DNA of 64,000 nucleotides from Succinivibrio dextrinosolvens (GTDB taxonomy: Bacteria > Pseudomonadota > Gammaproteobacteria > Enterobacterales > Succinivibrionaceae). The stretch covers positions 2,006,747 through 2,070,746 of the forward strand of contig NZ_CP047056.1 of NCBI RefSeq assembly GCF_011065405.1. Direction: 5' to 3'. The notes below the pieces were generated by a model, which was given only the letters and a program-made list of their open reading frames with translations, had not been told where the DNA came from and searched no databases. Of the stretch, positions 1 through 64,000 are shown one piece after another. How positions within the stretch are numbered: the first letter of the stretch is position 1; each line of letters starts with the position of its first letter. The translations under genes and the position numbers were made by a program.

Positions 1-441
1 CTGTCCAATGTCGCAGAATATACCAATTCCTTTGGTCTGATTGACAAGAAAAAGGAAAGTGCCGCTACCGAGGAGATGATTAAGGATGTCCATATCAAGG
101 TAGCAGACAAGGAACTTCCTATTCTTTCCCTGTCAGGCGGTAACCAGCAGAAAGTGGTATTTGCCAAGGGCGCTCTGACCAAACCAAAGATTATGCTGCT
201 CGATGAGCCTTCCCGTGGTATTGATATCGGTGCGAAGACCGAAATCTTCAACCTGATTTACCAGTATGCAAAGAAAGGTGTTTCACTTCTGGTGGTTTCT
301 TCAGAACTTGAGGAGATTATCGCTATTGCCGATCGCATTATTGTTCTGTCAAACGGAATCAAGACCGCAGAACTTACCGGCAGCGACATTACTCAGGACA
401 ATCTTGTAAAAGCTTCATATATGGGCCATAAAGCTCAGTAA
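1..441 (+). CDS. Sugar ABC transporter ATP-binding protein, C-terminal part (5' end outside window)
   Basis: The reading frame is open from the first base, so only the second nucleotide-binding domain of an RbsA/MglA/XylG-type ATPase is present. The ABC signature of this subfamily, LSGGNQQK, is encoded near 127-150. The Walker B region LLDEP follows near 196-210, then the RGIDIGAK segment and the SSELEE switch region, all typical of the duplicated sugar ATPases. It powers import of a monosaccharide through the permease encoded 19 bases downstream. The substrate-binding protein of this transporter is not in the window and may lie upstream. An internal ATG at 76 is not the true start. The family call is secure; the sugar is not known. 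Confidence 0.93.
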   Translation: MSNVAEYTNSFGLIDKKKESAATEEMIKDVHIKVADKELPILSLSGGNQQKVVFAKGALTKPKIMLLDEPSRGIDIGAKTEIFNLIYQYAKKGVSLLVVSSELEEIIAIADRIIVLSNGIKTAELTGSDITQDNLVKASYMGHKAQ

Positions 442-460
442 AGGAATTCGGAGAAAAAAA

Positions 461-1483
461 ATGAATAAAAATGATGTAATTATGACCATACTCAAGGGCC
501 GTACCCTGATTGTGCTGACCCTGTTAGTCATATTCTTTTCCTGTGCAAGTGAATCCTTCTTTACTTCACAGTCACTGCTTCTGATTGCAAAGCACGTTGC
601 TCTGTACGGTATCTTAGGTATCGGTATGACCTATGTGCTGGTGACCGGCGGTATTGACCTTTCTGTAGGTTCTGTGGTTGGTCTGTCAGGAATGATAGCT
701 GGTCTTCTGATCAATCATGGTTTCACCATCTTTGGTTATACCTTCTATTTCTCAATTCCTGTAATTGTGCTGATTGCAGTCTTCATCGGTGTGATTGTGG
801 GTCTTATCAACGGTATCATCATCACCAAGTTTGCAGTTGCTCCTTTCATTGCAACCCTAGGCATGATGTATGTTGCACGTGGTGCTGCTAACCTTACTTC
901 AAACGGTGCAACTTTCCCTAACCTGGTTGGTAAGGAAGCCTTAGGCAATACCGGTTTTGAAATCTTCGGCCGTGATATCGCAGGTTTCCCTGTAGCCGTA
1001 ATGATTCTTGCTCTGATTGCAATTATCGCTGCTGTTATTCTGCGTAAGACTCCATTTGGCTGGCACATCCTGGCAATCGGCGGTAATGAGAGAGCAGCCA
1101 AGTTATCAGGTGTTCACGTAGATAACGACAAGATTCTGGTTTACATGTTCTCTGGTGCCTGTGCCGCTGTCGTAGGTATCATCGCTACCTCTCAGCTGGT
1201 TGCATCTCACCCAATGACCGGTAATACATGGGAAATGAACGCCATCGCTGCAGCTGTTCTGGGCGGTACTTCTCTGATGGGTGGTGTTGGAACCATCGTT
1301 GGTACTGTAATCGGTGCCTTCATCATCGGTGTTATCTCAGACGGTATGGTTATGTGCGGTGTTTCCGAGTTCTGGCAGATGATCATCAAGGGTCTTGTTA
1401 TTGTTCTTGCAGTTATTATTGACCAGTACCAGCGTTCACTACAGGCTCGCATGGCACTTCAGGCAAGAAATGAGAACAAGTAA
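461..1483 (+). CDS. Sugar ABC transporter permease (RbsC/BPD_transp_2 family)
   Basis: A 340-residue, strongly hydrophobic inner-membrane protein with the usual series of about eight to ten membrane segments. Conserved RbsC-family stretches are visible: GITYVLVTGGIDLSVGS-like sequence near residues 48-65 (here GMTYVLVTGGIDLSVGSV) and the loop AAAVLGGTSLMGGVGT near 262-278, which docks on the ATPase. A purine-rich ribosome site (GGAG at 449-452) precedes the ATG. It follows the ATPase gene closely and heads an operon of sugar-catabolic genes. It forms the translocation channel of a pentose/hexose importer. The sugar cannot be read from the permease. Confidence 0.93.
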   Translation: MNKNDVIMTILKGRTLIVLTLLVIFFSCASESFFTSQSLLLIAKHVALYGILGIGMTYVLVTGGIDLSVGSVVGLSGMIAGLLINHGFTIFGYTFYFSIPVIVLIAVFIGVIVGLINGIIITKFAVAPFIATLGMMYVARGAANLTSNGATFPNLVGKEALGNTGFEIFGRDIAGFPVAVMILALIAIIAAVILRKTPFGWHILAIGGNERAAKLSGVHVDNDKILVYMFSGACAAVVGIIATSQLVASHPMTGNTWEMNAIAAAVLGGTSLMGGVGTIVGTVIGAFIIGVISDGMVMCGVSEFWQMIIKGLVIVLAVIIDQYQRSLQARMALQARNENK

Positions 1484-1499
1484 TTAAAGGTGGCAGGAT

Positions 1500-1985
1500 A
1501 TGTTTTTTAAAGAGAAAGGCGAGGATATCCTCGCCGCTTTAAGCGGAAACGTAATTTCAATTGCAGATGTCGAAAGTCCGATTTTCGCAGGAAAGGTAGT
1601 AGGTGACGGTGTGGCTATTGTTCCATATGACGGACTGGCTTTAGCACCAATTTCTGGAATTGTTTCCTTTGTCGGAGCCCAGAAACATACCTATGGTATC
1701 ACCGGCTTTGACGGCACGGAGGTTCTGATTCACCTTGGCATTGGCACTGTTGAGTTAAATGGTGAGGGGTTTACTCCTTACGTACAGAAAGGTGACAAGG
1801 TGGCTGCAGGTGATCCAATCTGCAATGTGAACTGGCAGCTTGTAAAAGAGAGAAAACTGAGCATTGTCTCTCCAATTGTTATTACCTCTGGTTCTATGGA
1901 AAAGATAAAGCGTCTGACAATATTCCAGGGGCTAGCTCAGGCAGGAAAGTCTGTATGCATGAGATATATACCAGTTAAGAAGTAG
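1500..1985 (+). CDS. Glucose-type PTS EIIA domain protein
   Basis: A stand-alone 161-residue EIIA of the Crr/glucose type. The phosphorylatable histidine is His78 in the motif EVLIHLGIGTVEL, and the second active-site histidine is His63 in KHTYGI, so it should accept phosphate from HPr. It has no EIIB or EIIC partner nearby; it sits between an ABC sugar permease (16 bases upstream) and the isomerase gene. In enteric bacteria EIIA-Glc binds and inhibits non-PTS permeases and kinases when unphosphorylated (inducer exclusion). A dedicated copy inside an ABC operon suggests that it regulates this transporter or the FGGY kinase; that role is inference. Confidence 0.88.
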   Translation: MFFKEKGEDILAALSGNVISIADVESPIFAGKVVGDGVAIVPYDGLALAPISGIVSFVGAQKHTYGITGFDGTEVLIHLGIGTVELNGEGFTPYVQKGDKVAAGDPICNVNWQLVKERKLSIVSPIVITSGSMEKIKRLTIFQGLAQAGKSVCMRYIPVKK

Positions 1986-2019
1986 ACACATAAGAAAACG
2001 ACAAACAAAAGGATCAATC

Positions 2020-3423
2020 ATGACAGCTAAGATTAAGTTAGGTTTTGTACCAACCAGAAGAAGTGTGTTCAGTGCTCCAGATGCACTTAAATACAGAGAT
2101 CTGACCGCAGCCCGTATGAAGGAGTTGGGTATTGATTTTGTGGATATCAAGGACATCAACCCTGAAGGTCTGCTTTTTGCTGACGAGGATGTTGCAAAGA
2201 TTGCATCCAAGTTCAGAAAGGAAGGTGTCGACGGTATTATTCTGGCCCACTGCAATTTCGGTACTGAGTATGTATGTGCAAGACTTGCAAAAGAACTGAA
2301 CCTCCCTGTACTGCTGTGGGGTCCATTAGATGAGCGTCCTCTGCCAGATGGACGCAGACTGCGTGATACCCAGTGCGGCCTGTTTGCAACCGGTAAGGTT
2401 CTGCGCAGATTCCAGGTAAAATTTACCTATCTGACCAACTGCCGTCTGTCTGATCCGGTATTCGAGCGCGGACTGCGTGATTTTATGGCTGTATGTAATG
2501 TTGTTAAGACCTTCAGACATATCCGCATTCTGCAGATGGGACCTCGTCCTTTCGATTTCTGGACCACCATGTGCAATGAAGGCGAGCTGCTGGAGAAATT
2601 CAATATTCAGCTATCTCCAATTCCTCTTCCTGAGCTCTTAGCTGAGGTTCGCAGAATCCGTGACGGTAACGGAGCCAAGGAAGAACTGGAAATTCTTCAT
2701 GACAAGACCATTATCAAGATTTCAGAGCCAAAGGTTGAGACTGTAGCAGCTCTTGCCCGAGCAATGCGCAATCTGATTGAAAAGTACGGCTGTCAGGCCG
2801 GAGCTATTCAGTGCTGGACTGCACTGCAGGGAGAGCTTGGCATTATGCCATGTGCTGCGAACTCAATTCTTAACGATTTAGGCATTCCTGTTGTCTGTGA
2901 GACAGATATTCATGGAGCAATCACTGCCCTGATGGCAGAGGCTGCTGTCATGAATGAATCACGAAGCTTCTTTGCTGACTGGACAGTACGTCACCCTGAT
3001 AATCCAAACGGTGAACTGCTGCAGCACTGTGGTCCTTGGCCAATTTCAATAGCCAAGGAAAAGCCTGAATTAACATGCCCTATCGCCTTTGATGATGAAG
3101 GATCATTATCTGCAGAGGCTAAGGCCGGAAAAGAACTGACCCTTACAAGATTTGATGGTGACAACGGTGAGTATTCCTTACTCCTTGGCAATGCCAAGAG
3201 TGTAGAGGGTCCTAAGATCCTTGGAACCTATATGTGGGTTGAGGTGGACAATATCAAGCGTCTTGAAGAGAAGGTGGTAACCGGTCCATATATTCACCAC
3301 TGTGTGGGTGTTTACAAGAATGTTGTGCCTATTCTGTATGAAGCATGTAAGTACATCGGTATCAAGGCTGATCTGTATGATCCGATTGAAGAGCAGGTAA
3401 AGGCATATCTAAGAGGAGAATAG
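2020..3423 (+). CDS. L-fucose/L-arabinose isomerase family protein
   Basis: A 467-residue protein of the FucI/AraA fold family, shorter than E. coli FucI (591 residues). The metal-binding region typical of the family is seen as LQGELG near residue 270 and CETDIHGA near 292-299, with a late conserved His in LQHCGPWP near 338. An AAGGA ribosome site lies 7 bases before the ATG. Family members interconvert aldoses and ketoses with a divalent metal. With a downstream split transketolase and FGGY kinase, it probably makes the ketose that is phosphorylated and cleaved. The actual substrate is unknown; true L-fucose is unlikely because no fuculose-phosphate aldolase is present. Confidence 0.8.
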   Translation: MTAKIKLGFVPTRRSVFSAPDALKYRDLTAARMKELGIDFVDIKDINPEGLLFADEDVAKIASKFRKEGVDGIILAHCNFGTEYVCARLAKELNLPVLLWGPLDERPLPDGRRLRDTQCGLFATGKVLRRFQVKFTYLTNCRLSDPVFERGLRDFMAVCNVVKTFRHIRILQMGPRPFDFWTTMCNEGELLEKFNIQLSPIPLPELLAEVRRIRDGNGAKEELEILHDKTIIKISEPKVETVAALARAMRNLIEKYGCQAGAIQCWTALQGELGIMPCAANSILNDLGIPVVCETDIHGAITALMAEAAVMNESRSFFADWTVRHPDNPNGELLQHCGPWPISIAKEKPELTCPIAFDDEGSLSAEAKAGKELTLTRFDGDNGEYSLLLGNAKSVEGPKILGTYMWVEVDNIKRLEEKVVTGPYIHHCVGVYKNVVPILYEACKYIGIKADLYDPIEEQVKAYLRGE

Positions 3424-3428
3424 ATTAG

Positions 3429-4253
3429 ATGAAAGAGTTAAAGAAACTAGCCTACAGACTGCGCCAGGATGTGGTTGACATGATTGTCAACGGTAAGGGC
3501 GGACATATCGGTGGTGATATGTCAGTCATGGATATTTTGGTTACTCTTTATTTCAAAGAGATGAACATTACCAAAGAGAATTTCAATACCAAAGATCACG
3601 ACCATTTCATTATGAGTAAGGGGCATTCTGTTGAGGCTTTATATGCGGTGCTGGCAGAGAAGGGATTCTTCTCCCGTGAAACCGTACTCAAGGAGTTCAG
3701 TCAGTTTGGTTCAAAGTTTATCGGTCATCCAAACAATAAGCTTCCAGGTATTGAGATGAATTCAGGTGCCTTAGGACACGGACTTCCTGTTGCTGTTGGT
3801 ATGGCCATCGCTGAGAGAATGAACAAGAGCTCTAACCGCGTTTACGTAGTAATGGGCGACGGTGAGCTGGCAGAAGGTTCTGTATGGGAAGGCGCTATGG
3901 CCGGTGCCAACTACAGACTGGATAATCTTTGTGCCGTGCTGGATAGAAACCGTCTGCAGATTTCAGGTTCAACCGAAGATGTTATGGCTTTGGATGACCT
4001 TCACCGCAAGTGGGAAAGCTTTGGATGGCACGTAATTGACGTATCTGACGGCAACGATATTGAGAAACTTGCAGCAGCCTTTGAAGAAGCTCGTATGGTT
4101 AAGGGCAAGCCAACAGTGCTGATTGCCAATACCGTCAAGGGCAAAGGTTCTCCTGTAATGGAAAACAAGGCTTCATGGCATCACCATGTTCCTAATGAAG
4201 AAGAATACAGGCAGATCATGAGTGATTTGAAAGCTAGAGCACAGGAGGATTAA
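3429..4253 (+). CDS. Transketolase, N-terminal (TPP-binding) subunit
   Basis: The 274-residue first half of a two-subunit transketolase. The thiamine-diphosphate motif is GDGELAEGSVWEG near residues 143-155, followed by the metal-binding D-R-N stretch (VLDRNRLQ). The HIGGDMS segment near the N-terminus carries a family histidine. It begins 5 bases after the isomerase stop and ends 3 bases before the second subunit, so it is translationally linked. Together the two subunits move a two-carbon ketol unit between sugar phosphates. In this operon the likely donor is the keto-sugar phosphate made by the isomerase and kinase rather than a central pentose-phosphate intermediate. Confidence 0.93.
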   Translation: MKELKKLAYRLRQDVVDMIVNGKGGHIGGDMSVMDILVTLYFKEMNITKENFNTKDHDHFIMSKGHSVEALYAVLAEKGFFSRETVLKEFSQFGSKFIGHPNNKLPGIEMNSGALGHGLPVAVGMAIAERMNKSSNRVYVVMGDGELAEGSVWEGAMAGANYRLDNLCAVLDRNRLQISGSTEDVMALDDLHRKWESFGWHVIDVSDGNDIEKLAAAFEEARMVKGKPTVLIANTVKGKGSPVMENKASWHHHVPNEEEYRQIMSDLKARAQED

Positions 4254-4256
4254 CAG

Positions 4257-5192
4257 ATGGCTAATATTGCAAATAAGCAGATGATCTGCGAAGTTCTAAT
4301 GGAAGCTGCAAAAAAGGATAAGGATATTGTAGTTCTGTGTTCAGATTCAAGAGGAAGTGCTTCAGCCACTCCTTTTGCAAATGCCTTTCCAGAGCAGTTT
4401 GTTGAAGTAGGTATTGCCGAGCAGGACCTTGTAGGTATTGCTGCAGGTATGGCAAGGGTAGGCAAGAGAACCTTCCCTATGTCTCCAGCATGTTTTATTG
4501 CAGCCCGTTCCTATGAACAGTGCAAGGTTGATGTAGCCTACTCTCATACCAATGTAAAGCTTGTTGGTATTTCCGGTGGTGTAAGCTACGGTGCCTTAGG
4601 CATGTCACATCATTCAGCTCAGGATATCGCCTGCATGGCTTCAATTCCTGGCATGAGAGTTTATCTTCCATCTGACTGCAATCAGACCAGAAAACTGATG
4701 GAAGTCCTGGTTAAGGATAATGAGCCTGCATATATCCGTGTAGGCAGAAATGCTGTTGATCCTGTATACAGCGAGGATAACGTTCCCTTTGAAATGGATA
4801 AGGCTACCTGGGTATGCAAGGGTGAGGATGTTGCCATTGTAGCCTGCGGTGAGATGGTTCTGTATGCAAAACAGGCAGCAGAGATCCTAAAGCAGAAGGG
4901 TATCAGTGCAACCGTGCTTGATATGTACTGCGTAAAGCCATTTGATAAGGCAGCAGTAATCGAGGCTGCAAGACACGCCAAGGCAGTGATTTCAGTTGAA
5001 GAGCATTCTCCTTTTGGCGGTTTAGGCTCAATGGTTGCTCAGACAGTTGCCGAGAACTGTCCAAAAAAATGTGTAACTATGTCTCTGCCAGATGAACCTG
5101 TAATAACAGGTAATTCAAAGGAAGTCTTTGCCTACTATAAGTTAACCGGTGAAGGTATTGCAGCTAAGGCCGAGGAACTTCTAAATGGCTAA
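4257..5192 (+). CDS. Transketolase, C-terminal subunit
   Basis: The 311-residue second half of the split transketolase, containing the pyrimidine-binding domain (the FVEVGIAEQDLVGIAAGMA segment near residues 43-61 with the catalytic Glu) and the C-terminal transketolase domain with EEHSPFGGLGSMVAQ near 248-262. An AGGAGG ribosome site ends the previous gene (4245-4250). Its 3' end overlaps the kinase gene by 8 bases, which indicates coupling. Split transketolases of this kind are common in sugar-specific operons, including those for the branched sugar apiose. The pairing with the gene at 3429 is certain from position and domain content. Confidence 0.93.
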   Translation: MANIANKQMICEVLMEAAKKDKDIVVLCSDSRGSASATPFANAFPEQFVEVGIAEQDLVGIAAGMARVGKRTFPMSPACFIAARSYEQCKVDVAYSHTNVKLVGISGGVSYGALGMSHHSAQDIACMASIPGMRVYLPSDCNQTRKLMEVLVKDNEPAYIRVGRNAVDPVYSEDNVPFEMDKATWVCKGEDVAIVACGEMVLYAKQAAEILKQKGISATVLDMYCVKPFDKAAVIEAARHAKAVISVEEHSPFGGLGSMVAQTVAENCPKKCVTMSLPDEPVITGNSKEVFAYYKLTGEGIAAKAEELLNG

Positions 5193-6681
5193 TGACGATG
5201 TCTATGTTCTGGGCATTGATCAGAGTACGCAGGGCACCAAGGCTCTGCTCTTTGATACTCAGGGAAAACTGATTGACAAGGCAGCTCTGCCTCATCGTCA
5301 GATTATCAATGAGCGTGGCTATGTTGAGCATGATCTTAATGAGATTGCCTCAAATGTAATCGGTGTCGTAAAAACTCTTATTGATAAGGATTCGTCTCGT
5401 GCTCAGAAGATTGCAACTGTTGGACTCTCTGTTCAGCGTGAGACTGTTGGAGCATGGAGAAAATCAACACTTGAGCCTCTTTACAATGCGATAGTCTGGC
5501 AGTGTGCCCGTGGTGCAGAGTTTGTCTCCCGTCCTGAGGTTAAGGCTCAGGCAAAGAGAATCCGTGAGATTACCGGTCTTGAACTCTCAGAGTATTTCTC
5601 TGCAGCAAAGATAACCTGGCTTGTAGACAATGTTCCTGAGGTTAAGGCGTGTGCAGAGAGGAATGATCTGTGTATCGGCAATATGGATTCCTTCCTGGTT
5701 TCCTTTTTAACTCACGGCAGGAGCTTTGCAACCGAACCTTCAAATGCTTCAAGAACACAGCTGATGGATCTTAAGGCCCTTAGCTGGTCTGAAGAGTTAT
5801 GTTCTCTGTTCAAAGTGCCTTTATCAGCGTTGCCGGAGATTAAGGATTCAGATTCAGAATTTGGCTTTACTGATTTTAATGGACTTTTAAAGCATGAAAT
5901 TCCTATTCATGCGGCAATCGGTGATTCTCAGGGAGCGTTATTCGGTCATGGATGCAGTAAGCCAGGTCAGGTTAAGACTACCTATGGTACCGGCTCTTCA
6001 ATCATGATGAACAGCGGTGATAGAGTATCAAGCTGTGAACATGGAATAGTAAATTCTGTAGGCTGGAGACGACAGGGCAGAACCACCTATGTACTTGAAG
6101 GCAATATCAATTATTCTGCAGGTATCATAAGTTACCTTAAGGATGATATGCAGCTTATAGCTGATCCTTCTGAGACTGAGGCTCTTGCAAGAGCAGCAAA
6201 CCCAAATGACCGCAGCTATTTTGTACCTGCACTCTCAGGTTTGGGGGCTCCTTACTTTAACGGTAATGTCAGAGGCTCGATACTTGGAATAAGCAGACTT
6301 ACCGGTAAAAAGGAGATTGTAAGAGCAGCTCTGGATTCAATTGCCTATCAGGTAAGCGATATTCTTTCTCTCATCAGAAAGTCATCAGATGTACAGATTA
6401 CTCAGCTGTGTGTTGATGGTGGCGCCACTAAGAATTCCTATCTGATGCAGTTCCAGTCCGATCTGGTAAGGCTTCCTTTAAAGGTACCTTCAGATGCGGA
6501 GTTATCTGGAAAGGGAGCAGCCTTTATGGCTGCAATTGCTATGGAGATTTATGATGAGATCATTCTTGATCAGCATGAGAACGAATCATTTTTTGAGCCT
6601 GTAGCGGATGAGAAGGAGATATCTGAGAAGGTTGAAGGATGGCACAAGGCTATAGCTTCAACTATAGAATACGGTCTATAA
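5185..6681 (+). CDS. FGGY-family carbohydrate kinase (xylulokinase-like)
   Basis: A 498-residue FGGY kinase. It begins with the ATP-phosphate motif GIDQSTQGTKALLFD (residues 10-24) and carries the second-domain motifs GDSQGALFGHG near 248 and TTYGTGSS near 265. FGGY_C features include DGGATKNSYLMQFQSD near 410-425. It phosphorylates a ketose with ATP in the cytoplasm. The start overlaps the transketolase stop by 8 bases. The last gene of the operon, it is followed by a rho-independent terminator. Xylulose, apulose or a related ketose is plausible; the sequence alone does not decide. Confidence 0.88.
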   Translation: MANDDVYVLGIDQSTQGTKALLFDTQGKLIDKAALPHRQIINERGYVEHDLNEIASNVIGVVKTLIDKDSSRAQKIATVGLSVQRETVGAWRKSTLEPLYNAIVWQCARGAEFVSRPEVKAQAKRIREITGLELSEYFSAAKITWLVDNVPEVKACAERNDLCIGNMDSFLVSFLTHGRSFATEPSNASRTQLMDLKALSWSEELCSLFKVPLSALPEIKDSDSEFGFTDFNGLLKHEIPIHAAIGDSQGALFGHGCSKPGQVKTTYGTGSSIMMNSGDRVSSCEHGIVNSVGWRRQGRTTYVLEGNINYSAGIISYLKDDMQLIADPSETEALARAANPNDRSYFVPALSGLGAPYFNGNVRGSILGISRLTGKKEIVRAALDSIAYQVSDILSLIRKSSDVQITQLCVDGGATKNSYLMQFQSDLVRLPLKVPSDAELSGKGAAFMAAIAMEIYDEIILDQHENESFFEPVADEKEISEKVEGWHKAIASTIEYGL

Positions 6682-6719
6682 GTTTTTTTCGTTGTCAATT
6701 ATGTTAGTTGCAAATATTC

Positions 6720-6745
6720 AAGGGAGCGGAAGTTCCCTTTTTTTT
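6720..6745 (+). terminator. Rho-independent terminator of the sugar operon
   Basis: AAGGGA and TCCCTT arms around a short loop are followed directly by a run of eight or more T. It lies about 40 bases after the kinase stop codon. Confidence 0.8.
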
Positions 6746-6796
6746 GCTATGAGTTCATGAAAGTTGATCTCATAATCGTGTCTGAGTTAATGCTCT

Positions 6797-6815
6797 CACC
6801 TCGTCAAAAGAGGTG
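6797..6815. repeat. Short hairpin (CACCTC/GAGGTG) in a stretch of unknown origin
   Basis: A perfect 6-bp stem (6797-6802 with 6810-6815) around a 7-base loop lies in a non-coding stretch of about 190 bases between the sugar operon and the AAA-like gene. It is not followed by a T-run, so it is not a standard terminator. Hairpins of this size occur at the ends of IS200/IS605-type elements, but no transposase remnant could be read on either strand, so the origin is open. Confidence 0.3.
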
Positions 6816-6944
6816 GCTTTCTGATAGATTGAGCTGCGGCCACTACGACTAACGTGTACAAAAAACAAGGCCAAAGACTTCTGTTACGCCAAAGATACGT
6901 ACATATACGTATGATATAATTCGAAATGGAACAGGAGAATACTT

Positions 6945-8564
6945 ATGCAGAAAATTGCAAATTCAGAAAATATCGAACAATTTAGTCTGAAAGATTATAT
7001 ATATATTGATAAAACAGAATATATCTATAATCTGATTGATACTTATGATAGAGTCTTTTTCTCCCGTCCTCGTCGCTTTGGAAAATCCTTAACCTTAAAT
7101 ACAATCGGAACTCTTTTTGAAAAAGGAGTTGAGCCTTATTTTAAAGATACCTGGATTTATGATAAATGGACTCAGAATACCTGTCCTGTTCTTCGTTTGA
7201 GTTTTCTAAAATTTTCTGTCTCAGATATAGACAATTTTAAAAGAGATTTCTGCAATGAAATTCTAAAATTTGCCAAAGCAAATAATATTACCGATTTTAC
7301 AGATGATAAAGATCCCAAAGTTCTTATAGGTAATATTTTTTCAGCCATACCTGACGGCATGCAGATAGTTCTTCTTATTGACGAGTATGACTGTCAGCTG
7401 ACAGCAAACATCAATAACAAAGAGCTCTACGAGAAATTCAGAGTATTTATCAGAGAATTTTATGCAGTTCTGAAAGGTGAAAAACATCTCAGATTTATGG
7501 CATTAACAGGTGTAACCAGACTTAAGGATGTTTCAATTTTCTCAGTTGGCTCAGATATAAAAGACTTAAGCTACAACCATGCATTCTCACAGATGATTGG
7601 TTTTACCAGAGAAGAGATTAAGAAATTCTATATTGACTATCTGAAGCTTGGCATAAGCTATGAAAAACATATAGACACTGAATCTGTAACTGACAACGAT
7701 GTTGAAGAATTTCTTGATAGAATGGCTGAACAATATGACAGCTACTGTTTTGATGAGTTCTATGAGAGAAAAGTCTTTTCAACCTATTCTGTAAACAATT
7801 TTCTTCAATCCATATCCCAAAACCAGCGAGTTAGTTTTGGTGACTACTGGTTTGAGGCTGGTGGAATTCCATCAATTCTAAAGAATTACATGGAATCTCA
7901 TGAAATTGATATTGAAAAATTTCAGACATCTGAAATTAATATCAATTATGATGTTTTTATGAATCCAACCTCTCTGCCGGAGATGAATGAGAATGTTCTG
8001 ATGTGTCAGACAGGATATCTAACCTTAAAATCAGAAATAAAAGCACCACGCAGGGTTAAACTGGGGACAGCAAACAGAGAAGTAAAAGCGGCCTTAAATT
8101 CTCTGCTATCACAAAAATTCTTCAATCCTGATGCATTGGAATCTTTTTACGATGCAGACTCCATTCTTGAGAAAGGAACGGTAGAAGAGATTATCAATCA
8201 CTTAAACAGTGTGCTTGCCACTATTCCCTATGACAAATATCCAGTTGAAACTGAAGCTGTATTAAGGGCCTTGATTCTAATGTATCTTTCTGGATTAAGA
8301 TGTGATGTCAGAGCTGAACAGCATAACTTCAAAGGAAGAAGTGATATTCTAATAAATCTTGATAAAAGAAGAATCATTCTTGAACTTAAGTACTCAAATG
8401 ATGGTCATGATGTTAATTCTCTTCTTGAGGATGCTGTAAACCAGATTAAGGATAAAGAATACGGCGTAGAACATATTGAAGATAAGGCTCTTATTCAGAT
8501 TGCCGCTGTATTCGATGGTTCACCTGATGTAAGAAAGATTACAGATTATGAACAGCTCAGCTAA
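6945..8564 (+). CDS. AAA-ATPase-like protein with C-terminal PD-(D/E)XK nuclease-like domain
   Basis: A 539-residue protein of the widespread AAA-ATPase_like/PDDEXK_9 (DUF1703) family. The N-terminus has the family signature RPRRFGKS (residues 41-48), acting as a Walker A-like loop, and LLIDEYD near 143-149 as Walker B. The C-terminal part has GRSDILI followed by IILELKY near 468-485, matching the D...ExK core of PD-(D/E)XK nucleases. AGGAG lies 8-12 bases before the ATG and TATAAT at 6915-6920. The gene is clearly more AT-rich than its neighbours and stands alone. The family is often multi-copy in gut anaerobes and its function is unknown; defence or mobile-element links have been suggested but are not shown here. 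Confidence 0.85.
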   Translation: MQKIANSENIEQFSLKDYIYIDKTEYIYNLIDTYDRVFFSRPRRFGKSLTLNTIGTLFEKGVEPYFKDTWIYDKWTQNTCPVLRLSFLKFSVSDIDNFKRDFCNEILKFAKANNITDFTDDKDPKVLIGNIFSAIPDGMQIVLLIDEYDCQLTANINNKELYEKFRVFIREFYAVLKGEKHLRFMALTGVTRLKDVSIFSVGSDIKDLSYNHAFSQMIGFTREEIKKFYIDYLKLGISYEKHIDTESVTDNDVEEFLDRMAEQYDSYCFDEFYERKVFSTYSVNNFLQSISQNQRVSFGDYWFEAGGIPSILKNYMESHEIDIEKFQTSEININYDVFMNPTSLPEMNENVLMCQTGYLTLKSEIKAPRRVKLGTANREVKAALNSLLSQKFFNPDALESFYDADSILEKGTVEEIINHLNSVLATIPYDKYPVETEAVLRALILMYLSGLRCDVRAEQHNFKGRSDILINLDKRRIILELKYSNDGHDVNSLLEDAVNQIKDKEYGVEHIEDKALIQIAAVFDGSPDVRKITDYEQLS

Positions 8565-8604
8565 CTTTGATACCTGTATTTTGCAGTAACAGTGGTAAAA
8601 AAAT

Positions 8605-8641
8605 AATGGCTCAATCCTTGTCAGAGAAGGGAGGAGCCATT
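8605..8641. terminator. Bidirectional terminator between the AAA-like gene and hslO
   Basis: An 8-bp stem (AATGGCTC, 8605-8612, with GATT-side GAGCCATT, 8634-8641) has T-rich sequence on its plus-strand side and a run of seven A on the other, which reads as T on the minus strand. It can stop transcription from both convergent genes. Confidence 0.75.
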
Positions 8642-8709
8642 TTGATTTTGTTCGTAAAATTTTTTTGTTTGAGTTTGTGCTCTATGTTTTGACTTTAAAC
8701 AGATTTGTC

Positions 8710-9582
8710 CTACTGTGAGATCTTACGGTACATTGATGCAAGCTCTTCCTGGGTAAAGGTATAGGTCTTACCACAGTGCTGACATGTCATAGAGGTGCCC
8801 TTTGGATCCTCGGCCATATTCTTGAGTTCGGCAGGATCAAGCTGCATTAGAGCATTCTCACAGCGACTCTTTGAGCAGATACACTTGAACAACACTTCTT
8901 TCTCACCAAATACTTTGGTTTCCTCATGGGCAAACAGTCTGCCTAAGGATTCATCCAGAGGAAGAGTAAACAGTTCCTTGGCACTTAAAGTAGCGCTTAG
9001 AACACTTAAATGCTCTAATGATTCAATGTTGCCTTCAACCTCAGGGATAATCTGCAGCATAATACCGCCAGACTGTCTTTCCTGAAGATCAGTGCTGATA
9101 AAGAACCTGGTAGGAAGCTGCTGAGAGTTTTTGAAGTAATCCTCCAAGGTGGCTCCGATTGATTCGTTGTTCAAGGCAACAATACCCTGCCACTTAACAC
9201 CGTTCTGAGGAAATACAGACAGCGCCAGAATACCATCCTGTCCGCAGAGATCGTGAATAGAGGCGTTGTTATCAACAGCACAGTTGTCCTTGAGTGCGCA
9301 GGAGCCGTAGAAGCTTAAATCCTGTCTGATATTAATCAGAGCATATTTTAAAGGAGCATCCTTTCCGCCTCTGATCTGCACCATGATTTCAGAACCGTCT
9401 TTAAGGGTTGAGGCAACCAGCACAGAGGATACCGCCAGCTCCATCATTATTTTCTTCAGACAGTCAGGATAGTCATCATGAATCAGATCTTCAAATGGAG
9501 TCTTTAATCTGGTGATTTCACCTCTTACACCATGATTATCAAAAAGAAATCTTTCAATACTGTTATGATTAAATGTCTGCAT
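8710..9582 (-). CDS. hslO: Redox-regulated chaperone Hsp33
   Basis: A 290-residue cytoplasmic holdase chaperone that is activated by oxidation. The redox-switch zinc site is complete: a C-x-C pair (KCICSK near residue 234) and a C-x-x-C pair (TCQHCGK near 266). The N-terminal domain shows the usual RGE and AVSSVLVASTLKDGSEI-type segments. It is 4 bases downstream of hslR on the same strand, the same hslR-hslO order as in E. coli, so the two are probably one heat-shock/oxidative-stress operon. Length and domain order are normal. Confidence 0.96.
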   Translation of the reverse strand: MQTFNHNSIERFLFDNHGVRGEITRLKTPFEDLIHDDYPDCLKKIMMELAVSSVLVASTLKDGSEIMVQIRGGKDAPLKYALINIRQDLSFYGSCALKDNCAVDNNASIHDLCGQDGILALSVFPQNGVKWQGIVALNNESIGATLEDYFKNSQQLPTRFFISTDLQERQSGGIMLQIIPEVEGNIESLEHLSVLSATLSAKELFTLPLDESLGRLFAHEETKVFGEKEVLFKCICSKSRCENALMQLDPAELKNMAEDPKGTSMTCQHCGKTYTFTQEELASMYRKISQ

Positions 9583-9586
9583 TTAC

Positions 9587-9985
9587 CTAGTTTCCATATT
9601 TCATATTGATGAGAGCTCTGCGATCTTTTTTATTAGGCTTCTCATCCGGATGAGGGGCCAGCAGTGAATTGAGCCTAATCTGTTCAATCTGCTTTTCTCT
9701 CTGCTCAATGCTTTTTTCTGTTTCCTTATATAGTGTCTGAGCAACGACAGCAGGGCCTCTCTGATCTGAAATCTTCACAACCTCGACCTCTCTGCGGATA
9801 TTGCCCTGAAGAACCTTGACTAAAGCTCCGATTTCAACGGTTCTGGATGGTTTGGCTTTAACACCGTTATAGTCAACCTTTCCACCTTCAATCATGCTTC
9901 TTGCCAGTGAGCGCGTTTTATAGAATCTTGCCGCCCAAAGCCATTTATCCAGTCTGACTTCTGTTTCTTTATTATTCTGTTCCAT
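9587..9985 (-). CDS. hslR: Ribosome-associated heat shock protein Hsp15 (S4 domain)
   Basis: A 132-residue RNA-binding protein with an N-terminal S4 domain: VRLDKWLWAARFYKTRSLA near residues 10-28, then GGKVDYNGVKAKPSR. Hsp15 binds free 50S subunits that carry stalled peptidyl-tRNA and helps recycle them. The basic C-terminal tail (KPNKKDRRAL) is typical. It is the upstream member of the hslR-hslO pair and is divergent from nudE, sharing a 112-base promoter region. Confidence 0.95.
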   Translation of the reverse strand: MEQNNKETEVRLDKWLWAARFYKTRSLARSMIEGGKVDYNGVKAKPSRTVEIGALVKVLQGNIRREVEVVKISDQRGPAVVAQTLYKETEKSIEQREKQIEQIRLNSLLAPHPDEKPNKKDRRALINMKYGN

Positions 9986-10097
9986 AGATTAAGCCAATAT
10001 GTACTTTGTCCAGTCTTAAGGCAAAGGACAAATTTAAGCGTAAAATTTTAGAAAAAAGCTTTTTCGGTGATAAAGTATAACAATGATTTAATCAAAA

Positions 10098-10676
10098 ATG
10101 GTGTTATTTATGGATCTTTCTGCATTAGAAAAGCCTGTTCCTAAGATTCTTGATAGACGCAGAAACAAGGTATCAAGATTCTTTACAGTTGATGAGCTTG
10201 ATCTGGAGTTTTCAAACAATACCCGCAGAACCTATGAAAGATTAAGCGGTGGAAACGGAGCAATTCTTGCTGTTCCTTTTGATGGAAATGATTTTTATCT
10301 TACCTCGGAATATGCCTGTGGCTTCGAGCGTTATGAGCTAGGTTTTGTTAAAGGGAAAATTGATGCCGGAGAGGATGCGGCAACAGCCTGCAACCGCGAG
10401 CTTGAAGAGGAAATAGGCTTCGGAGCAAAAAATATCGTTCTTCTGCGCAGGGAAATGACAGTGGCCCCTGGTATGCTTCAGCTTAGGATGTTTACCTATC
10501 TGTGTACCGACCTCTATCCTAAGATTCTTGTAGGTGATGAACCTGAACCTATTGCCATTGTAAAAGTCTCTCCTGCCGAAGCAAAGGATCTGATTTTTGA
10601 TGTTGATTCTCCTCTGACGGAATCAAGAGCAATTGCCTGTCTAACTCTCGCCATGAGAAAACTCAACTACCTCTAG
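10098..10676 (+). CDS. nudE: ADP compounds hydrolase NudE (Nudix)
   Basis: A 192-residue Nudix hydrolase. The Nudix box is complete: a Gly at GKIDAGE, then seven residues, then RELEEEIGF (near residues 96-120). Outside the box it resembles enterobacterial NudE (VDELDLEFSN, YELGFVKGKID, GDEPEPI). NudE cleaves ADP-ribose, NADH and related ADP-linked compounds to AMP. It is divergent from hslR-hslO, a neighbourhood also found in enteric bacteria. The ATG at 10098 lacks an obvious ribosome site and a second ATG at 10110 is possible. Confidence 0.9.
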   Translation: MVLFMDLSALEKPVPKILDRRRNKVSRFFTVDELDLEFSNNTRRTYERLSGGNGAILAVPFDGNDFYLTSEYACGFERYELGFVKGKIDAGEDAATACNRELEEEIGFGAKNIVLLRREMTVAPGMLQLRMFTYLCTDLYPKILVGDEPEPIAIVKVSPAEAKDLIFDVDSPLTESRAIACLTLAMRKLNYL

Positions 10677-10687
10677 TACAAAAAGAG

Positions 10688-10712
10688 CGAAACGCCATTT
10701 TATGCCGTTTCG
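10688..10712 (+). terminator. Hairpin after nudE, weak terminator
   Basis: A perfect 7-bp stem CGAAACG/CGTTTCG with an 11-base loop lies 12 bases after the nudE stop. The following sequence has only a short T stretch, so it may act weakly or just protect the 3' end. Confidence 0.4.
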
Positions 10713-10826
10713 TTATATGCCTCTGTTGCATCATAGAAAAACCGCGTGAATAAACTATGCACAAATATGATGCAAAATTAACAATACATTTATATCCCTT
10801 TCAATTTTGCTTATTCTAGTAGCTAG

Positions 10827-10852
10827 ACAATCTATTCAAGATTGTATTTTTT
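10827..10852 (+). terminator. Terminator-like hairpin in the argF leader (possible attenuator)
   Basis: ACAATCT (10827-10833) and AGATTGT (10839-10845) form a 7-bp stem with a 5-base loop, followed by an A and seven T. It lies about 45 bases before the argF start, with a second hairpin (GCAGGA/TCCTGC, 10859-10874) between it and the start. It could end nudE read-through or attenuate argF; the position of the argF promoter decides this and is not clear. Confidence 0.45.
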
Positions 10853-10894
10853 ATCCATGCAGGAGTATTCCTGCCTCATTTTGGGAGTTTGGTG

Positions 10895-11803
10895 ATGCGT
10901 CATCTTTTAACTGGCTTTGAATTTAGCCAAGAAGATTATTGGGACATTATTAATACCGCTATAGATATGAAAAAGGATCCAAAGAAATACGACCGGGTAT
11001 TAGCTGGTCGGAGCGGTGCAATAATGTTCGAAAAGCCATCACTAAGAACAAGAACAACATTTGAGCTTGCTTTCTTCAGACTTGGCGGTCACGGTGTTTA
11101 TCTTGACCTTCAGAACGGTGAGCTTGGAAAGAGAGAAACCATTGCAGATTATTCACGTAATCTATGCCGCTGGGTAGACTGCCTTGTTGGCAGAGTATTC
11201 TCCCAGAATACACTTACTGAGCTTGCAAAGTATGGTTCAGTACCAGTTATCAATGCTCTTTCTGATTTATATCATCCTGCTCAGGCAATGGCAGACTATA
11301 TGACTGTCTATGAGCATTTAGGTAAGGTAAAGGGTGTTAATGTTGCTTATGTGGGTGATGGTAACAATGTAACCAATTCACTTTTGGTTGCAGGTTCAAT
11401 ATTAGGTGCAAATGTTACCTGTTTCTGCCCTGAAAACTGCAGCCCTGATGCAGCAGTATTTATAAAGGCTCAGGAAATTGCAGCTAAGAACGGATGCAAA
11501 CTTGCTGTTGAAAACGATATCAGCAAGTTGCGTAACTTCGATGTTGTATATACCGATACATGGGTTTCAATGGGTGATAACACTCCTCTTGATACTGTAA
11601 AGAAGAAGTACATGCCTTATCAGGTTAATTCTTCTTTAGTTGAGCAGTCCGGTGCTCAGATTGTAATGCACTGTCTGCCTGCCCATAGAGGATATGAGAT
11701 TACCGATGAAGTTATGGACGGAGAAAAATCAGTTGTATTTGATGAGGCTGAAAACCGTCTGCACATCCATATGTCTGTACTTTCTAAACTGATTAACGCT
11801 TAA
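10895..11803 (+). CDS. argF: Ornithine carbamoyltransferase
   Basis: A 302-residue enzyme that joins ornithine and carbamoyl phosphate to citrulline. The carbamoyl-phosphate motif appears as FEKPSLRTRTTFE (near residue 47-59), the site HPAQAMAD near 131 and the ornithine-site motif HCLPAHRG near 262. The ATG at 10895 is preferred because GGGAG lies 7 bases upstream; TTG (10889) and GTG (10892) in the same frame are poorer. It heads an argF-argG-argH cluster that converts ornithine to arginine. Some other carbamoyltransferases share these motifs, but the argG/argH context supports ArgF. Confidence 0.93.
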   Translation: MRHLLTGFEFSQEDYWDIINTAIDMKKDPKKYDRVLAGRSGAIMFEKPSLRTRTTFELAFFRLGGHGVYLDLQNGELGKRETIADYSRNLCRWVDCLVGRVFSQNTLTELAKYGSVPVINALSDLYHPAQAMADYMTVYEHLGKVKGVNVAYVGDGNNVTNSLLVAGSILGANVTCFCPENCSPDAAVFIKAQEIAAKNGCKLAVENDISKLRNFDVVYTDTWVSMGDNTPLDTVKKKYMPYQVNSSLVEQSGAQIVMHCLPAHRGYEITDEVMDGEKSVVFDEAENRLHIHMSVLSKLINA

Positions 11804-11818
11804 TTTGAGGATTTTAAA

Positions 11819-13048
11819 ATGTTAAAACATGAAAACAAACAGTATAAAAAAGTTGTTCTTGCTTATTCTGGTGGTCTTGATACTTCAACCATCGTGCCTT
11901 GGTTAAAGGAGAACTACGGCTGTGAGGTTGTATGTTTCGTAGCTGATGTCGGCCAGGAGCGTGAAGATCTTGAAGGTATCGAGCAGAAGGCAAAGCAGTC
12001 TGGTGCTTCTAAGTGCATTATCAAGGATTTAAGAGAAGAATTCGTTAAAGACTATGTCTTTGAGATGATGAAGACTGGTGCTTTATATGAGGGTGAATAT
12101 CTGTTAGGTACAGCTATTGCCCGTCCTATCATTGCAAAGGCTATGGTTGATTGTGCTCTAGAGGAAGGTGCTGATGCTGTTGCTCACGGTGCTACCGGTA
12201 AGGGTAATGATCAGGTTCGTTTCGAAGCTGCTGTTGCTGCCCTGGCACCTCAGCTGGATGTTATCGCTCCTTGGAGAATCTGGGATCTGCAGTCACGTGA
12301 GGAATTACTGGCTTACTTAAATGAGCGCAACATTCCTTGCAAGACCACTTTAAAGAAGATCTACAGCCGTGATGCAAACTGCCTACACATTTCAACTGAG
12401 GGTGGCGAGCTGGAGAACACCTGGAATGCTCCAACCGAGAATGTATGGGTATGGACAACCTCTCCAGAGAAGGCACCTGATACTCCAGAAACCTTTGAGC
12501 TGACCATTGAGAAGGGTATTGTTACTCAGATTAATGGCAAGAGCATGACCCCATTTGAGGTTATCTCAGAGCTGAATGAAAGAGGTGCAAGAAATGGTGT
12601 CGGCCGTATTGATTTAACTGAGAACAGACTTGTTGGTATGAAATCTCGCGGCTGTTATGAAACCCCAGGCGGAACCATTATCTACAAGGCTTTAAGAGCT
12701 ATTGAGCAGCTGGTTTTAGACAAGTCAACCAGAGTATTCCGTGAGCATTTAGCTGTTGAGTTTGCTCAGCTTGTATACGACGGCAGATGGTTCACCCGTC
12801 TGAGAGAAATTCTGCAGGCTGCTGCTGATGAGTGTGCTAAAGAAGTTAATGGTAAGGTTGTGCTGAAGCTTTACAAGGGTAACATTGATATTATCCAGAA
12901 GGATTCTCCAAACAGCCTGTTCAACTTTGACTTCGTAACATTCGGTGCAGATCAGGTATACAGCCAGGCTGACGGTGACGGCTTCATCCGTCTATATACA
13001 TTACCAAGCAGAATTCGTGCTATTAACGAAGCTGCCAGAAAGAAATAA
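11819..13048 (+). CDS. argG: Argininosuccinate synthase
   Basis: A 409-residue ATP-dependent ligase of citrulline and aspartate. The PP-loop ATP site AYSGGLDTS is at residues 15-23, and the conserved [13 protein letters not shown]-type stretch is present as [14 protein letters not shown] near 122-135. It begins 15 bases after argF with GAGG (11806-11809) upstream. It belongs to the shorter (about 400-residue) class of bacterial ArgG. The next gene, argH, is separated by a stem-loop that may reduce read-through. Confidence 0.96.
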
Positions 13049-13069
13049 TCTTTCTGCTTAGGTAGAATG

Positions 13070-13101
13070 CGGTTCAGGGAGTGATCTCTGAGCCGTATTT
13101 T
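13070..13101 (+). terminator. Stem-loop between argG and argH
   Basis: Arms 13070-13080 and 13085-13095 form an 11-bp stem with two G-U pairs and a GTGA (GNRA-type) tetraloop, followed by TATTTTG. It looks like a moderate terminator or an mRNA-processing/stability element inside the arg cluster. Confidence 0.55.
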
Positions 13102-13141
13102 GTATAGTTTTAACGTATTTAATAATAAAGTCGAGGTATAT

Positions 13142-14521
13142 ATGGCTTTATGGGGCGGAAGATTTACCCAGGGACCTGATCAGAGATTCAAGGATTACAA
13201 CGATTCTCTGAAATTTGACTACAGACTTGCTCTTGAGGATATTGAGGGTTCAATTGCATGGGCTGATGCAATTTACAGTGCTGGTGTTCTTACTGAGCAG
13301 GAAAACAAAGACCTTAAAAAGGCTTTAGAGGAACTGTACACAGAAGTCAGCGAGAATCTTGATGAGATTGCCAAGTGTGATGATGAGGATATTCATTCCT
13401 ATGTTGAGCGTCGTCTGATTGAAAAAGTTGGCAATCTAGGTAAGAAACTGCATACCGGCAGAAGCCGTAATGATCAGGTAGCAGTTGATTTAAAACTGTG
13501 GTGCATGAAAGCCTGTGATCATGTTCTGTCATCAATTGACAAGCTTCAGAAACAGTTATTAAAGGTTGCAGAGAATAATCAGGGCAGTATCTTCCCTGGT
13601 TATACACATCTGCAGAGAGCTCAGCCTGTTACCTTTACTCACTGGATTTTAGCCTACATCCAGATGTTTGAAAGAGATTATCTGAGACTTTTAAATGCCA
13701 AGGAGCTTCTGTCAACCTGTCCATTAGGTTCAGCTGCTCTTGCCGGCACTGCCTATAATATTGACAGAGATGCCCTGGCTCAGGCTTTAGGCTTTAAGTG
13801 TGCTACCAGAAACAGTCTGGATGGTGTATCAGACAGAGATCATGTAATGGAGCTTCTATCCTGTGCAAGCATTTCCATGGTTCATCTTTCAAGACTGGCA
13901 GAGGATCTGATTATTTACAATTCAGGTGAAGCCAAGTTTGTTGAGCTGTCTGACAAGGTAACCTCAGGTTCATCTCTAATGCCACAGAAGAAGAATCCTG
14001 ATGCTCTTGAACTTATCCGCGGCAAGTGCGGTAGAGTGGTTGGTGCCCTGACCGGTATGCTGATTACCACCAAGGCATTGCCTTTAGCCTATGATAAGGA
14101 TCTTCAGGAGGATAAGGAGCGTCTGTTTGATGCTATTGATACCTGGATTGACAGTCTGGATATGGCAGCCTTAGTCTTTGAAGGCATCAAGCTTAACAAG
14201 CAGAATGCTATTGATGCAGCCAAGGGAGGCTATTCAAACGCAACTGAGCTGGCTGACTACCTGGTATCAAAGAATGTTCCTTTCCGTGAGGCTCACTCTA
14301 TTGTCGGCAGAATTGTACTGTATGCAATTTCCAAGGACAAAGCTCTGGAAGATTTAAGCGTAGCAGAGTTCAAGGAATACTCAGATGTAATCTCTGATGA
14401 TGTTTATCCTTGTCTGCAGCTTGAGAACATCCTGGCCAAGAGAGATATCATCGGTGGTGTTGCTCCTGCTCAGAGCGCTTTGGAAATCAAGAGAATGAAG
14501 GAATATCTTGAGAACAGATAA
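13142..14521 (+). CDS. argH: Argininosuccinate lyase
   Basis: A 459-residue enzyme of the fumarase/aspartase superfamily that splits argininosuccinate into arginine and fumarate. The family signature [12 protein letters not shown] occurs near residues 277-288, and the N-terminal MALWGGRF motif is typical. The start at 13142 is chosen because GAGG lies 5 bases upstream and the length then equals that of E. coli ArgH; an upstream in-frame ATG at 13100 would add 14 unrelated residues. It completes arginine synthesis from ornithine with argF and argG. Confidence 0.96.
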
Positions 14522-14541
14522 TCTTCTTTAGTAGGATAAGA

Positions 14542-14578
14542 AAAAGCCTGAAAGGTTATTTAAAACTTTCAGGCTTTT
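14542..14578. terminator. Bidirectional terminator between argH and dut
   Basis: Perfect 13-bp arms AAAAGCCTGAAAG (14542-14554) and its complement (14566-14578), with T-runs readable on both strands. It separates the converging argH and dut genes. Confidence 0.9.
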
Positions 14579-14593
14579 GTTTTTCTTGTGATT

Positions 14594-15052
14594 CTAGTTC
14601 TTTCCGGTTGACCCAAATCCTTCTTCGCCACGTTCGGAGGTTTCTTCAAACTCCTCGGTAACTTCGAAGTTTGCGTGTAGTACAGGCACGAAAAGCATCT
14701 GAGCTACTCTGTCGCCTACACTGATCTTAAATGGCTTGTCAGAGTGATTCCACAGAGGCATCATCAGTGGTCCCTGATAGTCTGCATCAATTACTCCGGT
14801 AAGATTTGAAAGTACGATTCCATGCTTGTAGCCAAGACCTGAACGTGGGACGATAAGCGCAGTAACGTTCTTGTCTGCAATATGCATGGCAATTCCGCTG
14901 CTGACAAGTCTCACCTCTCCTGGATTCAGGATGAAATCCTCCTTTTCCATAGCTCTTAAATCCATGCCGGCAGACATTGGAGTTTCATAACCTGGAAGAG
15001 GGAAATCCTTTCCTAACCTTTTATCTAGAATCTTAACTTTTATATTTAGCAT
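14594..15052 (-). CDS. dut: Deoxyuridine 5'-triphosphate nucleotidohydrolase
   Basis: A 152-residue homotrimeric dUTPase that removes dUTP and supplies dUMP for thymidylate synthesis. Five family motifs are seen: MSAGMDLRA (26-34), PRSGLGYKHGI near 74-84, GVIDADYQGP, RVAQMLFVP, and the C-terminal glycine-rich arm GEEGFGSTGK. The ATG overlaps the coaBC stop by one base (TAATG), so the two genes are translationally coupled as in enteric bacteria. Confidence 0.96.
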   Translation of the reverse strand: MLNIKVKILDKRLGKDFPLPGYETPMSAGMDLRAMEKEDFILNPGEVRLVSSGIAMHIADKNVTALIVPRSGLGYKHGIVLSNLTGVIDADYQGPLMMPLWNHSDKPFKISVGDRVAQMLFVPVLHANFEVTEEFEETSERGEEGFGSTGKN

Positions 15053-16371
15053 TAACTGTTTTTCTTTTTTGCTGATTTAAAGATTAATTCCATCAGATAT
15101 TGCGCGATAACAGGTTTTGGCTGTTTCTCAAAGTGAGCAATCTGGCCGTCTTTATCAAATACAGTAACCTCGTTATCATCACTGTTAAATCCAATAGCCT
15201 TATTGGAAACATCATTGAGAACAATCATATCAAGATGCTTCTTTTCTAGTTTTGCACGGGCAAAATCATGAAGATTATTGGTTTCGGCTGCAAATCCTAC
15301 AGTAAATGGTCTGTTGGATTCAAGTTTACCGACAGTTGCAACAATATCAGGATTCTTAACCAGTTTGATGGTCAGAGTATCGGCCTCCTCTGATTTCTTG
15401 ATTTTAACCGGAGAGATTGTCTCTGCTCTGAAATCAGCAACAGCCGCACAGCCGATGAAGATATCAGCTGATTTAATGTAATCCTCAACAGCATGCAGCA
15501 TCTGGACTGCACTCTTAACATCAATCCTGCGAACTCCCTTAGGAGCATCAAGGTTTACAGGACCTGAGATCAGAGTTACCTCGGCACCGAAGGCAGCAGC
15601 AGCCTGAGCGATAGCATAGCCCATTTTTCCTGATGAGTTGTTGGAGATGAAACGTACAGGATCAAGATCTTCAACAGTTGGTCCTGCAGTTATTACAACC
15701 TTATAACCTGCACCAAAGGCTTTTGGAAGAAGTCTGGTCTGGGTTAGCTCTAATGGCTTAACAGGGGAAGGCAGTCTGCCCTGATGATTCTCAAGCTGGC
15801 CCTGAACAGTCTTGTTCTCTAGTCTGTTGGAAAGAATTGCACAGATATCCTCAAACAGATCCTCTGGCTCTTTCATTCTTCCGGTGCCGCTTACACCGCA
15901 GGCAAGTTCTCCTTCAGCAGGGGAGATTACATAAATTCCACGTCTTATTAGAGTCTGAAGGTTTTCCTGTGTGGCTGGATTGTTGTACATATTGGTATTC
16001 ATTGCAGGAGCAACGGCTACAGGACATGTAGCGGCAAGGGTGACTGCAGTAAGCATATTGTCTGCCATACCTGCTGCAATTTTGGCAATGGTATTTGCGG
16101 TTGCAGGTGCGATAATCACCATATCGGCATTGGTTGCCAGGGCAATATGAGAGATATCTTCTGTTCTGTCAAAGATTTCAATTGAAACCGGATGGCCTGA
16201 CAGTGCCTCAAAGGTTTCCTTGCCGACAAGTTTTGCGGCGGCAGGTGTCATCACCACGAATACCTGAGCGCCGTTTTTAACTAAAAGACGGCAAAGGATA
16301 CATGCTTTATATGCAGCGATTCCACCTGTAACTCCGAGAATAATCTTGCGATCTTTTACCTGAGTTCCCAT
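15052..16371 (-). CDS. coaBC: Bifunctional phosphopantothenoylcysteine decarboxylase/phosphopantothenate-cysteine ligase
   Basis: A two-domain coenzyme A enzyme. The N-terminal CoaC flavoprotein half has GVTGGIAAYKA, the PAMNTNMYNNPA active-site motif and the substrate-clamp GELACGVSGTGRM. The C-terminal CoaB half has the ITAGPTVEDLDPVRFISNNSSGKMG segment. AAGGAG lies directly against the ATG at 16380, too close to be used, but is 9 bases before the ATG at 16371, which is therefore preferred. It makes 4'-phosphopantetheine with CTP and cysteine. It sits with dut beside rpmB-rpmG, the E. coli arrangement. Confidence 0.95.
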   Translation of the reverse strand: MGTQVKDRKIILGVTGGIAAYKACILCRLLVKNGAQVFVVMTPAAAKLVGKETFEALSGHPVSIEIFDRTEDISHIALATNADMVIIAPATANTIAKIAAGMADNMLTAVTLAATCPVAVAPAMNTNMYNNPATQENLQTLIRRGIYVISPAEGELACGVSGTGRMKEPEDLFEDICAILSNRLENKTVQGQLENHQGRLPSPVKPLELTQTRLLPKAFGAGYKVVITAGPTVEDLDPVRFISNNSSGKMGYAIAQAAAAFGAEVTLISGPVNLDAPKGVRRIDVKSAVQMLHAVEDYIKSADIFIGCAAVADFRAETISPVKIKKSEEADTLTIKLVKNPDIVATVGKLESNRPFTVGFAAETNNLHDFARAKLEKKHLDMIVLNDVSNKAIGFNSDDNEVTVFDKDGQIAHFEKQPKPVIAQYLMELIFKSAKKKNS

Positions 16372-16487
16372 TTTAAGCATCTCCTTATTATTAATTTTTT
16401 CTACTAACTTTCAGATTATAAAACATATTAATCCAATATAATTGCTATTAATTTTCATGATTGATCTGTATCGTATTAATATTATAT

Positions 16488-16544
16488 AATACGCAATTAC
16501 CACGAAACCTTAGAGGATTAATCTCCTCGATTAAAGTGCGTATT
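16488..16544. repeat. Nested inverted repeat upstream of coaBC and rpmB
   Basis: Outer arms AATACGCA (16488-16495) and TGCGTATT (16537-16544) are a perfect 8-bp dyad enclosing an inner GAGGA/TCCTC hairpin (16513-16517 with 16524-16528). The left arm overlaps a palindromic ATTATATAAT that could be a -10 box in either direction. The element lies between the divergent coaBC and rpmB genes and may be an operator or structured leader. Confidence 0.4.
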
Positions 16545-16577
16545 CATAATTAAAGTTGTCTTAAAAATTAAAAATTT

Positions 16578-16607
16578 TTGAGATATAGTCTTCTTTTGTG
16601 TTAGAAT
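16578..16607 (+). promoter_or_regulatory. Candidate promoter of rpmB-rpmG
   Basis: TTGAGA (16578-16583) and TAGAAT (16602-16607) are spaced by 18 bases, a reasonable sigma-70 type promoter about 80 bases before the rpmB start. Confidence 0.5.
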
Positions 16608-16696
16608 ACGTGAACTTTTGTTTTGACCTATTAATCTAATTCAGCTTTTAGCTGATTGTTTGATTGATTTTTTTATTTTTTGGAGTGTGAACTAAC

Positions 16697-16933
16697 ATGT
16701 CCAGAGTTTGCCAAGTTACGGGCAAGCGCCCAGCAGTGGGTAACCACCGTTCCCACGCAAAGAATGCGGCTAAGCGTCGTTTTCTACCTAACTTAAAGTA
16801 TCACCGTTTCTGGGTTGAGAGTGAAGGCCGCTTCGTAAGACTGCGTGTCACCACTAAGGCTATGCGTATTATTGACAAGTGCGGTATCGATTCTGTTCTT
16901 GCTGATATGCGTGCAAACGGCGTTAGAGTTTAA
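16697..16933 (+). CDS. rpmB: 50S ribosomal protein L28
   Basis: A 78-residue basic protein of the large ribosomal subunit, the same length as E. coli L28. The N-terminal [12 protein letters not shown] and the [15 protein letters not shown] stretch are characteristic. GGAG lies at 16681-16684, upstream of the ATG. It is followed by rpmG after 11 bases, the standard rpmBG operon. Confidence 0.98.
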
Positions 16934-16944
16934 AGGAGTCAAAA

Positions 16945-17115
16945 ATGGCTAAAAAAGGCGGTCGTGAGAAGATCCGTTTAAATTCAACTGCAGGTACTGG
17001 TCACTTTTATACTACTGACAAGAACCGTCGTACCACCCCAGGTAAGATGGAAATGATGAAGTATGATCCAGTTGTTCGTCAGCATGTTTTATACAAGGAA
17101 GGCAAGATTAAATAA
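16945..17115 (+). CDS. rpmG: 50S ribosomal protein L33 (zinc-independent form)
   Basis: A 56-residue ribosomal protein read directly from the sequence. It starts [12 protein letters not shown] and ends YKEGKIK, and has the family segment [10 protein letters not shown]. It has no cysteines, so it is the zinc-independent type that does not respond to zinc supply. AAAGGAG (16932-16938) precedes the ATG. It follows rpmB and is closed by a strong terminator. Confidence 0.97.
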
Positions 17116-17155
17116 TCTTGTTTCTGATGGACTTTTGCAAAAGTTTATTTTAAAA

Positions 17156-17178
17156 ACTCAGCTTCGGCTGGGTTTTTT
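17156..17178 (+). terminator. Terminator of rpmB-rpmG
   Basis: CTCAGC and GCTGGG arms around a TTCG tetraloop, followed by six T. It is a classic rho-independent terminator. Confidence 0.92.
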
Positions 17179-17430
17179 ATTGCCCCAAAAGTAGTCTTTC
17201 CTTTTTGCACTCTTTATTCCTGAATAATTCCCTATCTACTTAATTTTCACATACTTTTTTTATACAACTGTATGTTAATGAAAAAAAATAACATTCTGTT
17301 ATTCTATTAATCAATAAAAGTGTTAAAATTTTTCCGAATTTAATGTGAGGTAGATCATCTAATCTTCATCTAAGTTTAGTATGTCAAATTACCTCCCAAA
17401 GAATTACTTTTAAAAAAAAGGAAATATATT
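17179..17430 (+). promoter_or_regulatory. Upstream region of the OmpA-type porin gene
   Basis: An AT-rich non-coding stretch with no gene. It should hold the porin promoter; TTAAAAT near 17322-17328 is a possible -10 box. A possible leader stem pairs GAGGTA (17346-17351) with TACCTC (17391-17396), typical in kind of the structured long leaders of ompA-like messages. AAGGAAA lies just before the ATG. Confidence 0.4.
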
Positions 17431-18426
17431 ATGAAGACTAAGTTATTAGCTTTAGCTGTTGCTTGTGCAACTGCTTCTTTCGCAGCAAACGCTGCTGTTA
17501 GCGATACTTTCAGTGTTGGTGGTGCTGCTGGCTATGTTCGTGGTTTTGACCACAACTTTGATGGTGCTGACTTCGAGAAGGAAGGCTACGGCTTTAAGCT
17601 AAACGGTGAATACAACTTCACTAACTGGTTCGGTTTAGGTGCTGGCTATGATTACACTGGAAAGCAGCACATTACCTCTGATGATAACAGATCTGGCTAC
17701 CACAGCAATATCGCTGAAGTTTACGGCAGATTCGCTTATCCTCTAGACAACACCGGTTCAGATGTTTTCTTCAAGGTTGGTCCTACTGCTAACTGGTCAT
17801 CAGTTTTCGGTGAGACTCACCACAAGCTAGGATTTGTAGCAGGTGTTGGTGCTCAGTATGCATTAAACGACAACCTTGCTATCCGTGGCGGTTATGATTT
17901 CTTCTACAGAAACATGAAGCGTGATGGCGCTCGTGTTGACAACGGTATGTTCTACGTTGGCGTACAGTACACCTTCGGTGCTAAGAAGGCTGCTCCTGCT
18001 CCTGTAGCTCCAGCTCAGAAGACTGTTCGTGTAACTGAGAACCACACCTTAGACGCTGGTATCCTATTCCCATTCGATGGTTCAAACCTATCAGCTGAAG
18101 GCAAGCAGGCTGTTGCTGAGGTTGTAAATTCTTCAAGCAACCTACAGAACACCGAGTTCGAAGTTTACGGTTACACTGACCGTATCGGTTCAGACGCTTA
18201 CAACAACAAGCTATCTCAGAAGCGTGCTGACGCAGTTGCTGCTGAATTACAGAACAACGGCGTAACCACTCTGAAGGCATCAGAGGGTCGTGGTAAGTCA
18301 AATCCTGTAACTGGTGACAAGTGCAACTCAGTACAGGGCCGCAAGGCACTTATCGACTGCCTAGCAGCTGACCGTCGTGTAGAGGTTGTTGTTACTGGCG
18401 ATACCACCAAGGTTGAGAAGCAGTAA
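17431..18426 (+). CDS. OmpA-family outer membrane porin
   Basis: A 331-residue outer-membrane protein. Residues 1-21 are a signal peptide ending ANA. An eight-stranded beta-barrel domain follows with alternating aromatic residues, then an Ala/Pro hinge (AAPAPVAPA near 185-195). The C-terminal OmpA domain (about 205-325) has the peptidoglycan-binding pattern YGYTDRIGSDAYNNKLSQKRA. A Cys pair near 290 and 308 resembles the disulfide of enterobacterial OmpA. It tethers the outer membrane to peptidoglycan. Its codon use is strongly biased, consistent with high expression. It is monocistronic, with its own leader and terminator. Confidence 0.93.
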   Translation: MKTKLLALAVACATASFAANAAVSDTFSVGGAAGYVRGFDHNFDGADFEKEGYGFKLNGEYNFTNWFGLGAGYDYTGKQHITSDDNRSGYHSNIAEVYGRFAYPLDNTGSDVFFKVGPTANWSSVFGETHHKLGFVAGVGAQYALNDNLAIRGGYDFFYRNMKRDGARVDNGMFYVGVQYTFGAKKAAPAPVAPAQKTVRVTENHTLDAGILFPFDGSNLSAEGKQAVAEVVNSSSNLQNTEFEVYGYTDRIGSDAYNNKLSQKRADAVAAELQNNGVTTLKASEGRGKSNPVTGDKCNSVQGRKALIDCLAADRRVEVVVTGDTTKVEKQ

Positions 18427-18440
18427 TAATCAGCTCAAAA

Positions 18441-18466
18441 AAAATCTCCCGTTAAGGGAGATTTTT
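18441..18466. terminator. Terminator after the OmpA-type gene
   Basis: AAAATCTCCC and GGGAGATTTTT arms around GTTAA form a 10-bp stem with T-runs on both strands. It also lies at the 3' end of the converging binding-protein gene. Confidence 0.9.
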
Positions 18467-18469
18467 ATT

Positions 18470-19474
18470 CTAATTCTTTTTAATCACTCTGGTATAAGGT
18501 ACATAAACCGTACCGTTTTTAGAGATTTTCAGCTTAAGTTCTTTTTCTAGCTTTTTATTATCAGTTTCCTTTGATGTTGCAAGTTTCAGAATAACCTTAA
18601 CCTGTTCTTTGGTATCATTCACTAGAGTTCCTTCAAGCTTATTCTCTTCAATTGCCTTTAAGGCTGGTTCAATGGCATCTATTCCGAATACAGGTATATA
18701 ATTTTTGGTCTTGTCCCCAGTATTGAAGCCTTCGTTATTAATTACTGAAAGAGCCCCTAAAGCCATAGCATCGTTATTGCAGATGATCAGCTCAACCTGA
18801 TCTACCCCATTGTGGATTATAAAATTCTCGAGTTCACCTCTAGCCTTAAAACTGTCAAATTCTCCGTTGAGCTTGGCTTTAATATCAATATTGTTATATT
18901 TACCAGACAGTTCATTAATTACGGTCGTGGTTCTAAGATATGTAGCCTGATGATCCTGAGGTCCTGTTAATAAAATTGTTGATATACGGCCGTCTTTGTT
19001 TCTGTCGACTTCTGGATGCTTTTTGATATAGTTGTCAACCATTTCTGCCTGCAGCTGACCTGCCTGCATGGAATCACCTTCTACGTACCATGCTTTTGCA
19101 AAACCATCGAGCATATTCAAATCAGGTTGACGGTTAAAGAAAACCAGTCGACTGTCTTCCTTTTTACAGTTTTCTATAACTTCGTCCGTAATTACCGGCT
19201 GAACCAGATTAATAATTTTAGTCTGATGGTTAGACAGGGTAGAAGCAATCTGAAGTTCCTGTGTGCCTGCATCATTGTTGGCATCATAGGTCTCAAGAGT
19301 TAGATTCTGTTCCTTAGCTACTGAATCCAACTGCTCCTTGAAAGAGGAAATATACTGGTCGGACAGGCTGTAGTAAAAGACATCCAGTTTATTCTGTTCA
19401 ACAGCGTTAACGTTACTGGAAATACCGGTTAAAAGCACGGCAAGAATACTTAAATGTGATACTTTAAATTTCAT
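18470..19474 (-). CDS. Galactose/glucose-type periplasmic substrate-binding protein (MglB-like)
   Basis: A 334-residue periplasmic sugar-binding protein with an N-terminal signal peptide ending near VNA (residue 24). It has the MglB-type calcium loop DRNKDGRIS near 158-166 and the conserved CNNDAMALGA and PVFGIDAIEPAL segments. MglB delivers galactose/glucose to the MglAC transporter and to the Trg chemoreceptor. No ATPase or permease lies next to it, and it is a single gene. It either serves a transporter encoded elsewhere or acts as a sensor. The sugar specificity is inferred from similarity only. Confidence 0.88.
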   Translation of the reverse strand: MKFKVSHLSILAVLLTGISSNVNAVEQNKLDVFYYSLSDQYISSFKEQLDSVAKEQNLTLETYDANNDAGTQELQIASTLSNHQTKIINLVQPVITDEVIENCKKEDSRLVFFNRQPDLNMLDGFAKAWYVEGDSMQAGQLQAEMVDNYIKKHPEVDRNKDGRISTILLTGPQDHQATYLRTTTVINELSGKYNNIDIKAKLNGEFDSFKARGELENFIIHNGVDQVELIICNNDAMALGALSVINNEGFNTGDKTKNYIPVFGIDAIEPALKAIEENKLEGTLVNDTKEQVKVILKLATSKETDNKKLEKELKLKISKNGTVYVPYTRVIKKN

Positions 19475-19579
19475 AGAAATATCCTACATAGAACATTCAG
19501 AGATTAATAAATAAGTAATGTACCCTAAAGTATAGGCGGTGAATAGAAAATAAAAAGATGAGAATGTATAAGAGCTGAT

Positions 19580-19614
19580 AAAAAAATCAGAAAGGCCTAG
19601 ATTAACCAGGCCTT
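19580..19614 (-). terminator. Terminator of the CobW-family/hydrolase operon
   Basis: AAGGCCT (19592-19598) and AGGCCTT (19608-19614) form a 7-bp stem. The A-run at 19580-19586 is a T-run on the minus strand just after it. Confidence 0.8.
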
Positions 19615-19645
19615 AAATAAAAAGTTTATTTGAATAAGCCGACTA

Positions 19646-20794
19646 TTAATAATCATCCGCTCTTTCAATCCCGTCTATCATCTGCTGATAATAGGAAATT
19701 GCAGCAGAATCTGGATTCTCCATAATCTGCTTGAACATATGTTCAATCTGCTCCATAACGCTTGCTCTGCAGATAAATACAAGCTGTGAGCGTCTTTCTC
19801 CATTAGGCCAGCTGTGAAGCTCTGAGAGAGGGTACAGATTGCCCTGAACACCATGGATCACAATTGGTTTCTCCTGGTCCTTAAGATCAATGATGCCCTT
19901 GATTCTTAAGATGGAGTCACCATACTGTTCCTGAACAGTGCTGATGCCTGAAAGCAGGGCCAGTGCTTCGATTGGCTCATCAAACTCCATACAGAAGGAA
20001 TCAATATCTGAATGAGCGATAATCTTTGGCTTGGATACACCAATTGTAGAGTTTACAGTTGCTGGTCTGATTGAGGAGGCCAGATTTGGTGACTTGAAGT
20101 TCAGCCAGGAGGTAACCTTTTTGTCAAATGCCTGATCCGCATTCTTGTAAGGTCCGATATCAAATAGGATCTTAGGAGAAATATTACCTTTAACAGCTGG
20201 AAATACCTTGGCTGCAGGATTAATCTTGGCAGTAATCTCATAGATGGCATCAAGCTCGTCTGATTCGATTAGATCAGTCTTACTTACAATGACAATATCA
20301 GCAAGAGCAATCTGTTTAACTGCCTCGTACTGCTTTTTTAACTGATCACGGACAAACATACCGTCAAGAACGGTAACGGTACCATCGTGATAGTAATGGT
20401 CTAAGAGGAAGTCGTCTCCGTTTAGAGTTCCGATAACTCCAGATGGATCAGCAAGACCTGTGGTCTCGATGATTACTCGTTTGAATTGAGGAATTTCTCC
20501 TCGCTGAGCTTTGATGTAGTTGGTGGCAAGAGAGTCTACAAGTGCGCCCTGAAGTGAGCAGCAGATACAGCCTGACTGTAGCAGAACAACTGAGGAATCA
20601 ACAGATTCAACCAGCTCATGATCAAGACCGACATCTCCGAATTCATTGATTAGAACCAGAGTATCTTTGAAGTCTTCTGAATTTACCCAGTGATTTAATA
20701 AAGTTGTCTTACCGCTTCCTAAAAAACCTGTAATGATATTAACGGGAATTTTATTCTCGTCATTGATTGCAGGATTCTCTGCATTATCTGACAT
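19646..20794 (-). CDS. CobW/COG0523-family GTPase (putative metallochaperone)
   Basis: A 382-residue G3E GTPase. The Walker A motif GFLGSGKTTL is at residues 23-32, the family metal-binding motif C-x-C-C in SGCICCS near 75-81, SKTD is the guanine-specificity region, and a CobW C-terminal domain follows. Members insert or deliver metals (cobalt, zinc, nickel) to target proteins. It lies 10 bases after the hydrolase gene on the same strand. Unlike many family members it lacks a long His-rich stretch. Whether it handles zinc or another metal cannot be read; no Zur-type site was recognised. Confidence 0.9.
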   Translation of the reverse strand: MSDNAENPAINDENKIPVNIITGFLGSGKTTLLNHWVNSEDFKDTLVLINEFGDVGLDHELVESVDSSVVLLQSGCICCSLQGALVDSLATNYIKAQRGEIPQFKRVIIETTGLADPSGVIGTLNGDDFLLDHYYHDGTVTVLDGMFVRDQLKKQYEAVKQIALADIVIVSKTDLIESDELDAIYEITAKINPAAKVFPAVKGNISPKILFDIGPYKNADQAFDKKVTSWLNFKSPNLASSIRPATVNSTIGVSKPKIIAHSDIDSFCMEFDEPIEALALLSGISTVQEQYGDSILRIKGIIDLKDQEKPIVIHGVQGNLYPLSELHSWPNGERRSQLVFICRASVMEQIEHMFKQIMENPDSAAISYYQQMIDGIERADDY

Positions 20795-20804
20795 TATATA
20801 GTTC

Positions 20805-21770
20805 CTAATTTTTGAATAAAAAATCTAAAGCTTTGGTTAGAGATTTTATCCTAAATTCGTCACTTTCGTTAATAATATCGTGATAAGCATTCTCAATTAC
20901 TTCAAATTTAGGTGGCACAGGATCATTTGCGTGTTTCTCAAAGAATCTTTGTGCTTCTTTGGTTGAAACAACCTTGTCATCCCCTGCACTCTGACAGAAA
21001 ACAGGAATGGTAAACTCAAACTTGTCTTTAAACATCTCCAGCTGTTTCTTCATGGCTTCCTTTACAAAATGGAAGGTTGGTCCGCCGATAGTGTAAACCG
21101 GATGCTTAACAAAATAATCATGGTAATAGTTAAAGCGCTCAGGATCATGTGAATGATGGTTGCCTTCAAACTCCAGTCGCTTGTATTCAGAGCCATGAGG
21201 TGTATACATATGACTGGTAAATGGAAGAAAATCCAGTAGGGAGATGAAGAAATAGAAATTTGCCTTGGATAGCTTGAAATAAGGCCATAGATAAGGCGCA
21301 ATCAGAGATATTCTTTTTGGTTTGTTTTCATGATTCTTCAGAATATCCAGGGAAATCAATCCGCCAAGTGAGAAAGCCAGCAGGTTGTAATCCTTTATAT
21401 TCAGTTTATCAAGTACAAAGGTTACATCCTTGGCGTAATCCTCAAAATGCTCAATATGATATTTCTGACGGTCGGGTAATACACGGGTGGAACTGCCCTG
21501 TCCTCTTGCAAAGATAACCACGCAGGCTACCTTAAGTTTTGAAAGCGTATAAAACAGCTCACAGTATTTGTGGGCGATTTCTCCTCTGCCGGGAATGATC
21601 ACCAGACTTTCAACTGGATCATCAACAATCAGTCTTGATGCTGTTAGTTCATAACCTTCAGGATTGGTAAAGGAGAGGTTTTCGACATTGGACAGGTAAA
21701 ACTTCTCAAGCATTTCTCTGTCTTTCCTGAGAGTTTCGGTATTGATGAAGGCGTCTTTGATTCTTTTCAT
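20805..21770 (-). CDS. Alpha/beta hydrolase, lysophospholipase L2 (PldB)-like
   Basis: A 321-residue serine hydrolase. The nucleophile is in LAFSLGG near residues 130-136 (the elbow is A-F-S-L-G rather than G-x-S-x-G), the acid in SAGDDKVVS near 267 and the histidine in NAYHDII near 300. The overall pattern resembles PldB-type lysophospholipases/monoacylglycerol lipases. There is no signal peptide, so it is cytoplasmic or associated with the inner membrane. It is the promoter-proximal gene of a pair with the CobW GTPase. Substrate not known. Confidence 0.78.
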   Translation of the reverse strand: MKRIKDAFINTETLRKDREMLEKFYLSNVENLSFTNPEGYELTASRLIVDDPVESLVIIPGRGEIAHKYCELFYTLSKLKVACVVIFARGQGSSTRVLPDRQKYHIEHFEDYAKDVTFVLDKLNIKDYNLLAFSLGGLISLDILKNHENKPKRISLIAPYLWPYFKLSKANFYFFISLLDFLPFTSHMYTPHGSEYKRLEFEGNHHSHDPERFNYYHDYFVKHPVYTIGGPTFHFVKEAMKKQLEMFKDKFEFTIPVFCQSAGDDKVVSTKEAQRFFEKHANDPVPPKFEVIENAYHDIINESDEFRIKSLTKALDFLFKN

Positions 21771-21847
21771 GTTGAGGCTCGTAATTTGCGCAAAACTATC
21801 TATCTATAAATAAAATATAGCGAAATTCGAGTCGATATCAACTGAAT

Positions 21848-24016
21848 CTATCGTCTGCGATAGATAGTGATCACATTTGGCACAGCTTTAATTCTCTTCA
21901 GTACAGATGCCAGATGAAGTCTGTCTCTGACAGTAATAATAAGATTTATCAGGAAGGTCTTTTCATCCTTGAGATCAGAATTGATACTCTCAATTCTGGA
22001 ACCGGCAATATCAATGGCGTTGGAAATTTCTGAGAGAATACCCTGTCTGTTTTCAAGCTCAATGAAGAGACTGGTCTTAAAGTCCATGTTGGCTGTAACA
22101 GGAAGGTTCCAGCTTACATTCAGAGTCTTGCCCGGACCTCTTTCGTTTTCCCTGATGTTCTTACAGTTGATGTTATGGATAACGATACCTCTTCCCTGTG
22201 CAATATGAGCAATAATCTTGTCGCCTGGAATAGGCATACAGCACTGTGCATAGGTGAAAGGCATACCGCCGGTACCCTTGACTGGCAGCTCATGATGATT
22301 GTGAGAGTCAGGATCTAGGAACTTGACCACAGCCACGGTAAGAATATTACCCATGGCAATATCGGTAAACAGGGTCTCGACATTAGGTTCGTGGAAATTC
22401 TCGATAATGCTCTTAATCTGCTCTTCGCTTAAGGACTCGATTCTGGTTGGTCTTAAAGCGTTCTGCAGCAGTCTGCGTCCAATCAGCTGGCATTCCTGAG
22501 AACGAAGTCCCTTAAGATACTGTCTGATGGAGGAACGGGCTCTCGAAGTAACCACGGTGGACAGCCATATAGCGTTAGGGCAGGCTTGGGAGGAGGTAAT
22601 AATCTCAACTGACTGACCTGACTGCAGACTTCTTGAAAGCGGGAATACATGATGATTTACACGGGCACCGATACAGTGATGACCGATATCTGTATGCAGT
22701 GCATATGCAAAATCAACAGGGGTAGCCCCCTTAGGAAGATTGTAGATAGTGCCGTCAGGGGTAAATACAAAGATTGAATCCGGGAACAGGTCGGTCTTTA
22801 CATCCTCCACGAACTCGAGAGATGATCCTGCACTCTGCTGCAGATCAATCAGATTCTTAATCCAGTCCTGTGCATTCTTCTGGGAGGCGGTAGATACTGA
22901 TTTTGAACCGTTTTCCTTGTAGGCCCAGTGAGCGGCAACACCTCGTGCAGCCATCTGATCCATGAATTCAGTTCTGATCTGAACCTCAATAGGTACACCG
23001 TGAGGACCTATAAGTGAGGTATGCAGTGACTGATAGCCATTTAGTTTAGGAATGGCAATGTAATCCTTAAAGCCGTTTGGGCGTGGCTTGAAGAGGTTGT
23101 GCATCTGACCGAGTACACGATAGCAGGTATCAACATCTTTCAGAATGATTCTAAAGCCGTATACGTCCATGATTTCACTGAACTGCAGTTCTTTCTGAAC
23201 CATTTTACGGTAGATGGAGTACAGGCGTTTTTCTCTGCCTAAGACTCGAGCTTCGATGTTTGATTCCTTAAGACGGTTGCGGATGGCTGTAAGCATACTT
23301 GAAACAACCTCTTTACGGTTGTTTCTGGCTCTGGTAACCGCTGCCTTAAGTACTCTGTATCTGGTTGGATAGATGGAGGCCATGCAGAGCTCTTCAAGTT
23401 CCTGCCGAATCTCGGAGATACCCAGACGGTTGGCAATAGGCACAAACACATCCAGTGTTTCCTTTGCAATTCTAATGCGTTTGTCAGGTCTTAGCGCACC
23501 AAGAGTTCTCATGTTGTGGGTTCGGTCTGCAAGCTTTAGAAGAATAACTCTGATGTCCTTTGTCATGGCCAGAATCATTTTTCTAAAGTTTTCCATCTGT
23601 GCTTCCTTGTAGTCCTGGAAGCGAAGTTTATCCAGTTTGGTTACACCTTGAACCAGTGCCCGCACGGTGGAACCGAATTCTTCCTCAATCATCTGCTCGG
23701 TGACCATGGTATCTTCAACAACATCATGTAGCAGGGCAGCTTCAATTGATTCGGCATCCAGATGCAGCTGTGCAATTACAGTGGCTACTGCAATTGGGTG
23801 GATGATATAAGGTTCGCCTGAGGCTCGTTTCTGATCTTTATGGGCAAAATCAGCAACAAAGAAACAGCGGTCAATCTGATCAATAAGGTTTTGAGGAAGG
23901 TATGAGCAGAGCTGTGCTCTCAGATGCTCATAATAAGGAAAGTTAGGAGAAGATAAGGCTTGATCTAATGGAGAGATGCCTTCACATTTAGGAATAAAGC
24001 ATTTATCTTCCCCCAT
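21848..24016 (-). CDS. spoT: Bifunctional (p)ppGpp synthetase/hydrolase SpoT
   Basis: A 722-residue RelA/SpoT homologue. The HD hydrolase motif HDVVEDT is intact at residues 97-103, so ppGpp hydrolysis is expected. The synthetase domain (SIYRKM near 262, EIMDVYGFRI near 278), the TGS domain (VFTPDGTIYNLPKGATPVDFA near 407-427) and a C-terminal ACT domain (about 655-722) follow. It controls the stringent response. It starts 12 bases after rpoZ, as in enteric bacteria; trmH and recG do not follow directly here (recG is at 55504). Confidence 0.96.
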   Translation of the reverse strand: MGEDKCFIPKCEGISPLDQALSSPNFPYYEHLRAQLCSYLPQNLIDQIDRCFFVADFAHKDQKRASGEPYIIHPIAVATVIAQLHLDAESIEAALLHDVVEDTMVTEQMIEEEFGSTVRALVQGVTKLDKLRFQDYKEAQMENFRKMILAMTKDIRVILLKLADRTHNMRTLGALRPDKRIRIAKETLDVFVPIANRLGISEIRQELEELCMASIYPTRYRVLKAAVTRARNNRKEVVSSMLTAIRNRLKESNIEARVLGREKRLYSIYRKMVQKELQFSEIMDVYGFRIILKDVDTCYRVLGQMHNLFKPRPNGFKDYIAIPKLNGYQSLHTSLIGPHGVPIEVQIRTEFMDQMAARGVAAHWAYKENGSKSVSTASQKNAQDWIKNLIDLQQSAGSSLEFVEDVKTDLFPDSIFVFTPDGTIYNLPKGATPVDFAYALHTDIGHHCIGARVNHHVFPLSRSLQSGQSVEIITSSQACPNAIWLSTVVTSRARSSIRQYLKGLRSQECQLIGRRLLQNALRPTRIESLSEEQIKSIIENFHEPNVETLFTDIAMGNILTVAVVKFLDPDSHNHHELPVKGTGGMPFTYAQCCMPIPGDKIIAHIAQGRGIVIHNINCKNIRENERGPGKTLNVSWNLPVTANMDFKTSLFIELENRQGILSEISNAIDIAGSRIESINSDLKDEKTFLINLIITVRDRLHLASVLKRIKAVPNVITIYRRR

Positions 24017-24028
24017 AGAGTGCTCCGA

Positions 24029-24313
24029 TTAGCTAAACATCTCTACGCCATCAATTGGAGCAAATTCGTTATCAGCAGGGTGAATAGAAGAATCACGTAG
24101 GTGGTCTTTTCTATCCTGCTTGTCTAAGAATTCTTTAGTAATTAAGCCTTCTTCGATCTCACGTAGAGCGATAACTGTAGGCTTATCCTTATCTTCTTCT
24201 ACAAGTGGATTGCTTCCTGAAGCAATCTGACGTGCACGGCGAGCTGCAAGAAGAATCAGGTCAAAACGGTTTCCAACTTTCTTTACAGCGTCTTCAACGG
24301 TAACTCTTGCCAT
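24029..24313 (-). CDS. rpoZ: RNA polymerase omega subunit
   Basis: A 94-residue omega subunit with the conserved [21 protein letters not shown]-terminus and the RARQIASG helix. Omega helps assemble RNA polymerase and forms part of a ppGpp site. It lies directly before spoT. A 399-base gap, longer than in E. coli, separates it from gmk. Confidence 0.97.
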
Positions 24314-24712
24314 AATCTGTACCTTTAAAAAGATTAAAATCTGTCTTTACTGTTTTTTTCCATATGAAGACAGATTGCAGAACTTCTTTTATGAAGTTCC
24401 TTAAATATCTCATATCGAAATTCTATACCGATAAACCTCCTAATACAATATATTAGACAGGCTTATGCTGCTTAGTGATCGTTAATTCTCATTTCTGCAC
24501 TGTGCAGGTGATGATTAATGATCTCTGGTAAAGACAAAAATAAAAACTGAAGAAACAGCATAACTATGTCTTTTAAAGTGAAAAAAAACTCGGTCTCAAT
24601 ATGTTATTGAGATCTTTTTCTTAGTTTTTTTTGGAGCTTAGAAGACAAGACCTGCTTTTACCAGTGACAAAGCAGGTGCCATTATACACTAAAAAATCCC
24701 AATTCAATCAAA
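24314..24712. other. Non-coding gap between rpoZ and gmk
   Basis: No coding sequence is visible. The region holds the gmk terminator (24593-24614) and should hold the rpoZ-spoT promoter on the minus strand. A further stem, CCTGCTTT (24651-24658) with AAAGCAGG (24668-24675), lies between gmk and the terminator and has no T-run. Confidence 0.5.
24592..24614. terminator. Terminator of the engB-gmk operon
   Basis: A 10-bp stem with one wobble (24592-24601 with 24605-24614) and a 3-base loop. On the minus strand it is followed by AG and eight T, as expected after gmk; a shorter T-run is also present on the plus side. Confidence 0.8.
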
Positions 24713-25336
24713 TTAGTTTTTGTTCAGATCAAAAAGTTCTGATATTTCTTCTTTCTTCTTATCCAGCTTTGATCTGTTGGCCAGAATAATTGATCTCATG
24801 TTGAGAACGCTCTCTTCGAAATCATCATTAACGATGACATAGTCGTACTCATCATAATGAGAAATTTCACCCATAGCCTTGTTCATTCTCTTTTCAATAA
24901 CTTCAGGAGCATCAGTAGCACGGGTTACCAGTCTGCGGTTAAGCTCTTCTAGTGAAGGAGGCACAATGAAGATTCCCTTTGCATCAGGTGTCTGCTCACG
25001 GATCTGTCTTGCTCCCTGCCAGTCGATGTCCAACAGCACATCCTTCCCTTCATTAAGCCACTGTTCAACAATCTCTTTTGAGGTGCCGTAGTAGTGATCA
25101 AACACATGAGCATACTCATAGAAGGCTCCACGGGCAATCAGAGCTTCAAATTCCTCGTTGGTTACAAAATGGTAGCTTACATGATCAACCTCACCTGGTC
25201 GTGGCTGACGGGTGGTGTGAGATACAGAAAGTCTCAGAGAGTCATCAAGATTGAATCTCTTTAAAATTGAAGCAATCAGGGATGATTTACCTGCTCCTGA
25301 TGGGGCAGATACGATATATAGGGTTCCTTTTTTCAT
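24713..25336 (-). CDS. gmk: Guanylate kinase
   Basis: A 207-residue enzyme that phosphorylates GMP to GDP. The P-loop [13 protein letters not shown] is at residues 8-20, and the GMP-binding stretch [13 protein letters not shown] near 45-58 is present. It follows engB by 7 bases on the minus strand, forming an operon. In E. coli gmk is directly upstream of rpoZ-spoT, and this order is conserved here with a terminator between. Confidence 0.97.
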
Positions 25337-25343
25337 AGTTCTA

Positions 25344-25979
25344 TTATTCTTCGTCTGTATGTGTAAGCTCGAACCAGTTTCTTAATACTTCTCTGGTTTC
25401 ATCAATACCGATTTTCTTTAGGGCAGAGAAGGCAATGATCTTAAAGTTTCCGCCAAACTCTGACAGTGCGGTTCTGACTTCTCCGACCATTTCCTTGCGC
25501 TTGTTGACGCCGAACTTGTCTGCTTTGGTAAGAAGAATAAGGGCAGGCAGATTGGAGGCGATTGACCAGTCGATAATCATACGGTCATGATCTCTAAGCG
25601 GGGTTCTGATATCCATGGTCACCACAAGACCGCAGAGACATTTTCTCTGCTGCAGATAATCAGTCATGGATTTCTGCCACTGTCTTTTCATGTTTTCTGG
25701 GACCTGTGCATAGCCGTATCCAGGAAGATCAACAAGATAGCGCTTATCTGCTACAGAGAACAGGTTGATAAGTCTTGTACGTCCTGGGGTTCTACTGGTT
25801 TTGGCTAGATTTTTCTGATCGCAAATTGCGTTGATTGAAGAGGATTTGCCTGAATTAGATCTACCAATAATAGCAATTTCAGCGCCCAGATCCTCCGGTA
25901 GCTTCGAAATATCTGGTGCGCTGGTTACAAATTTGGTTTTTCTAAAATCTAAGACAGCTTTTTTGATAGTATCTGTCAT
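25344..25979 (-). CDS. engB: Ribosome biogenesis GTPase YsxC/EngB
   Basis: A 211-residue Ras-like GTPase required for 50S subunit assembly. G1 is GRSNSGKSS (38-46), G3 DLPGYG near 84-89, and G4 TKAD near 150-153. The segment [14 protein letters not shown] is typical of the family. It lies 20 bases after the DUF3334 gene and 7 bases before gmk, so the three are probably co-transcribed. Confidence 0.97.
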
Positions 25980-25999
25980 GTATAAATATCTAAATCTCG

Positions 26000-26608
26000 T
26001 TAAACTTTATACTGCTCCAAAATATCATCTGGGGATTCAGTGTTTTTAGTCTCAAAATCACGAATAGCAGTAAATGTAGTATCATCCATGGCAAGTTCAA
26101 CATAGAATACATTTCCTGATTCTGTATTGAAGGTTACCTTACCGAAAATTGGATTATCCAGGTCAACAGAAATGTTAATCTGAACTTCACGTGGTAATAC
26201 TAACATTTTTGGCTGTGATTGGTCGATCCTAATATGCAATTCATCACTAACCTGACGTGTAAAATCACCTATCATCTGGTTCATTAATTCGCCAAGGGAG
26301 TTACTTACCTCGTCCTGAGTATAGTTCTTAGCCATTTCAGATTCAGGAAGACCCATGTTGCCAAGATAAGACTTGTACAGCTCCATTGCGGTTTCCTTTG
26401 GGAAATTAATAACCACCATACCTGAGAATGAACCGGTAAACATCACAAAGGTACCGATATCTGGAGTCAGAACTGTTTTTGAAATCTTCTGAATCAGTGG
26501 CACGAAAGCTGTTTTTTTACCAGTTGCTGAAGTTAAAACAGAAGCAACACTCTGGCATAGAGATAACATAATATCGTTGCTGCCAATAATCTTTGGTTTT
26601 TTAGCCAT
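26000..26608 (-). CDS. DUF3334-family protein, CheX/CheC-like fold
   Basis: A 202-residue soluble protein resembling the DUF3334 family of marine and enteric gammaproteobacteria. The segment VSNSLGELMNQMIGDF near residues 105-120 resembles the E-x-x-N-x-x-x-G core of CheC/CheX phosphatases, and the chemotactic-phosphatase-like fold is suggested by the GTFVMFTGSFSGMVVINFP stretch. It is the first gene of the engB-gmk group. The family has no proven function; a role in dephosphorylating a CheY-like regulator is only a possibility. Confidence 0.7.
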   Translation of the reverse strand: MAKKPKIIGSNDIMLSLCQSVASVLTSATGKKTAFVPLIQKISKTVLTPDIGTFVMFTGSFSGMVVINFPKETAMELYKSYLGNMGLPESEMAKNYTQDEVSNSLGELMNQMIGDFTRQVSDELHIRIDQSQPKMLVLPREVQINISVDLDNPIFGKVTFNTESGNVFYVELAMDDTTFTAIRDFETKNTESPDDILEQYKV

Positions 26609-27236
26609 ACACCCTCCATAACAAGTGTCTGCTTTTAAGTTTAGGTTACGATTTGAATAAATGTAGTATGGTGATCAATAATTTCGGCTTAAAGTGGATT
26701 AATCTAATCTTTAAATAAGTAATTATCTTTATAATCAAAGCGATATATAACGAAAAAAATTAATTTATTATGAGAAACAGTTCAAACTTTCTGTTCCTCT
26801 GAACGTTTCGTTCTCCTTAGAACTGACGGAAAAGAAAAAAAGTCAGATATGACATTAATCAACAAGGAGATGTTTAATTTTTTTTCCAAGCAAAAATCTT
26901 CACTCTGTGATCTTTTTCATCCTCAAAATTATGAACGTGAGAAAGTCTTCATCTTCCTTGCTGATTAATTTTGATAAGTACTAATTCGGTAGCTAGCCTT
27001 ATAAGTAGGTTAGAAATTTTTTTCAAAACAAGAAGTTTTCAAAAAGAACTCATTAAGTCCGATTATAAAGTGTATTAACTGTCACTCTATAAACTCAAAA
27101 AATTTCTCAGATAAAACCTCCGCGGATTTTCATCCTGTCAGAGTTGTCGTTAGGCTGCTCAAGGTGTGTTGTCACTTCGTCACAGCGTATATACGGACTG
27201 CAATAAGTTCTTTTTGAGAGCTCAAGAGAGCTTTCT
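26609..27236. other. Long AT-rich intergenic region between DUF3334 and MATE genes
   Basis: No convincing gene is present in 628 bases. It must contain promoters for both divergent genes. Two adjacent small hairpins, GTTC/GAAC (26793-26804) and GTTCT/AGAAC (26810-26823), occur near its left side. The 27120-27236 part, just before the MATE gene, is less AT-rich and contains short self-complementary segments (CCGCGG, GAGAGCTC/GAGCTTTC), so a structured leader is possible. No known riboswitch was recognised. Confidence 0.4.
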
Positions 27237-28574
27237 ATGCGAATTCGTTTATCTGATAACTTTGATTGTCACAAACTTATAGTCTTTACGTTCCCGGCAG
27301 TTGCCATGATGGTATTTACTTCCATTTACACCATGGTGGACGGCTTCTTTGTTTCCAACTTTGTGGGAAAGGTTCCTTTTGCTGCGGTTAATCTTATATA
27401 TCCTCTGTTTCCTATTGCCGCAGCAATTGGTCTTATGATTGGATCCGGTGGAAATGCCCTGGTTGGAATCTGTCTTGGAGAAGGTGATCGGGAAAAGGCC
27501 AACTCCTATTTCTCCATGTTTATCTATTCCATGCTGGGTATAGGTTCTATCTTCGGAATTGTCTGTTTCTGCTTTTCAGAGGACCTGTCCAGAATGCTTG
27601 GAGCTCAGGGCGAGCTTCTATACTATGCAACTCTTTATGCTGATTACCTGTTTCTGTCTACACCGTTCTTTATACTGTCCTTTACTTTGCAGGGGTTCTT
27701 TGTAACAGCAGAAAAGCCAAAGCTTGGTTTCTGCATCACGCTTTTAGGCGGAATGCTTAATATAGTTCTGGATCCGCTGTTTATTATTGTCTTTGAAATG
27801 GGACTCAAGGGGGCTGCTATTGCCACTGTACTATCTCAGGTTATAAGTGTTACAGTGGCTCTGATTTATTTTTCAGGGAAGAACGATTCTCTACTGTCTC
27901 TGTTAAAGAATCCAGAGTTTGATTTTAAGGTTTTAACCCGTTCCTGTTTTAACGGAATGTCAGAGATGGTTACCAATATAGCGGTAAGTGTAGTTACTAT
28001 CGTTTATAACTTCCAGCTTATCAAAGCCTATGGTGATAACGGAGTGGCTGCATTCGGCGTCATCATGTACCTAAGCTTTCTGTTTACCGCAGCTTTCTAC
28101 GGCTTTGCCACCGGCAGTGCTCCGATCTTCAGTTATAACTTCGGAGCCCGTAGAAAGGTGATGCTTAAGAAGATTCTTATAAGAGCTTTAAAGCTGGTTT
28201 TAATCGGAGGGGCGGTTATTGTTCTTGTATCAGAAGTTTTCTCTGATCTTCTGGCTCAGATTTTTGTGGGCTATGATGAGGAGCTTTGCTACCTGACCTC
28301 TCATGCCTTGAAGCTGTATGCGGTATCCTTTCTGTTCAGCGGTATCGCGATATTTGGATCTGCTTTCTTTACTGCTTTAAACAACGGTATGGTTTCTGCT
28401 GTGATTTCCATCTTCAGAACCTTTATCTTTGAAATCGGTGCGATTATCGTGCTGCCTATAATGATTGGTGCCAACGGTATCTGGCTGGCTATTGTGGTGG
28501 CTGAAATAAGTTCCTTGCTTCTAACCTGGTTCTGCATGAAGAAGTGCAGCGTGAAGTATGGATTAAACAGCTAA
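27237..28574 (+). CDS. MATE-family multidrug/metabolite efflux transporter
   Basis: A 445-residue inner-membrane protein with about twelve hydrophobic segments in two homologous halves. It resembles the NorM/DinF-type MATE exporters, with the PxxxM-like start FPAVAMMVFTSIYTMVDGFF and the GSGGNALVGICLGEG loop near residues 72-86. MATE proteins expel cationic compounds using sodium or proton gradients. It stands alone between a long leader and the cysteine operon terminator. Substrate unknown. The ATG has only a weak GAGAG ribosome site. Confidence 0.92.
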   Translation: MRIRLSDNFDCHKLIVFTFPAVAMMVFTSIYTMVDGFFVSNFVGKVPFAAVNLIYPLFPIAAAIGLMIGSGGNALVGICLGEGDREKANSYFSMFIYSMLGIGSIFGIVCFCFSEDLSRMLGAQGELLYYATLYADYLFLSTPFFILSFTLQGFFVTAEKPKLGFCITLLGGMLNIVLDPLFIIVFEMGLKGAAIATVLSQVISVTVALIYFSGKNDSLLSLLKNPEFDFKVLTRSCFNGMSEMVTNIAVSVVTIVYNFQLIKAYGDNGVAAFGVIMYLSFLFTAAFYGFATGSAPIFSYNFGARRKVMLKKILIRALKLVLIGGAVIVLVSEVFSDLLAQIFVGYDEELCYLTSHALKLYAVSFLFSGIAIFGSAFFTALNNGMVSAVISIFRTFIFEIGAIIVLPIMIGANGIWLAIVVAEISSLLLTWFCMKKCSVKYGLNS

Positions 28575-28590
28575 TATCATGGAAATCCAC

Positions 28591-28649
28591 AAAAAAAGGC
28601 TGGAAACTTTAATCATGGAAAGAACATCCCTTTCATGACATTTCCAGCC
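28591..28649 (-). terminator. Terminator of the transsulfuration operon
   Basis: Perfect 9-bp arms GGCTGGAAA (28598-28606) and TTTCCAGCC (28641-28649) enclose a second hairpin. The seven A at 28591-28597 give a T-run on the minus strand, right after the last gene of the operon. Confidence 0.88.
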
Positions 28650-28674
28650 AAACCATGAACAAGAAAATTAAATG

Positions 28675-29586
28675 CTAACTGTATAATTTCTTGGAGAAAT
28701 ATCTGTCGCCGCGATCAGGGAAAATGGTAACAATATTTCCCTTTACTCCCTTCTTTATGAGCTTTAGAGAGGCGCTTAGAGCTGCTCCTGAGGATGAACC
28801 TGCAAAGATTCCTTCCTTTCTTGCCAGAAGTCTTGAGGCTTCAAAGGCATCATCATCGGAGATTTTGATGACATCATCCACAAGTTTTATATCCATGGTG
28901 TCAGCGATGAAATCATTGCCGATTCCTTCAATGTTGTAGTCATGGTGATCTCCACCACCCATGGTGGAACCATATGGATCTGCAAGAATTCCCTTTATGT
29001 TAGGATTCTGTTCCTTTAAATATTTCAGAACGCCGCTGTAGGTTCCACCAGAGCCTGCTCCTGCTACCACATAATCGATCTGACCATCTAAAGCCCTATA
29101 GATTTCAGGTCCTGTGGTCTCATAGTGAGCTCTTGGATTAGCCATATTGCCAAACTGATTTAAAGTTACGGAATCTGGAATTTCAGCTCTTAATGCCTCG
29201 GCTCTTCTACCTGCTCCAAGCATACCTTCCTCACGAGGTGAACTTATAATCTCAGCACCCAGTGCTTTCATCAGAATCTGTTTTTCCTCGGAGAACTTTT
29301 CAGGTACCACAAAGATAATTCTGTAGCCTTTGTTCAGCGCTGCCATGGCTATACCTAGTCCGGTGTTGCCGGCTGTTGCTTCAATGATGGTACCTCCCTT
29401 TTTTAGCAGATTCTGTCTTTCCATCTCCTCAATCATGTAGGTACCGGTACGATCCTTGACTGAGCCGCCAGGATTGAACAGTTCAAGCTTTGCAAAAAGA
29501 TTTACACTGTCACTGTCTACTACTTCATTAAGCTTAACCAGTGGAGTATTGCCGATAAGATCTTTGATTGAATTGTAATAAAACAT
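28675..29586 (-). CDS. PLP-dependent cysteine/cystathionine beta-synthase (CysK/MccA type)
   Basis: A 303-residue fold-type II PLP enzyme. The lysine that binds PLP is Lys44 in GSVKDR, the substrate loop is ATAGNTG near 69-75 and the phosphate cup is GSGGTYSG near 176-183. Such enzymes add sulfide or homocysteine to O-acetylserine or serine. It lies 10 bases after a cystathionine lyase gene, in an operon led by a methyltransferase. That arrangement resembles the Bacillus yrrT-mtnN-mccA-mccB methionine-to-cysteine operon, so a cystathionine beta-synthase role (MccA) is as likely as plain cysteine synthase. No CBS or SAM-binding regulatory domain is present. Confidence 0.88.
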   Translation of the reverse strand: MFYYNSIKDLIGNTPLVKLNEVVDSDSVNLFAKLELFNPGGSVKDRTGTYMIEEMERQNLLKKGGTIIEATAGNTGLGIAMAALNKGYRIIFVVPEKFSEEKQILMKALGAEIISSPREEGMLGAGRRAEALRAEIPDSVTLNQFGNMANPRAHYETTGPEIYRALDGQIDYVVAGAGSGGTYSGVLKYLKEQNPNIKGILADPYGSTMGGGDHHDYNIEGIGNDFIADTMDIKLVDDVIKISDDDAFEASRLLARKEGIFAGSSSGAALSASLKLIKKGVKGNIVTIFPDRGDRYFSKKLYS

Positions 29587-29596
29587 TTTTCCCTCC

Positions 29597-30754
29597 CTAA
29601 ATTCTGCTGCTGTCTATGGCCTGTTTCAAATCAGAGATCAGATCAGAGGCGTTCTCAATACCTACTGAAAGTCTGATGAGATTATCAGTAATGCCAAGCT
29701 TGAGTCTAAGCTCTCTTGGAATTGAGGCGTGTGTCATTGAGGCTGGATGGCATACTAATGACTCAACTCCGCCAAGGCTTTCGGCAAGGGTGATGAGCTT
29801 CAGACTTGGGAAGAACTTTTTAATGTCATACTCCTCTGTCAGCTCAAAGGAAATCATGGCCCCGCCGTTTTTAGCCTGTTTTTTGTGGATCTCGTGTCCC
29901 TTAAAGCCTGCAAGACCTGGGTAGTAAACTGTTTTTACTCCATTGTGCAGCTGCAGATACTCGGCAATATCCTGAGCATTCTGTGCATGGCGGTCCATAC
30001 GTACCGCCAGTGTCTTGATACCGCGGATCATCAGGAAAGAGTCAAATGGTCCTGCAACGCCGCCGGTAGCATTCTGAATAAAGGCAATTTTCTGTGAATC
30101 TTCAGGCTCTTTGGTTACCACCAGCCCTGCAACCACATCAGAATGTCCGCCTATGTACTTGGTTGCACTGTGCACTACGATATCAAAACCGTGTTCTAAA
30201 GGTCTCTGCAGATAAGGAGTCATAAAGGTGTTGTCGGCAATGGCCTTGAGAGAATGTCGGTGAGCAATCTGAGCAATAGCCTGCAAATCAGTAATGGTTA
30301 GTAGAGGGTTGGCAGGAGTTTCTATAATCACAGCCTTAACCTCAGGAGTGATAGCCTCCTCAAAAGCCTTTAAGTCAGTGGTATCGGTTATCTGATAGGT
30401 GATTCCGAAGTTAGAGAAGATTTTGTCTAAAACTCTGTAGGTGCCACCGTATACATTGGATGAAATCAGGATTTTATCTCCGCTCTTAAAAAGGGAGATT
30501 ACGGCTGTAAGGGCTGCCATACCTGATCCGAAGGCAAAGCCAGCATCTCCGCCTTCAAGTTCTGCTATAAGACTCTCTAAGGCTGCACGGGTTGGATTAC
30601 CGGTTCTGGAGTATTCCCACTTAACATCAGTTCCTATGTTTTTCTGGGCATAGGTTGAAGTCTGGTAGATTGGAACATTCACCGCTCCGGTATATTCGTC
30701 TGTACTGATGCCGCCGTGAATAAATGAGGTTTCAATATGTGAATAGTGTTTCAT
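29597..30754 (-). CDS. Cystathionine gamma-lyase/gamma-synthase family protein (MccB type)
   Basis: A 385-residue Cys/Met metabolism PLP enzyme. The PLP lysine is in HSATKYIGGHSD near residue 199, with the YSRTGNPTR motif near 48-56 and the SLGGVESL active-site loop near 332. Together with the neighbouring beta-synthase it would convert homocysteine through cystathionine to cysteine (reverse transsulfuration). Gamma-synthase activity cannot be excluded by sequence. It is the middle gene of an operon with a poly-cysteine leader peptide, which supports a role in cysteine supply. Confidence 0.9.
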   Translation of the reverse strand: MKHYSHIETSFIHGGISTDEYTGAVNVPIYQTSTYAQKNIGTDVKWEYSRTGNPTRAALESLIAELEGGDAGFAFGSGMAALTAVISLFKSGDKILISSNVYGGTYRVLDKIFSNFGITYQITDTTDLKAFEEAITPEVKAVIIETPANPLLTITDLQAIAQIAHRHSLKAIADNTFMTPYLQRPLEHGFDIVVHSATKYIGGHSDVVAGLVVTKEPEDSQKIAFIQNATGGVAGPFDSFLMIRGIKTLAVRMDRHAQNAQDIAEYLQLHNGVKTVYYPGLAGFKGHEIHKKQAKNGGAMISFELTEEYDIKKFFPSLKLITLAESLGGVESLVCHPASMTHASIPRELRLKLGITDNLIRLSVGIENASDLISDLKQAIDSSRI

Positions 30755-30780
30755 GGTTAATTTCCTTGTTTCTCTGTTTG

Positions 30781-31635
30781 TTAGTTCTTTGATGCTTTTA
30801 TAAAGTGAATGTTGCTGTATCCTTTAAGATTCTGAATATGGCCCGTAATAAACTTCTCCTTAATCTCCTGCGGAGTTTTGTGCTCAACTTCAAATCCCAG
30901 TCCTTCAAGTGCGCTTATTACATTGTTAGCCTTGTAGCCATCACTCATTGGTTCTCCAAGCAGACTTGTGAGATTTCTCAGTTCCTCAAAGCGGCTGTCT
31001 GCATCAGAGATGTTTTTCTCTTCATAAAAATCAAAGAGTACAGTCAGTCTGTCAGAGAGCTTTAGGATATCTCTCATGGTGGATAGGAAGGTTTCAAAGT
31101 TAAGGTAGTAGGACACACCCATTATGGTTACAAAGGTTGGTCTGCTCTTGTCAAAACCGGCTTCAAGAAGTTTCTGTTCAAGAGAATCAGTTTTGAAATC
31201 AACAGGAACAAATACGGCTCTGTTACCAAGTTTCAGGGTGTTGATTCTCTGTTTTTTGATGGTCTGAAAGAATGGGTGGTCAACCTCGAAGAAACTGACC
31301 TGCTCAGAGTCGGATCTCCAGGCAAAGGTATCAAGACCAGCGCCTAGAATCAGATACTGGGCATTTGGATTTATCTTTTTAAATTCAAGAAATTCGCGCT
31401 CAGCAAAGATACTTCTGGAAACAGGAATCGGAAGGAGCAGATCAATTACCTGCTTTTTGAAAACTCCCTGCTGCCTGCGTTTTTTTAGAATCAGATTCAG
31501 AAGTAATCTTCTGTCATCCTCAATGATTTTCTCTGCAAGATAATCATTAAAACTAGGATGATTTTCACTTTTTGAATAGTAAGCTCTTGCCCATGCGCAA
31601 ATTCTGGCTGTAACGCTGCCCTGATAAGCTGTCAT
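30781..31635 (-). CDS. SAM-dependent methyltransferase, leucine carboxyl methyltransferase (LCM) family
   Basis: A 284-residue class I methyltransferase. The SAM-binding loop is LILGAGLDTFAWR near residues 95-107, followed by FFEVDHP (acidic residue for SAM ribose) near 114-120. The family is the PF04072/LCM type also found in polyketide O-methyltransferases. It is the first gene of the transsulfuration operon, taking the place that YrrT holds in Bacillus. Producing S-adenosylhomocysteine and so homocysteine would fit that position. The methyl acceptor is unknown. Confidence 0.78.
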   Translation of the reverse strand: MTAYQGSVTARICAWARAYYSKSENHPSFNDYLAEKIIEDDRRLLLNLILKKRRQQGVFKKQVIDLLLPIPVSRSIFAEREFLEFKKINPNAQYLILGAGLDTFAWRSDSEQVSFFEVDHPFFQTIKKQRINTLKLGNRAVFVPVDFKTDSLEQKLLEAGFDKSRPTFVTIMGVSYYLNFETFLSTMRDILKLSDRLTVLFDFYEEKNISDADSRFEELRNLTSLLGEPMSDGYKANNVISALEGLGFEVEHKTPQEIKEKFITGHIQNLKGYSNIHFIKASKN

Positions 31636-31674
31636 TTTTCAATCCCACTTTCTGTGTTGATTTTTTTGAAGTAA

Positions 31675-31693
31675 TCAAAGCTTTCTGCTTTGA
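31675..31693 (-). repeat. Leader hairpin before the methyltransferase gene
   Basis: TCAAAGC and GCTTTGA (7 bp) around a 5-base loop lie between the poly-Cys leader stop codon and the first structural gene, about 40 bases before its start. No T-run follows on the minus strand, so it is not an intrinsic terminator. It may take part in leader-peptide control. Confidence 0.55.
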
Positions 31694-31738
31694 CGTAACT
31701 TGATTAAATAAGGTATATGCCTGTATTAGCTGTATTTA

Positions 31739-31855
31739 TTAACAACAACAGCAACAACAGTATAAAGATAGGTTCTTTGAAGAGAAAACAAAGGTAGAGG
31801 CACGCAGATTTGAATCTGTGCTCTTTACTGTGCTATGTAAATGTAAATTTGTCAT
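31739..31855 (-). CDS. Poly-cysteine leader peptide of the transsulfuration operon
   Basis: An unannotated 38-codon frame on the minus strand begins at the ATG at 31855 (AAGGGA about 12 bases upstream). It ends with a tyrosine followed by six cysteine codons (TGT TGT TGC TGT TGT TGT) and then TAA. The first 31 codons are unremarkable. It lies 103 bases before the methyltransferase-mccB-mccA operon, and TATAAA at 31883-31888 is a possible -10 box. Ribosomes would pause at the Cys run when charged tRNA-Cys is scarce. Similar polycysteine small frames act as cysteine-responsive attenuators in mycobacteria. What follows the stall here (structure switch, coupling or Rho) is not clear. Confidence 0.8.
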   Translation of the reverse strand: MTNLHLHSTVKSTDSNLRASTFVFSSKNLSLYCCCCCC

Positions 31856-31924
31856 AGTAAAATATTCCCTTTGTTTTCTTTATTTATACAACAGCCAAAA
31901 AAATAAATAAAGTACTTTTTGAAA

Positions 31925-31933
31925 AAAAACTTA
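31925..31933 (+). repeat. Target-site duplication, left copy
   Basis: AAAAACTTA directly abuts the left end of the insertion sequence and matches the nine bases after its right end. Flanking bases make the exact length ambiguous (9-11). Confidence 0.8.
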
Positions 31934-31966
31934 TACGGTGACCAAATGATACGGACTTTGATCACA
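31934..31966 (+). repeat. Left terminal inverted repeat of the insertion sequence
   Basis: 33 bases starting TACGGTGACCAAATGATACG. It is the reverse complement of 33833-33865 with one mismatch and contains its own inner dyad (GTGACCAAA, 31938-31946, with TTTGATCAC, 31957-31965, one mismatch). Confidence 0.9.
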
Positions 31967-32156
31967 GTTTAATTTTGGTTGTAATCAACTTACAATCTGC
32001 TTTTTTAAAATCTAATTCTTTTCTTATTTTTATGAACTTGGGATCACGCCTTGAATTATTTGTGTGATTCAAGGATCAAACTATGATATTTTGCTAGATT
32101 TCTTTCTGTGTTTCTGATCAAATAATGATAGTTTAGGCTTCAGGAAATCAATCACG

Positions 32157-33674
32157 ATGGATGGCGAATTCAATATATCCGCAAAATTAGAGGAACTTGC
32201 CTGTTCTTCTAATCGCTTTTCATCTCCTGTTAAGCCTCAAATCGATTATGAACAGGAATATATCGAGATATTCAGAGCCTTCGGCTTAAGTGAATTCGAA
32301 ATTGAAGATCAGCTCGATAAATGGGAACTCTCCAAGCTAAAGGCTGAACGTTTCTATAAGCGTAATCCTAAATATCGAATTATTCACGAGATCCTTGATG
32401 GTATTTATGCCGATGTAGCCCATGTTGATCCCCGTGATCAGGAACTCATCTCTTATAACATCGCAGTTGTGCTCTTTGTTGTTTTACTAGCAGGAGTCAG
32501 TAACTGCAATGATGATGCTGAGATTGCTGAATTCTGGTTTTTCAACAATATGGAGCTGCAGCACCTTGTTCCGGGAATGCCTTCACCAAAACACATGATC
32601 TCCGATGAAACAGTGCGAACCATTCGCAAACTTGTTCCTGAGGATGTTATGCACGCAATCTTTACGAAGTACTTCAATAAAGTAAAAGTAAGCATAGCAG
32701 ATATGATTAAGAACAAGGACTATGACTCCCAGAACTATAGAAAGACTCTGGGAGGAGATGGTCAGGAACTGAGAGCTACCTATAGAGAAGGCTCCTTCAG
32801 CCGCAAGAAGAAAGGCGGACACGGAGTCAGCATCTATGACAGTGACAGTCAGGAGGTTGTTGGCTTTAAGACAGTGCATAGGAAGAATCAGGAAGTGCAG
32901 GCCTTCATTGATATTCTGGACAAAATCACCATCGATGAAGATGCCATCTTCTACGCAGATGCCCTAAATCTCAGAGATATCCTCATAAGCTATCTTGATT
33001 TCAGAAACATAGACTGGTTCTTTCCTGTCAAAGAAAACAATGGCAACAAAGACCTGAGAGATGTTATCGTAAAAGCATTTAATGATAATTCTGATAACAG
33101 CGAGGTATTCTCTCATGAGTCTCTGGAAAAGATATCAGGACGCATAGAGGAAACCTCTATTAAGATGATGAGTGCAGACGTACTGTCTGAGGAAATTAGA
33201 AGTCAGTACGGTAAAGCAGCCACTATCGTCATTGTTACCAGGAAGACATCTAAATACTGTGCAAGAAATACTAATCCTGATGAACAGCCAAGGCCTACAA
33301 CTACACAGAGGTATTACATTTCCTCTCTAAAGCCAACTCATGAGAACTTCCGTCAGCTGGTTCATTCAATAGGTGTACGATGGTATTTCGAGACTCATCA
33401 TAATACTCTGGACAGCTTTTTCCTTCAGGATAAACAGGCTTTATGCGATAAGGATAATATCAATGTCACCGTTGCCAAGAACAAAATTCTTTACAATGTC
33501 ACCTCCTACGCAAGACAGAGACTGTCTCAGGAGGGCTTTAGAAGAACGAAATTCCGAACAGAAAGTTCTGAAAAACGAAAACCTCTGTCCTTCAAAATGA
33601 CACGTCAGGCCCTGGCAAGTGATATCTACCTGGCATTTAAGATAATCACAGACTACTTCATAGAAGAACTATAA
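32157..33674 (+). CDS. Transposase, DDE type, ISAs1-like
   Basis: A 505-residue transposase. The likely catalytic residues are the Asp in GGDGQELRA near 201, the Asp in FYADALNLRD near 263 and the Glu in RWYFETHHNTLD near 411. The RYYISSL motif near 386 and FFPVKENNG near 287 are typical of the ISAs1 group. It is about 130 residues longer than usual, with an extra N-terminal region. The frame is intact from ATG to stop and bounded by matched inverted repeats. AGGA lies 12-15 bases before the ATG. Confidence 0.85.
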   Translation: MDGEFNISAKLEELACSSNRFSSPVKPQIDYEQEYIEIFRAFGLSEFEIEDQLDKWELSKLKAERFYKRNPKYRIIHEILDGIYADVAHVDPRDQELISYNIAVVLFVVLLAGVSNCNDDAEIAEFWFFNNMELQHLVPGMPSPKHMISDETVRTIRKLVPEDVMHAIFTKYFNKVKVSIADMIKNKDYDSQNYRKTLGGDGQELRATYREGSFSRKKKGGHGVSIYDSDSQEVVGFKTVHRKNQEVQAFIDILDKITIDEDAIFYADALNLRDILISYLDFRNIDWFFPVKENNGNKDLRDVIVKAFNDNSDNSEVFSHESLEKISGRIEETSIKMMSADVLSEEIRSQYGKAATIVIVTRKTSKYCARNTNPDEQPRPTTTQRYYISSLKPTHENFRQLVHSIGVRWYFETHHNTLDSFFLQDKQALCDKDNINVTVAKNKILYNVTSYARQRLSQEGFRRTKFRTESSEKRKPLSFKMTRQALASDIYLAFKIITDYFIEEL

Positions 33675-33832
33675 GCATCTTGCCTGATGTAGATAAGCTA
33701 TTTCCACAACTCTGAAAATCTCTCAATAATCTCTTGCAAATTACAAAAATAATCTCAAAAATCCTAAGAAAAGATTTAAATTTTAAAAAAGCAGACTGTA
33801 TGTTAAATACAGCCGTTTGATTTTAGTTACAA

Positions 33833-33865
33833 TGTGACCAAAGTCCGTATCATTTGGTCACCGTA
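33833..33865 (-). repeat. Right terminal inverted repeat of the insertion sequence
   Basis: Complement of the left end with one mismatch. Here the inner dyad GTGACCAAA (33834-33842) with TTTGGTCAC (33853-33861) is perfect. Confidence 0.9.
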
Positions 33866-33874
33866 AAAAACTTA
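33866..33874 (+). repeat. Target-site duplication, right copy
   Basis: AAAAACTTA repeats the nine bases found immediately before the left inverted repeat. Confidence 0.8.
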
Positions 33875-33982
33875 TTATCAAGGTAATCTGCGCTTAATAT
33901 TGTGAATTTTCACTATTTTGGTGAATTTAATCTCCATAAAGGGCATCAGATAATGGCTGTTGCCCGGAATTACTGAACTCAA

Positions 33983-35320
33983 TTATGAAGCCAGCTTATG
34001 TTCACGCTCGTCGATAACACGCTTTGATTTATGTTCAGAACGGGTATTCAGACCACCATCCTTGTGAACCACTACGCTTGCTGGTTTTACACCGATTCTG
34101 GCTTTAAGAGTGTTGGCCACAGTACTGATTACCTCAGCATCGTCCTGATCGTTCTCGGCCTTCTTCTCCACCTCAACAGCGTACTTGCAGGTGTAATCCT
34201 GATCATAGATTCTGATTCGGTATTCACCGGTAAGACCAGGAATACTTCTGATTCCTGCCTCAACATCTGAAGGGAAGACGTTAACGGCACTCACGATGAA
34301 CATATCGTCCTTACGTCCTAGAACATGGATTCGTCCATGAGTTCTGCCGCACTTGCAGACAGAGGTATCAATCCAGCCGATATCACCTGTTCTGAAGCGT
34401 ATTAGAGGACGAGCATGCTTGCGCAGTGTGGTGAATACGAACTCACCCTTTGAACCTGGAGGCAGTACTTCACCTGTCTGAGGATCAACTGTTTCCACCA
34501 GAATATGATTCTCAGCGATGTGCAGACCGTCTTTGTACTCACACATTGCAGCACAGGCTCCGAAAATATCGGACAGACCATAGAAGTCGTAAACCTCAGC
34601 CCCCCAAAGCTCCTCGATTGCCTTGCGGGTTTCATTGATTGAACCGCCAAGCTCACCTGCGACAATAATCTTCTTGATGTTTAAATCCTTCTTAGGATCG
34701 ATACCGTTCTTTAAGGCTTTCTCACCTAACTGCCAAGCATATGAAGGAGAGGTCCAGATTACGGTTGGCTTATAGTTCTGCAGCACCCAAAGCAGTCTCT
34801 CTGAAGGCAGGGTTCCGCCCCAGATGCATAGGGCTCCGGTTTTCTGGGCACCGATAACATCAGGACCGCCTACATATAGAGAGAAATTCAGAGCATGTAC
34901 ATAGCGATCATTTGGTCTTACACCCACCTGCCAGAACCAGCGGGCCTCGGTTTCCTGGAATTCATCAAAATCCTTCTGGGTGAAAGGAGAGATGGTTGGC
35001 ACACCGGTTGAACCTGAAGATGTTGAGATAAAGACCACATCATTCTCTGGTACGGCACACAGCTCACCCAGGAATGAGCCTTTGCCCTGAGTATCGCGCT
35101 GGGTCTTTTTGTCCATGAATGGGAACTTCTCGATATCCTTTAAGGTTACGATATCCTCTGGTTTAACACCTGCCTTGTCGAAAGCTCTCTTGTAGTAAGG
35201 AGAGTTCTCGTAGGCGTATTTGACGATCTTCTTGAGATCGATTAACTGCTGTTTCTCGAGATCCTGACGTGAAATGGTTTCCAGAGCCTCGTTCCAGTAT
35301 TTGCTATCGTTAATAGGCAT
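33983..35320 (-). CDS. Phenylacetate-CoA ligase-family AMP-forming acyl-CoA ligase
   Basis: A 445-residue PaaK-like ligase. The ATP-phosphate loop is TSSGSTGVPT near residues 100-109, with YGLSDIFG near 241-248 as the adenylate motif and RTGD near 312. It contains a CKCGRTHGR Cys pair near 320-328, seen in many PaaK homologues. It activates an aryl or branched acid with ATP and CoA. It is the last gene of an operon with all four subunits of a 2-oxoacid:ferredoxin oxidoreductase, 24 bases after the beta subunit. That pairing fits reductive carboxylation of the acyl-CoA to a 2-oxo acid or the reverse. The substrate acid is not known. Confidence 0.87.
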   Translation of the reverse strand: MPINDSKYWNEALETISRQDLEKQQLIDLKKIVKYAYENSPYYKRAFDKAGVKPEDIVTLKDIEKFPFMDKKTQRDTQGKGSFLGELCAVPENDVVFISTSSGSTGVPTISPFTQKDFDEFQETEARWFWQVGVRPNDRYVHALNFSLYVGGPDVIGAQKTGALCIWGGTLPSERLLWVLQNYKPTVIWTSPSYAWQLGEKALKNGIDPKKDLNIKKIIVAGELGGSINETRKAIEELWGAEVYDFYGLSDIFGACAAMCEYKDGLHIAENHILVETVDPQTGEVLPPGSKGEFVFTTLRKHARPLIRFRTGDIGWIDTSVCKCGRTHGRIHVLGRKDDMFIVSAVNVFPSDVEAGIRSIPGLTGEYRIRIYDQDYTCKYAVEVEKKAENDQDDAEVISTVANTLKARIGVKPASVVVHKDGGLNTRSEHKSKRVIDEREHKLAS

Positions 35321-35344
35321 TTTTAGTATCCTCTTGTTTAATCG

Positions 35345-36241
35345 TTAATTTTTTGAAAAGTACTGTTTATCCAGAAGCTGCCATTTGGCATCTCTCTGGA
35401 AGATAATCTCTTTAATCTCAGTGTCGCTTAAGTGACGGAAGCGTTCCTGACGCTTGATATAATGAGCAACATCTGTAAATTCGCGAGGCCTTCTGTTCAG
35501 TCTGTAGGTACCGTTTTCATATTCGGCCAGATACCACAGACCGCAGTCCACCACTTCCTTGGCAACTTCTACACACTCGTCGGTTCTGATTCCCCAGCCG
35601 GTAGGACATGGAGCCAGTACATGAATGTAGGTTGTTCCTTTAATCGAAGCTGCCTTTTCCACCTTGTTCATAAAATCCTGAAGGTAGCCGATGCTTGCAG
35701 TGGCGCAGTAGCTGATGCCGTGTGCTGCCACAATCTCAAACATATTTTTCTTAACCTTCTGATTCCCTTTAATATTTCTTCCTGCCGGTGTAGTTGTTGT
35801 TCTGGCACCGAAAGGAGTCAGTGAGCTTTTCTGAATACCTGTATTCATATAAGCTTCATTGTCATAGCAGATGTAAAGCACATCATCGTTACGGTCGATG
35901 GCACCAGACAGTGCCTGAATACCGATATCTGCAGTACCGCCGTCACCAGCAAACCCAACCACTTTGTAATCCTTCTTGCCAAGGGCCTTAAGTCCAGCCT
36001 CAATTCCAGTCATCATTGAAGCTGTTCCTGCAAAGGTGGAAATGATGGCATTGTTCTTAAAGCACAGCTGCGGAAAGTTAAAGCCTACAGCTGACATACA
36101 GCCTGCAGGAATCGTCGCAATGGCGTTTGGTCCTATAACCTTGAGCGCGATTCTTACTGCCAGCGCACCACCGCAGCCGGCACAGGCCTTGTGGCCGAAG
36201 AAGAATTCATCCTCTCTTAGAGTATTTACATTTACGCTCAT
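35345..36241 (-). CDS. 2-oxoacid:ferredoxin oxidoreductase, beta (TPP-binding) subunit
   Basis: A 298-residue subunit that binds thiamine diphosphate (GFAGDGGTADIG near residues 96-107, then NDDVLYICYDNEAYMNTG). The N-terminal CAGCGG Cys pair near 19-24 helps hold an iron-sulfur cluster, as in PorB/VorB. It ends 24 bases before the ligase gene and starts 2 bases after the alpha gene. The subunit family does not by itself distinguish pyruvate from branched-chain or aromatic 2-oxoacids. Confidence 0.9.
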   Translation of the reverse strand: MSVNVNTLREDEFFFGHKACAGCGGALAVRIALKVIGPNAIATIPAGCMSAVGFNFPQLCFKNNAIISTFAGTASMMTGIEAGLKALGKKDYKVVGFAGDGGTADIGIQALSGAIDRNDDVLYICYDNEAYMNTGIQKSSLTPFGARTTTTPAGRNIKGNQKVKKNMFEIVAAHGISYCATASIGYLQDFMNKVEKAASIKGTTYIHVLAPCPTGWGIRTDECVEVAKEVVDCGLWYLAEYENGTYRLNRRPREFTDVAHYIKRQERFRHLSDTEIKEIIFQRDAKWQLLDKQYFSKN

Positions 36242-36243
36242 GG

Positions 36244-37401
36244 TTATTCCTCAAGTCCTACAAAACGGATTCCTGACTGTTCTTTTTTAAGATCACCGAA
36301 GATCTCCTCGATATCACTTAGCGGTACATCTCGACCGCCGAGACCTGCAATATAGTTTGAGCATGGAAGGCTTAGTCCCTGATGCTGCAGTGAGGAGCAG
36401 ACATTGGTATAAACTGTGCCCTCATTGCCAAAGGAGATATCCTTCTCTAAAACTCCTGCTGCCTTTGCTCCCTTTAGAGCAGCAGTCAGCTGTACGTGAG
36501 GGAATGGTCTTAAATATCTCAGTCTCAGACAACCGACCTTCTGTCCCTGTGCTCTTAGCTTATCCACACATTCGCAGACACTCTTGTAAAGTGTTCCCAG
36601 TGTGACAACTATGTATTCAGCGTCACCTGTTCGGTATTCTTCAATAAGTCCGGTGTACTGTCGTTTGAAGAACTGCTCAAAACGTCTTTCACACTCAGTA
36701 ATGACATCTCCTGCTGCAAGTACGCCCAGATGTTCCTTATACTTAAACTCTGTATTGGTGTCTGGTCCTGCAGTGAATGCCATGTTTTTGGGTTCTTCAA
36801 GTGAGAGCTTGTTATCTGTTTCATAATCTGGAAGAAATCCCTCCGCCTGTTCATCTGATGGAACTTCAACAGCCTCATAGGTATGAGTCAGAGTAAAGCC
36901 ATCAAGGTTTACCATTACAGGGGTTGCAACCCTTTTTTCCTCTGCAATATAAAAACTCATTAAAGCCAGATCCAAAGCTTCCTGGGCATCCTTGGCATAG
37001 GACTGAATCCAGCCTGAATCCAAGAGTGTCAGAGAATCTCTCTGATCCCCGTAAATATTCCATGGCAGGGCAGTTGAGCGATTGGCATTCATCATGACAA
37101 TCGGAAATCTTCCGCCGGCTGCATAAGGAAGGCATTCAGCCATATACAGCAGTCCCTGTGATGAAGTTGCTGTAAAGGTTCTTGCTCCTACAGCACTTGC
37201 GCCGATGGCGGCAGACAGGGCTGAATGCTCTGACTCAACATGGATGAAATCCGCTTTCAGTTCGCCGCGCTCCACCAGGGTTGCAAGTTTCTCAACCACC
37301 GTAGTCTGCGGTGTAATTGGATAGGCAGAGATAACATGAGGCTTTGAGAGCTTTACTCCATAAGCAAATGCTTCATTACCTGAGAGAAACTCTTTGGTCA
37401 T
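36244..37401 (-). CDS. 2-oxoacid:ferredoxin oxidoreductase, alpha subunit
   Basis: A 385-residue PorA/VorA-type subunit. It starts with the family pattern LSGNEAFAYGVKLSKPHVISAYPITPQT-like sequence near residues 5-30 and has FIHVESEHSALSAAIGASAVGARTFTATSSQG-like segments that interact with the cofactor. Its ATG overlaps the ferredoxin subunit stop by one base. It supplies the catalytic half opposite the TPP subunit. The order gamma-delta-alpha-beta is typical of four-subunit enzymes. Confidence 0.9.
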   Translation of the reverse strand: MTKEFLSGNEAFAYGVKLSKPHVISAYPITPQTTVVEKLATLVERGELKADFIHVESEHSALSAAIGASAVGARTFTATSSQGLLYMAECLPYAAGGRFPIVMMNANRSTALPWNIYGDQRDSLTLLDSGWIQSYAKDAQEALDLALMSFYIAEEKRVATPVMVNLDGFTLTHTYEAVEVPSDEQAEGFLPDYETDNKLSLEEPKNMAFTAGPDTNTEFKYKEHLGVLAAGDVITECERRFEQFFKRQYTGLIEEYRTGDAEYIVVTLGTLYKSVCECVDKLRAQGQKVGCLRLRYLRPFPHVQLTAALKGAKAAGVLEKDISFGNEGTVYTNVCSSLQHQGLSLPCSNYIAGLGGRDVPLSDIEEIFGDLKKEQSGIRFVGLEE

Positions 37402-37688
37402 TATCTTTCCTTCTCCATATGTATTGCGTTCTTGCGGCAGATCTTCTGACAGATTCCGCAGCCCTTGCAGTAGTCATAATCTATGTTTACACTCTCTCCA
37501 TCCTTGCTGATGACTCCATCAGGACAGTACAGATAGCAGAGGAAGCAGCCGTTGCATTTATCTCTGTCGCATACTGGCTTTTCTGTACGAAATCCGCTGT
37601 TAACACTTACCAGAGTATGCTGGTAGGACGGAGCAAACGGTATGTTGCCTAAAGAGGTAAAATCTTTTTCATTTACATCTTTAATCAT
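37401..37688 (-). CDS. 2-oxoacid:ferredoxin oxidoreductase, delta (2[4Fe-4S] ferredoxin) subunit
   Basis: A 95-residue polyferredoxin subunit with two complete cluster motifs, CNGCFLCYLYC (near residues 44-54) and CKGCGICQKIC (near 73-83). It passes electrons from the TPP centre to external ferredoxin. It lies directly after the gamma gene and overlaps the alpha gene by one base. Confidence 0.93.
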   Translation of the reverse strand: MIKDVNEKDFTSLGNIPFAPSYQHTLVSVNSGFRTEKPVCDRDKCNGCFLCYLYCPDGVISKDGESVNIDYDYCKGCGICQKICRKNAIHMEKER

Positions 37689-38210
37689 TTAGGCAACCTC
37701 CTCATAGGCCCTTTTTATCGCCTCAAGATTTAAAGGTGCGATTTTAGGTGACATGAGTTTGTTTACTGCAGGAATCAGATCCTCAATTGTTATGGCATCA
37801 AACGCTCTTAATAGGGCACCTAGAACCACAGTGTTGGTGATTGGCCTTTTCAGAAGTTCAAGAGCAATCTTCTGACCGTCAATACAGATAATTCTTTCAT
37901 CCTCGATTTTCTCTTTGGTGCACAGAATGATTTTTCCGCCATCCTTTAGCTCCTCATAGGCATGCTCATCAAAGAGTGTGTCATCAAGGAATACAACGTA
38001 GTCTGCCTTTCGGATCTGAGAACGGTCACCTATTGAGCCGGTTCCCAGTCTTGAAAAGGCTCTGACCGGAGCACCTCGTCTTTCCGGACCGAAGGATGGA
38101 AAGGCTAAGGCCTTGTTTTCCTCGTCCTTGAAGGTCCAGGCTGCAGATAGCAGTTTCGCTGCTGTAAAAGCCCCCTGTCCGCCTCGTCCATGCCATAAAA
38201 TCTCGTACAT
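37689..38210 (-). CDS. 2-oxoacid:ferredoxin oxidoreductase, gamma subunit
   Basis: A 173-residue PorG/VorC-type subunit with the N-terminal HGRGGQGAFTAAKLLS pattern (residues 7-22) and FPSFGPERRGAPVRAFSR near 38-55, both family hallmarks involved in CoA binding. It is the first gene of the oxidoreductase-ligase operon. An AAGG ribosome site lies before the ATG. The promoter-like block at 38362-38390 is about 150 bases upstream. Confidence 0.92.
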   Translation of the reverse strand: MYEILWHGRGGQGAFTAAKLLSAAWTFKDEENKALAFPSFGPERRGAPVRAFSRLGTGSIGDRSQIRKADYVVFLDDTLFDEHAYEELKDGGKIILCTKEKIEDERIICIDGQKIALELLKRPITNTVVLGALLRAFDAITIEDLIPAVNKLMSPKIAPLNLEAIKRAYEEVA

Positions 38211-38234
38211 GTTTCTAACCTTATAGTTAATGGC

Positions 38235-38247
38235 TATAACTGATTAT
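38235..38247 (+). promoter_or_regulatory. Downstream copy of the shared 13-bp operator motif (oxidoreductase operon)
   Basis: TATAACTGATTAT on the plus strand, inverted relative to the promoter copy and about 143 bases from it centre to centre. It lies 25-37 bases before the first gene of the operon. Confidence 0.6.
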
Positions 38248-38361
38248 AACTATCTATTATTATTCTTTATGTGGTTATAACTTCTGAATAAACCCTTTAT
38301 TTATTCAGTAATTCATACTGTTATCTTATGGGTATGATTTTATAGAAAGGAAAAAATCTGT

Positions 38362-38390
38362 CTAATACTATATTTTTATTATCAGTTATA
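38362..38390 (-). promoter_or_regulatory. Promoter-like block of the oxidoreductase operon, shared with metQ
   Basis: Read on the minus strand: TATAACTGATAAT (38390-38378), seven bases, then TAGTATTAG. It matches 42586-42614 at 26 of 29 positions. TAGTAT is a reasonable -10 box. The 13-bp core would lie between the -35 and -10 positions, where a repressor commonly binds. Confidence 0.65.
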
Positions 38391-38417
38391 ACTATTTTTT
38401 ATATAGAAAAGGAAAGA

Positions 38418-38455
38418 TAAAAAAAAACTCCTTATTTATTGAAAAATAAGGAGTT
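38418..38455 (-). terminator. Terminator of the metQNI-aminotransferase operon
   Basis: Perfect 12-bp arms AACTCCTTATTT (38426-38437) and its complement (38444-38455), with a long A-run at 38419-38427 that gives a T-run on the minus strand. Confidence 0.92.
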
Positions 38456-38514
38456 ATGAACGAGGTATGTGAAAACTTGTATAAAACAAAATGCTAACAG
38501 GTTATAGTCCTGAA

Positions 38515-39675
38515 CTATTTTTTCAGTGCAAATATGTTCTCAAGATTCTTCAGTGCACTGTTTAAGACCTCATCGGATTTGGCAAAGTGCAGTCTTATAT
38601 AGCGGTTTTCCTTTTCCTTGAAGAAAGATGATCCCGGTACTGCTCCAACTTTAATCTTATTTGCCAGATCAAGGCAGAATTCATAGTCATCTTGATAGCC
38701 AAAGGAGCTGATATCCACCAGAACAAAATAGGTTCCATGAGGCTCATAGAAATCAAGATTAAGTTTTTTTAGTCCACCACAGAAAAGAATCTTTCTGTGG
38801 GTAAAGAGCGCTCTTACATCCTGATAGTAGGAATCAGGGAGTTTCAGTCCCTGAATAATAGCCTTCTGCAGAGGGGCTGCTGCACCAACAGTTAAAAAGT
38901 CATGTACCTTGCGGATTCTGTCCATAACCTCAGGAGGAGCTGCAACATAACCTAATCTCCAGCCTGTAATGGAATAGGTTTTAGAGAGGGAGTTGCACAT
39001 AATGGTTCTCTCTCTCATTCCATCTAAAGAGGCAAAGTAGGTATGCTGGTAAGGCTCAAAGATAATGTGCTCATAAACCTCATCGGTAATTACAAAGGCA
39101 TTGTATTTTTCAACAAGAGCAGCGATGGTTAAAAGCTCTTCTCGGGTAAAGACTTTGCCGCTTGGGTTTGAAGGGTTACAGAGGATCAGTGCTTTGGCTC
39201 CCTGTGCGAAAGCTTTTTCAAGCTCCTTCTCGTCAAAAGAGAAATCCGGCGTATGAAGCGGAACATAGATTGGTTCTGCACCGCAGAGAATGGCATCAGC
39301 ACCGTAGTTCTCGTAGAAAGGTGAGAATATGGCTATCTTATCTCCTGGATTTAAGGTAGCCATGACGGCACTCATCATGGCCTCGGTTCCGCCACAGGTG
39401 ATACACAGTTCGGTATCAGGATTGTAGCGAATACCTGAGAAGTGTTCAATTTTAGCGGACAGAGCCTCTCGAGTATCCTGAGCTCCGAAGGTGATGGAAT
39501 ACTGATGAGGTCCTGAAAGCGCAATCTCTGAAAGACTTTTGGTCATTTCAAATGGCGGCGGATTGTCAGGAAAGCCCTGAGAGAGGTTGATCGCGCCGCA
39601 GCTGTTACAAATTCTGGTCATACGGCGGATGACCGAATCGGTAAAGTATTTAGTTCTTTCACTTAGAGTAATCAT
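38515..39675 (-). CDS. PLP-dependent class I aminotransferase
   Basis: A 386-residue fold-type I aminotransferase. The PLP lysine is in SLSKTYSITGWRLGY near residue 233, with CNPSNPSGKVF near 167-177, YSITFGAQDTREAL near 58 and the carboxylate-binding Arg in YIRLHFAKS near 365. It begins 22 bases after metI, so it belongs to the methionine transport operon. It resembles kynurenine/methionine-type aminotransferases that act on methionine and aromatic amino acids. A role converting imported methionine to its 2-oxo acid is inferred from the operon. Confidence 0.85.
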   Translation of the reverse strand: MITLSERTKYFTDSVIRRMTRICNSCGAINLSQGFPDNPPPFEMTKSLSEIALSGPHQYSITFGAQDTREALSAKIEHFSGIRYNPDTELCITCGGTEAMMSAVMATLNPGDKIAIFSPFYENYGADAILCGAEPIYVPLHTPDFSFDEKELEKAFAQGAKALILCNPSNPSGKVFTREELLTIAALVEKYNAFVITDEVYEHIIFEPYQHTYFASLDGMRERTIMCNSLSKTYSITGWRLGYVAAPPEVMDRIRKVHDFLTVGAAAPLQKAIIQGLKLPDSYYQDVRALFTHRKILFCGGLKKLNLDFYEPHGTYFVLVDISSFGYQDDYEFCLDLANKIKVGAVPGSSFFKEKENRYIRLHFAKSDEVLNSALKNLENIFALKK

Positions 39676-39697
39676 GAGTATCCTTTATTCAGTTCTT

Positions 39698-40375
39698 TTA
39701 GTGAGTCAGCAGTTTTGCAATTCTGTCACCGGTTAACTGGGCTAACTGTACTATTACAACCAGCACCACAATGGTGAAAATCATAACACCGGTTTCGTAG
39801 CGGTAGTAGCCGTACTGTATAGCCAGGTTGCCGATGCCACCGCCTCCAACCATGCCGGCCATTGCAGAACAGCCGATAAGATTGATGAAGGTAATGGTAA
39901 TACCTCTTACAATTGCCGGAGCCGCTTCAACCAGAAGTACATTCTTTATGATCAGAAAATGTGAGGCGCCGGTGGCTATGGCTGCCTCGATAACTCCGGC
40001 ATCAACCTCTTTTAAGGCACTTTCAACCAGTCTTGCAAAGAATACTATAGCTGCAATAGAAAGTGGTACTGATGCTGCTATAGGACCTATTTTGGTGCCG
40101 ACAAGAATAAAGGTTAAGGGCAGAGAGAAAACCACCAGAATAATAAACGGTATTGAGCGGATGATATTGATAAAAGCTGATACTGTTTTATTAAGACTTA
40201 TGGTTTTTTCAAAAAAAGTCTTTCCAGAGGTCAGATAAAGTACAAACCCCAGAGCAAGACCGAAAATCAGACTCAGGGAAAAGGAAATCCCTATCATCAG
40301 AGCTGTTTCATAGATGGATTTCACAAATTCATTCCGCAGAATATTTATTGTTGATTCTATTAGTTCGCTGTTCAT
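39698..40375 (-). CDS. metI: Methionine ABC transporter permease
   Basis: A 225-residue inner-membrane permease with five to six membrane segments. The ABC-docking EAA loop appears as VIEAAIATGASHFLIIKNVLL near residues 122-142. The C-terminal GGGGIGNLAIQYGYYRY stretch is typical of MetI. It is placed 3 bases after metN in the usual metN-metI order. It imports D- and L-methionine together with MetN and MetQ. Confidence 0.94.
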   Translation of the reverse strand: MNSELIESTINILRNEFVKSIYETALMIGISFSLSLIFGLALGFVLYLTSGKTFFEKTISLNKTVSAFINIIRSIPFIILVVFSLPLTFILVGTKIGPIAASVPLSIAAIVFFARLVESALKEVDAGVIEAAIATGASHFLIIKNVLLVEAAPAIVRGITITFINLIGCSAMAGMVGGGGIGNLAIQYGYYRYETGVMIFTIVVLVVIVQLAQLTGDRIAKLLTH

Positions 40376-40378
40376 TTG

Positions 40379-41389
40379 CTACTCCGCATTCAATCTGGTT
40401 ATAAAGGTTTTCTGCTTTAGGTAGCTGATTACAGCCTCCCTGTCTTTGTCATCCCTTGAACGCAGGGAAATAAGCAGTCTGCCGATTGGCTTATCCTGCA
40501 CATACTCAATGTTGCCTTCGATAATTGATACATCTGTTTTCAGGAATTTTCTGGAAACATCTGAGATTACCGGATCAAAGGCGCCCTGCTCTTTATAGGT
40601 GATCATGTAGAGGTCTTTTTCCTGTTCTAATACCTTCTTTGGCACAGCTTTTCTGTAATCACTGCTGATAAGAGCTCTTGCTGCCTCTGACTGAGGTGTT
40701 GCAAAGAGGGTATAGGAAGGAGCTACCTCAGCCAGTCGCCCTTTTTCCATCACAGCTATTCTGTCAAACAGAGATTTTGCAACCTCCATCTGATGGGTAA
40801 TAAACAGAATGGTTATAGGATAGTGATTCTTTATGTTGCGCAGTGTCTGAATCACTTCCTTGGTATTGTCTGGGTCAAGTGCAGAGGTAGCCTCATCACA
40901 TAGAAGGATCTCTGGATTGTTAGCCAGAGCGCGGGCTATTGCCACGCGCTGTTTCTGACCGCCTGATAATGATGGCGGAAATAAATCCGCCTTATCTGCA
41001 AGGCCTACCAGTTCTAAAAGCTCAGGTACTCTTTTCTGAATGTCCTTTGTGGGAGTTCTTGAGGCCTTAAGAGCAAAAGCTATGTTATCGTAGACAGTGG
41101 CATTGGATATCAGGTTGAAATGCTGAAAGATCATGCCGATATTCTGTCTTAGGTTACGAAGCGTTATGCCACTGTAGTTTACGATGTTCTTCCCATTGAT
41201 ATACACATTACCTGAGGTTGGTTTCTGCAGCAGATTTACTGTGCGAACCAGTGTCGACTTACCTGCTCCAGAGGCGCCTACTATTCCAAAGAATTCGCCT
41301 TTGTTGATGGTTAGGTTCACTTTATCAACAGCTGTGTATTCTGTATCTGCATTTCTGAACTTAACACTTAGGTTTTCGAATCTAATCAT
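40379..41389 (-). CDS. metN: Methionine ABC transporter ATP-binding protein
   Basis: A 336-residue ATPase with Walker A GASGAGKST (37-45), signature LSGGQKQRVAIARAL near 141-155, Walker B ILLCDEATSALD near 160-171, and a C-terminal NIL (methionine-sensing) domain from about residue 260. The NIL domain inhibits transport when internal methionine is high. It lies between metQ and metI. Confidence 0.95.
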   Translation of the reverse strand: MIRFENLSVKFRNADTEYTAVDKVNLTINKGEFFGIVGASGAGKSTLVRTVNLLQKPTSGNVYINGKNIVNYSGITLRNLRQNIGMIFQHFNLISNATVYDNIAFALKASRTPTKDIQKRVPELLELVGLADKADLFPPSLSGGQKQRVAIARALANNPEILLCDEATSALDPDNTKEVIQTLRNIKNHYPITILFITHQMEVAKSLFDRIAVMEKGRLAEVAPSYTLFATPQSEAARALISSDYRKAVPKKVLEQEKDLYMITYKEQGAFDPVISDVSRKFLKTDVSIIEGNIEYVQDKPIGRLLISLRSRDDKDREAVISYLKQKTFITRLNAE

Positions 41390-41423
41390 TTTTTATTTCC
41401 GATAAAGGTTATATTTATTCTTA

Positions 41424-42275
41424 TTAGTTTGCAGGCCACCACTGTGGTTTAGCAAAATCTCTGTATAGAGGATCTGCATTCACTGATGAGGTGAACTCTC
41501 TGCTTGCAACTGCATCCTTTAAGAAGGCTCCAACTGTATTTACACGGTCGCTCTGTACGGTAACCACCAGTTTGATTGGCTCTGAAACCTTCTCCTTGGC
41601 AAGGGCCTTGTCAAATGGTAGTTTTGCTTCATAGGCATAGTTGCCTGGTACCAGGGCCAGATCGGTTGAATCCAGAGAACGAGGTAGCTGAGCTGCTTCC
41701 ATTGGTACAAAGTTCAGGTGTTTAGGATTCTTGTCGATATCAGCTATTGAGGCCTTGAGATCATCCTTATCAGCTTTGAGAGTGATAATACCGGCATCGC
41801 GGGCGAATCTCAGCGCGCGGGAGAGGTTTACCGCATCGTTTGGCAGGGCAACCAAAGCTCCGTCTTTCAGGTCATCCAGAGATTTAACCTTATCTGAGAA
41901 GGCGAACAGGCCTAAGGTTGGTACATTGATAACCTCATCAAGCTTTAGCCCCTGGTTTTCTACAATTGCCTTCAGGTAGATTGAATGCTGGAACAGATTG
42001 GCGTCGATTTCTCCTGCATCCAGGGCGGAATCAGGCTGAACCCAGTCTGAGAATTCCACGAAATCAAGCTTATGTCCTCTGCTCTCAACCACCTTTGTCA
42101 GATGATTCTTTAGCAGATCTTTGTATGGTCCTGGTACCACACCGATTTTGATGTGTTCAGGAACAGTATCTGCCTTGGCTGACTTGTTGCCATCATCGTT
42201 GCAGGCGGTTAGAGAAAAGGCTAAAAATGCTGAAAAAACAGTTAGTAATATATTCTTCTTTGAAAATTTTGACAT
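41424..42275 (-). CDS. metQ: Methionine-binding lipoprotein
   Basis: A 283-residue NLPA/MetQ family lipoprotein. The lipobox LTAC ends the signal peptide at Cys25. Family features include IKIGVVPGP near 44-52, DANLFQHSIYL near 92-102 and ALVPGNYAYEA near 211-221. It captures methionine in the periplasm for MetNI. It is the first structural gene after an unusual Cys-Met leader peptide, which points to translation-based control. AGGAG lies 7-11 bases before the ATG. Confidence 0.95.
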   Translation of the reverse strand: MSKFSKKNILLTVFSAFLAFSLTACNDDGNKSAKADTVPEHIKIGVVPGPYKDLLKNHLTKVVESRGHKLDFVEFSDWVQPDSALDAGEIDANLFQHSIYLKAIVENQGLKLDEVINVPTLGLFAFSDKVKSLDDLKDGALVALPNDAVNLSRALRFARDAGIITLKADKDDLKASIADIDKNPKHLNFVPMEAAQLPRSLDSTDLALVPGNYAYEAKLPFDKALAKEKVSEPIKLVVTVQSDRVNTVGAFLKDAVASREFTSSVNADPLYRDFAKPQWWPAN

Positions 42276-42355
42276 GATAAAACTCCTGACAGTTACACAT
42301 GGAACTGCGAAAAAAAAATTAATTTAACTATTTGAAATTTACTGTTGCGGTTGTG

Positions 42356-42493
42356 CTACATGCACATACACATACACATACAGTCAGAGGTGCTGTCAGA
42401 GTATTTGTTGAAGGTAATTCTAAGGTCAGAAACAAAGACTGCTTCTTCCTTGAAGACAGCTTCTATCTGATGGTATAACTGATTATTTTTCAT
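42356..42493 (-). CDS. Cys-Met leader peptide of the metQNI operon
   Basis: An unannotated 45-codon frame on the minus strand. The ATG at 42493 has AAGGA six bases upstream, a good ribosome site. After a mixed N-terminal part it ends with the codons TGT ATG TGT ATG TGT ATG TGC ATG TAG: four Cys-Met pairs directly before the stop. It lies 80 bases before metQ. In the DNA the run looks like an ACATAC hexamer repeat, but the frame, ribosome site and position argue for a peptide. Low charged tRNA-Cys or tRNA-Met should stall ribosomes there. A small stem TGTGC/GCACA encloses the stop codon. How stalling affects metQ is not clear. Confidence 0.78.
   Translation of the reverse strand: MKNNQLYHQIEAVFKEEAVFVSDLRITFNKYSDSTSDCMCMCMCM
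42474..42486 (+). promoter_or_regulatory. Downstream copy of the shared 13-bp operator motif (metQ)
   Basis: TATAACTGATTAT on the plus strand, identical to 38235-38247. It lies inside codons 3-7 of the leader peptide frame, inverted relative to and about 128 bases from the promoter copy. Confidence 0.6.
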
Positions 42494-42585
42494 AATATTC
42501 CTTAAATTTTCTATTTAGAGGATTTCTGTTTTTATTGTTGGTTATCTTTCGATGGGACTATTGTTATCTGTAATGATTTTTTTTG

Positions 42586-42614
42586 CTAATACTAATTTTT
42601 AATTATCAGTTATA
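42586..42614 (-). promoter_or_regulatory. Promoter-like block of metQNI
   Basis: On the minus strand TATAACTGATAAT (42614-42602) is followed after seven bases by TAGTATTAG. It matches the block upstream of the oxidoreductase operon at 26 of 29 positions. Using TAGTAT as -10, transcription would start near 42580, about 90 bases before the leader peptide. Confidence 0.65.
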
Positions 42615-42718
42615 GTTTTTAACTAATAAAAGAATAACATATTGAAAATAAGGAAAAATAATTAAGACTAAACAGCTTAAAAGACAGGAAATACGGGGAA
42701 ATTTTTTCTTTATATAAG

Positions 42719-42749
42719 AAAAATGCAGGTTTGCATCTGCAGACCTGCA
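42719..42749 (-). terminator. Terminator of glnL-glnG
   Basis: TGCAGGT (42724-42730) and ACCTGCA (42743-42749) form a 7-bp stem with five A at 42719-42723 giving a T-run on the minus strand. Confidence 0.75.
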
Positions 42750-42783
42750 CTTAAAAAATACATTACTATGAAATGCTTTGAGC

Positions 42784-44220
42784 TTATTTAAGGTTCAGTT
42801 CCTTAATCTTTCTGGTCAGAGTATTTCTACCCCAGCCTAAAAGCTTGGCTGATTCCTGCTTGTGGTTGCCGGTAAAGGTCAGGGTAGCCTCAAGCATAAC
42901 CTTTTCAAACTCAGGCACAGCCTCATTAAGAATATCTCTTTCACCTGCCTTAAGCTTTGCATCCACCCAGCTTCTGAGCATATCCTGCCAGGACTGATTC
43001 TCTTTGGAAACAGCTCCTCCTGAGGTATTCTTGTTCTGGTTGCTGTTGGCATGCAGGAACTCTGATGGCAGATCAACCAGCTGAATATCACGTCCGGTAA
43101 CCATAATGGTCAGGTACTTGCACAGATTCTTTAGCTGACGGACATTGCCTGGCCATGGCAGACGGCACAGGAATACAAGAACCTCAGAGGTCAGCTTTTT
43201 AGGCTCGGTATGGCCCTCGGCTGCAGCCTGAGCCAGGAAGTGCTTGGTTAACAGAGGAATATCATTATTTCTGTCTCTTAGAGGCGGAATGTTGATATTG
43301 ATGATGTTCAGTCTGTAGAACAGATCAGAATTAAATGTGCCTTTGGCAATCTTAGCCTCTAAATCCTGAGAGGTTGAAGCTATAACTCTTATGTTTGACT
43401 TGATTGCTGTGGTGCTGTCGATGTTGGTGTATTCGCCTGTCTGCAGGAGCTTTAACAGTCTTGACTGGCAGTCCATTGGCAGATCGTTGATTTCGCTGAT
43501 GAAAAGTGTACCGCCTTCAGCCTTGGCGATTGCACAGTTTGAAGGATCTTTGGTCAAATCACCAAAAAGCTCATACTTAACCATTTCCTGTGGAATGGAA
43601 GAGATATTGATTGACACAAAGTTCTTGGAGGTTCTCTCTCCGTGGTTGTGCAGTGCCTTGGCAACCTGTCCTCTGCCGGTACCGATTTCACCGTGAATCA
43701 GTACAGGAAGATCAGTCTTGGAAACACGGCCGATAAACTTGAAGACTTCCTGCATTGCAGGTGATTTACCGATAATCTCGTTTTCCTCTTTCTGCTCAAC
43801 AGGAGCATTCATGAGAGTATTGCGGTTTCTCTGGCTAACCAGCTGCAGCATGTTAACTCTGTGAACAGCAGCTCTTCTGATAACTGCAACAGCCTGATCG
43901 ATATCAAAAGGTTTTGGCAGGTATTCAAATGAGCCCTCATTGAAGGCATCAATTGCAGCAGACAGGTCGGAATGAGCAGTCATGATAATGAATGGAATGT
44001 TCTCGTCTACCTCGTGAACGGCTTTGATGAGCTCAAGTCCGTTGATACCTGGCATTTTGATGTCTGAGACAATAACATCAGGGGTTTCCTTTTTGATTGC
44101 TTCAAGAGCTGCTTCTGCATTCTCAAATAAACGGTGATTAATGCTGTTAACATCTAATGCTTTATCGAAAACAAAACGAATGCTTGCATCATCGTCTATT
44201 ACCCAAATCATTGGATTCAT
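42784..44220 (-). CDS. glnG: NtrC-type nitrogen response regulator with degenerate AAA+ domain
   Basis: A 478-residue NtrC homologue in full length: receiver domain with phospho-acceptor Asp53 (VSDIKMPG), AAA+ domain (about 147-380) and C-terminal Fis-type helix-turn-helix ending NTLTRKIKELNLK. The AAA+ core is altered. The Walker A lysine is Arg183 (GEIGTGRG), the Walker B Asp is Ser242 (GGTLFISEI), and the sigma-54 contact loop GAFTGA is missing after ELFG (217-220). The arginine-finger region SDLFYRLN and the DNA-binding helix remain. It is 2 bases after glnL. It may bind DNA and act without sigma-54. Confidence 0.9.
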   Translation of the reverse strand: MNPMIWVIDDDASIRFVFDKALDVNSINHRLFENAEAALEAIKKETPDVIVSDIKMPGINGLELIKAVHEVDENIPFIIMTAHSDLSAAIDAFNEGSFEYLPKPFDIDQAVAVIRRAAVHRVNMLQLVSQRNRNTLMNAPVEQKEENEIIGKSPAMQEVFKFIGRVSKTDLPVLIHGEIGTGRGQVAKALHNHGERTSKNFVSINISSIPQEMVKYELFGDLTKDPSNCAIAKAEGGTLFISEINDLPMDCQSRLLKLLQTGEYTNIDSTTAIKSNIRVIASTSQDLEAKIAKGTFNSDLFYRLNIININIPPLRDRNNDIPLLTKHFLAQAAAEGHTEPKKLTSEVLVFLCRLPWPGNVRQLKNLCKYLTIMVTGRDIQLVDLPSEFLHANSNQNKNTSGGAVSKENQSWQDMLRSWVDAKLKAGERDILNEAVPEFEKVMLEATLTFTGNHKQESAKLLGWGRNTLTRKIKELNLK

Positions 44221-44222
44221 TA

Positions 44223-45320
44223 TCAGTATTCTCCGTGATTTTCTGTTTTGATTGGTAAAATTATTTTAAAAGTGGTTTCGTGAGCATCTGACAGACACTC
44301 AATGGTTCCATTATGGCGTTCGATTATGTTTAGAGCCAAAGATAATCCAAGTCCGTTCCCGTTAGGCTTGGTGGTTACCATTGGATAAAACAGAGTCTTT
44401 TTTAATTGTTCACTAATCTGTGGTCCGTTGTTGATGATTGAGATCACCATGCATAGAGGGTATTTTGTTTCTCTGATGATGGTTCTGAAGCTGGCACGGG
44501 TTCTAATCTTAATGAAAGGATCAGTAAAGACCTCATTATCCAGCGCATCAATAGCGTTGTTAACAATGTTGAGGATTACCTGCTCAATGGAGTCAGAGTC
44601 TAAAGCGAGTTCTGGCAGGGAAGGATCGTAGTCTCGCTCAATTCTGATTCGCTTGCAGTTATCCTGCATCTGTACAAGTTTAATAACCTTCTCAATCAGG
44701 TAGTGTATATTGACCTCGGTAAGTGGATTTGGTCGCTGAGGTCCTAACAGGTTGTTGACCAGTACCTTGAGACGGTCAGTCTCTTCAATAATAACCTTGG
44801 TATATTCCCTAAGATTCTCAACCTTATCAGCATATGTCATCTCAATAAGCTGAGCTGCGCCTCTGATGCCTCCCAAAGGATTCTTGATTTCGTGTGCCAG
44901 GTTGCGAATAAGGTCACGGGCAGCATTGTACTGAAGATTCTGCTGAGCCTGGTTGATAAGTTTTTCCTGATGGGCAATAGGGTGAATCTCAACTAGGAAT
45001 CCGTCAAAATTATTGTATGTATACTGGAAGATGGTAAGGTCGGCTTTGGAGGATTTGCCAGGATAAGGAGAAAAACGCACATCGGCGGCGGAGAAACCTT
45101 GGAAATTGATATTGAAATCAGGATTATTCAGCGTATCTATCAGCGTGATTTCTTCTCTATCCACCAGATCAGACAGCTTCTGTGTCTGCAGACGATTTCT
45201 CGAGATTCCACACAGCTGTTCAGCAGCGGTATTCGCGTAAAGGATATTCATTTCCTTGTTCGTGATCATTACCGCCGTTGTCAGGTTTTCTAATACATTT
45301 GCCTTATCAATTTCGGACAT
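44223..45320 (-). CDS. glnL: Nitrogen regulation sensor histidine kinase NtrB
   Basis: A 365-residue cytoplasmic kinase with an N-terminal PAS domain (about 8-60), the phosphorylated His143 in NLAHEIKNPLGG, an N box NIVNNAIDAL near 248-257 and G boxes ISIINNGP and GNGLGLSLA. All catalytic motifs are intact. It phosphorylates the NtrC encoded 2 bases downstream in response to PII-type nitrogen signals. The glnA gene that usually precedes it is absent from this position. Confidence 0.94.
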   Translation of the reverse strand: MSEIDKANVLENLTTAVMITNKEMNILYANTAAEQLCGISRNRLQTQKLSDLVDREEITLIDTLNNPDFNINFQGFSAADVRFSPYPGKSSKADLTIFQYTYNNFDGFLVEIHPIAHQEKLINQAQQNLQYNAARDLIRNLAHEIKNPLGGIRGAAQLIEMTYADKVENLREYTKVIIEETDRLKVLVNNLLGPQRPNPLTEVNIHYLIEKVIKLVQMQDNCKRIRIERDYDPSLPELALDSDSIEQVILNIVNNAIDALDNEVFTDPFIKIRTRASFRTIIRETKYPLCMVISIINNGPQISEQLKKTLFYPMVTTKPNGNGLGLSLALNIIERHNGTIECLSDAHETTFKIILPIKTENHGEY

Positions 45321-45391
45321 CAGATTGCCTATAACGTTCTATAATAGTGCATGTGATATTTTCTTACACTTTATCACAAAATTTGAAAATA

Positions 45392-45414
45392 GCACAAAAA
45401 TAGTGCACTATTTT
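45392..45414. promoter_or_regulatory. NtrC-binding-like site upstream of glnL
   Basis: GCAC (45392-45395), seven bases, GTGC (45403-45406) matches the NtrC consensus spacing. It overlaps a perfect 18-bp palindrome, AAAATAGTGCACTATTTT (45397-45414). It lies about 70-95 bases before the glnL start, consistent with autoregulation. Confidence 0.6.
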
Positions 45415-45471
45415 AAGCTATATAGCAGTTAAACCTGATATTAACTTGATCTACCTAGAATTTTTGGTAAT

Positions 45472-45503
45472 AAAAAAGCCTGCACCAAAATGGAACAGGC
45501 TTT
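45472..45503 (-). terminator. Terminator of typA
   Basis: AAAGCCTG (45475-45482) and CAGGCTTT (45496-45503) form an 8-bp stem. The A-run at 45472-45477 gives a T-run on the minus strand. Confidence 0.85.
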
Positions 45504-45522
45504 ATGATCCTAAACTTTTGTC

Positions 45523-47361
45523 TTATTCGTCAGCTTTCTTACCGCCAGCGGCTCTGAATGCACGAACACGATCAAGTTCAGACAGATTCTTCTTACGGAT
45601 TCTGATGCTCTGAGGGGTAACCTCAACCAGCTCGTCCTCATTGATGAACTCAAGAGCCTGCTCCAGAGTCATTTTAACAGCTGGGGTCAGGATAATGTTA
45701 TCGTCCGAACCTGCTGCACGAACGTTGGTCAGCTTCTTGGTCTTTAATGGGTTAACAGTCAGATCGTTTGAACGAACATGCAGGCCGATAACCTCACCCT
45801 CGTAGATCTCTTCACCTGGAGATACAAACAGTCTGCCACGCTCCTGCAGGAACCATAGAGCATATGGAACAGCCTTACCGGTATCATTTGAGATCAGAAC
45901 ACCATTCTGTCTCTCGCCGATGCTGCCGCCTGCATACTCATCGTAGCTGTCGAAGGTGTGGAACATTAAACCGGTACCTGAGGTTAGAGTCATATATAGA
46001 GACTGGTAGCCGATAAGACCACGTGCTGGAATACGGTAATCAAGACGAACACGTCCCTTTCCGTCTGGAACCATGTTCTTAAGTTCGCCCTTACGCAGAC
46101 CAAGCTCTTCCATAACAGGACCCTGGTGCTCTTCCTGAAGATCCAGTGTCAGGATCTCATATGGCTCAAGAGTTCTGCCGCCTTCCTTGTGAAGAATAAC
46201 CTCTGGACGGGATACAGCCAGCTCGTAACCTTCACGACGCATCTCTTCGATCAGAACAGACAGGTGCAGCTCACCACGGCCTGATACCTTGAATCGGTCG
46301 GTATCTTCTGTAGCTTCAACACGCAGAGCAACGTTGTGAACCAGCTCTTCACGTAATCTTTCTTCAATGTTTCTTGAAGTAATGAACTTGCCTTCACGAC
46401 CAGCAAATGGGGAGGTGTTAACGCAAAAGTTCATGGAAACTGTAGGCTCATCAACTGATAAGGCTGGCAGAGCTTCAACAGCTGAAGTGTCACAGATGGT
46501 ATCTGAAATCTTCAGCTCGCCTAAACCGGTAACTGCAATAATGTCACCTGCCTCAGCACTTTCAACCTGGGTTCTGTGAAGACCTAGGTAGCCCAGAACC
46601 TGACCAATTTTACCGGTACGGGTATTGCCGTCACGGTCAATGATGGTTACTGCCTGATTTGCCTTGGCTACACCGCGCTTTACACGGCCAACACCGATAA
46701 CACCTACATATGAGGTGAAATCAAGTGAAGAGATCTGCATCTGGAATGGACCTTCAAGATCAGCATCTGGAGGGCTTACCTTGTCAACGATAGCCTGGAA
46801 CAGTGGCTCCATATTGTCGCCGTGATTATCAAGTTCCAAGGATGCCCATCCCTGGAAAGCTGAAGCATAAACTACTGGGAAATCCAGCTGCTCATCTGTT
46901 GCGCCAAGATTGTCGAACAGATCGAAAATCTGATCTATAACCCAGTCTGGTCTTGCGCCTTCACGGTCACACTTGTTGATAACAACAATTGGCTTTAAAC
47001 CTGCAGCGAAAGCCTTCTGAGTTACGAAACGTGTCTGTGGCATTGGGCCGTCTACTGCATCTACAAGCAGCAGTACTGAGTCAACCATAGACATAACACG
47101 TTCTACTTCACCACCGAAATCAGCGTGGCCTGGGGTATCAACGATATTAATGCGGTAATCTTTCCAGTTGATAGCAGTATTTTTTGAAAGAATAGTAATA
47201 CCACGCTCTTTTTCGATATCATTTGAGTCCATGATACGTTCCTGACCGATTTCGTTACGGTCAAGAGTTCCTGACTGGCGCAGCAATTTATCAACTAGTG
47301 TTGTTTTTCCGTGATCAACATGAGCAATAATAGCAATGTTACGGATCTTCTGAACATCCAT
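45523..47361 (-). CDS. typA: Ribosome-associated translational GTPase TypA/BipA
   Basis: A 612-residue elongation-factor-like GTPase. G1 is AHVDHGKTT near residues 13-21, G3 [11 protein letters not shown] near 77-87, G4 NKCD near 131-134. The EF-G-like domains and the C-terminal BipA domain are complete. It aids ribosome assembly and stress adaptation. It lies upstream of glnL on the same strand and ends in its own terminator; in E. coli typA is next to glnA-glnL-glnG. Confidence 0.97.
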
Positions 47362-47683
47362 GTGGTAAACCCCGAGATAAATAACTCTGACTTTGAGTCT
47401 CTAGAAAAAAAATATGCGCTATTGTATACCATTTTTGACCTATGTAACATTTTCTTAAAAAAAAGATTAAAAAAAATTATCAGTAAAAAGGCATTTATAT
47501 CGCATCCAATGGCTGAATAAGCTTTGTGTGACAGTTTGGAAACAGTATTATACACAAGAGTCTGTCTGACTTTTCTAGGCAAGGAATAAAGAGAATTATT
47601 AAAAAAAGCGCTTTTTTGAGTGGAAAAAGCATAATGAAGTTTTTTCTATGTATACTCTTATATAGTGTAGTGGAGGAGTATTT
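47362..47683. other. Intergenic region between typA and the M15 peptidase gene
   Basis: This 322-base AT-rich region separates divergent genes and should hold both promoters. A 16-bp palindrome AAAAAAGCGCTTTTTT lies near 47602-47617. TATACT near 47651-47656 is a possible -10 box for the peptidase gene. No coding sequence was seen. Confidence 0.4.
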
Positions 47684-48430
47684 ATGTCTTGTTTTTCCCT
47701 GAGAAAAATCTTTTTTGCTGTATTTGGGGCCTTTGCCTTGTGCTGTTCTGCATTCGCCGGTGAGGCTAAGACTCTTGATCTCAGCAGCATTAAAGGTGGT
47801 GAGGTGATTGAGGAGAAGATGCTTGATACCTATGGGGAGAACAGCTTTTTTACTCTCAGTGAAATTCCTGATGATGTATGGAAGAGAATGCAGGGTAACA
47901 CCTATCAGGATAATCCTTTTATAAAAAGGGAAGATCTGCGTTATCTGAGATTGCTGCATGTGGATCATGAGAACAAGGTAAGACTTGGTGAGATGGTCTG
48001 CAATAGAGCGATCGCAGAAGATCTCAGAGAGATTTTCTTTATTCTTTACAAGAACAAATACGCCATTGAGCATATCCTTCTTGCTGATGATTTTGATGCG
48101 GATGATGAAATTCAGATGGGAGCCAATAACACCTCTTGTTTTGTTTTCCGTTTTATTACCGGATCCGACTTCCTTTCATATCATGCACGCGGTCTTGCGG
48201 TTGATTTAAATCCTCGTACCAATCCTTACTGCAAGCTGAAAAAGGATGGTTCGTTGTTTGTTCAGCCTAAGAATTCAGGTGAATACTGTGAACGTGACGA
48301 GGACTTTCTGTTCAAGATTGATAAGGAAGATCTTGCCTACAAACTCTTCATCTCTCATGGCTTTACCTGGGGCGGAGAGTGGAAGACTCTTAAGGATTTC
48401 TGTCATTTCGAAAAAGAAATCATGAAGTAA
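47684..48430 (+). CDS. M15-family D,D/L,D-peptidase (VanY-like), exported
   Basis: A 248-residue protein with an N-terminal signal peptide (hydrophobic core about 8-22, cleavage near AFA). The zinc-site motif SYHARGLAVDLN near residues 165-176 gives the His and Asp ligands, and the second His is in KDFCHFE near 242. These are the M15 peptidase hallmarks. It would trim peptidoglycan stem peptides in the periplasm. GGAGGAG (47671-47677) is a strong ribosome site. It is single and divergent from typA. Exact bond specificity is unknown. Confidence 0.85.
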   Translation: MSCFSLRKIFFAVFGAFALCCSAFAGEAKTLDLSSIKGGEVIEEKMLDTYGENSFFTLSEIPDDVWKRMQGNTYQDNPFIKREDLRYLRLLHVDHENKVRLGEMVCNRAIAEDLREIFFILYKNKYAIEHILLADDFDADDEIQMGANNTSCFVFRFITGSDFLSYHARGLAVDLNPRTNPYCKLKKDGSLFVQPKNSGEYCERDEDFLFKIDKEDLAYKLFISHGFTWGGEWKTLKDFCHFEKEIMK

Positions 48431-48540
48431 TTCTTTCTATTAATTCTTCTCTTTTTATGTGCATGTCGAGCTCATTGACATGTACTCAAAATTTTTTTTA
48501 ATACGTATAAATCAAACTGTTATCCTGGATTCTGACAAAA

Positions 48541-48573
48541 AATGACCCCCTTACGTGTAAGGCCATTTTTTTT
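48541..48573 (+). terminator. Terminator after the M15 peptidase gene
   Basis: CCTTAC and GTAAGG (48549-48562) with outer AATG/CATT pairing, followed by eight T. A weaker hairpin CATGTC/GACATG (48462-48482), also followed by a T-run, precedes it. Confidence 0.8.
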
Positions 48574-48586
48574 GCCCTCATAATAC

Positions 48587-48684
48587 CCGCACAAACTTTT
48601 CGTGGGTGCGGAATTTATTCTAATAACAATTCCTTTCAGAACATAATGAGTACACACTTTTGCCGCACCCATCTTTTTATTTTT
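48587..48684 (+). promoter_or_regulatory. Attenuator-like competing hairpins before the secretion operon
   Basis: Three segments compete. CCGCAC (48587-48592) can pair with GTGCGG (48606-48611), or GGGTGCGG (48604-48611) can pair with CCGCACCC (48663-48670), which is followed by ATC, five T, A and five T. The second pairing has terminator form and lies about 40 bases before the TpsB gene. Confidence 0.5.
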
Positions 48685-48715
48685 ACTCCCTTATGGGAAT
48701 CAGTAAGAGATGTTT

Positions 48716-50212
48716 ATGTCAGGAATAAGAAAAATCCTATTAAATCTGGCGGCAGCGTTATGCCTTGTTTTTACTGGTGCCGTTTCTTCACAGACTTTAA
48801 ACAATGTTGAAATCAAATCCCAGGCCCGACTCAGCAGAAGTGAGCTTGATGCGGTGCTTAAACCATATATGGGAAAGGAAATTACAGTCACAACTCTGCA
48901 GAATCTTTTAAATGAGCTGACTGCCGTATACAAGTCTAACGGCTATCTGACCGCCCAGGCATTCTTTCCGGAGCAGGAGAGCAATAACGGAGAGCTTAAG
49001 GTGGTGGTTGAGACCACAAAGCTCAATGAGATTAGGCTGAATAACCTGAGCTCTGTGAAGATGAGTACCTTAAACCGACTGTTTGGCAGAACCAGACGAC
49101 TGCAGGATAGGGCTGTTAATACCACCGAACTTAACGATAATCTTTTAAAGGTACGTGATCTGAATGTCTTTGACATGGCAGGTTTCTTTGAGAACTCTAA
49201 TAATGGTGGAGCTGATCTGATTCTGGACATCAAGCCAAAGAAGCGCTTTTCCTTTCAGACCTTCTATGACAACTACGGTAATAAGACTACTGGTGAGAAC
49301 CGTTATGCAGGAGTTATAACCTGCAATGATGTCTCACATCATGCAGACAGAGCCAATCTGCTTTTAGCCACTACCGACAGAAAGCAGAACAATTTCAGCT
49401 TTGACTACAGAGTTCCGGTCAGCTCCTATCTTAATGTCCTAGGTACTGATTTATCCTATTCAAGCTATGAGCTTGGCGGAGATTACCGTGATCTGGATAT
49501 CCACGGCAATGTCTTCAATGCCGACCTGTATCTGGAGCAGCCTATCTACAGAAGCGCAAAGACCAGATTTACAGGGGATATCGGCGGTTACTACCGCAGC
49601 ATTACCGACAGTATTGATGCCTTTGAGGTGAAGCTTAAAAGACACAGTAACGGAGTGTTTACCGACTTCAAGTTGGATAACTTTTTCGCCACAGCAAAGC
49701 TTGCCAATGCGCTGCGCTTTAACTATGGAAAGCTTAAGAATGATGATGAGTATAACCTGTATGAGGATCAATCCTATTTTATTACTACCCTGGACGGCTC
49801 AGTATCCTTTGATGTGAATAAATTCTTTAACATCAGCAACAGCTACAATCTGCAGATAGCCTCAACCTCCCTTGATCCCTCAGACAAATTCACTCCCTGT
49901 GGAGCCTATGGAGTCAGGGCCTTTGCTTCGAATACCGCCTCTTCAGACAACGGTATCTTTGATGATTTGAAGTTCACCTATAAGGTTAAGAGCTATCCGA
50001 CCTTCAACATCTATACCGACTTCATGCAGGCGCATGCCAGAAACCATGAGAATAGGAAAAAGGAGAGCTTCTACGCTGTGGGTGTGGGTACAGAATTAGC
50101 TTATAGAGGCTTCTATGTTAACGCCTCCCTGAATAAGGCTGTAGGACAGAACCGTGAGTATGCAAAGGACAGTGTAAAGCTTCTGGTGAAATTCGGCTAT
50201 TACATGATCTAA
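48716..50212 (+). CDS. Two-partner secretion outer-membrane translocator (TpsB, ShlB/FhaC family)
   Basis: An outer-membrane protein of about 498 residues. An N-terminal signal peptide (about 1-25) is followed by POTRA-type sequence (LNNVEIKSQARLSRSELD, then YKSNGYLTAQAFFPEQ, a typical POTRA_2 pattern) and a 16-strand barrel ending in YYMI. The ATG at 48716 is preferred over 48710 since AAGAG is 7 bases before it. It exports the TpsA protein encoded 51 bases downstream. Sequence is divergent from characterised members but the domain order is clear. Confidence 0.88.
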   Translation: MSGIRKILLNLAAALCLVFTGAVSSQTLNNVEIKSQARLSRSELDAVLKPYMGKEITVTTLQNLLNELTAVYKSNGYLTAQAFFPEQESNNGELKVVVETTKLNEIRLNNLSSVKMSTLNRLFGRTRRLQDRAVNTTELNDNLLKVRDLNVFDMAGFFENSNNGGADLILDIKPKKRFSFQTFYDNYGNKTTGENRYAGVITCNDVSHHADRANLLLATTDRKQNNFSFDYRVPVSSYLNVLGTDLSYSSYELGGDYRDLDIHGNVFNADLYLEQPIYRSAKTRFTGDIGGYYRSITDSIDAFEVKLKRHSNGVFTDFKLDNFFATAKLANALRFNYGKLKNDDEYNLYEDQSYFITTLDGSVSFDVNKFFNISNSYNLQIASTSLDPSDKFTPCGAYGVRAFASNTASSDNGIFDDLKFTYKVKSYPTFNIYTDFMQAHARNHENRKKESFYAVGVGTELAYRGFYVNASLNKAVGQNREYAKDSVKLLVKFGYYMI

Positions 50213-50263
50213 GCACATAAAAGATAAAGAACCAGACCCAATTTTTAGATTTATATTAACCCA

Positions 50264-52240
50264 ATGAACATTTTTAATAAGAATATGAACAAGCTATTTA
50301 AATTTCTGCCGGTATTTACAGGTATGCTGTTAGGTACCGCCTATGCTTCAGATGTACTTCCAAGCGGTGCTAAAAACATCGCCGGGGATGCCATGATTAT
50401 GAACAGGGATAAGACACAGGTAATCATTTCCAACTCTGAGCGTAATGTCATCTCCTGGGAGGATTTCTCAGTAGGCTCTGAAAATCGAGTCATCTTTGAC
50501 AACCATCAGTACCTGAACCTGGTACATGGCTCTAAAGCCTCGGTGATTGACGGCTATATCGGTTTCTCTGGAACCGGAAACTCAGCCTTTTATCTGGTGA
50601 ATCCCAATGGTATTACTTTAGGCCGTAACAGTGAGATTCATGCGGCTAAGGTGGTACTTTCCACCTCAAAAATCTCAGAGAAAGCTGTAAATGATTTTAT
50701 TGATTCAGGCGAGCTTAACCTTGCAAACAAGGGTATGGGCAAGATTAGGCTTATAGGTAAAATCAGTACCGGTAATCTTAAGGTTGACGGCTCACAGTTA
50801 ATTATCAGGGATATTGAGGATATAACCAAAGATAACCTCAGTTCAAAAACAGAGGTGCTGACCAATACCGACGGAGATAACATCATTATAAAAAGCTCCA
50901 CTAAGAGAATTGATATCGGCGGACGTAAGGAGCTTGATATTGAGAGCACCTATAAAATCAAAAAGGAGGACGGGCTTGTTGACCATACCGGTCAGACCTC
51001 CCTGTCTTCAAAGGAGGACTTTTCAAAGCTAAGGGATGATACCTCAGGCAGTTACTTTGTCACCAACGATGTGGAGTTGGGGGAGATAAACCGTACTCTT
51101 GATGAGGGTAAAGGCTTTAGCGGCAGCCTTGACGGTGCCTTCAACTCTGTAAGTTATACCTTAAAGACTGATAATCAGGAGCAGCAGAACTATGGTCTGT
51201 TCTCAAAGCTTGAGGGAGCCTCGGTGTCCAATCTTAAGCTTAAGGATTCCTCTGTTACAGTAGATTCCAGGGCCTTAGAGGTTTATGCCGGAGCTCTGAG
51301 TGGCAGAATCAGGGACAGTAAGATAGAGAATGTGGAAGTGGAAGGCTTTGATATTCAGACTGAGTTTCACAATCCTGTCAAGATCTATACTGGTGCTCTG
51401 ACAGGTATCCTTGAAAAGGGCTTTGGTCAGAGTGAAATCAGAAATGTCTATGGCGACTTCTCTGAGAGTTCGCTTAAGCGTTTTGCTTCTCATGATTACT
51501 ATGTTAAAGGCTCTTTAGCCGGTTTAAATGAGGCTAAGACCAGTCTCTCCGGCTATATCGGACAGAACAGTTCACAGAATATCTCTCTATTCGGAGAGAA
51601 CCGCGCTCAGAAAAACTATACTGAGGATTACTCTAAGACAGATAGCAGCTATGTAAAGAGAGGAAACGGCTACTCCAATATCGGTTTCTATGCTCCCTTC
51701 TTTGTGGACGAGGATATAGAAATTGTCTACAGCTCCGATAATCCTCAGAGCTATGAGTATTCATCCTTTACTGACAATCCATACTTTAAAACTCAGAACT
51801 ATGTGGATGTAGCCTATGACTATGAGGGAGAAATCTCAAATCCGGCTCTGTATACCCATACCTACTCCTCAAAGTCAGATGGTACCGAGTTCTACTTTGT
51901 AAAGAACAGTGAGGTATCAGAGACAGTCCCTCACTATGTAAAGGTAACTGATCCCACTGTTATAGTTCCTCCTGCAGATGAAACTGCCTATCACGGTGGC
52001 GGACTTAATCTGAATAATCCTTCTAAGTCAGGTCTTTTCCTTGATGGGGATGTTGTCTTTCATGAAGAGGAATACGACAGAAAATACTATAAGGCAACTC
52101 TAAGCTTTATGGACCGACTCAAAATCCCTAGGGAGAGGATTTCCAGAAGACTTATAGCTTCTTTAAACCTCAAAACCGAGCCTGAAGACAGAACTAAAAA
52201 ATATGCCTCCAGAAAGGCAGAAAAAGAAAATGCGGCATAG
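50264..52240 (+). CDS. Two-partner secretion exoprotein with TPS domain (TpsA), short
   Basis: A 658-residue exported protein. After a signal peptide (ending near AYA, residue 28) comes the filamentous-haemagglutinin TPS domain. It has the NPNGIT motif near residues 112-117 and the AFYLVNPNG context. Three GLUG-like segments follow (GLFSKLEGASVSNL, AGALSGRIRDSKIENV, TGALTGILEKG). The C-terminal third is Tyr/Ser-rich with no repeats and ends basic. Most TpsA adhesins are 1,500-4,000 residues, so this is short. It is likely an adhesin or surface factor; no toxin domain was recognised. Confidence 0.85.
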   Translation: MNIFNKNMNKLFKFLPVFTGMLLGTAYASDVLPSGAKNIAGDAMIMNRDKTQVIISNSERNVISWEDFSVGSENRVIFDNHQYLNLVHGSKASVIDGYIGFSGTGNSAFYLVNPNGITLGRNSEIHAAKVVLSTSKISEKAVNDFIDSGELNLANKGMGKIRLIGKISTGNLKVDGSQLIIRDIEDITKDNLSSKTEVLTNTDGDNIIIKSSTKRIDIGGRKELDIESTYKIKKEDGLVDHTGQTSLSSKEDFSKLRDDTSGSYFVTNDVELGEINRTLDEGKGFSGSLDGAFNSVSYTLKTDNQEQQNYGLFSKLEGASVSNLKLKDSSVTVDSRALEVYAGALSGRIRDSKIENVEVEGFDIQTEFHNPVKIYTGALTGILEKGFGQSEIRNVYGDFSESSLKRFASHDYYVKGSLAGLNEAKTSLSGYIGQNSSQNISLFGENRAQKNYTEDYSKTDSSYVKRGNGYSNIGFYAPFFVDEDIEIVYSSDNPQSYEYSSFTDNPYFKTQNYVDVAYDYEGEISNPALYTHTYSSKSDGTEFYFVKNSEVSETVPHYVKVTDPTVIVPPADETAYHGGGLNLNNPSKSGLFLDGDVVFHEEEYDRKYYKATLSFMDRLKIPRERISRRLIASLNLKTEPEDRTKKYASRKAEKENAA

Positions 52241-52342
52241 TTTTTCTCACAATTTTTTAAGTAACTTATTATCGCCTCTCAAAAAAATGTAGAATAGTGC
52301 TCTATACTATAAAAAGATTTTCTGAAAATTCAGGTGAGTAAC

Positions 52343-53272
52343 GTGAAAGAGCTTTATATATATTTCTTCAATCGTGTAAAAAGAGATTCTATAGGTCTGG
52401 AAGCTTCTGCCTTATCGTTTACGTCTATTCTGGCTCTGATTCCTGCTATCAGTGTAATCTTTTACTTCTTTGCGGTTTTCCCTGCATTTTCAGAGTTCAG
52501 AGAGTCTTTAAAGGCGTTTGCCCAGGCTAATTTCATGCCTGTATTTTCAGAGTCATTAGGTAAGTATGTCGGAACCTTTGTGGAACACGCCGGCAAACTT
52601 ACTGCTACAAGTACCATCATCTTCTTCATTATTTCCCTAATGCTGGTACGTTCCATCGATCAGTGTCTGAATCGAATCTGGCGAGGCGGTAAAAGAAAGC
52701 TTGGCTCCATGATCGCAATCTACTGGACCCTTTTAACCTTAGGTCCAATTGCTTTGGGTATCATTATCTGGATCTTCACCAGAGTGGTAGCAATAGCTAT
52801 TTCTTCCAATGTCCATATTGGTGTGGCTCTCATGATTGCCTATTTTGTATTCCCAATCATTATTGAGTGTGCTGTCCTGACTGCGCTGTATGTAATTGTT
52901 CCAAGAGTTAGAGTTAAGCTGCAGGATGCACTTTTAGGCGCTATCTTTGTTACTGTGGCCTTTGAGGTTTCCAAGAAACTCTTCAGTATTTTTGTTCTTA
53001 ATTTCTCCAACTATGAGGCTATCTACGGTGCCATTGCTGTAATTCCTGCTCTGTTTGTCTGGATTTATATCAGCTGGTGGCTGGTACTTCTAGGTGCAGA
53101 GTTTACAGCTTCATTAGGTGTTGTAAGGTCAGGTCTTTCCGATGAGGTTCCAAGCTTTATGGTTTATCTTGCTAACGTAACCGGATCAACTTTAGGCTCT
53201 GAGGAACTGATTAGACCAAAGCATAAACAGCCTCCAATCAAGGTTAAGATAACCTCAAACAGAAATAAATAG
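52343..53272 (+). CDS. YihY/BrkB-family inner membrane protein
   Basis: A protein of about 309 residues with six membrane segments, of the YihY (UPF0761, once annotated RNase BN) family. The conserved SFTSILALIP near residue 25 and WRGGKRK-type loops are present. GTG at 52343 is chosen because AGGTGA, complementary to the 16S rRNA end, lies 5 bases before it; GTG at 52334 overlaps that site. It is separated from the exoprotein gene by about 100 bases and may be independent of it. Function is not established. Confidence 0.88.
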   Translation: MKELYIYFFNRVKRDSIGLEASALSFTSILALIPAISVIFYFFAVFPAFSEFRESLKAFAQANFMPVFSESLGKYVGTFVEHAGKLTATSTIIFFIISLMLVRSIDQCLNRIWRGGKRKLGSMIAIYWTLLTLGPIALGIIIWIFTRVVAIAISSNVHIGVALMIAYFVFPIIIECAVLTALYVIVPRVRVKLQDALLGAIFVTVAFEVSKKLFSIFVLNFSNYEAIYGAIAVIPALFVWIYISWWLVLLGAEFTASLGVVRSGLSDEVPSFMVYLANVTGSTLGSEELIRPKHKQPPIKVKITSNRNK

Positions 53273-53290
53273 AATTATCAGAAAGTTAAA

Positions 53291-55507
53291 TCAGTAGAGT
53301 ACTACAGAATCAGGCGTCAGTGCCTTATCCTTTTTCTCATCATCGACGTGGATTTGAACCTGATCCTTGTCAGAGGCGTGAATATTTGGCTTGTCTGTAA
53401 GCTTCTTTGCTTTGACTTTTAAGACGGTACCATCCGCTGCTGTATAGAACTCATCGTTTTCAATAGCACTTTCATCAATACCAGGTCTTACCGCCCCACG
53501 GAGTAATGCTGTAATGTAGAAGGTAGGATCGGTGACATGTCCTCTGATGATAACCGAGGTCAGACTGTCCTTGGCTAAAGACATAAGTGTTGATTTGATA
53601 TCAATTATTCTGTCGGTGGTATCGTAATTACCCTTGAGGGTTAAATGTGAAGTGGCCAGATCAGATGAGATTTTGATTTTAGCCTGTCCATTCTCAACAG
53701 TGGCCTTTCCTGCCAGACTGTAAAAACCGCAGTCGCCTCCTTCAATAGAGTTCAACAGCTGTCTTAAATTTAATTCATAGTCTTTCTTATTGCCGCCATT
53801 GATTAGATCCAGTCCAAAGGCAGAAATTAACAGGGATTTTGACCTCAGCTCAACACTGCCGTTAAGTTTTTGGGTTATTGAAAGAGATGTGTCATCATCT
53901 TCTTGTGCTATAAGATCTGCATCAAAACTTATTTTTCCGTTAAAGAGTTTTGAGAACAGGCTGCTGTTCAGATCAGACATATCAAAATCTTCTGCATGGG
54001 CCTTAAAGGCAAAGGTGTTCTTTGCAAAGTCTCTTGAAAGAGAGGCGCAGGCATTTGAGTTATATAACAGAATTCTGTCCATAATGACGGAGTAACCTTC
54101 GTCACTGAAGACTCCATGGAAATCCGTATTTTTGATAAAGAGATCAGAGTAGTAGGCGCTATCGGTAGAGAGTCTGAATTTTCCAGGAGTTCCCTTTACC
54201 TTTTGTGTCTGTCTGTCAAAGTGAATATCCTCACAGCTGAGGTTTACCGCTTTGATTGAAAGAGGCAGTTGATCAATGTGGGATACAAACTCAGTGTTAT
54301 CAACCTTGAATTCAAGAATCTCTGTATTATGAGAAAAAAGCAGAAATTTCAGTCTGTTATAAAGCTCAATAGGAGGTTCAAGCTTGGCATTCTTTAAGGC
54401 GAAAGCTTTTACTTTTAGCTCGCTCTGTGAGTCATTCAGTCCAGTCAACTCTATTTCACTGCTGTACTCTCCGCCGAATAGTTTTCCGTCAGAGGAAACT
54501 GTCAGGAGATTATCTTCAACTCTGGCTTTAAGAAGAGAGTCTTCTGCAGTGACCAGCAGATCCAGTTTAGATATTTCACCGGCTTTTCCTTTGAAATCAA
54601 AGAATATACCCTTATCAGCAATTATCAGATCTTCAACCTTTCCACTTACCTGGCCTAGTAGCAGATCAGCCGCTGGCAGTGATAGAACACAGTTTGTAAG
54701 AGAAGCATTTTTAGCTCTGATATTATAGCTTTCGATAATACCGCTGTAGTTCTGAAAGATAACGTTGTTTATAGAAAGCTTTGAAAACTCAATAAGTTTC
54801 GATTCCTTATCGATAGTAAGATCAGCAAATACTGTACCTCCGAACATCTGTGCCTGAACTTCTGAAAGCGCAACCGTATTTTCGCTGGAAAGGATTTTTG
54901 CATGAATCTTCTTGAGCTCGTAACTGTCAATGGAACCTGTCTGGGCATTAAGGGTTGAGTCTCCAAAACTGATGTCCCCCTGCTCGGAAACTTTGACAGC
55001 AGCTGCCGAGAGATCAGCATGTTCTGAGTGGAATCTGTTCAGATAAAGAGGACTGTTGATAAGATCGAGCTTAAGAATATTTATGTTCTTGTATCTGAAT
55101 CTTTCCTTTTTCAGCGCCTCAAGGTCTCTGCTGTCAAAGGTTATGTCTTTGGCATAGAGATATTTGATATCAAGATTCTCTGAGGTGATTACACTTTTAA
55201 GGTCGTATTCAACGTAGATTTCACCAATTTGTGAATTACCTAGAGTTACCTTTTTGAGTTTAAGAACATCAGGATATAGAGGAGAAAACTCAATTTCATC
55301 ACAGTTGATAGAAAAGCTGGTACGTTCAGAAAGAAACTTTAACAGAGGTGCCTTTACGTGCTGGCCGTTGAAATACAGAATAAATCCCCAGACTGCTGCA
55401 ATAACGACAATGAGCGTACAGACCGCAATCTTAAGATATTTAAGATAGGCCGGAGTCTGTTTTCTGTAGTATATATTTTGTTTAAAGGCCATATACAGCA
55501 AGCTCAC
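53291..55507 (-). CDS. AsmA-like membrane-anchored protein
   Basis: A 738-residue protein with one N-terminal membrane segment (about residues 24-50) and a long periplasmic beta-rich part. The C-terminal pattern (GFYSLAGKATVENGQAKI, then LTLKGNYDTTDRIIDIKS near 630-665) fits the AsmA family, whose members move or organise phospholipids between membranes. The GTG start overlaps the recG stop (GTGA), which suggests coupling; an ATG at 55492 is another option. Convergent with YihY. The sequence is divergent, so the family call is moderate. Confidence 0.72.
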   Translation of the reverse strand: MSLLYMAFKQNIYYRKQTPAYLKYLKIAVCTLIVVIAAVWGFILYFNGQHVKAPLLKFLSERTSFSINCDEIEFSPLYPDVLKLKKVTLGNSQIGEIYVEYDLKSVITSENLDIKYLYAKDITFDSRDLEALKKERFRYKNINILKLDLINSPLYLNRFHSEHADLSAAAVKVSEQGDISFGDSTLNAQTGSIDSYELKKIHAKILSSENTVALSEVQAQMFGGTVFADLTIDKESKLIEFSKLSINNVIFQNYSGIIESYNIRAKNASLTNCVLSLPAADLLLGQVSGKVEDLIIADKGIFFDFKGKAGEISKLDLLVTAEDSLLKARVEDNLLTVSSDGKLFGGEYSSEIELTGLNDSQSELKVKAFALKNAKLEPPIELYNRLKFLLFSHNTEILEFKVDNTEFVSHIDQLPLSIKAVNLSCEDIHFDRQTQKVKGTPGKFRLSTDSAYYSDLFIKNTDFHGVFSDEGYSVIMDRILLYNSNACASLSRDFAKNTFAFKAHAEDFDMSDLNSSLFSKLFNGKISFDADLIAQEDDDTSLSITQKLNGSVELRSKSLLISAFGLDLINGGNKKDYELNLRQLLNSIEGGDCGFYSLAGKATVENGQAKIKISSDLATSHLTLKGNYDTTDRIIDIKSTLMSLAKDSLTSVIIRGHVTDPTFYITALLRGAVRPGIDESAIENDEFYTAADGTVLKVKAKKLTDKPNIHASDKDQVQIHVDDEKKDKALTPDSVVLY

Positions 55508-57597
55508 ACTTTGAATTTAGGGAACCAGCGGGTGATTAGCGCTCTGCAGGTTTCAGTATCATTATGAATGATATCTAAAGCAGCGTTTCTGGCAATATCT
55601 ATTAGTTCAAAATCTCGATTTACGTCAACAACTCTGAAAATATCAAAACCAGTCTGTTTGCTTCCTAACACTTCTCCTGGCCCTCTGAGTTTGAGATCTT
55701 CTGTGGCGATTTTGAAACCGTCAGTGGTTGATCTCATAATTGAGAGTCTCTGCATGGCTATATCGTTAGCCTCTATCTCCTGGCTTTTGTATATAAGAAT
55801 ACAGTATGAATCAAGTGCACCTCGTCCCACACGTCCTCGGAGCTGATGCAGCTGTGCCAGACCAAGCCTCTGGGCTCCTTCTATCACGATAATTGAAGCA
55901 TTAGGAACGTCCACTCCCACCTCAATAATGGTGGTGGCAACAAGAATATCGTATTCTTTATCTAAAAAGGCTTTCATGACCTTGTTTTTTTCGTTTGTTG
56001 CCAGCTGTCCGTGCAGAAGTCCGATTCTGAGGTCAGGCAGAGCTTTTTTCAGATCCTTATAGGTGGTTTTTACAGATTCAGTTTCATCCTCATTTTCTTC
56101 AATGTTAGGACATACCCAGTAAACCTGAGTGCCCTGATGACAGACCTCATCAAGTCTTTTTATTATCTCCCCCTTCCGGGTGTCCGACATGACGGCGGTA
56201 ATGATAGGCTTACGGCCCTTTGGCAGCTCATCCAGAGTGGAGACATCCAGATCAGAAAACAGAGCCAGCTGTAGGGTTCTTGGAATAGGAGTAGCCGTCA
56301 TAACCAGCTGATGCATGGTGATATCTGCCGGGGCTTTTTTGAGAAGCGCGATTCGCTGATCGATACCGAAACGGTGCTGTTCATCGATAATCGCCAGAAT
56401 CAGCTTGTTATAATGAACCTCTTCCTGATAGACACTGTGGGTTCCAATGATTACCTGAACTTCACCGGACTCAATCTCCTCCAGAAGCTTTTTACGTTTG
56501 GCTCCCTTGATTGATGAGGTTATAAGTTCACATCTGATTCCGCATGGTTCAAGAAGACCCATGAATTTATGGTAATGCTGCTGGGCTAAAAGCTCTGTCG
56601 GAGCAAGTACAACACACTGATTACCGGATTTTGCAACCTGAATCGCAGCCAGAACAGCAACCATGGTCTTTCCGGAGCCTACATCTCCATGCAGAAGTCT
56701 TAACATTGGCTTCTGAGTGCAGAGATCTTCCTGAACTTCTTTGTAGGCCCGCAGCTGAGCACCTGTCAGTTCAAAAGGCAGAGTGGATAAAAAGTCATCT
56801 ATAGCCTTCTGTGCTTTATCTATGGCCTGAGCATTATGCTGGTCATTTTTTCTCTTTACCGACAGCAGAGTAAGCTGATAGGCAATAAGCTCTTCATAGC
56901 TGATTCTTTTAAAGCCGTCTGTTTTCTCTAGGATAATCTTCTCATTAGGAAGAGCAGGAGGATATGGATAATGACATAAATCCAGAGCCTCACTTAAGGT
57001 CAGCTTAAAAGGATTATGTTTCTCAGGTAAAAGTTCTGGCAGCGGTATTGAATGCAGTGATTGCAGTACACCGTTTATGGCCTTTCGAATGGAGGCCTGG
57101 GGGACTTTTTCCACGGCATGGTATACCGGAGTCATTCTTTCCTGAGGCTTTACCTCATCTCCGTCCTCAAGAAAGGTGACGGTAGGCTGGGTAAAATTAA
57201 CTACTCCGTTGTATTCATTGTATTTTACCGGACCAAAGGCGAGAATTCGTCTGCCTCTGGTATAGGACTTGATCTGATTTGGATACAGATTAAAGAAAAC
57301 AGCCTCGATTTTTCCCGTGTCATCCTGCAGCATAATTTTGAGCATCTTTACCCTGCGGGTCAGGACATTCTGTACTGCTACGATATGGGCATCAATGAAG
57401 TAGAATCCTCCATCAGGTCGGATGTCGGCTATCTTGGTGATTTTTGTCTGATCAAGAAAACGGAAAGGGAAATCCAAAAGGAGATCGAAGAAGGTATAGA
57501 TCCCCTTTTTGTAGAAACTAGAAGTATAAGTGGTCCCTAGCCCTTTAAGGATGGCTATATCTGAGTTTGCATAATATGAATCATCAGTTGGGACCAT
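55504..57597 (-). CDS. recG: ATP-dependent DNA helicase RecG
   Basis: A 697-residue helicase with an N-terminal wedge/OB domain, Walker A LLHGDVGSGKTMVA near residues 300-313, Walker B box DEQH near 405, and motif VI QLRGRVGRG near 595. It remodels stalled replication forks and branched DNA. In E. coli it follows spoT-trmH; here it is 31 kb away with an AsmA-like gene directly after it. Confidence 0.96.
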   Translation of the reverse strand: MVPTDDSYYANSDIAILKGLGTTYTSSFYKKGIYTFFDLLLDFPFRFLDQTKITKIADIRPDGGFYFIDAHIVAVQNVLTRRVKMLKIMLQDDTGKIEAVFFNLYPNQIKSYTRGRRILAFGPVKYNEYNGVVNFTQPTVTFLEDGDEVKPQERMTPVYHAVEKVPQASIRKAINGVLQSLHSIPLPELLPEKHNPFKLTLSEALDLCHYPYPPALPNEKIILEKTDGFKRISYEELIAYQLTLLSVKRKNDQHNAQAIDKAQKAIDDFLSTLPFELTGAQLRAYKEVQEDLCTQKPMLRLLHGDVGSGKTMVAVLAAIQVAKSGNQCVVLAPTELLAQQHYHKFMGLLEPCGIRCELITSSIKGAKRKKLLEEIESGEVQVIIGTHSVYQEEVHYNKLILAIIDEQHRFGIDQRIALLKKAPADITMHQLVMTATPIPRTLQLALFSDLDVSTLDELPKGRKPIITAVMSDTRKGEIIKRLDEVCHQGTQVYWVCPNIEENEDETESVKTTYKDLKKALPDLRIGLLHGQLATNEKNKVMKAFLDKEYDILVATTIIEVGVDVPNASIIVIEGAQRLGLAQLHQLRGRVGRGALDSYCILIYKSQEIEANDIAMQRLSIMRSTTDGFKIATEDLKLRGPGEVLGSKQTGFDIFRVVDVNRDFELIDIARNAALDIIHNDTETCRALITRWFPKFKV

Positions 57598-57604
57598 ATA
57601 ACCC

Positions 57605-58975
57605 TTATAAAAGCTGTTTAATGAAGATTGAGGCTCTCAGACGTTTAACCTTCTTTAAGATCTTAACAACCTCAGGAGGATAGTTGTCAATTGATTCAAG
57701 CTCATCCTCAGAACGGACCCTTGTGGTCTGTTTCATCAGATACTGCTGTTCATGAATGAACTTTTCCTGCAGATGATGATTCAGATCGGTAATGATGATG
57801 CCGTTTTCCAGATCAAGACTCCAAGCTCTTGGATTGAGGTTATTGCCGGTAATCAGCGCATAGTTGTTATCAATGAACATACCCTTTACATGGTAGGTAT
57901 TGATACCATCCTTCCACAGCTGGATCTTGAGAAGACCTGAATCTATGTACTTCCTGTTCTTTATAATAAAGTTTCTGAGATTCTGTTCATAGATATATGG
58001 AATAGCTCCGATGGTACAGAAATTCTCGCTGTCTCGGATAAAGAAATCGTTAGCGGTCTTGTCGCCTACCACCAGAGTAATGGTAACATCTCGGCTTAGA
58101 GCATCCTCCAGAGCCTTGATAATTATCTTAGGAGGATTGAAATATGGTGTGCAGATAAACATCTTTTCACGGGCAGCACCCAATAGCCACAGAATAGAGC
58201 GGTTTAGCAGATTAGCTCTTTTGCCAAGACCGGCCAGTGGTGTTACTCCAACATGGTACTTTGTTACCTTCTCGTTTTTTACCATGTACTGAACTGTGCT
58301 TAGGTGTTTTCTCAGTTCCTTGATTTCCTCTCTCATGTCTTTTGCCGGACGAACCTGTCCCTGAGAGAAATCCTGTACTGCAAAGTTAGGATGGAAGGCG
58401 TTGGTGGCAAAGGCACACATGGTGTTTGCCAGCTCTCGTGAATGGATTTCATGGTAGCGGTCAAGACGGTACTTGCCGTTATAGCCCATATATACATTGT
58501 TGATACTTGCTCCGGTATAAAGCACGGTATCGTCAAAAACAAATCCCTTAAGATGCATTACACCGAAAAGCTCACGGCGTTTAACCGGAACACCATACAC
58601 TGCTGGAGGAGTTTCGGTCTTTTTTGCCATGTCATAGTAAAGCTGTGAATTTCCAAGGGAAGCTCCTTCGCCTATACGTCCACGCTGAGCGCGGTGGAAA
58701 TCAACATAAACTCTTACGTAAAGCTTTGGATTCTTTTCCTTGGCCTCATACAGCGCATTCAGAATTTCTCTGCCGATTTCATCATTCTCAAGATAGAGGG
58801 CAGTAATCAGAATTCTTTCCTTGGCTGAGGCAATAAGCTCTAGAATTCTTGTGTAGCAGTGATGAGGAGTTTCAAGAATATTGTAATCCGATATTCCTAC
58901 GGGAATAGTTGGAAGCTGCTGAAGTCTTGTCTGACAGTAAAATGAATTTGGCAGACTTTTTTTCCAAAAAGGCAT
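57605..58975 (-). CDS. pssA: CDP-diacylglycerol-serine O-phosphatidyltransferase
   Basis: A 456-residue enzyme of the phospholipase D superfamily that makes phosphatidylserine, the precursor of phosphatidylethanolamine. Both HKD motifs are present: HLKGFVFDD near residues 145-153 and HVKGMFIDN near 370-378. Similarity to E. coli PssA runs over the whole length, including HRAQRGRIG near 93-101 and LITGNNLNPRAWSLDLENG near 382-400. It lies 9 bases after the aminopeptidase gene. Confidence 0.95.
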   Translation of the reverse strand: MPFWKKSLPNSFYCQTRLQQLPTIPVGISDYNILETPHHCYTRILELIASAKERILITALYLENDEIGREILNALYEAKEKNPKLYVRVYVDFHRAQRGRIGEGASLGNSQLYYDMAKKTETPPAVYGVPVKRRELFGVMHLKGFVFDDTVLYTGASINNVYMGYNGKYRLDRYHEIHSRELANTMCAFATNAFHPNFAVQDFSQGQVRPAKDMREEIKELRKHLSTVQYMVKNEKVTKYHVGVTPLAGLGKRANLLNRSILWLLGAAREKMFICTPYFNPPKIIIKALEDALSRDVTITLVVGDKTANDFFIRDSENFCTIGAIPYIYEQNLRNFIIKNRKYIDSGLLKIQLWKDGINTYHVKGMFIDNNYALITGNNLNPRAWSLDLENGIIITDLNHHLQEKFIHEQQYLMKQTTRVRSEDELESIDNYPPEVVKILKKVKRLRASIFIKQLL

Positions 58976-58984
58976 ATCTTGCTC

Positions 58985-60934
58985 CTAAATTGCAGCTGTG
59001 GCCTTGGAAAGCCATACTATTTCATCATCACTTAGTGATGTTGCTGCATTAGTAATTACGTTATTTACATTCTGATGGTAATTGTTCAGCCAGTCTATCT
59101 CTTTTTGAGATAACAGTTCTCTGATGATAAATCTAGTATCAAATGGCACAAGTGTCAAAGGGGTAAAGCACAGCATATGCTTCATTCCAGGCTGAGTGCA
59201 TGGCATTACCACCATCAGGTTCTCAAGACGGATACCGAATTCTCCTTCCTTATAGAATCCTGGCTCGTTTGAAATAACCATTCCTGGTTCAAGAGAAATC
59301 ATGGAACGTTTTGAGGATATACACTGTGGTCCTTCATGTACAGAAAGCACATGACCCACGCCGTGACCGGTACCGTGAGCAAAATCCTCTCCGTAATCCC
59401 ATAGCGGACGTCTGGCTATGGCGTCAATCTGAATGCCGGTTGTTCCCTTAGGAAAAACAAGGGTAGCCAGTGAGATATGGGATTTAAGCACCAGGGTATA
59501 CATCTTGCGAAGCTCATTGGAAATATGGGGGCCAACGAGTATGGTTCTTGTTATATCGGTGGTTCCATCCTTGTAATGGGCGCCACTGTCGATAAGATAA
59601 ACACTGTCCTGTCCCATGGCTCTAGGTTTTTCAGCGTTTTCATGATTATAGTGGCACATGGCGGCATTAGGACCAAGTGCAGAAATGGTGGCAAATGATG
59701 GTTCAATATAGCCAGCCTCAACCTTTCTGAACATCTCGGCACGTTCTGCCAGATCTGCTTCGGTAGTTTCCTCAACTCGACGGACATAGGTCTCGTCATT
59801 CTCAAGGGCTTCAAGACGTGTTAGGTTATCAAGCCAGCATAAAAAACGGCACATGGCGATGCCATCCTTGATGTGGGCTTTGTATTCTCCTGCCACCTCA
59901 ATATGATTCTTGATGGATTTAGGTTTCTGACATAGTCCCAGTCCTTCAATTACCTTGGCTCCTCCGTTGAAGAGTGAAAGCATGATATGGGCGTTTGTGG
60001 CATCCGGATCGACATAAACCTTACAGTTTGATGAACACAGACGGTTTAATACATCATCAAAGGCATCCTCAGGGAAGATATCGACGTGGCCAATATGTTC
60101 ATGAAGCCTTTCGTGAATATCCTCACCGTTTTCCTTGTCAATAAAGTGCTCTGGATTGATGTACCACTCAAGGGCATCATTTGAATAGGCAACTACTCGG
60201 CTGTTGATGATTGGCAGGTATTTTCTGTCATTGCCACGGATATTCAGAAGCCAGCAGATACTCTCAGGATCGGTGATTACTGTAGCATCCAGATCAAGAT
60301 CTCGCAGGGATTCTGCCAGTTTCTTACGTTTCTGAGTGCTAGGACAGCCGTTGTATTCATCATTAAAAATTCTGATTGGAGAGACAATTTCTTCAGGACG
60401 GTCATCCCAGATACGGTCTACAAGATTTCCCTGGGTCTGAACAAGATTAATATTTAGCGCAGCAAGATCTTTTTCTATGCTCAGATATTCCTTGTAGCTG
60501 ATGCAGTTGGCATCAATACCGACAGTTGAATTCTTCTGCAGAATCGAGCATAGCCAGTTGCTTGGACTTACCTTTGAAAAATCGAAATCCTGGAAGATTC
60601 TGGAATCAATCTGATCTTTTACCTGAACGACATAGCGTCCGTCAACGAATACGGCGCAGCTCCTTTCGGCAACAGCGGTTTCATCTCCCCGGTTGTTGCT
60701 AAGCTCAATGCCGCGGGTTTCAAGCTGTGGATTGAAGTTGCGGGCTACTACTACATAGCCGGCACTTCCGGAAAAGCCGCTGATATATTTGATACGTTCT
60801 TTATCTTCATTCAGCTCATATGACAGAAATTCGTCATCATGAGAAATAATCAGAGCATCAAGCTCTGCCTGAGCCATTGCCTCCTTTAGGGCAATGATTC
60901 TTTGTGAAAAGATAGTGTTATTTTGATCAGACAT
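58985..60934 (-). CDS. M24-family Xaa-Pro aminopeptidase
   Basis: A protein of about 649 residues with two N-terminal creatinase-like domains and a C-terminal pita-bread catalytic domain. The metal ligands are visible: two Asp in DSGAHYKDGTTDIT, His in FAHGTGHGVGH, and Glu residues in EPGFYKEGEFG and IRLEN. It removes N-terminal residues before proline. The start at ATG 60934 is chosen by similarity of MSDQNNTIF to an N-terminus and because it leaves room for a promoter; frames to 61009 are open. Divergent from prlC. Confidence 0.9.
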   Translation of the reverse strand: MSDQNNTIFSQRIIALKEAMAQAELDALIISHDDEFLSYELNEDKERIKYISGFSGSAGYVVVARNFNPQLETRGIELSNNRGDETAVAERSCAVFVDGRYVVQVKDQIDSRIFQDFDFSKVSPSNWLCSILQKNSTVGIDANCISYKEYLSIEKDLAALNINLVQTQGNLVDRIWDDRPEEIVSPIRIFNDEYNGCPSTQKRKKLAESLRDLDLDATVITDPESICWLLNIRGNDRKYLPIINSRVVAYSNDALEWYINPEHFIDKENGEDIHERLHEHIGHVDIFPEDAFDDVLNRLCSSNCKVYVDPDATNAHIMLSLFNGGAKVIEGLGLCQKPKSIKNHIEVAGEYKAHIKDGIAMCRFLCWLDNLTRLEALENDETYVRRVEETTEADLAERAEMFRKVEAGYIEPSFATISALGPNAAMCHYNHENAEKPRAMGQDSVYLIDSGAHYKDGTTDITRTILVGPHISNELRKMYTLVLKSHISLATLVFPKGTTGIQIDAIARRPLWDYGEDFAHGTGHGVGHVLSVHEGPQCISSKRSMISLEPGMVISNEPGFYKEGEFGIRLENLMVVMPCTQPGMKHMLCFTPLTLVPFDTRFIIRELLSQKEIDWLNNYHQNVNNVITNAATSLSDDEIVWLSKATAAI

Positions 60935-61084
60935 ATGGAATTTTGTCTCTGTAGTCCACATATATACATTATGTACATATATCGTTGTATAGTTTGATGA
61001 TCTTAACACATAGACAAAACGGTATCAAAAACAAACACAGAGTTTGCCTGTGAGATCGGTTTTGTCTTAAAGCAGGAAAACCAT

Positions 61085-63148
61085 ATGAGTGAACAGTTAA
61101 CCAAGAATCCTCTTTTAGATTACAGCGGATTACCATTATTTTCAGCAGTAAAGCCAGAACATGTTAAACCTGCTGTTGAGAATGCAATCGAAAAATGCCG
61201 ACAGACCATTATTGATGTGAGCGAAAGGTTCAAGGATGATCCTACCTGGGATAACTGCATTGCTCCTGTTGAAGAGGCTGATGACAGACTTTCAAAAGTA
61301 TGGGGTGTAGTATCCCATCTGAATTCCGTTAACAATACTGATGAGCTGCGTGCCGCACATGATGCCTGTCTGCCAATGCTTTCAGAGTTCAGCTCCTGGG
61401 CTGGTCAGTATAAGCCTTATTTTGAGGTTCTAAAGAAGATTGAGGCTTCAGATGCTTTTGGCAGACTTTCTATTCCTCAGCAGAAGTCCATTAAGAATTC
61501 AATCCGTGATTTCAAGCTCTCAGGTATAGATCTGCCTGAAGAGGCTCAGGCTGAGTACACCAAGGTGGTATCAAGACTTTCTGAGCTGCAGTCAAAGTTC
61601 TCAAATAATGTTCTTGATGCAACCCACGGCTATACCCTGCATATTACCGATAAGGAAAGATTAAAGGGGCTTCCAGAGTCTTCCCTGAATCTAGCAAAAT
61701 CAGAGGCTGCCCAGAGAAAGCTTGAGGGCTATGTGTTTACTCTTGAAATGCCATCATATCTGCCTTTTATGACATACTGTGAAGACAGAGAACTTCGAAA
61801 GGAAATGTATATTGCTTATGGTACTAGATCTTCTGATATAGGTCCTAATGCTGGCAAGTGGGATAACGCTCCTTTAATGGAAGAGATTCTGAAGCTTAGA
61901 GACCGAGAGGCTAAACTTTTAGGTTTTAAGACTTTTGCTCATCTTTCTCTTGCCACCAAGATGGCAGATGAACCTAAGACCGTAATTTCATTTTTAGAGG
62001 ATCTGGCCAAAAAATCCTATCAACAGGGTAAAAAAGAGGTTCAGACTCTGGAGGCATTTGCCAAAGAGCTGGGGCTTGATAAGCTTGAGCCTTGGGATAT
62101 CTCCTTCTATTCAGAGAAACTTCGTCAGAAGAAGTACTCATACTCTGAGGAGGAACTGCGTCCTTACTTCCCTGAGGACAAGGTTATCGCCGGTATGTTC
62201 GAGTGTGCCCACCGTCTTTACGGCATTACCTTGAAGCAGCGTTATGGTGTTGATGTCTGGAATGAAAATGTTAAGTGCTTTGATGTTTACGAGGATAAGT
62301 TCGGATCCATAATCGGCACACTGTTCATGGATCTGTATGCCCGTCCAGGCAAGAACGGCGGAGCATGGATGGATGAATGTCTGACCAGACGTTACCGTTC
62401 AGACGGTGTGCTGCAGCTTCCTGTAACCTATCTTGTCTGCAACTTCAGCCGTCCTGTTGGCAGAAAGGTGTCTCTTCTGACCCACGATGAAGTTGTAACC
62501 ATGTTCCACGAGTTTGGTCACAGCCTGAACCATCTGCTTACCAAGATTGATATTGCTGATGTATCCGGTATCAATGGTGTACCTTGGGATGCGGTTGAGC
62601 TTCCAAGTCAGTTCAATGAGAACTTTGCATGGCAGGAGGAGGTACTAAACTTTCTGTCCTCAAATGTAACTACTCACGAGCCACTGCCTAAGGAGAAACT
62701 TCAGGCTCTGTTAGATGCCAAGAATTTCGAGTCTGCAATGGCAATGCTGCGACAGATTGAGTTTGCTCTGTTTGATTTCAGAATTCATCTTGAATATGAC
62801 GAGAAGAAAGGCGGACGCATATTTGAAATCCTGAATGATGTGAAATCCAAGGTTGCGGTTACTCCTCAGTTTAAGGACAGCCGTTTCCCTAACAACTTTA
62901 CTCATATCTTCTCAGGCGGATATTCTGCCGGCTACTACAGTTACAAGTGGGCTGAGGTTCTGGCTGCCGATGCCTTCTCCAAGTTTGAGGAGGATGGTAT
63001 CTTCAACAAGAATACTGGCAGAGACTTTCAAGATCTGATTCTGGCCTCAGGTGGAGCCTATGATCCTATGAAGAACTTTGAGGAGTTCAGAGGCAGAAAA
63101 CCTGAAGTTGATGCTCTGCTCAAACAGAGCGGAATTGAGGCAGAATAA
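61085..63148 (+). CDS. prlC: Oligopeptidase A (M3 family)
   Basis: A 687-residue zinc metallopeptidase. The active site HEFGHSLNHLL is near residues 475-485, and full-length similarity to PrlC is clear from LLDYSGLPLFSAVKPEHVKPA at the start to the C-terminal AYDPMKNFEEFRGRKP. It degrades short peptides, including cleaved signal peptides, in the cytoplasm. GCAGGAAAA lies before the ATG. It is divergent from another peptidase gene, so the pair may share a control region. Confidence 0.95.
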   Translation: MSEQLTKNPLLDYSGLPLFSAVKPEHVKPAVENAIEKCRQTIIDVSERFKDDPTWDNCIAPVEEADDRLSKVWGVVSHLNSVNNTDELRAAHDACLPMLSEFSSWAGQYKPYFEVLKKIEASDAFGRLSIPQQKSIKNSIRDFKLSGIDLPEEAQAEYTKVVSRLSELQSKFSNNVLDATHGYTLHITDKERLKGLPESSLNLAKSEAAQRKLEGYVFTLEMPSYLPFMTYCEDRELRKEMYIAYGTRSSDIGPNAGKWDNAPLMEEILKLRDREAKLLGFKTFAHLSLATKMADEPKTVISFLEDLAKKSYQQGKKEVQTLEAFAKELGLDKLEPWDISFYSEKLRQKKYSYSEEELRPYFPEDKVIAGMFECAHRLYGITLKQRYGVDVWNENVKCFDVYEDKFGSIIGTLFMDLYARPGKNGGAWMDECLTRRYRSDGVLQLPVTYLVCNFSRPVGRKVSLLTHDEVVTMFHEFGHSLNHLLTKIDIADVSGINGVPWDAVELPSQFNENFAWQEEVLNFLSSNVTTHEPLPKEKLQALLDAKNFESAMAMLRQIEFALFDFRIHLEYDEKKGGRIFEILNDVKSKVAVTPQFKDSRFPNNFTHIFSGGYSAGYYSYKWAEVLAADAFSKFEEDGIFNKNTGRDFQDLILASGGAYDPMKNFEEFRGRKPEVDALLKQSGIEAE

Positions 63149-63151
63149 AAC

Positions 63152-63172
63152 AAAAATCCACTTCGGATTTTT
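63152..63172 (+). terminator. Terminator of prlC
   Basis: AAAAATCC (63152-63159) and GGATTTTT (63165-63172) form an 8-bp stem. An alternative stem ATCCAC/GTGGAT (63156-63183) with a following T-run shares its left arm. Confidence 0.75.
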
Positions 63173-63281
63173 CCAGAGTGGATGTTTTTCTTGTTTTGAT
63201 AGCGATAACAATTACTCACCGCAGGAGGAACGCCTGCGATAAACAGGTAGTTTCAGTTTTCTTTCAGCTCTGAATCAGTTT

Positions 63282-63737
63282 TTACAGATCTTTTATCATG
63301 TAGAAGGTGTTAGGCTTTGGCTTAACATCTTCTCCTTCATACACTTCAAAACCGTGTTTCTTGTACAGATTTACTGCAGCGGTAACACTTAGCGGGGTAT
63401 TCAGAATTACTTCTGCAAAACCAGCATCCTTGGCTTTCTTCAGTAGCTCCGTTAAAAGAGTATCTCCCAAATGCTGGCCTCGTGCCTCACGTCTTACATA
63501 CATTCTTTTGATTTCACATCTTTCATTGCTTACTTTCCTGAATGCGGCCATACCCTGGAATTCATCTTCGTCCACAGCAACGATTAAGTCTCCGTAAGGT
63601 GGAAGATATTTATTCTCGACATCATTCAGTTCAGACTCGAAATGCTGAAATGCGGCATCCTGATTAAGATTCATTGCAGAATCTACTATCATTTTTTTTA
63701 CTTGAGGCAAGTAGCTCTTACCATCTATAATTTCCAT
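63282..63737 (-). CDS. GNAT-family N-acetyltransferase
   Basis: A 151-residue GCN5-related acetyltransferase. The acetyl-CoA loop is in VRREARGQHLGDTLLTELL near residues 88-106 (R-x-x-x-x-G-x-x-L form), and the motif B segment VNLYKKHGFEVYEG follows near 122-135. The acceptor is unknown. It lies 109 bases downstream of the rnb-like gene's end, with a terminator between them. Confidence 0.85.
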   Translation of the reverse strand: MEIIDGKSYLPQVKKMIVDSAMNLNQDAAFQHFESELNDVENKYLPPYGDLIVAVDEDEFQGMAAFRKVSNERCEIKRMYVRREARGQHLGDTLLTELLKKAKDAGFAEVILNTPLSVTAAVNLYKKHGFEVYEGEDVKPKPNTFYMIKDL

Positions 63738-63790
63738 AAATACTCCTGTATGTTTTTGTTATCTATCATTTTGTATTTTAAATATAATTA

Positions 63791-63824
63791 AAAAAAAAGC
63801 TTCAATTTCTTGAAGCTTCTTTTT
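63791..63824. terminator. Terminator between the RNase II-type gene and the acetyltransferase
   Basis: AAGCTTCAA (63797-63805) and TTGAAGCTT (63810-63818) form a perfect 9-bp stem with a 4-base loop and T-runs on both strands. Confidence 0.9.
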
Positions 63825-63846
63825 AAAAATGCGATTTTAGCCGGCT

Positions 63847-64000
63847 TTATTTGCGCTTTGGCATAACTTTAGCCTTTTTGGCAGAGTATGGATCTGGTAG
63901 CATCAGGCCACCGACGCTTTCACAAGGAGCCGCAATAATTGAACGGGTCTTCTTGTTGATCTCAACTACCTTCAAGGCTATCTTATCGCCTAATCTGTAC
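63847..64000 (-). CDS. rnb: RNase II-type exoribonuclease, C-terminal end (5' part outside window)
   Basis: Fifty codons of an open frame reach the window end. The sequence has YRLGDKIALKVVEI followed by KKTRSIIA, matching the end of the S1 RNA-binding domain of RNase II/RNase R proteins; the TRSIIA-x-P pattern is closer to RNase II. The protein ends with a basic tail (KKAKVMPKRK). The gene would degrade mRNA 3' to 5'. Only the tail is visible, so the choice of RNase II over RNase R is tentative. Confidence 0.7.
   Translation of the reverse strand, partial: YRLGDKIALKVVEINKKTRSIIAAPCESVGGLMLPDPYSAKKAKVMPKRK

Follow-up and report, generated by a model that had tools for sequence, protein, structure and literature searches.

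A putative leader peptide ending in alternating cysteine and methionine codons upstream of the metQNI importer operon in Succinivibrio

Introduction

Control of the met genes is usually attributed to MetJ, SAM riboswitches or T-boxes. Classical attenuators, in turn, are exemplified by the trp, his, thr and ilv leaders, and single leaders that respond to several amino acids are known. Here we describe a short frame in the gut bacterium Succinivibrio which, like these leaders, carries a run of codons for an amino acid handled by its operon. Quite probably, it encodes a leader peptide through which ribosome-mediated attenuation responds to sulfur amino acids.

Among the closest described systems are leaders with cysteine codons. 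Leaders with Cys runs and without terminators were predicted in 2005 in front of mycobacterial cys operons (PMC1262725), and cysteine-responsive attenuation has been reported in mycobacteria (Canestrari 2020, as cited in PMC9094748 and PMC13236596), with cysteine genes being under translation attenuation according to PMC13236596. In addition, the uORFC-8-2 motif, which contains Cys codons, was found upstream of cysS of Rhodobacterales (PMC8632094). Like the mycobacterial uORFs, the leader described here is a short ORF in front of genes for sulfur amino acids, has a run of codons for such amino acids close to the stop and lacks an intrinsic terminator. However, the mycobacterial uORFs contain Cys codons only, precede biosynthesis genes and belong to Actinobacteria, whereas our leader alternates Cys and Met codons, precedes a Met importer and comes from a gammaproteobacterium. 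With uORFC-8-2 it shares the Cys codons in a uORF and the status of a candidate for attenuation, but the latter motif has two tandem Cys codons, an intrinsic terminator, a tRNA synthetase gene downstream and an alphaproteobacterial host. Attenuation of amino acid genes by a leader peptide is thus known; the Met/Cys pair, the importer as target and the lineage are new. Among the titles listed in searches of the open-licence literature, none concerned a Met or Met/Cys leader in front of a met importer. Within that literature, and if our reading is true, it would be the first attenuator described for this pair of amino acids.

The leader frame lies directly upstream of metQNI

The window, i.e., the whole stretch of 64,000 nucleotides that was analyzed, belongs to a Succinivibrio genome consisting of a single contig of 3,468,545 bases. 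Its minus strand contains, at 42356-42493 (-), an ORF of 45 amino acids plus stop (MKNNQLYHQIEAVFKEEAVFVSDLRITFNKYSDSTSDCMCMCMCM) whose last codons are TGT ATG TGT ATG TGT ATG TGC ATG TAG, that is, CMCMCMCM followed by the stop. The four Cys-Met codon pairs adjoining the stop (42359..42382, -) form what we consider the regulatory block. A Shine-Dalgarno-like AAGGAA (42498..42503, -) precedes the ATG of the leader by 4 nt, and the string AAGGAATATTATG is common to all five loci of the group formed by the window and its four closest other genomes. The leader stop is separated by 80 nt from the ATG of metQ (42275), whose Shine-Dalgarno region is CTGTCAGGAGT (42282..42292, -). Both the frame, with its ribosome site and alternating Cys/Met end, and its position 80 bases before a methionine importer were thus confirmed as given in a preliminary description of this DNA. 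Upstream of the leader is ntrC, followed by a terminator-like hairpin at 42724-42741.

The genes directly 3' of the leader are arranged in the order metQ-metN-metI-aminotransferase. The metQ gene (41424..42275, -) encodes an NlpA/MetQ-type substrate-binding lipoprotein (PF03180, E 6e-60; the NCBIfam models for MetQ scored below their cut-offs), metN (40379..41389, -) an ATPase with a NIL domain (TIGR02314 at E 2.4e-93, short of its cut-off; PF09383, over its own) and metI (39698..40375, -) the permease (NF008049, E 2.1e-57, 194.3 bits versus a cut-off of 212). A class I/II aminotransferase gene (38515..39675, -), called by a profile match, is possibly the last of the operon. For these calls, the best NCBIfam matches were below the curated cut-offs and the best Pfam matches above them.

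The composition of the leader is rare in the window. Among the 1566 small frames of 8-100 amino acids counted in the window, only two have at least six Cys/Met per 12 codons, namely the CMCM leader (8) and a poly-Cys leader (6). Furthermore, the 18-base pattern TGYATGTGYATGTGYATG was unique to the leader site in the 3.47 Mb genome, where it gave two overlapping matches.

The frame is conserved in the closest genomes

We compared the regions upstream of the metQ orthologs in the closest other genomes (MetQ identity 95-99%), with Succinivibrio dextrinosolvens DSM 3072 and ACV-10 as named close relatives for the locus. The leader frame was kept in 4/4 of them, and the Cys codons varied synonymously between TGT and TGC across the five genomes. 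The leaders were 43, 37, 37 and 44 amino acids long, compared to 45 in the window, and ended in 3, 3, 3 and 4 Cys-Met pairs, compared to 4, with DSM 3072 among those that carry three pairs. Indels near the leader N terminus stayed in frame. In the eight divergent pairs of genomes, pS was 0.41-0.60 and pN 0.11-0.17, and dN/dS was 0.10-0.27 in 9 of the 10 pairs among the five genomes, the value of 0.62 coming from a pair with only four differences. Frame-shifted versions of the hexamer repeat, which would have marked it as a mere DNA repeat, were looked for in the homologs and none was seen. Judging from these alignments, the leader frame appears to be under purifying selection, and a chance repeat is unlikely because the frame is kept in all four genomes, the indels are in frame and dN/dS is low.

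Cys/Met leaders precede other met importer genes

We then looked at 81 regions upstream of NlpA/MetQ-type genes, a subset of the NlpA matches listed that includes orthologous rows, so that the counts are not independent; one locus (L038) was left out of this set since its gene is cut by a contig end. A small frame with at least six Cys/Met per 12 codons preceded 15 of these 81 genes, compared to 0.03 per shuffled set. With a threshold of at least five, the numbers were 17 of 81 versus 0.8 in shuffles. At least four Cys/Met per 12 codons were found in 20/81 regions, compared to 4/43 regions in front of window ORFs, a figure that includes both leaders of the window. We sorted the 15 leaders into about seven dissimilar sequences: the window group (five), L008, L018/L019, L033, L071, the L074 group (four) and L090. 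The window group, L008 and L018/L019 precede orthologous metQ genes and may have a common origin. The exact sequence TGYATGTGYATG was present in 12 of the 19 genomes of our genus sample, with 21 distinct sites in total, 9 of which lay before metQ/NlpA or metN-like genes.

The source genome encodes eight NlpA/MetQ-type substrate-binding proteins, and Cys/Met leaders precede two of the eight genes, the other six being without one. The second leader (...SSMCTCHSCTLMCM, L074; in locus L193, C1:2367000-2372000) is followed by a MetQ-like gene and then by an MsrA/MsrB fusion gene, a gene content that suggests uptake and repair of methionine sulfoxide.

Among the 20 loci found with the MetQ of the window (L003-L022), no Cys/Met leader was present in six (L009, L011, L012, L013, L021 and L022). 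Met codons were present in all related metQ leaders found, and Cys codons in only part of them. In other genera, the leaders of metQ orthologs (L014, L020, L053 and L054) were rich in Met and had an Arg-Met step at their end, some of them being without Cys; those of L053 and L054 lie 386 and 529 nt, respectively, before the match. The Arg-Met step, encoded by CGAATG or CGTATG, is common to the orthologous metQ leaders L008, L014-L020, L053 and L054, after which Pro and, at the stop, a small hairpin are often found.

Outside importer loci, small frames with at least five Cys/Met per 12 codons were found before none of 11 metA and none of 3 cysE genes, some of these stretches being cut by contig ends. 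In other genera, none of the 18 loci read, from 50 matches listed to a 12-base pattern, lay before an NlpA gene.

Some relatives have the anatomy of classical attenuators

At four loci of other Succinivibrio genomes (L033, L090, L114 and L122), the Met/Cys block is located in the middle of the leader and is combined with an intrinsic terminator. Three of these leaders precede NlpA genes, namely L033 (...METVMCMCMRRNSGLPGRGFRI), L114 (MDKTWENACCRMCMCMMRRTRRAS) and L090 (...MCMFSMCCVMCMMCSVMASAYIQKS), and L122 (MNSILCAALMTMCMCMCRYAARSYAFPDHHN) precedes a metN-like gene. The terminator hairpins, which have T-rich tails, were calculated at -13.9 (L033), -18.4 (L114), -12.2 (L090) and -14.1 kcal/mol (L122), and L017 has a -15.6 hairpin before T6. 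An antiterminator inside the leader, after the block, was supported at L033 (p 0.024), L114 (p 0.034) and L122 (p 0.034) and was not significant at L090 (p 0.763), where the terminator is present. When a ribosome stalled in the block was modeled against one at the stop, the antiterminator probability increased at 12/12 codons in L090, 7/7 in L122 and 5/8 in L114, and modeled stalling made no real difference at L033. Based on their predicted folding, some relatives are thus classical attenuators in anatomy, sharing terminators with them, whereas the window copy has none. At L122 (G016:C95), an O-acetylhomoserine sulfhydrylase-like gene lies in the opposite orientation.

The window copy may act on the metQ ribosome-binding site

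Among the elements of a classical transcription attenuator, the window copy has the upstream ORF and the codon run for an amino acid of the operon, but a terminator/antiterminator pair is missing. Indeed, a search of the window's leader-metQ spacer for an intrinsic terminator found none; in the relative G003 (L005), the spacer contains a weak AT-rich hairpin before T7. At the leader stop, the window has a small hairpin, TGTGC-ATGTA-GCACA (42352..42366, -), identical in the five genomes, with the stop codon at the loop and 3' arm. Hairpins were found at the same place, in other letters, in L008, L014, L018 and L019. At a threshold of 0.05, none of these nine was better than dinucleotide-shuffled sequences (p 0.057-0.537), unlike the hairpins at shifted positions in L015, L016, L053 and L054 (p 0.000-0.017).

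The Shine-Dalgarno sequence of metQ had its best pairing partner in the codons that immediately precede the block, and in 4/5 loci this was the same site of the alignment. At L004, the best partner starts at the shared site and, within the leader alone, lies elsewhere. In the window this candidate anti-Shine-Dalgarno sequence is ACTCTGACAG (42393..42402, -), with the first Cys codon 10 nt downstream. Compared to shuffles, the duplex gave p values of 0.227, 0.517, 0.170, 0.000 and 0.087 for the five loci, the value of 0.000 being that of DSM 3072. Across the five, 88% of the cells paired in fixed columns with no two-sided change, and 127/500 shuffles did as well; by eye, the inner part of the helix in DSM 3072 and G003 is retained only via a register shift. 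In an ensemble model, stalling clearly freed the metQ Shine-Dalgarno in 1/5 loci (L007). The L074 group had no pairing site in common.

We thus propose the following model. A shortage of Met-tRNA or Cys-tRNA would stall the ribosome in the Cys/Met block and lead to expression of metQNI, and with Met and Cys both plentiful the ribosome would complete the leader and the importer would be kept low. For the window copy, we suggest tentatively, on the basis of the pairing model and at somewhat less than even confidence, that the stalled ribosome covers the anti-Shine-Dalgarno just before the block and thereby exposes the Shine-Dalgarno of metQ.

Alternative explanations

The view that the frame encodes a leader peptide, already taken in the preliminary description, is supported by the selection on the frame, the other Cys/Met leaders before met importers and the relatives with terminators and antiterminators. 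One alternative, in which the hexamers form a chance repeat in DNA that is not translated, is very improbable. The number of TGTATG units does differ between genomes, at 3 or 4 pairs. As a hexamer unit cannot shift the frame, however, this variation proves nothing by itself; against a chance repeat stand the purifying selection, the in-frame indels outside the repeat and the leaders at other loci whose Cys/Met codons are not in a repeat. The early judgment that coincidence was unlikely has thus been borne out by selection, in-frame indels and Cys/Met-rich leaders elsewhere. It is also rather improbable, though less so, that the segment before the block (RIT-NKYSD-TS) sets stalling in the ribosome tunnel as a nascent-chain arrest peptide. 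The peptide is mostly conserved despite changes at synonymous sites, but its N-terminal half is variable and tRNA starvation would be enough to account for the block.

Two further alternatives retain the leader and are doubtful to a similar degree. The same leader could work by Rho-dependent termination, in which case a ribosome stalled beside the stop would cover a site for Rho loading within the 80 nt of spacer. This would suit a copy without intrinsic terminator and a block that adjoins the stop, as in the window leader and the L074 group, and a Rho platform was proposed for those mycobacterial cys leaders that carry Cys runs close to the stop and lack a terminator (Seliverstov 2005, PMC1262725); the spacer, however, is short and partly diverged among the five genomes. 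Alternatively, the leader would sense methionine only, the Cys codons being tolerated filler or an aid to stalling. Orthologous metQ leaders indeed keep Met (CMRMTF, SMAMSMRMSH, KRMPVLA and YIRMYS), whereas L014, L015, L020 and L054 have no Cys or have it only at a distance (L015 and L020 as judged by eye). On the other hand, Cys is interleaved in most leaders found (window group, L008, L018, L019, L033, L071, the L074 group, L090, L114 and L122), and a poly-Cys leader lies 10 kb away. Dual sensing of Met and Cys by the window leader, as raised in the preliminary description, is likely rather than certain, because Cys is not in all related metQ leaders and 6 of the 20 metQ loci have no such leader.

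Returning to leader-peptide attenuation as the preferred reading, we consider it conceivable, if slightly less than an even proposition, that methionine import in Succinivibrio is governed by leaders reading Met and Cys charging jointly, with blocks in the middle of the leader coupled to a terminator and blocks at its end that mostly lack one and may be helped by a conserved nascent peptide. Such leaders pose a simple question, namely whether a single leader can respond to two sulfur amino acids simultaneously, and they may account for some short frames that lie unannotated in front of met importers of rumen and gut bacteria.

Other regulators and sulfur amino acid genes

We found no MetJ in 27 genomes of the family, the source genome included and several being incomplete drafts, whereas 15/18 genomes from other families of the order have it. 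No SAM-I riboswitch was detected in the 19 genus genomes (up to 117 candidates scored per genome), and no Rfam element, other SAM classes included, reached its gathering score in the window at 28000-46000 or at 20 loci. SAM riboswitches and MetJ act elsewhere on the same target genes, but neither was found here. If leaders replace them, attenuation can take over targets in lineages without the repressor.

The metA gene was found in 17 of the 19 genus genomes and cysE-like genes in all 19 (17 over the cut-off), with the source genome carrying both, so that it shows no obvious auxotrophy for Met or Cys. In view of these genes in the genus, we dropped the idea that the importer would serve both amino acids because Met was the sole source of sulfur.

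Further leader-like frames

The poly-Cys leader (MTNLHLHSTVKSTDSNLRASTFVFSSKNLSLYCCCCCC) is located at 31739-31855 (-) in the window. It is followed after 103 nt by a TIGR00027-type methyltransferase gene and a cystathionine gamma-lyase-like gene, and no intrinsic terminator was found for it. It is conserved in ACV-10 (L149), and this counterpart was the sole recognized leader among 30 loci read of the 62 matches listed to the poly-Cys pattern; other short frames were seen at L137/L153, L152 and L160. Finally, locus L107 (G006:C4) contains a leader-like frame ending in CMRMCMCM with a porin-like gene 248 nt downstream, and its N terminus resembles, by eye, the metQ leader of L019 from the same genome.
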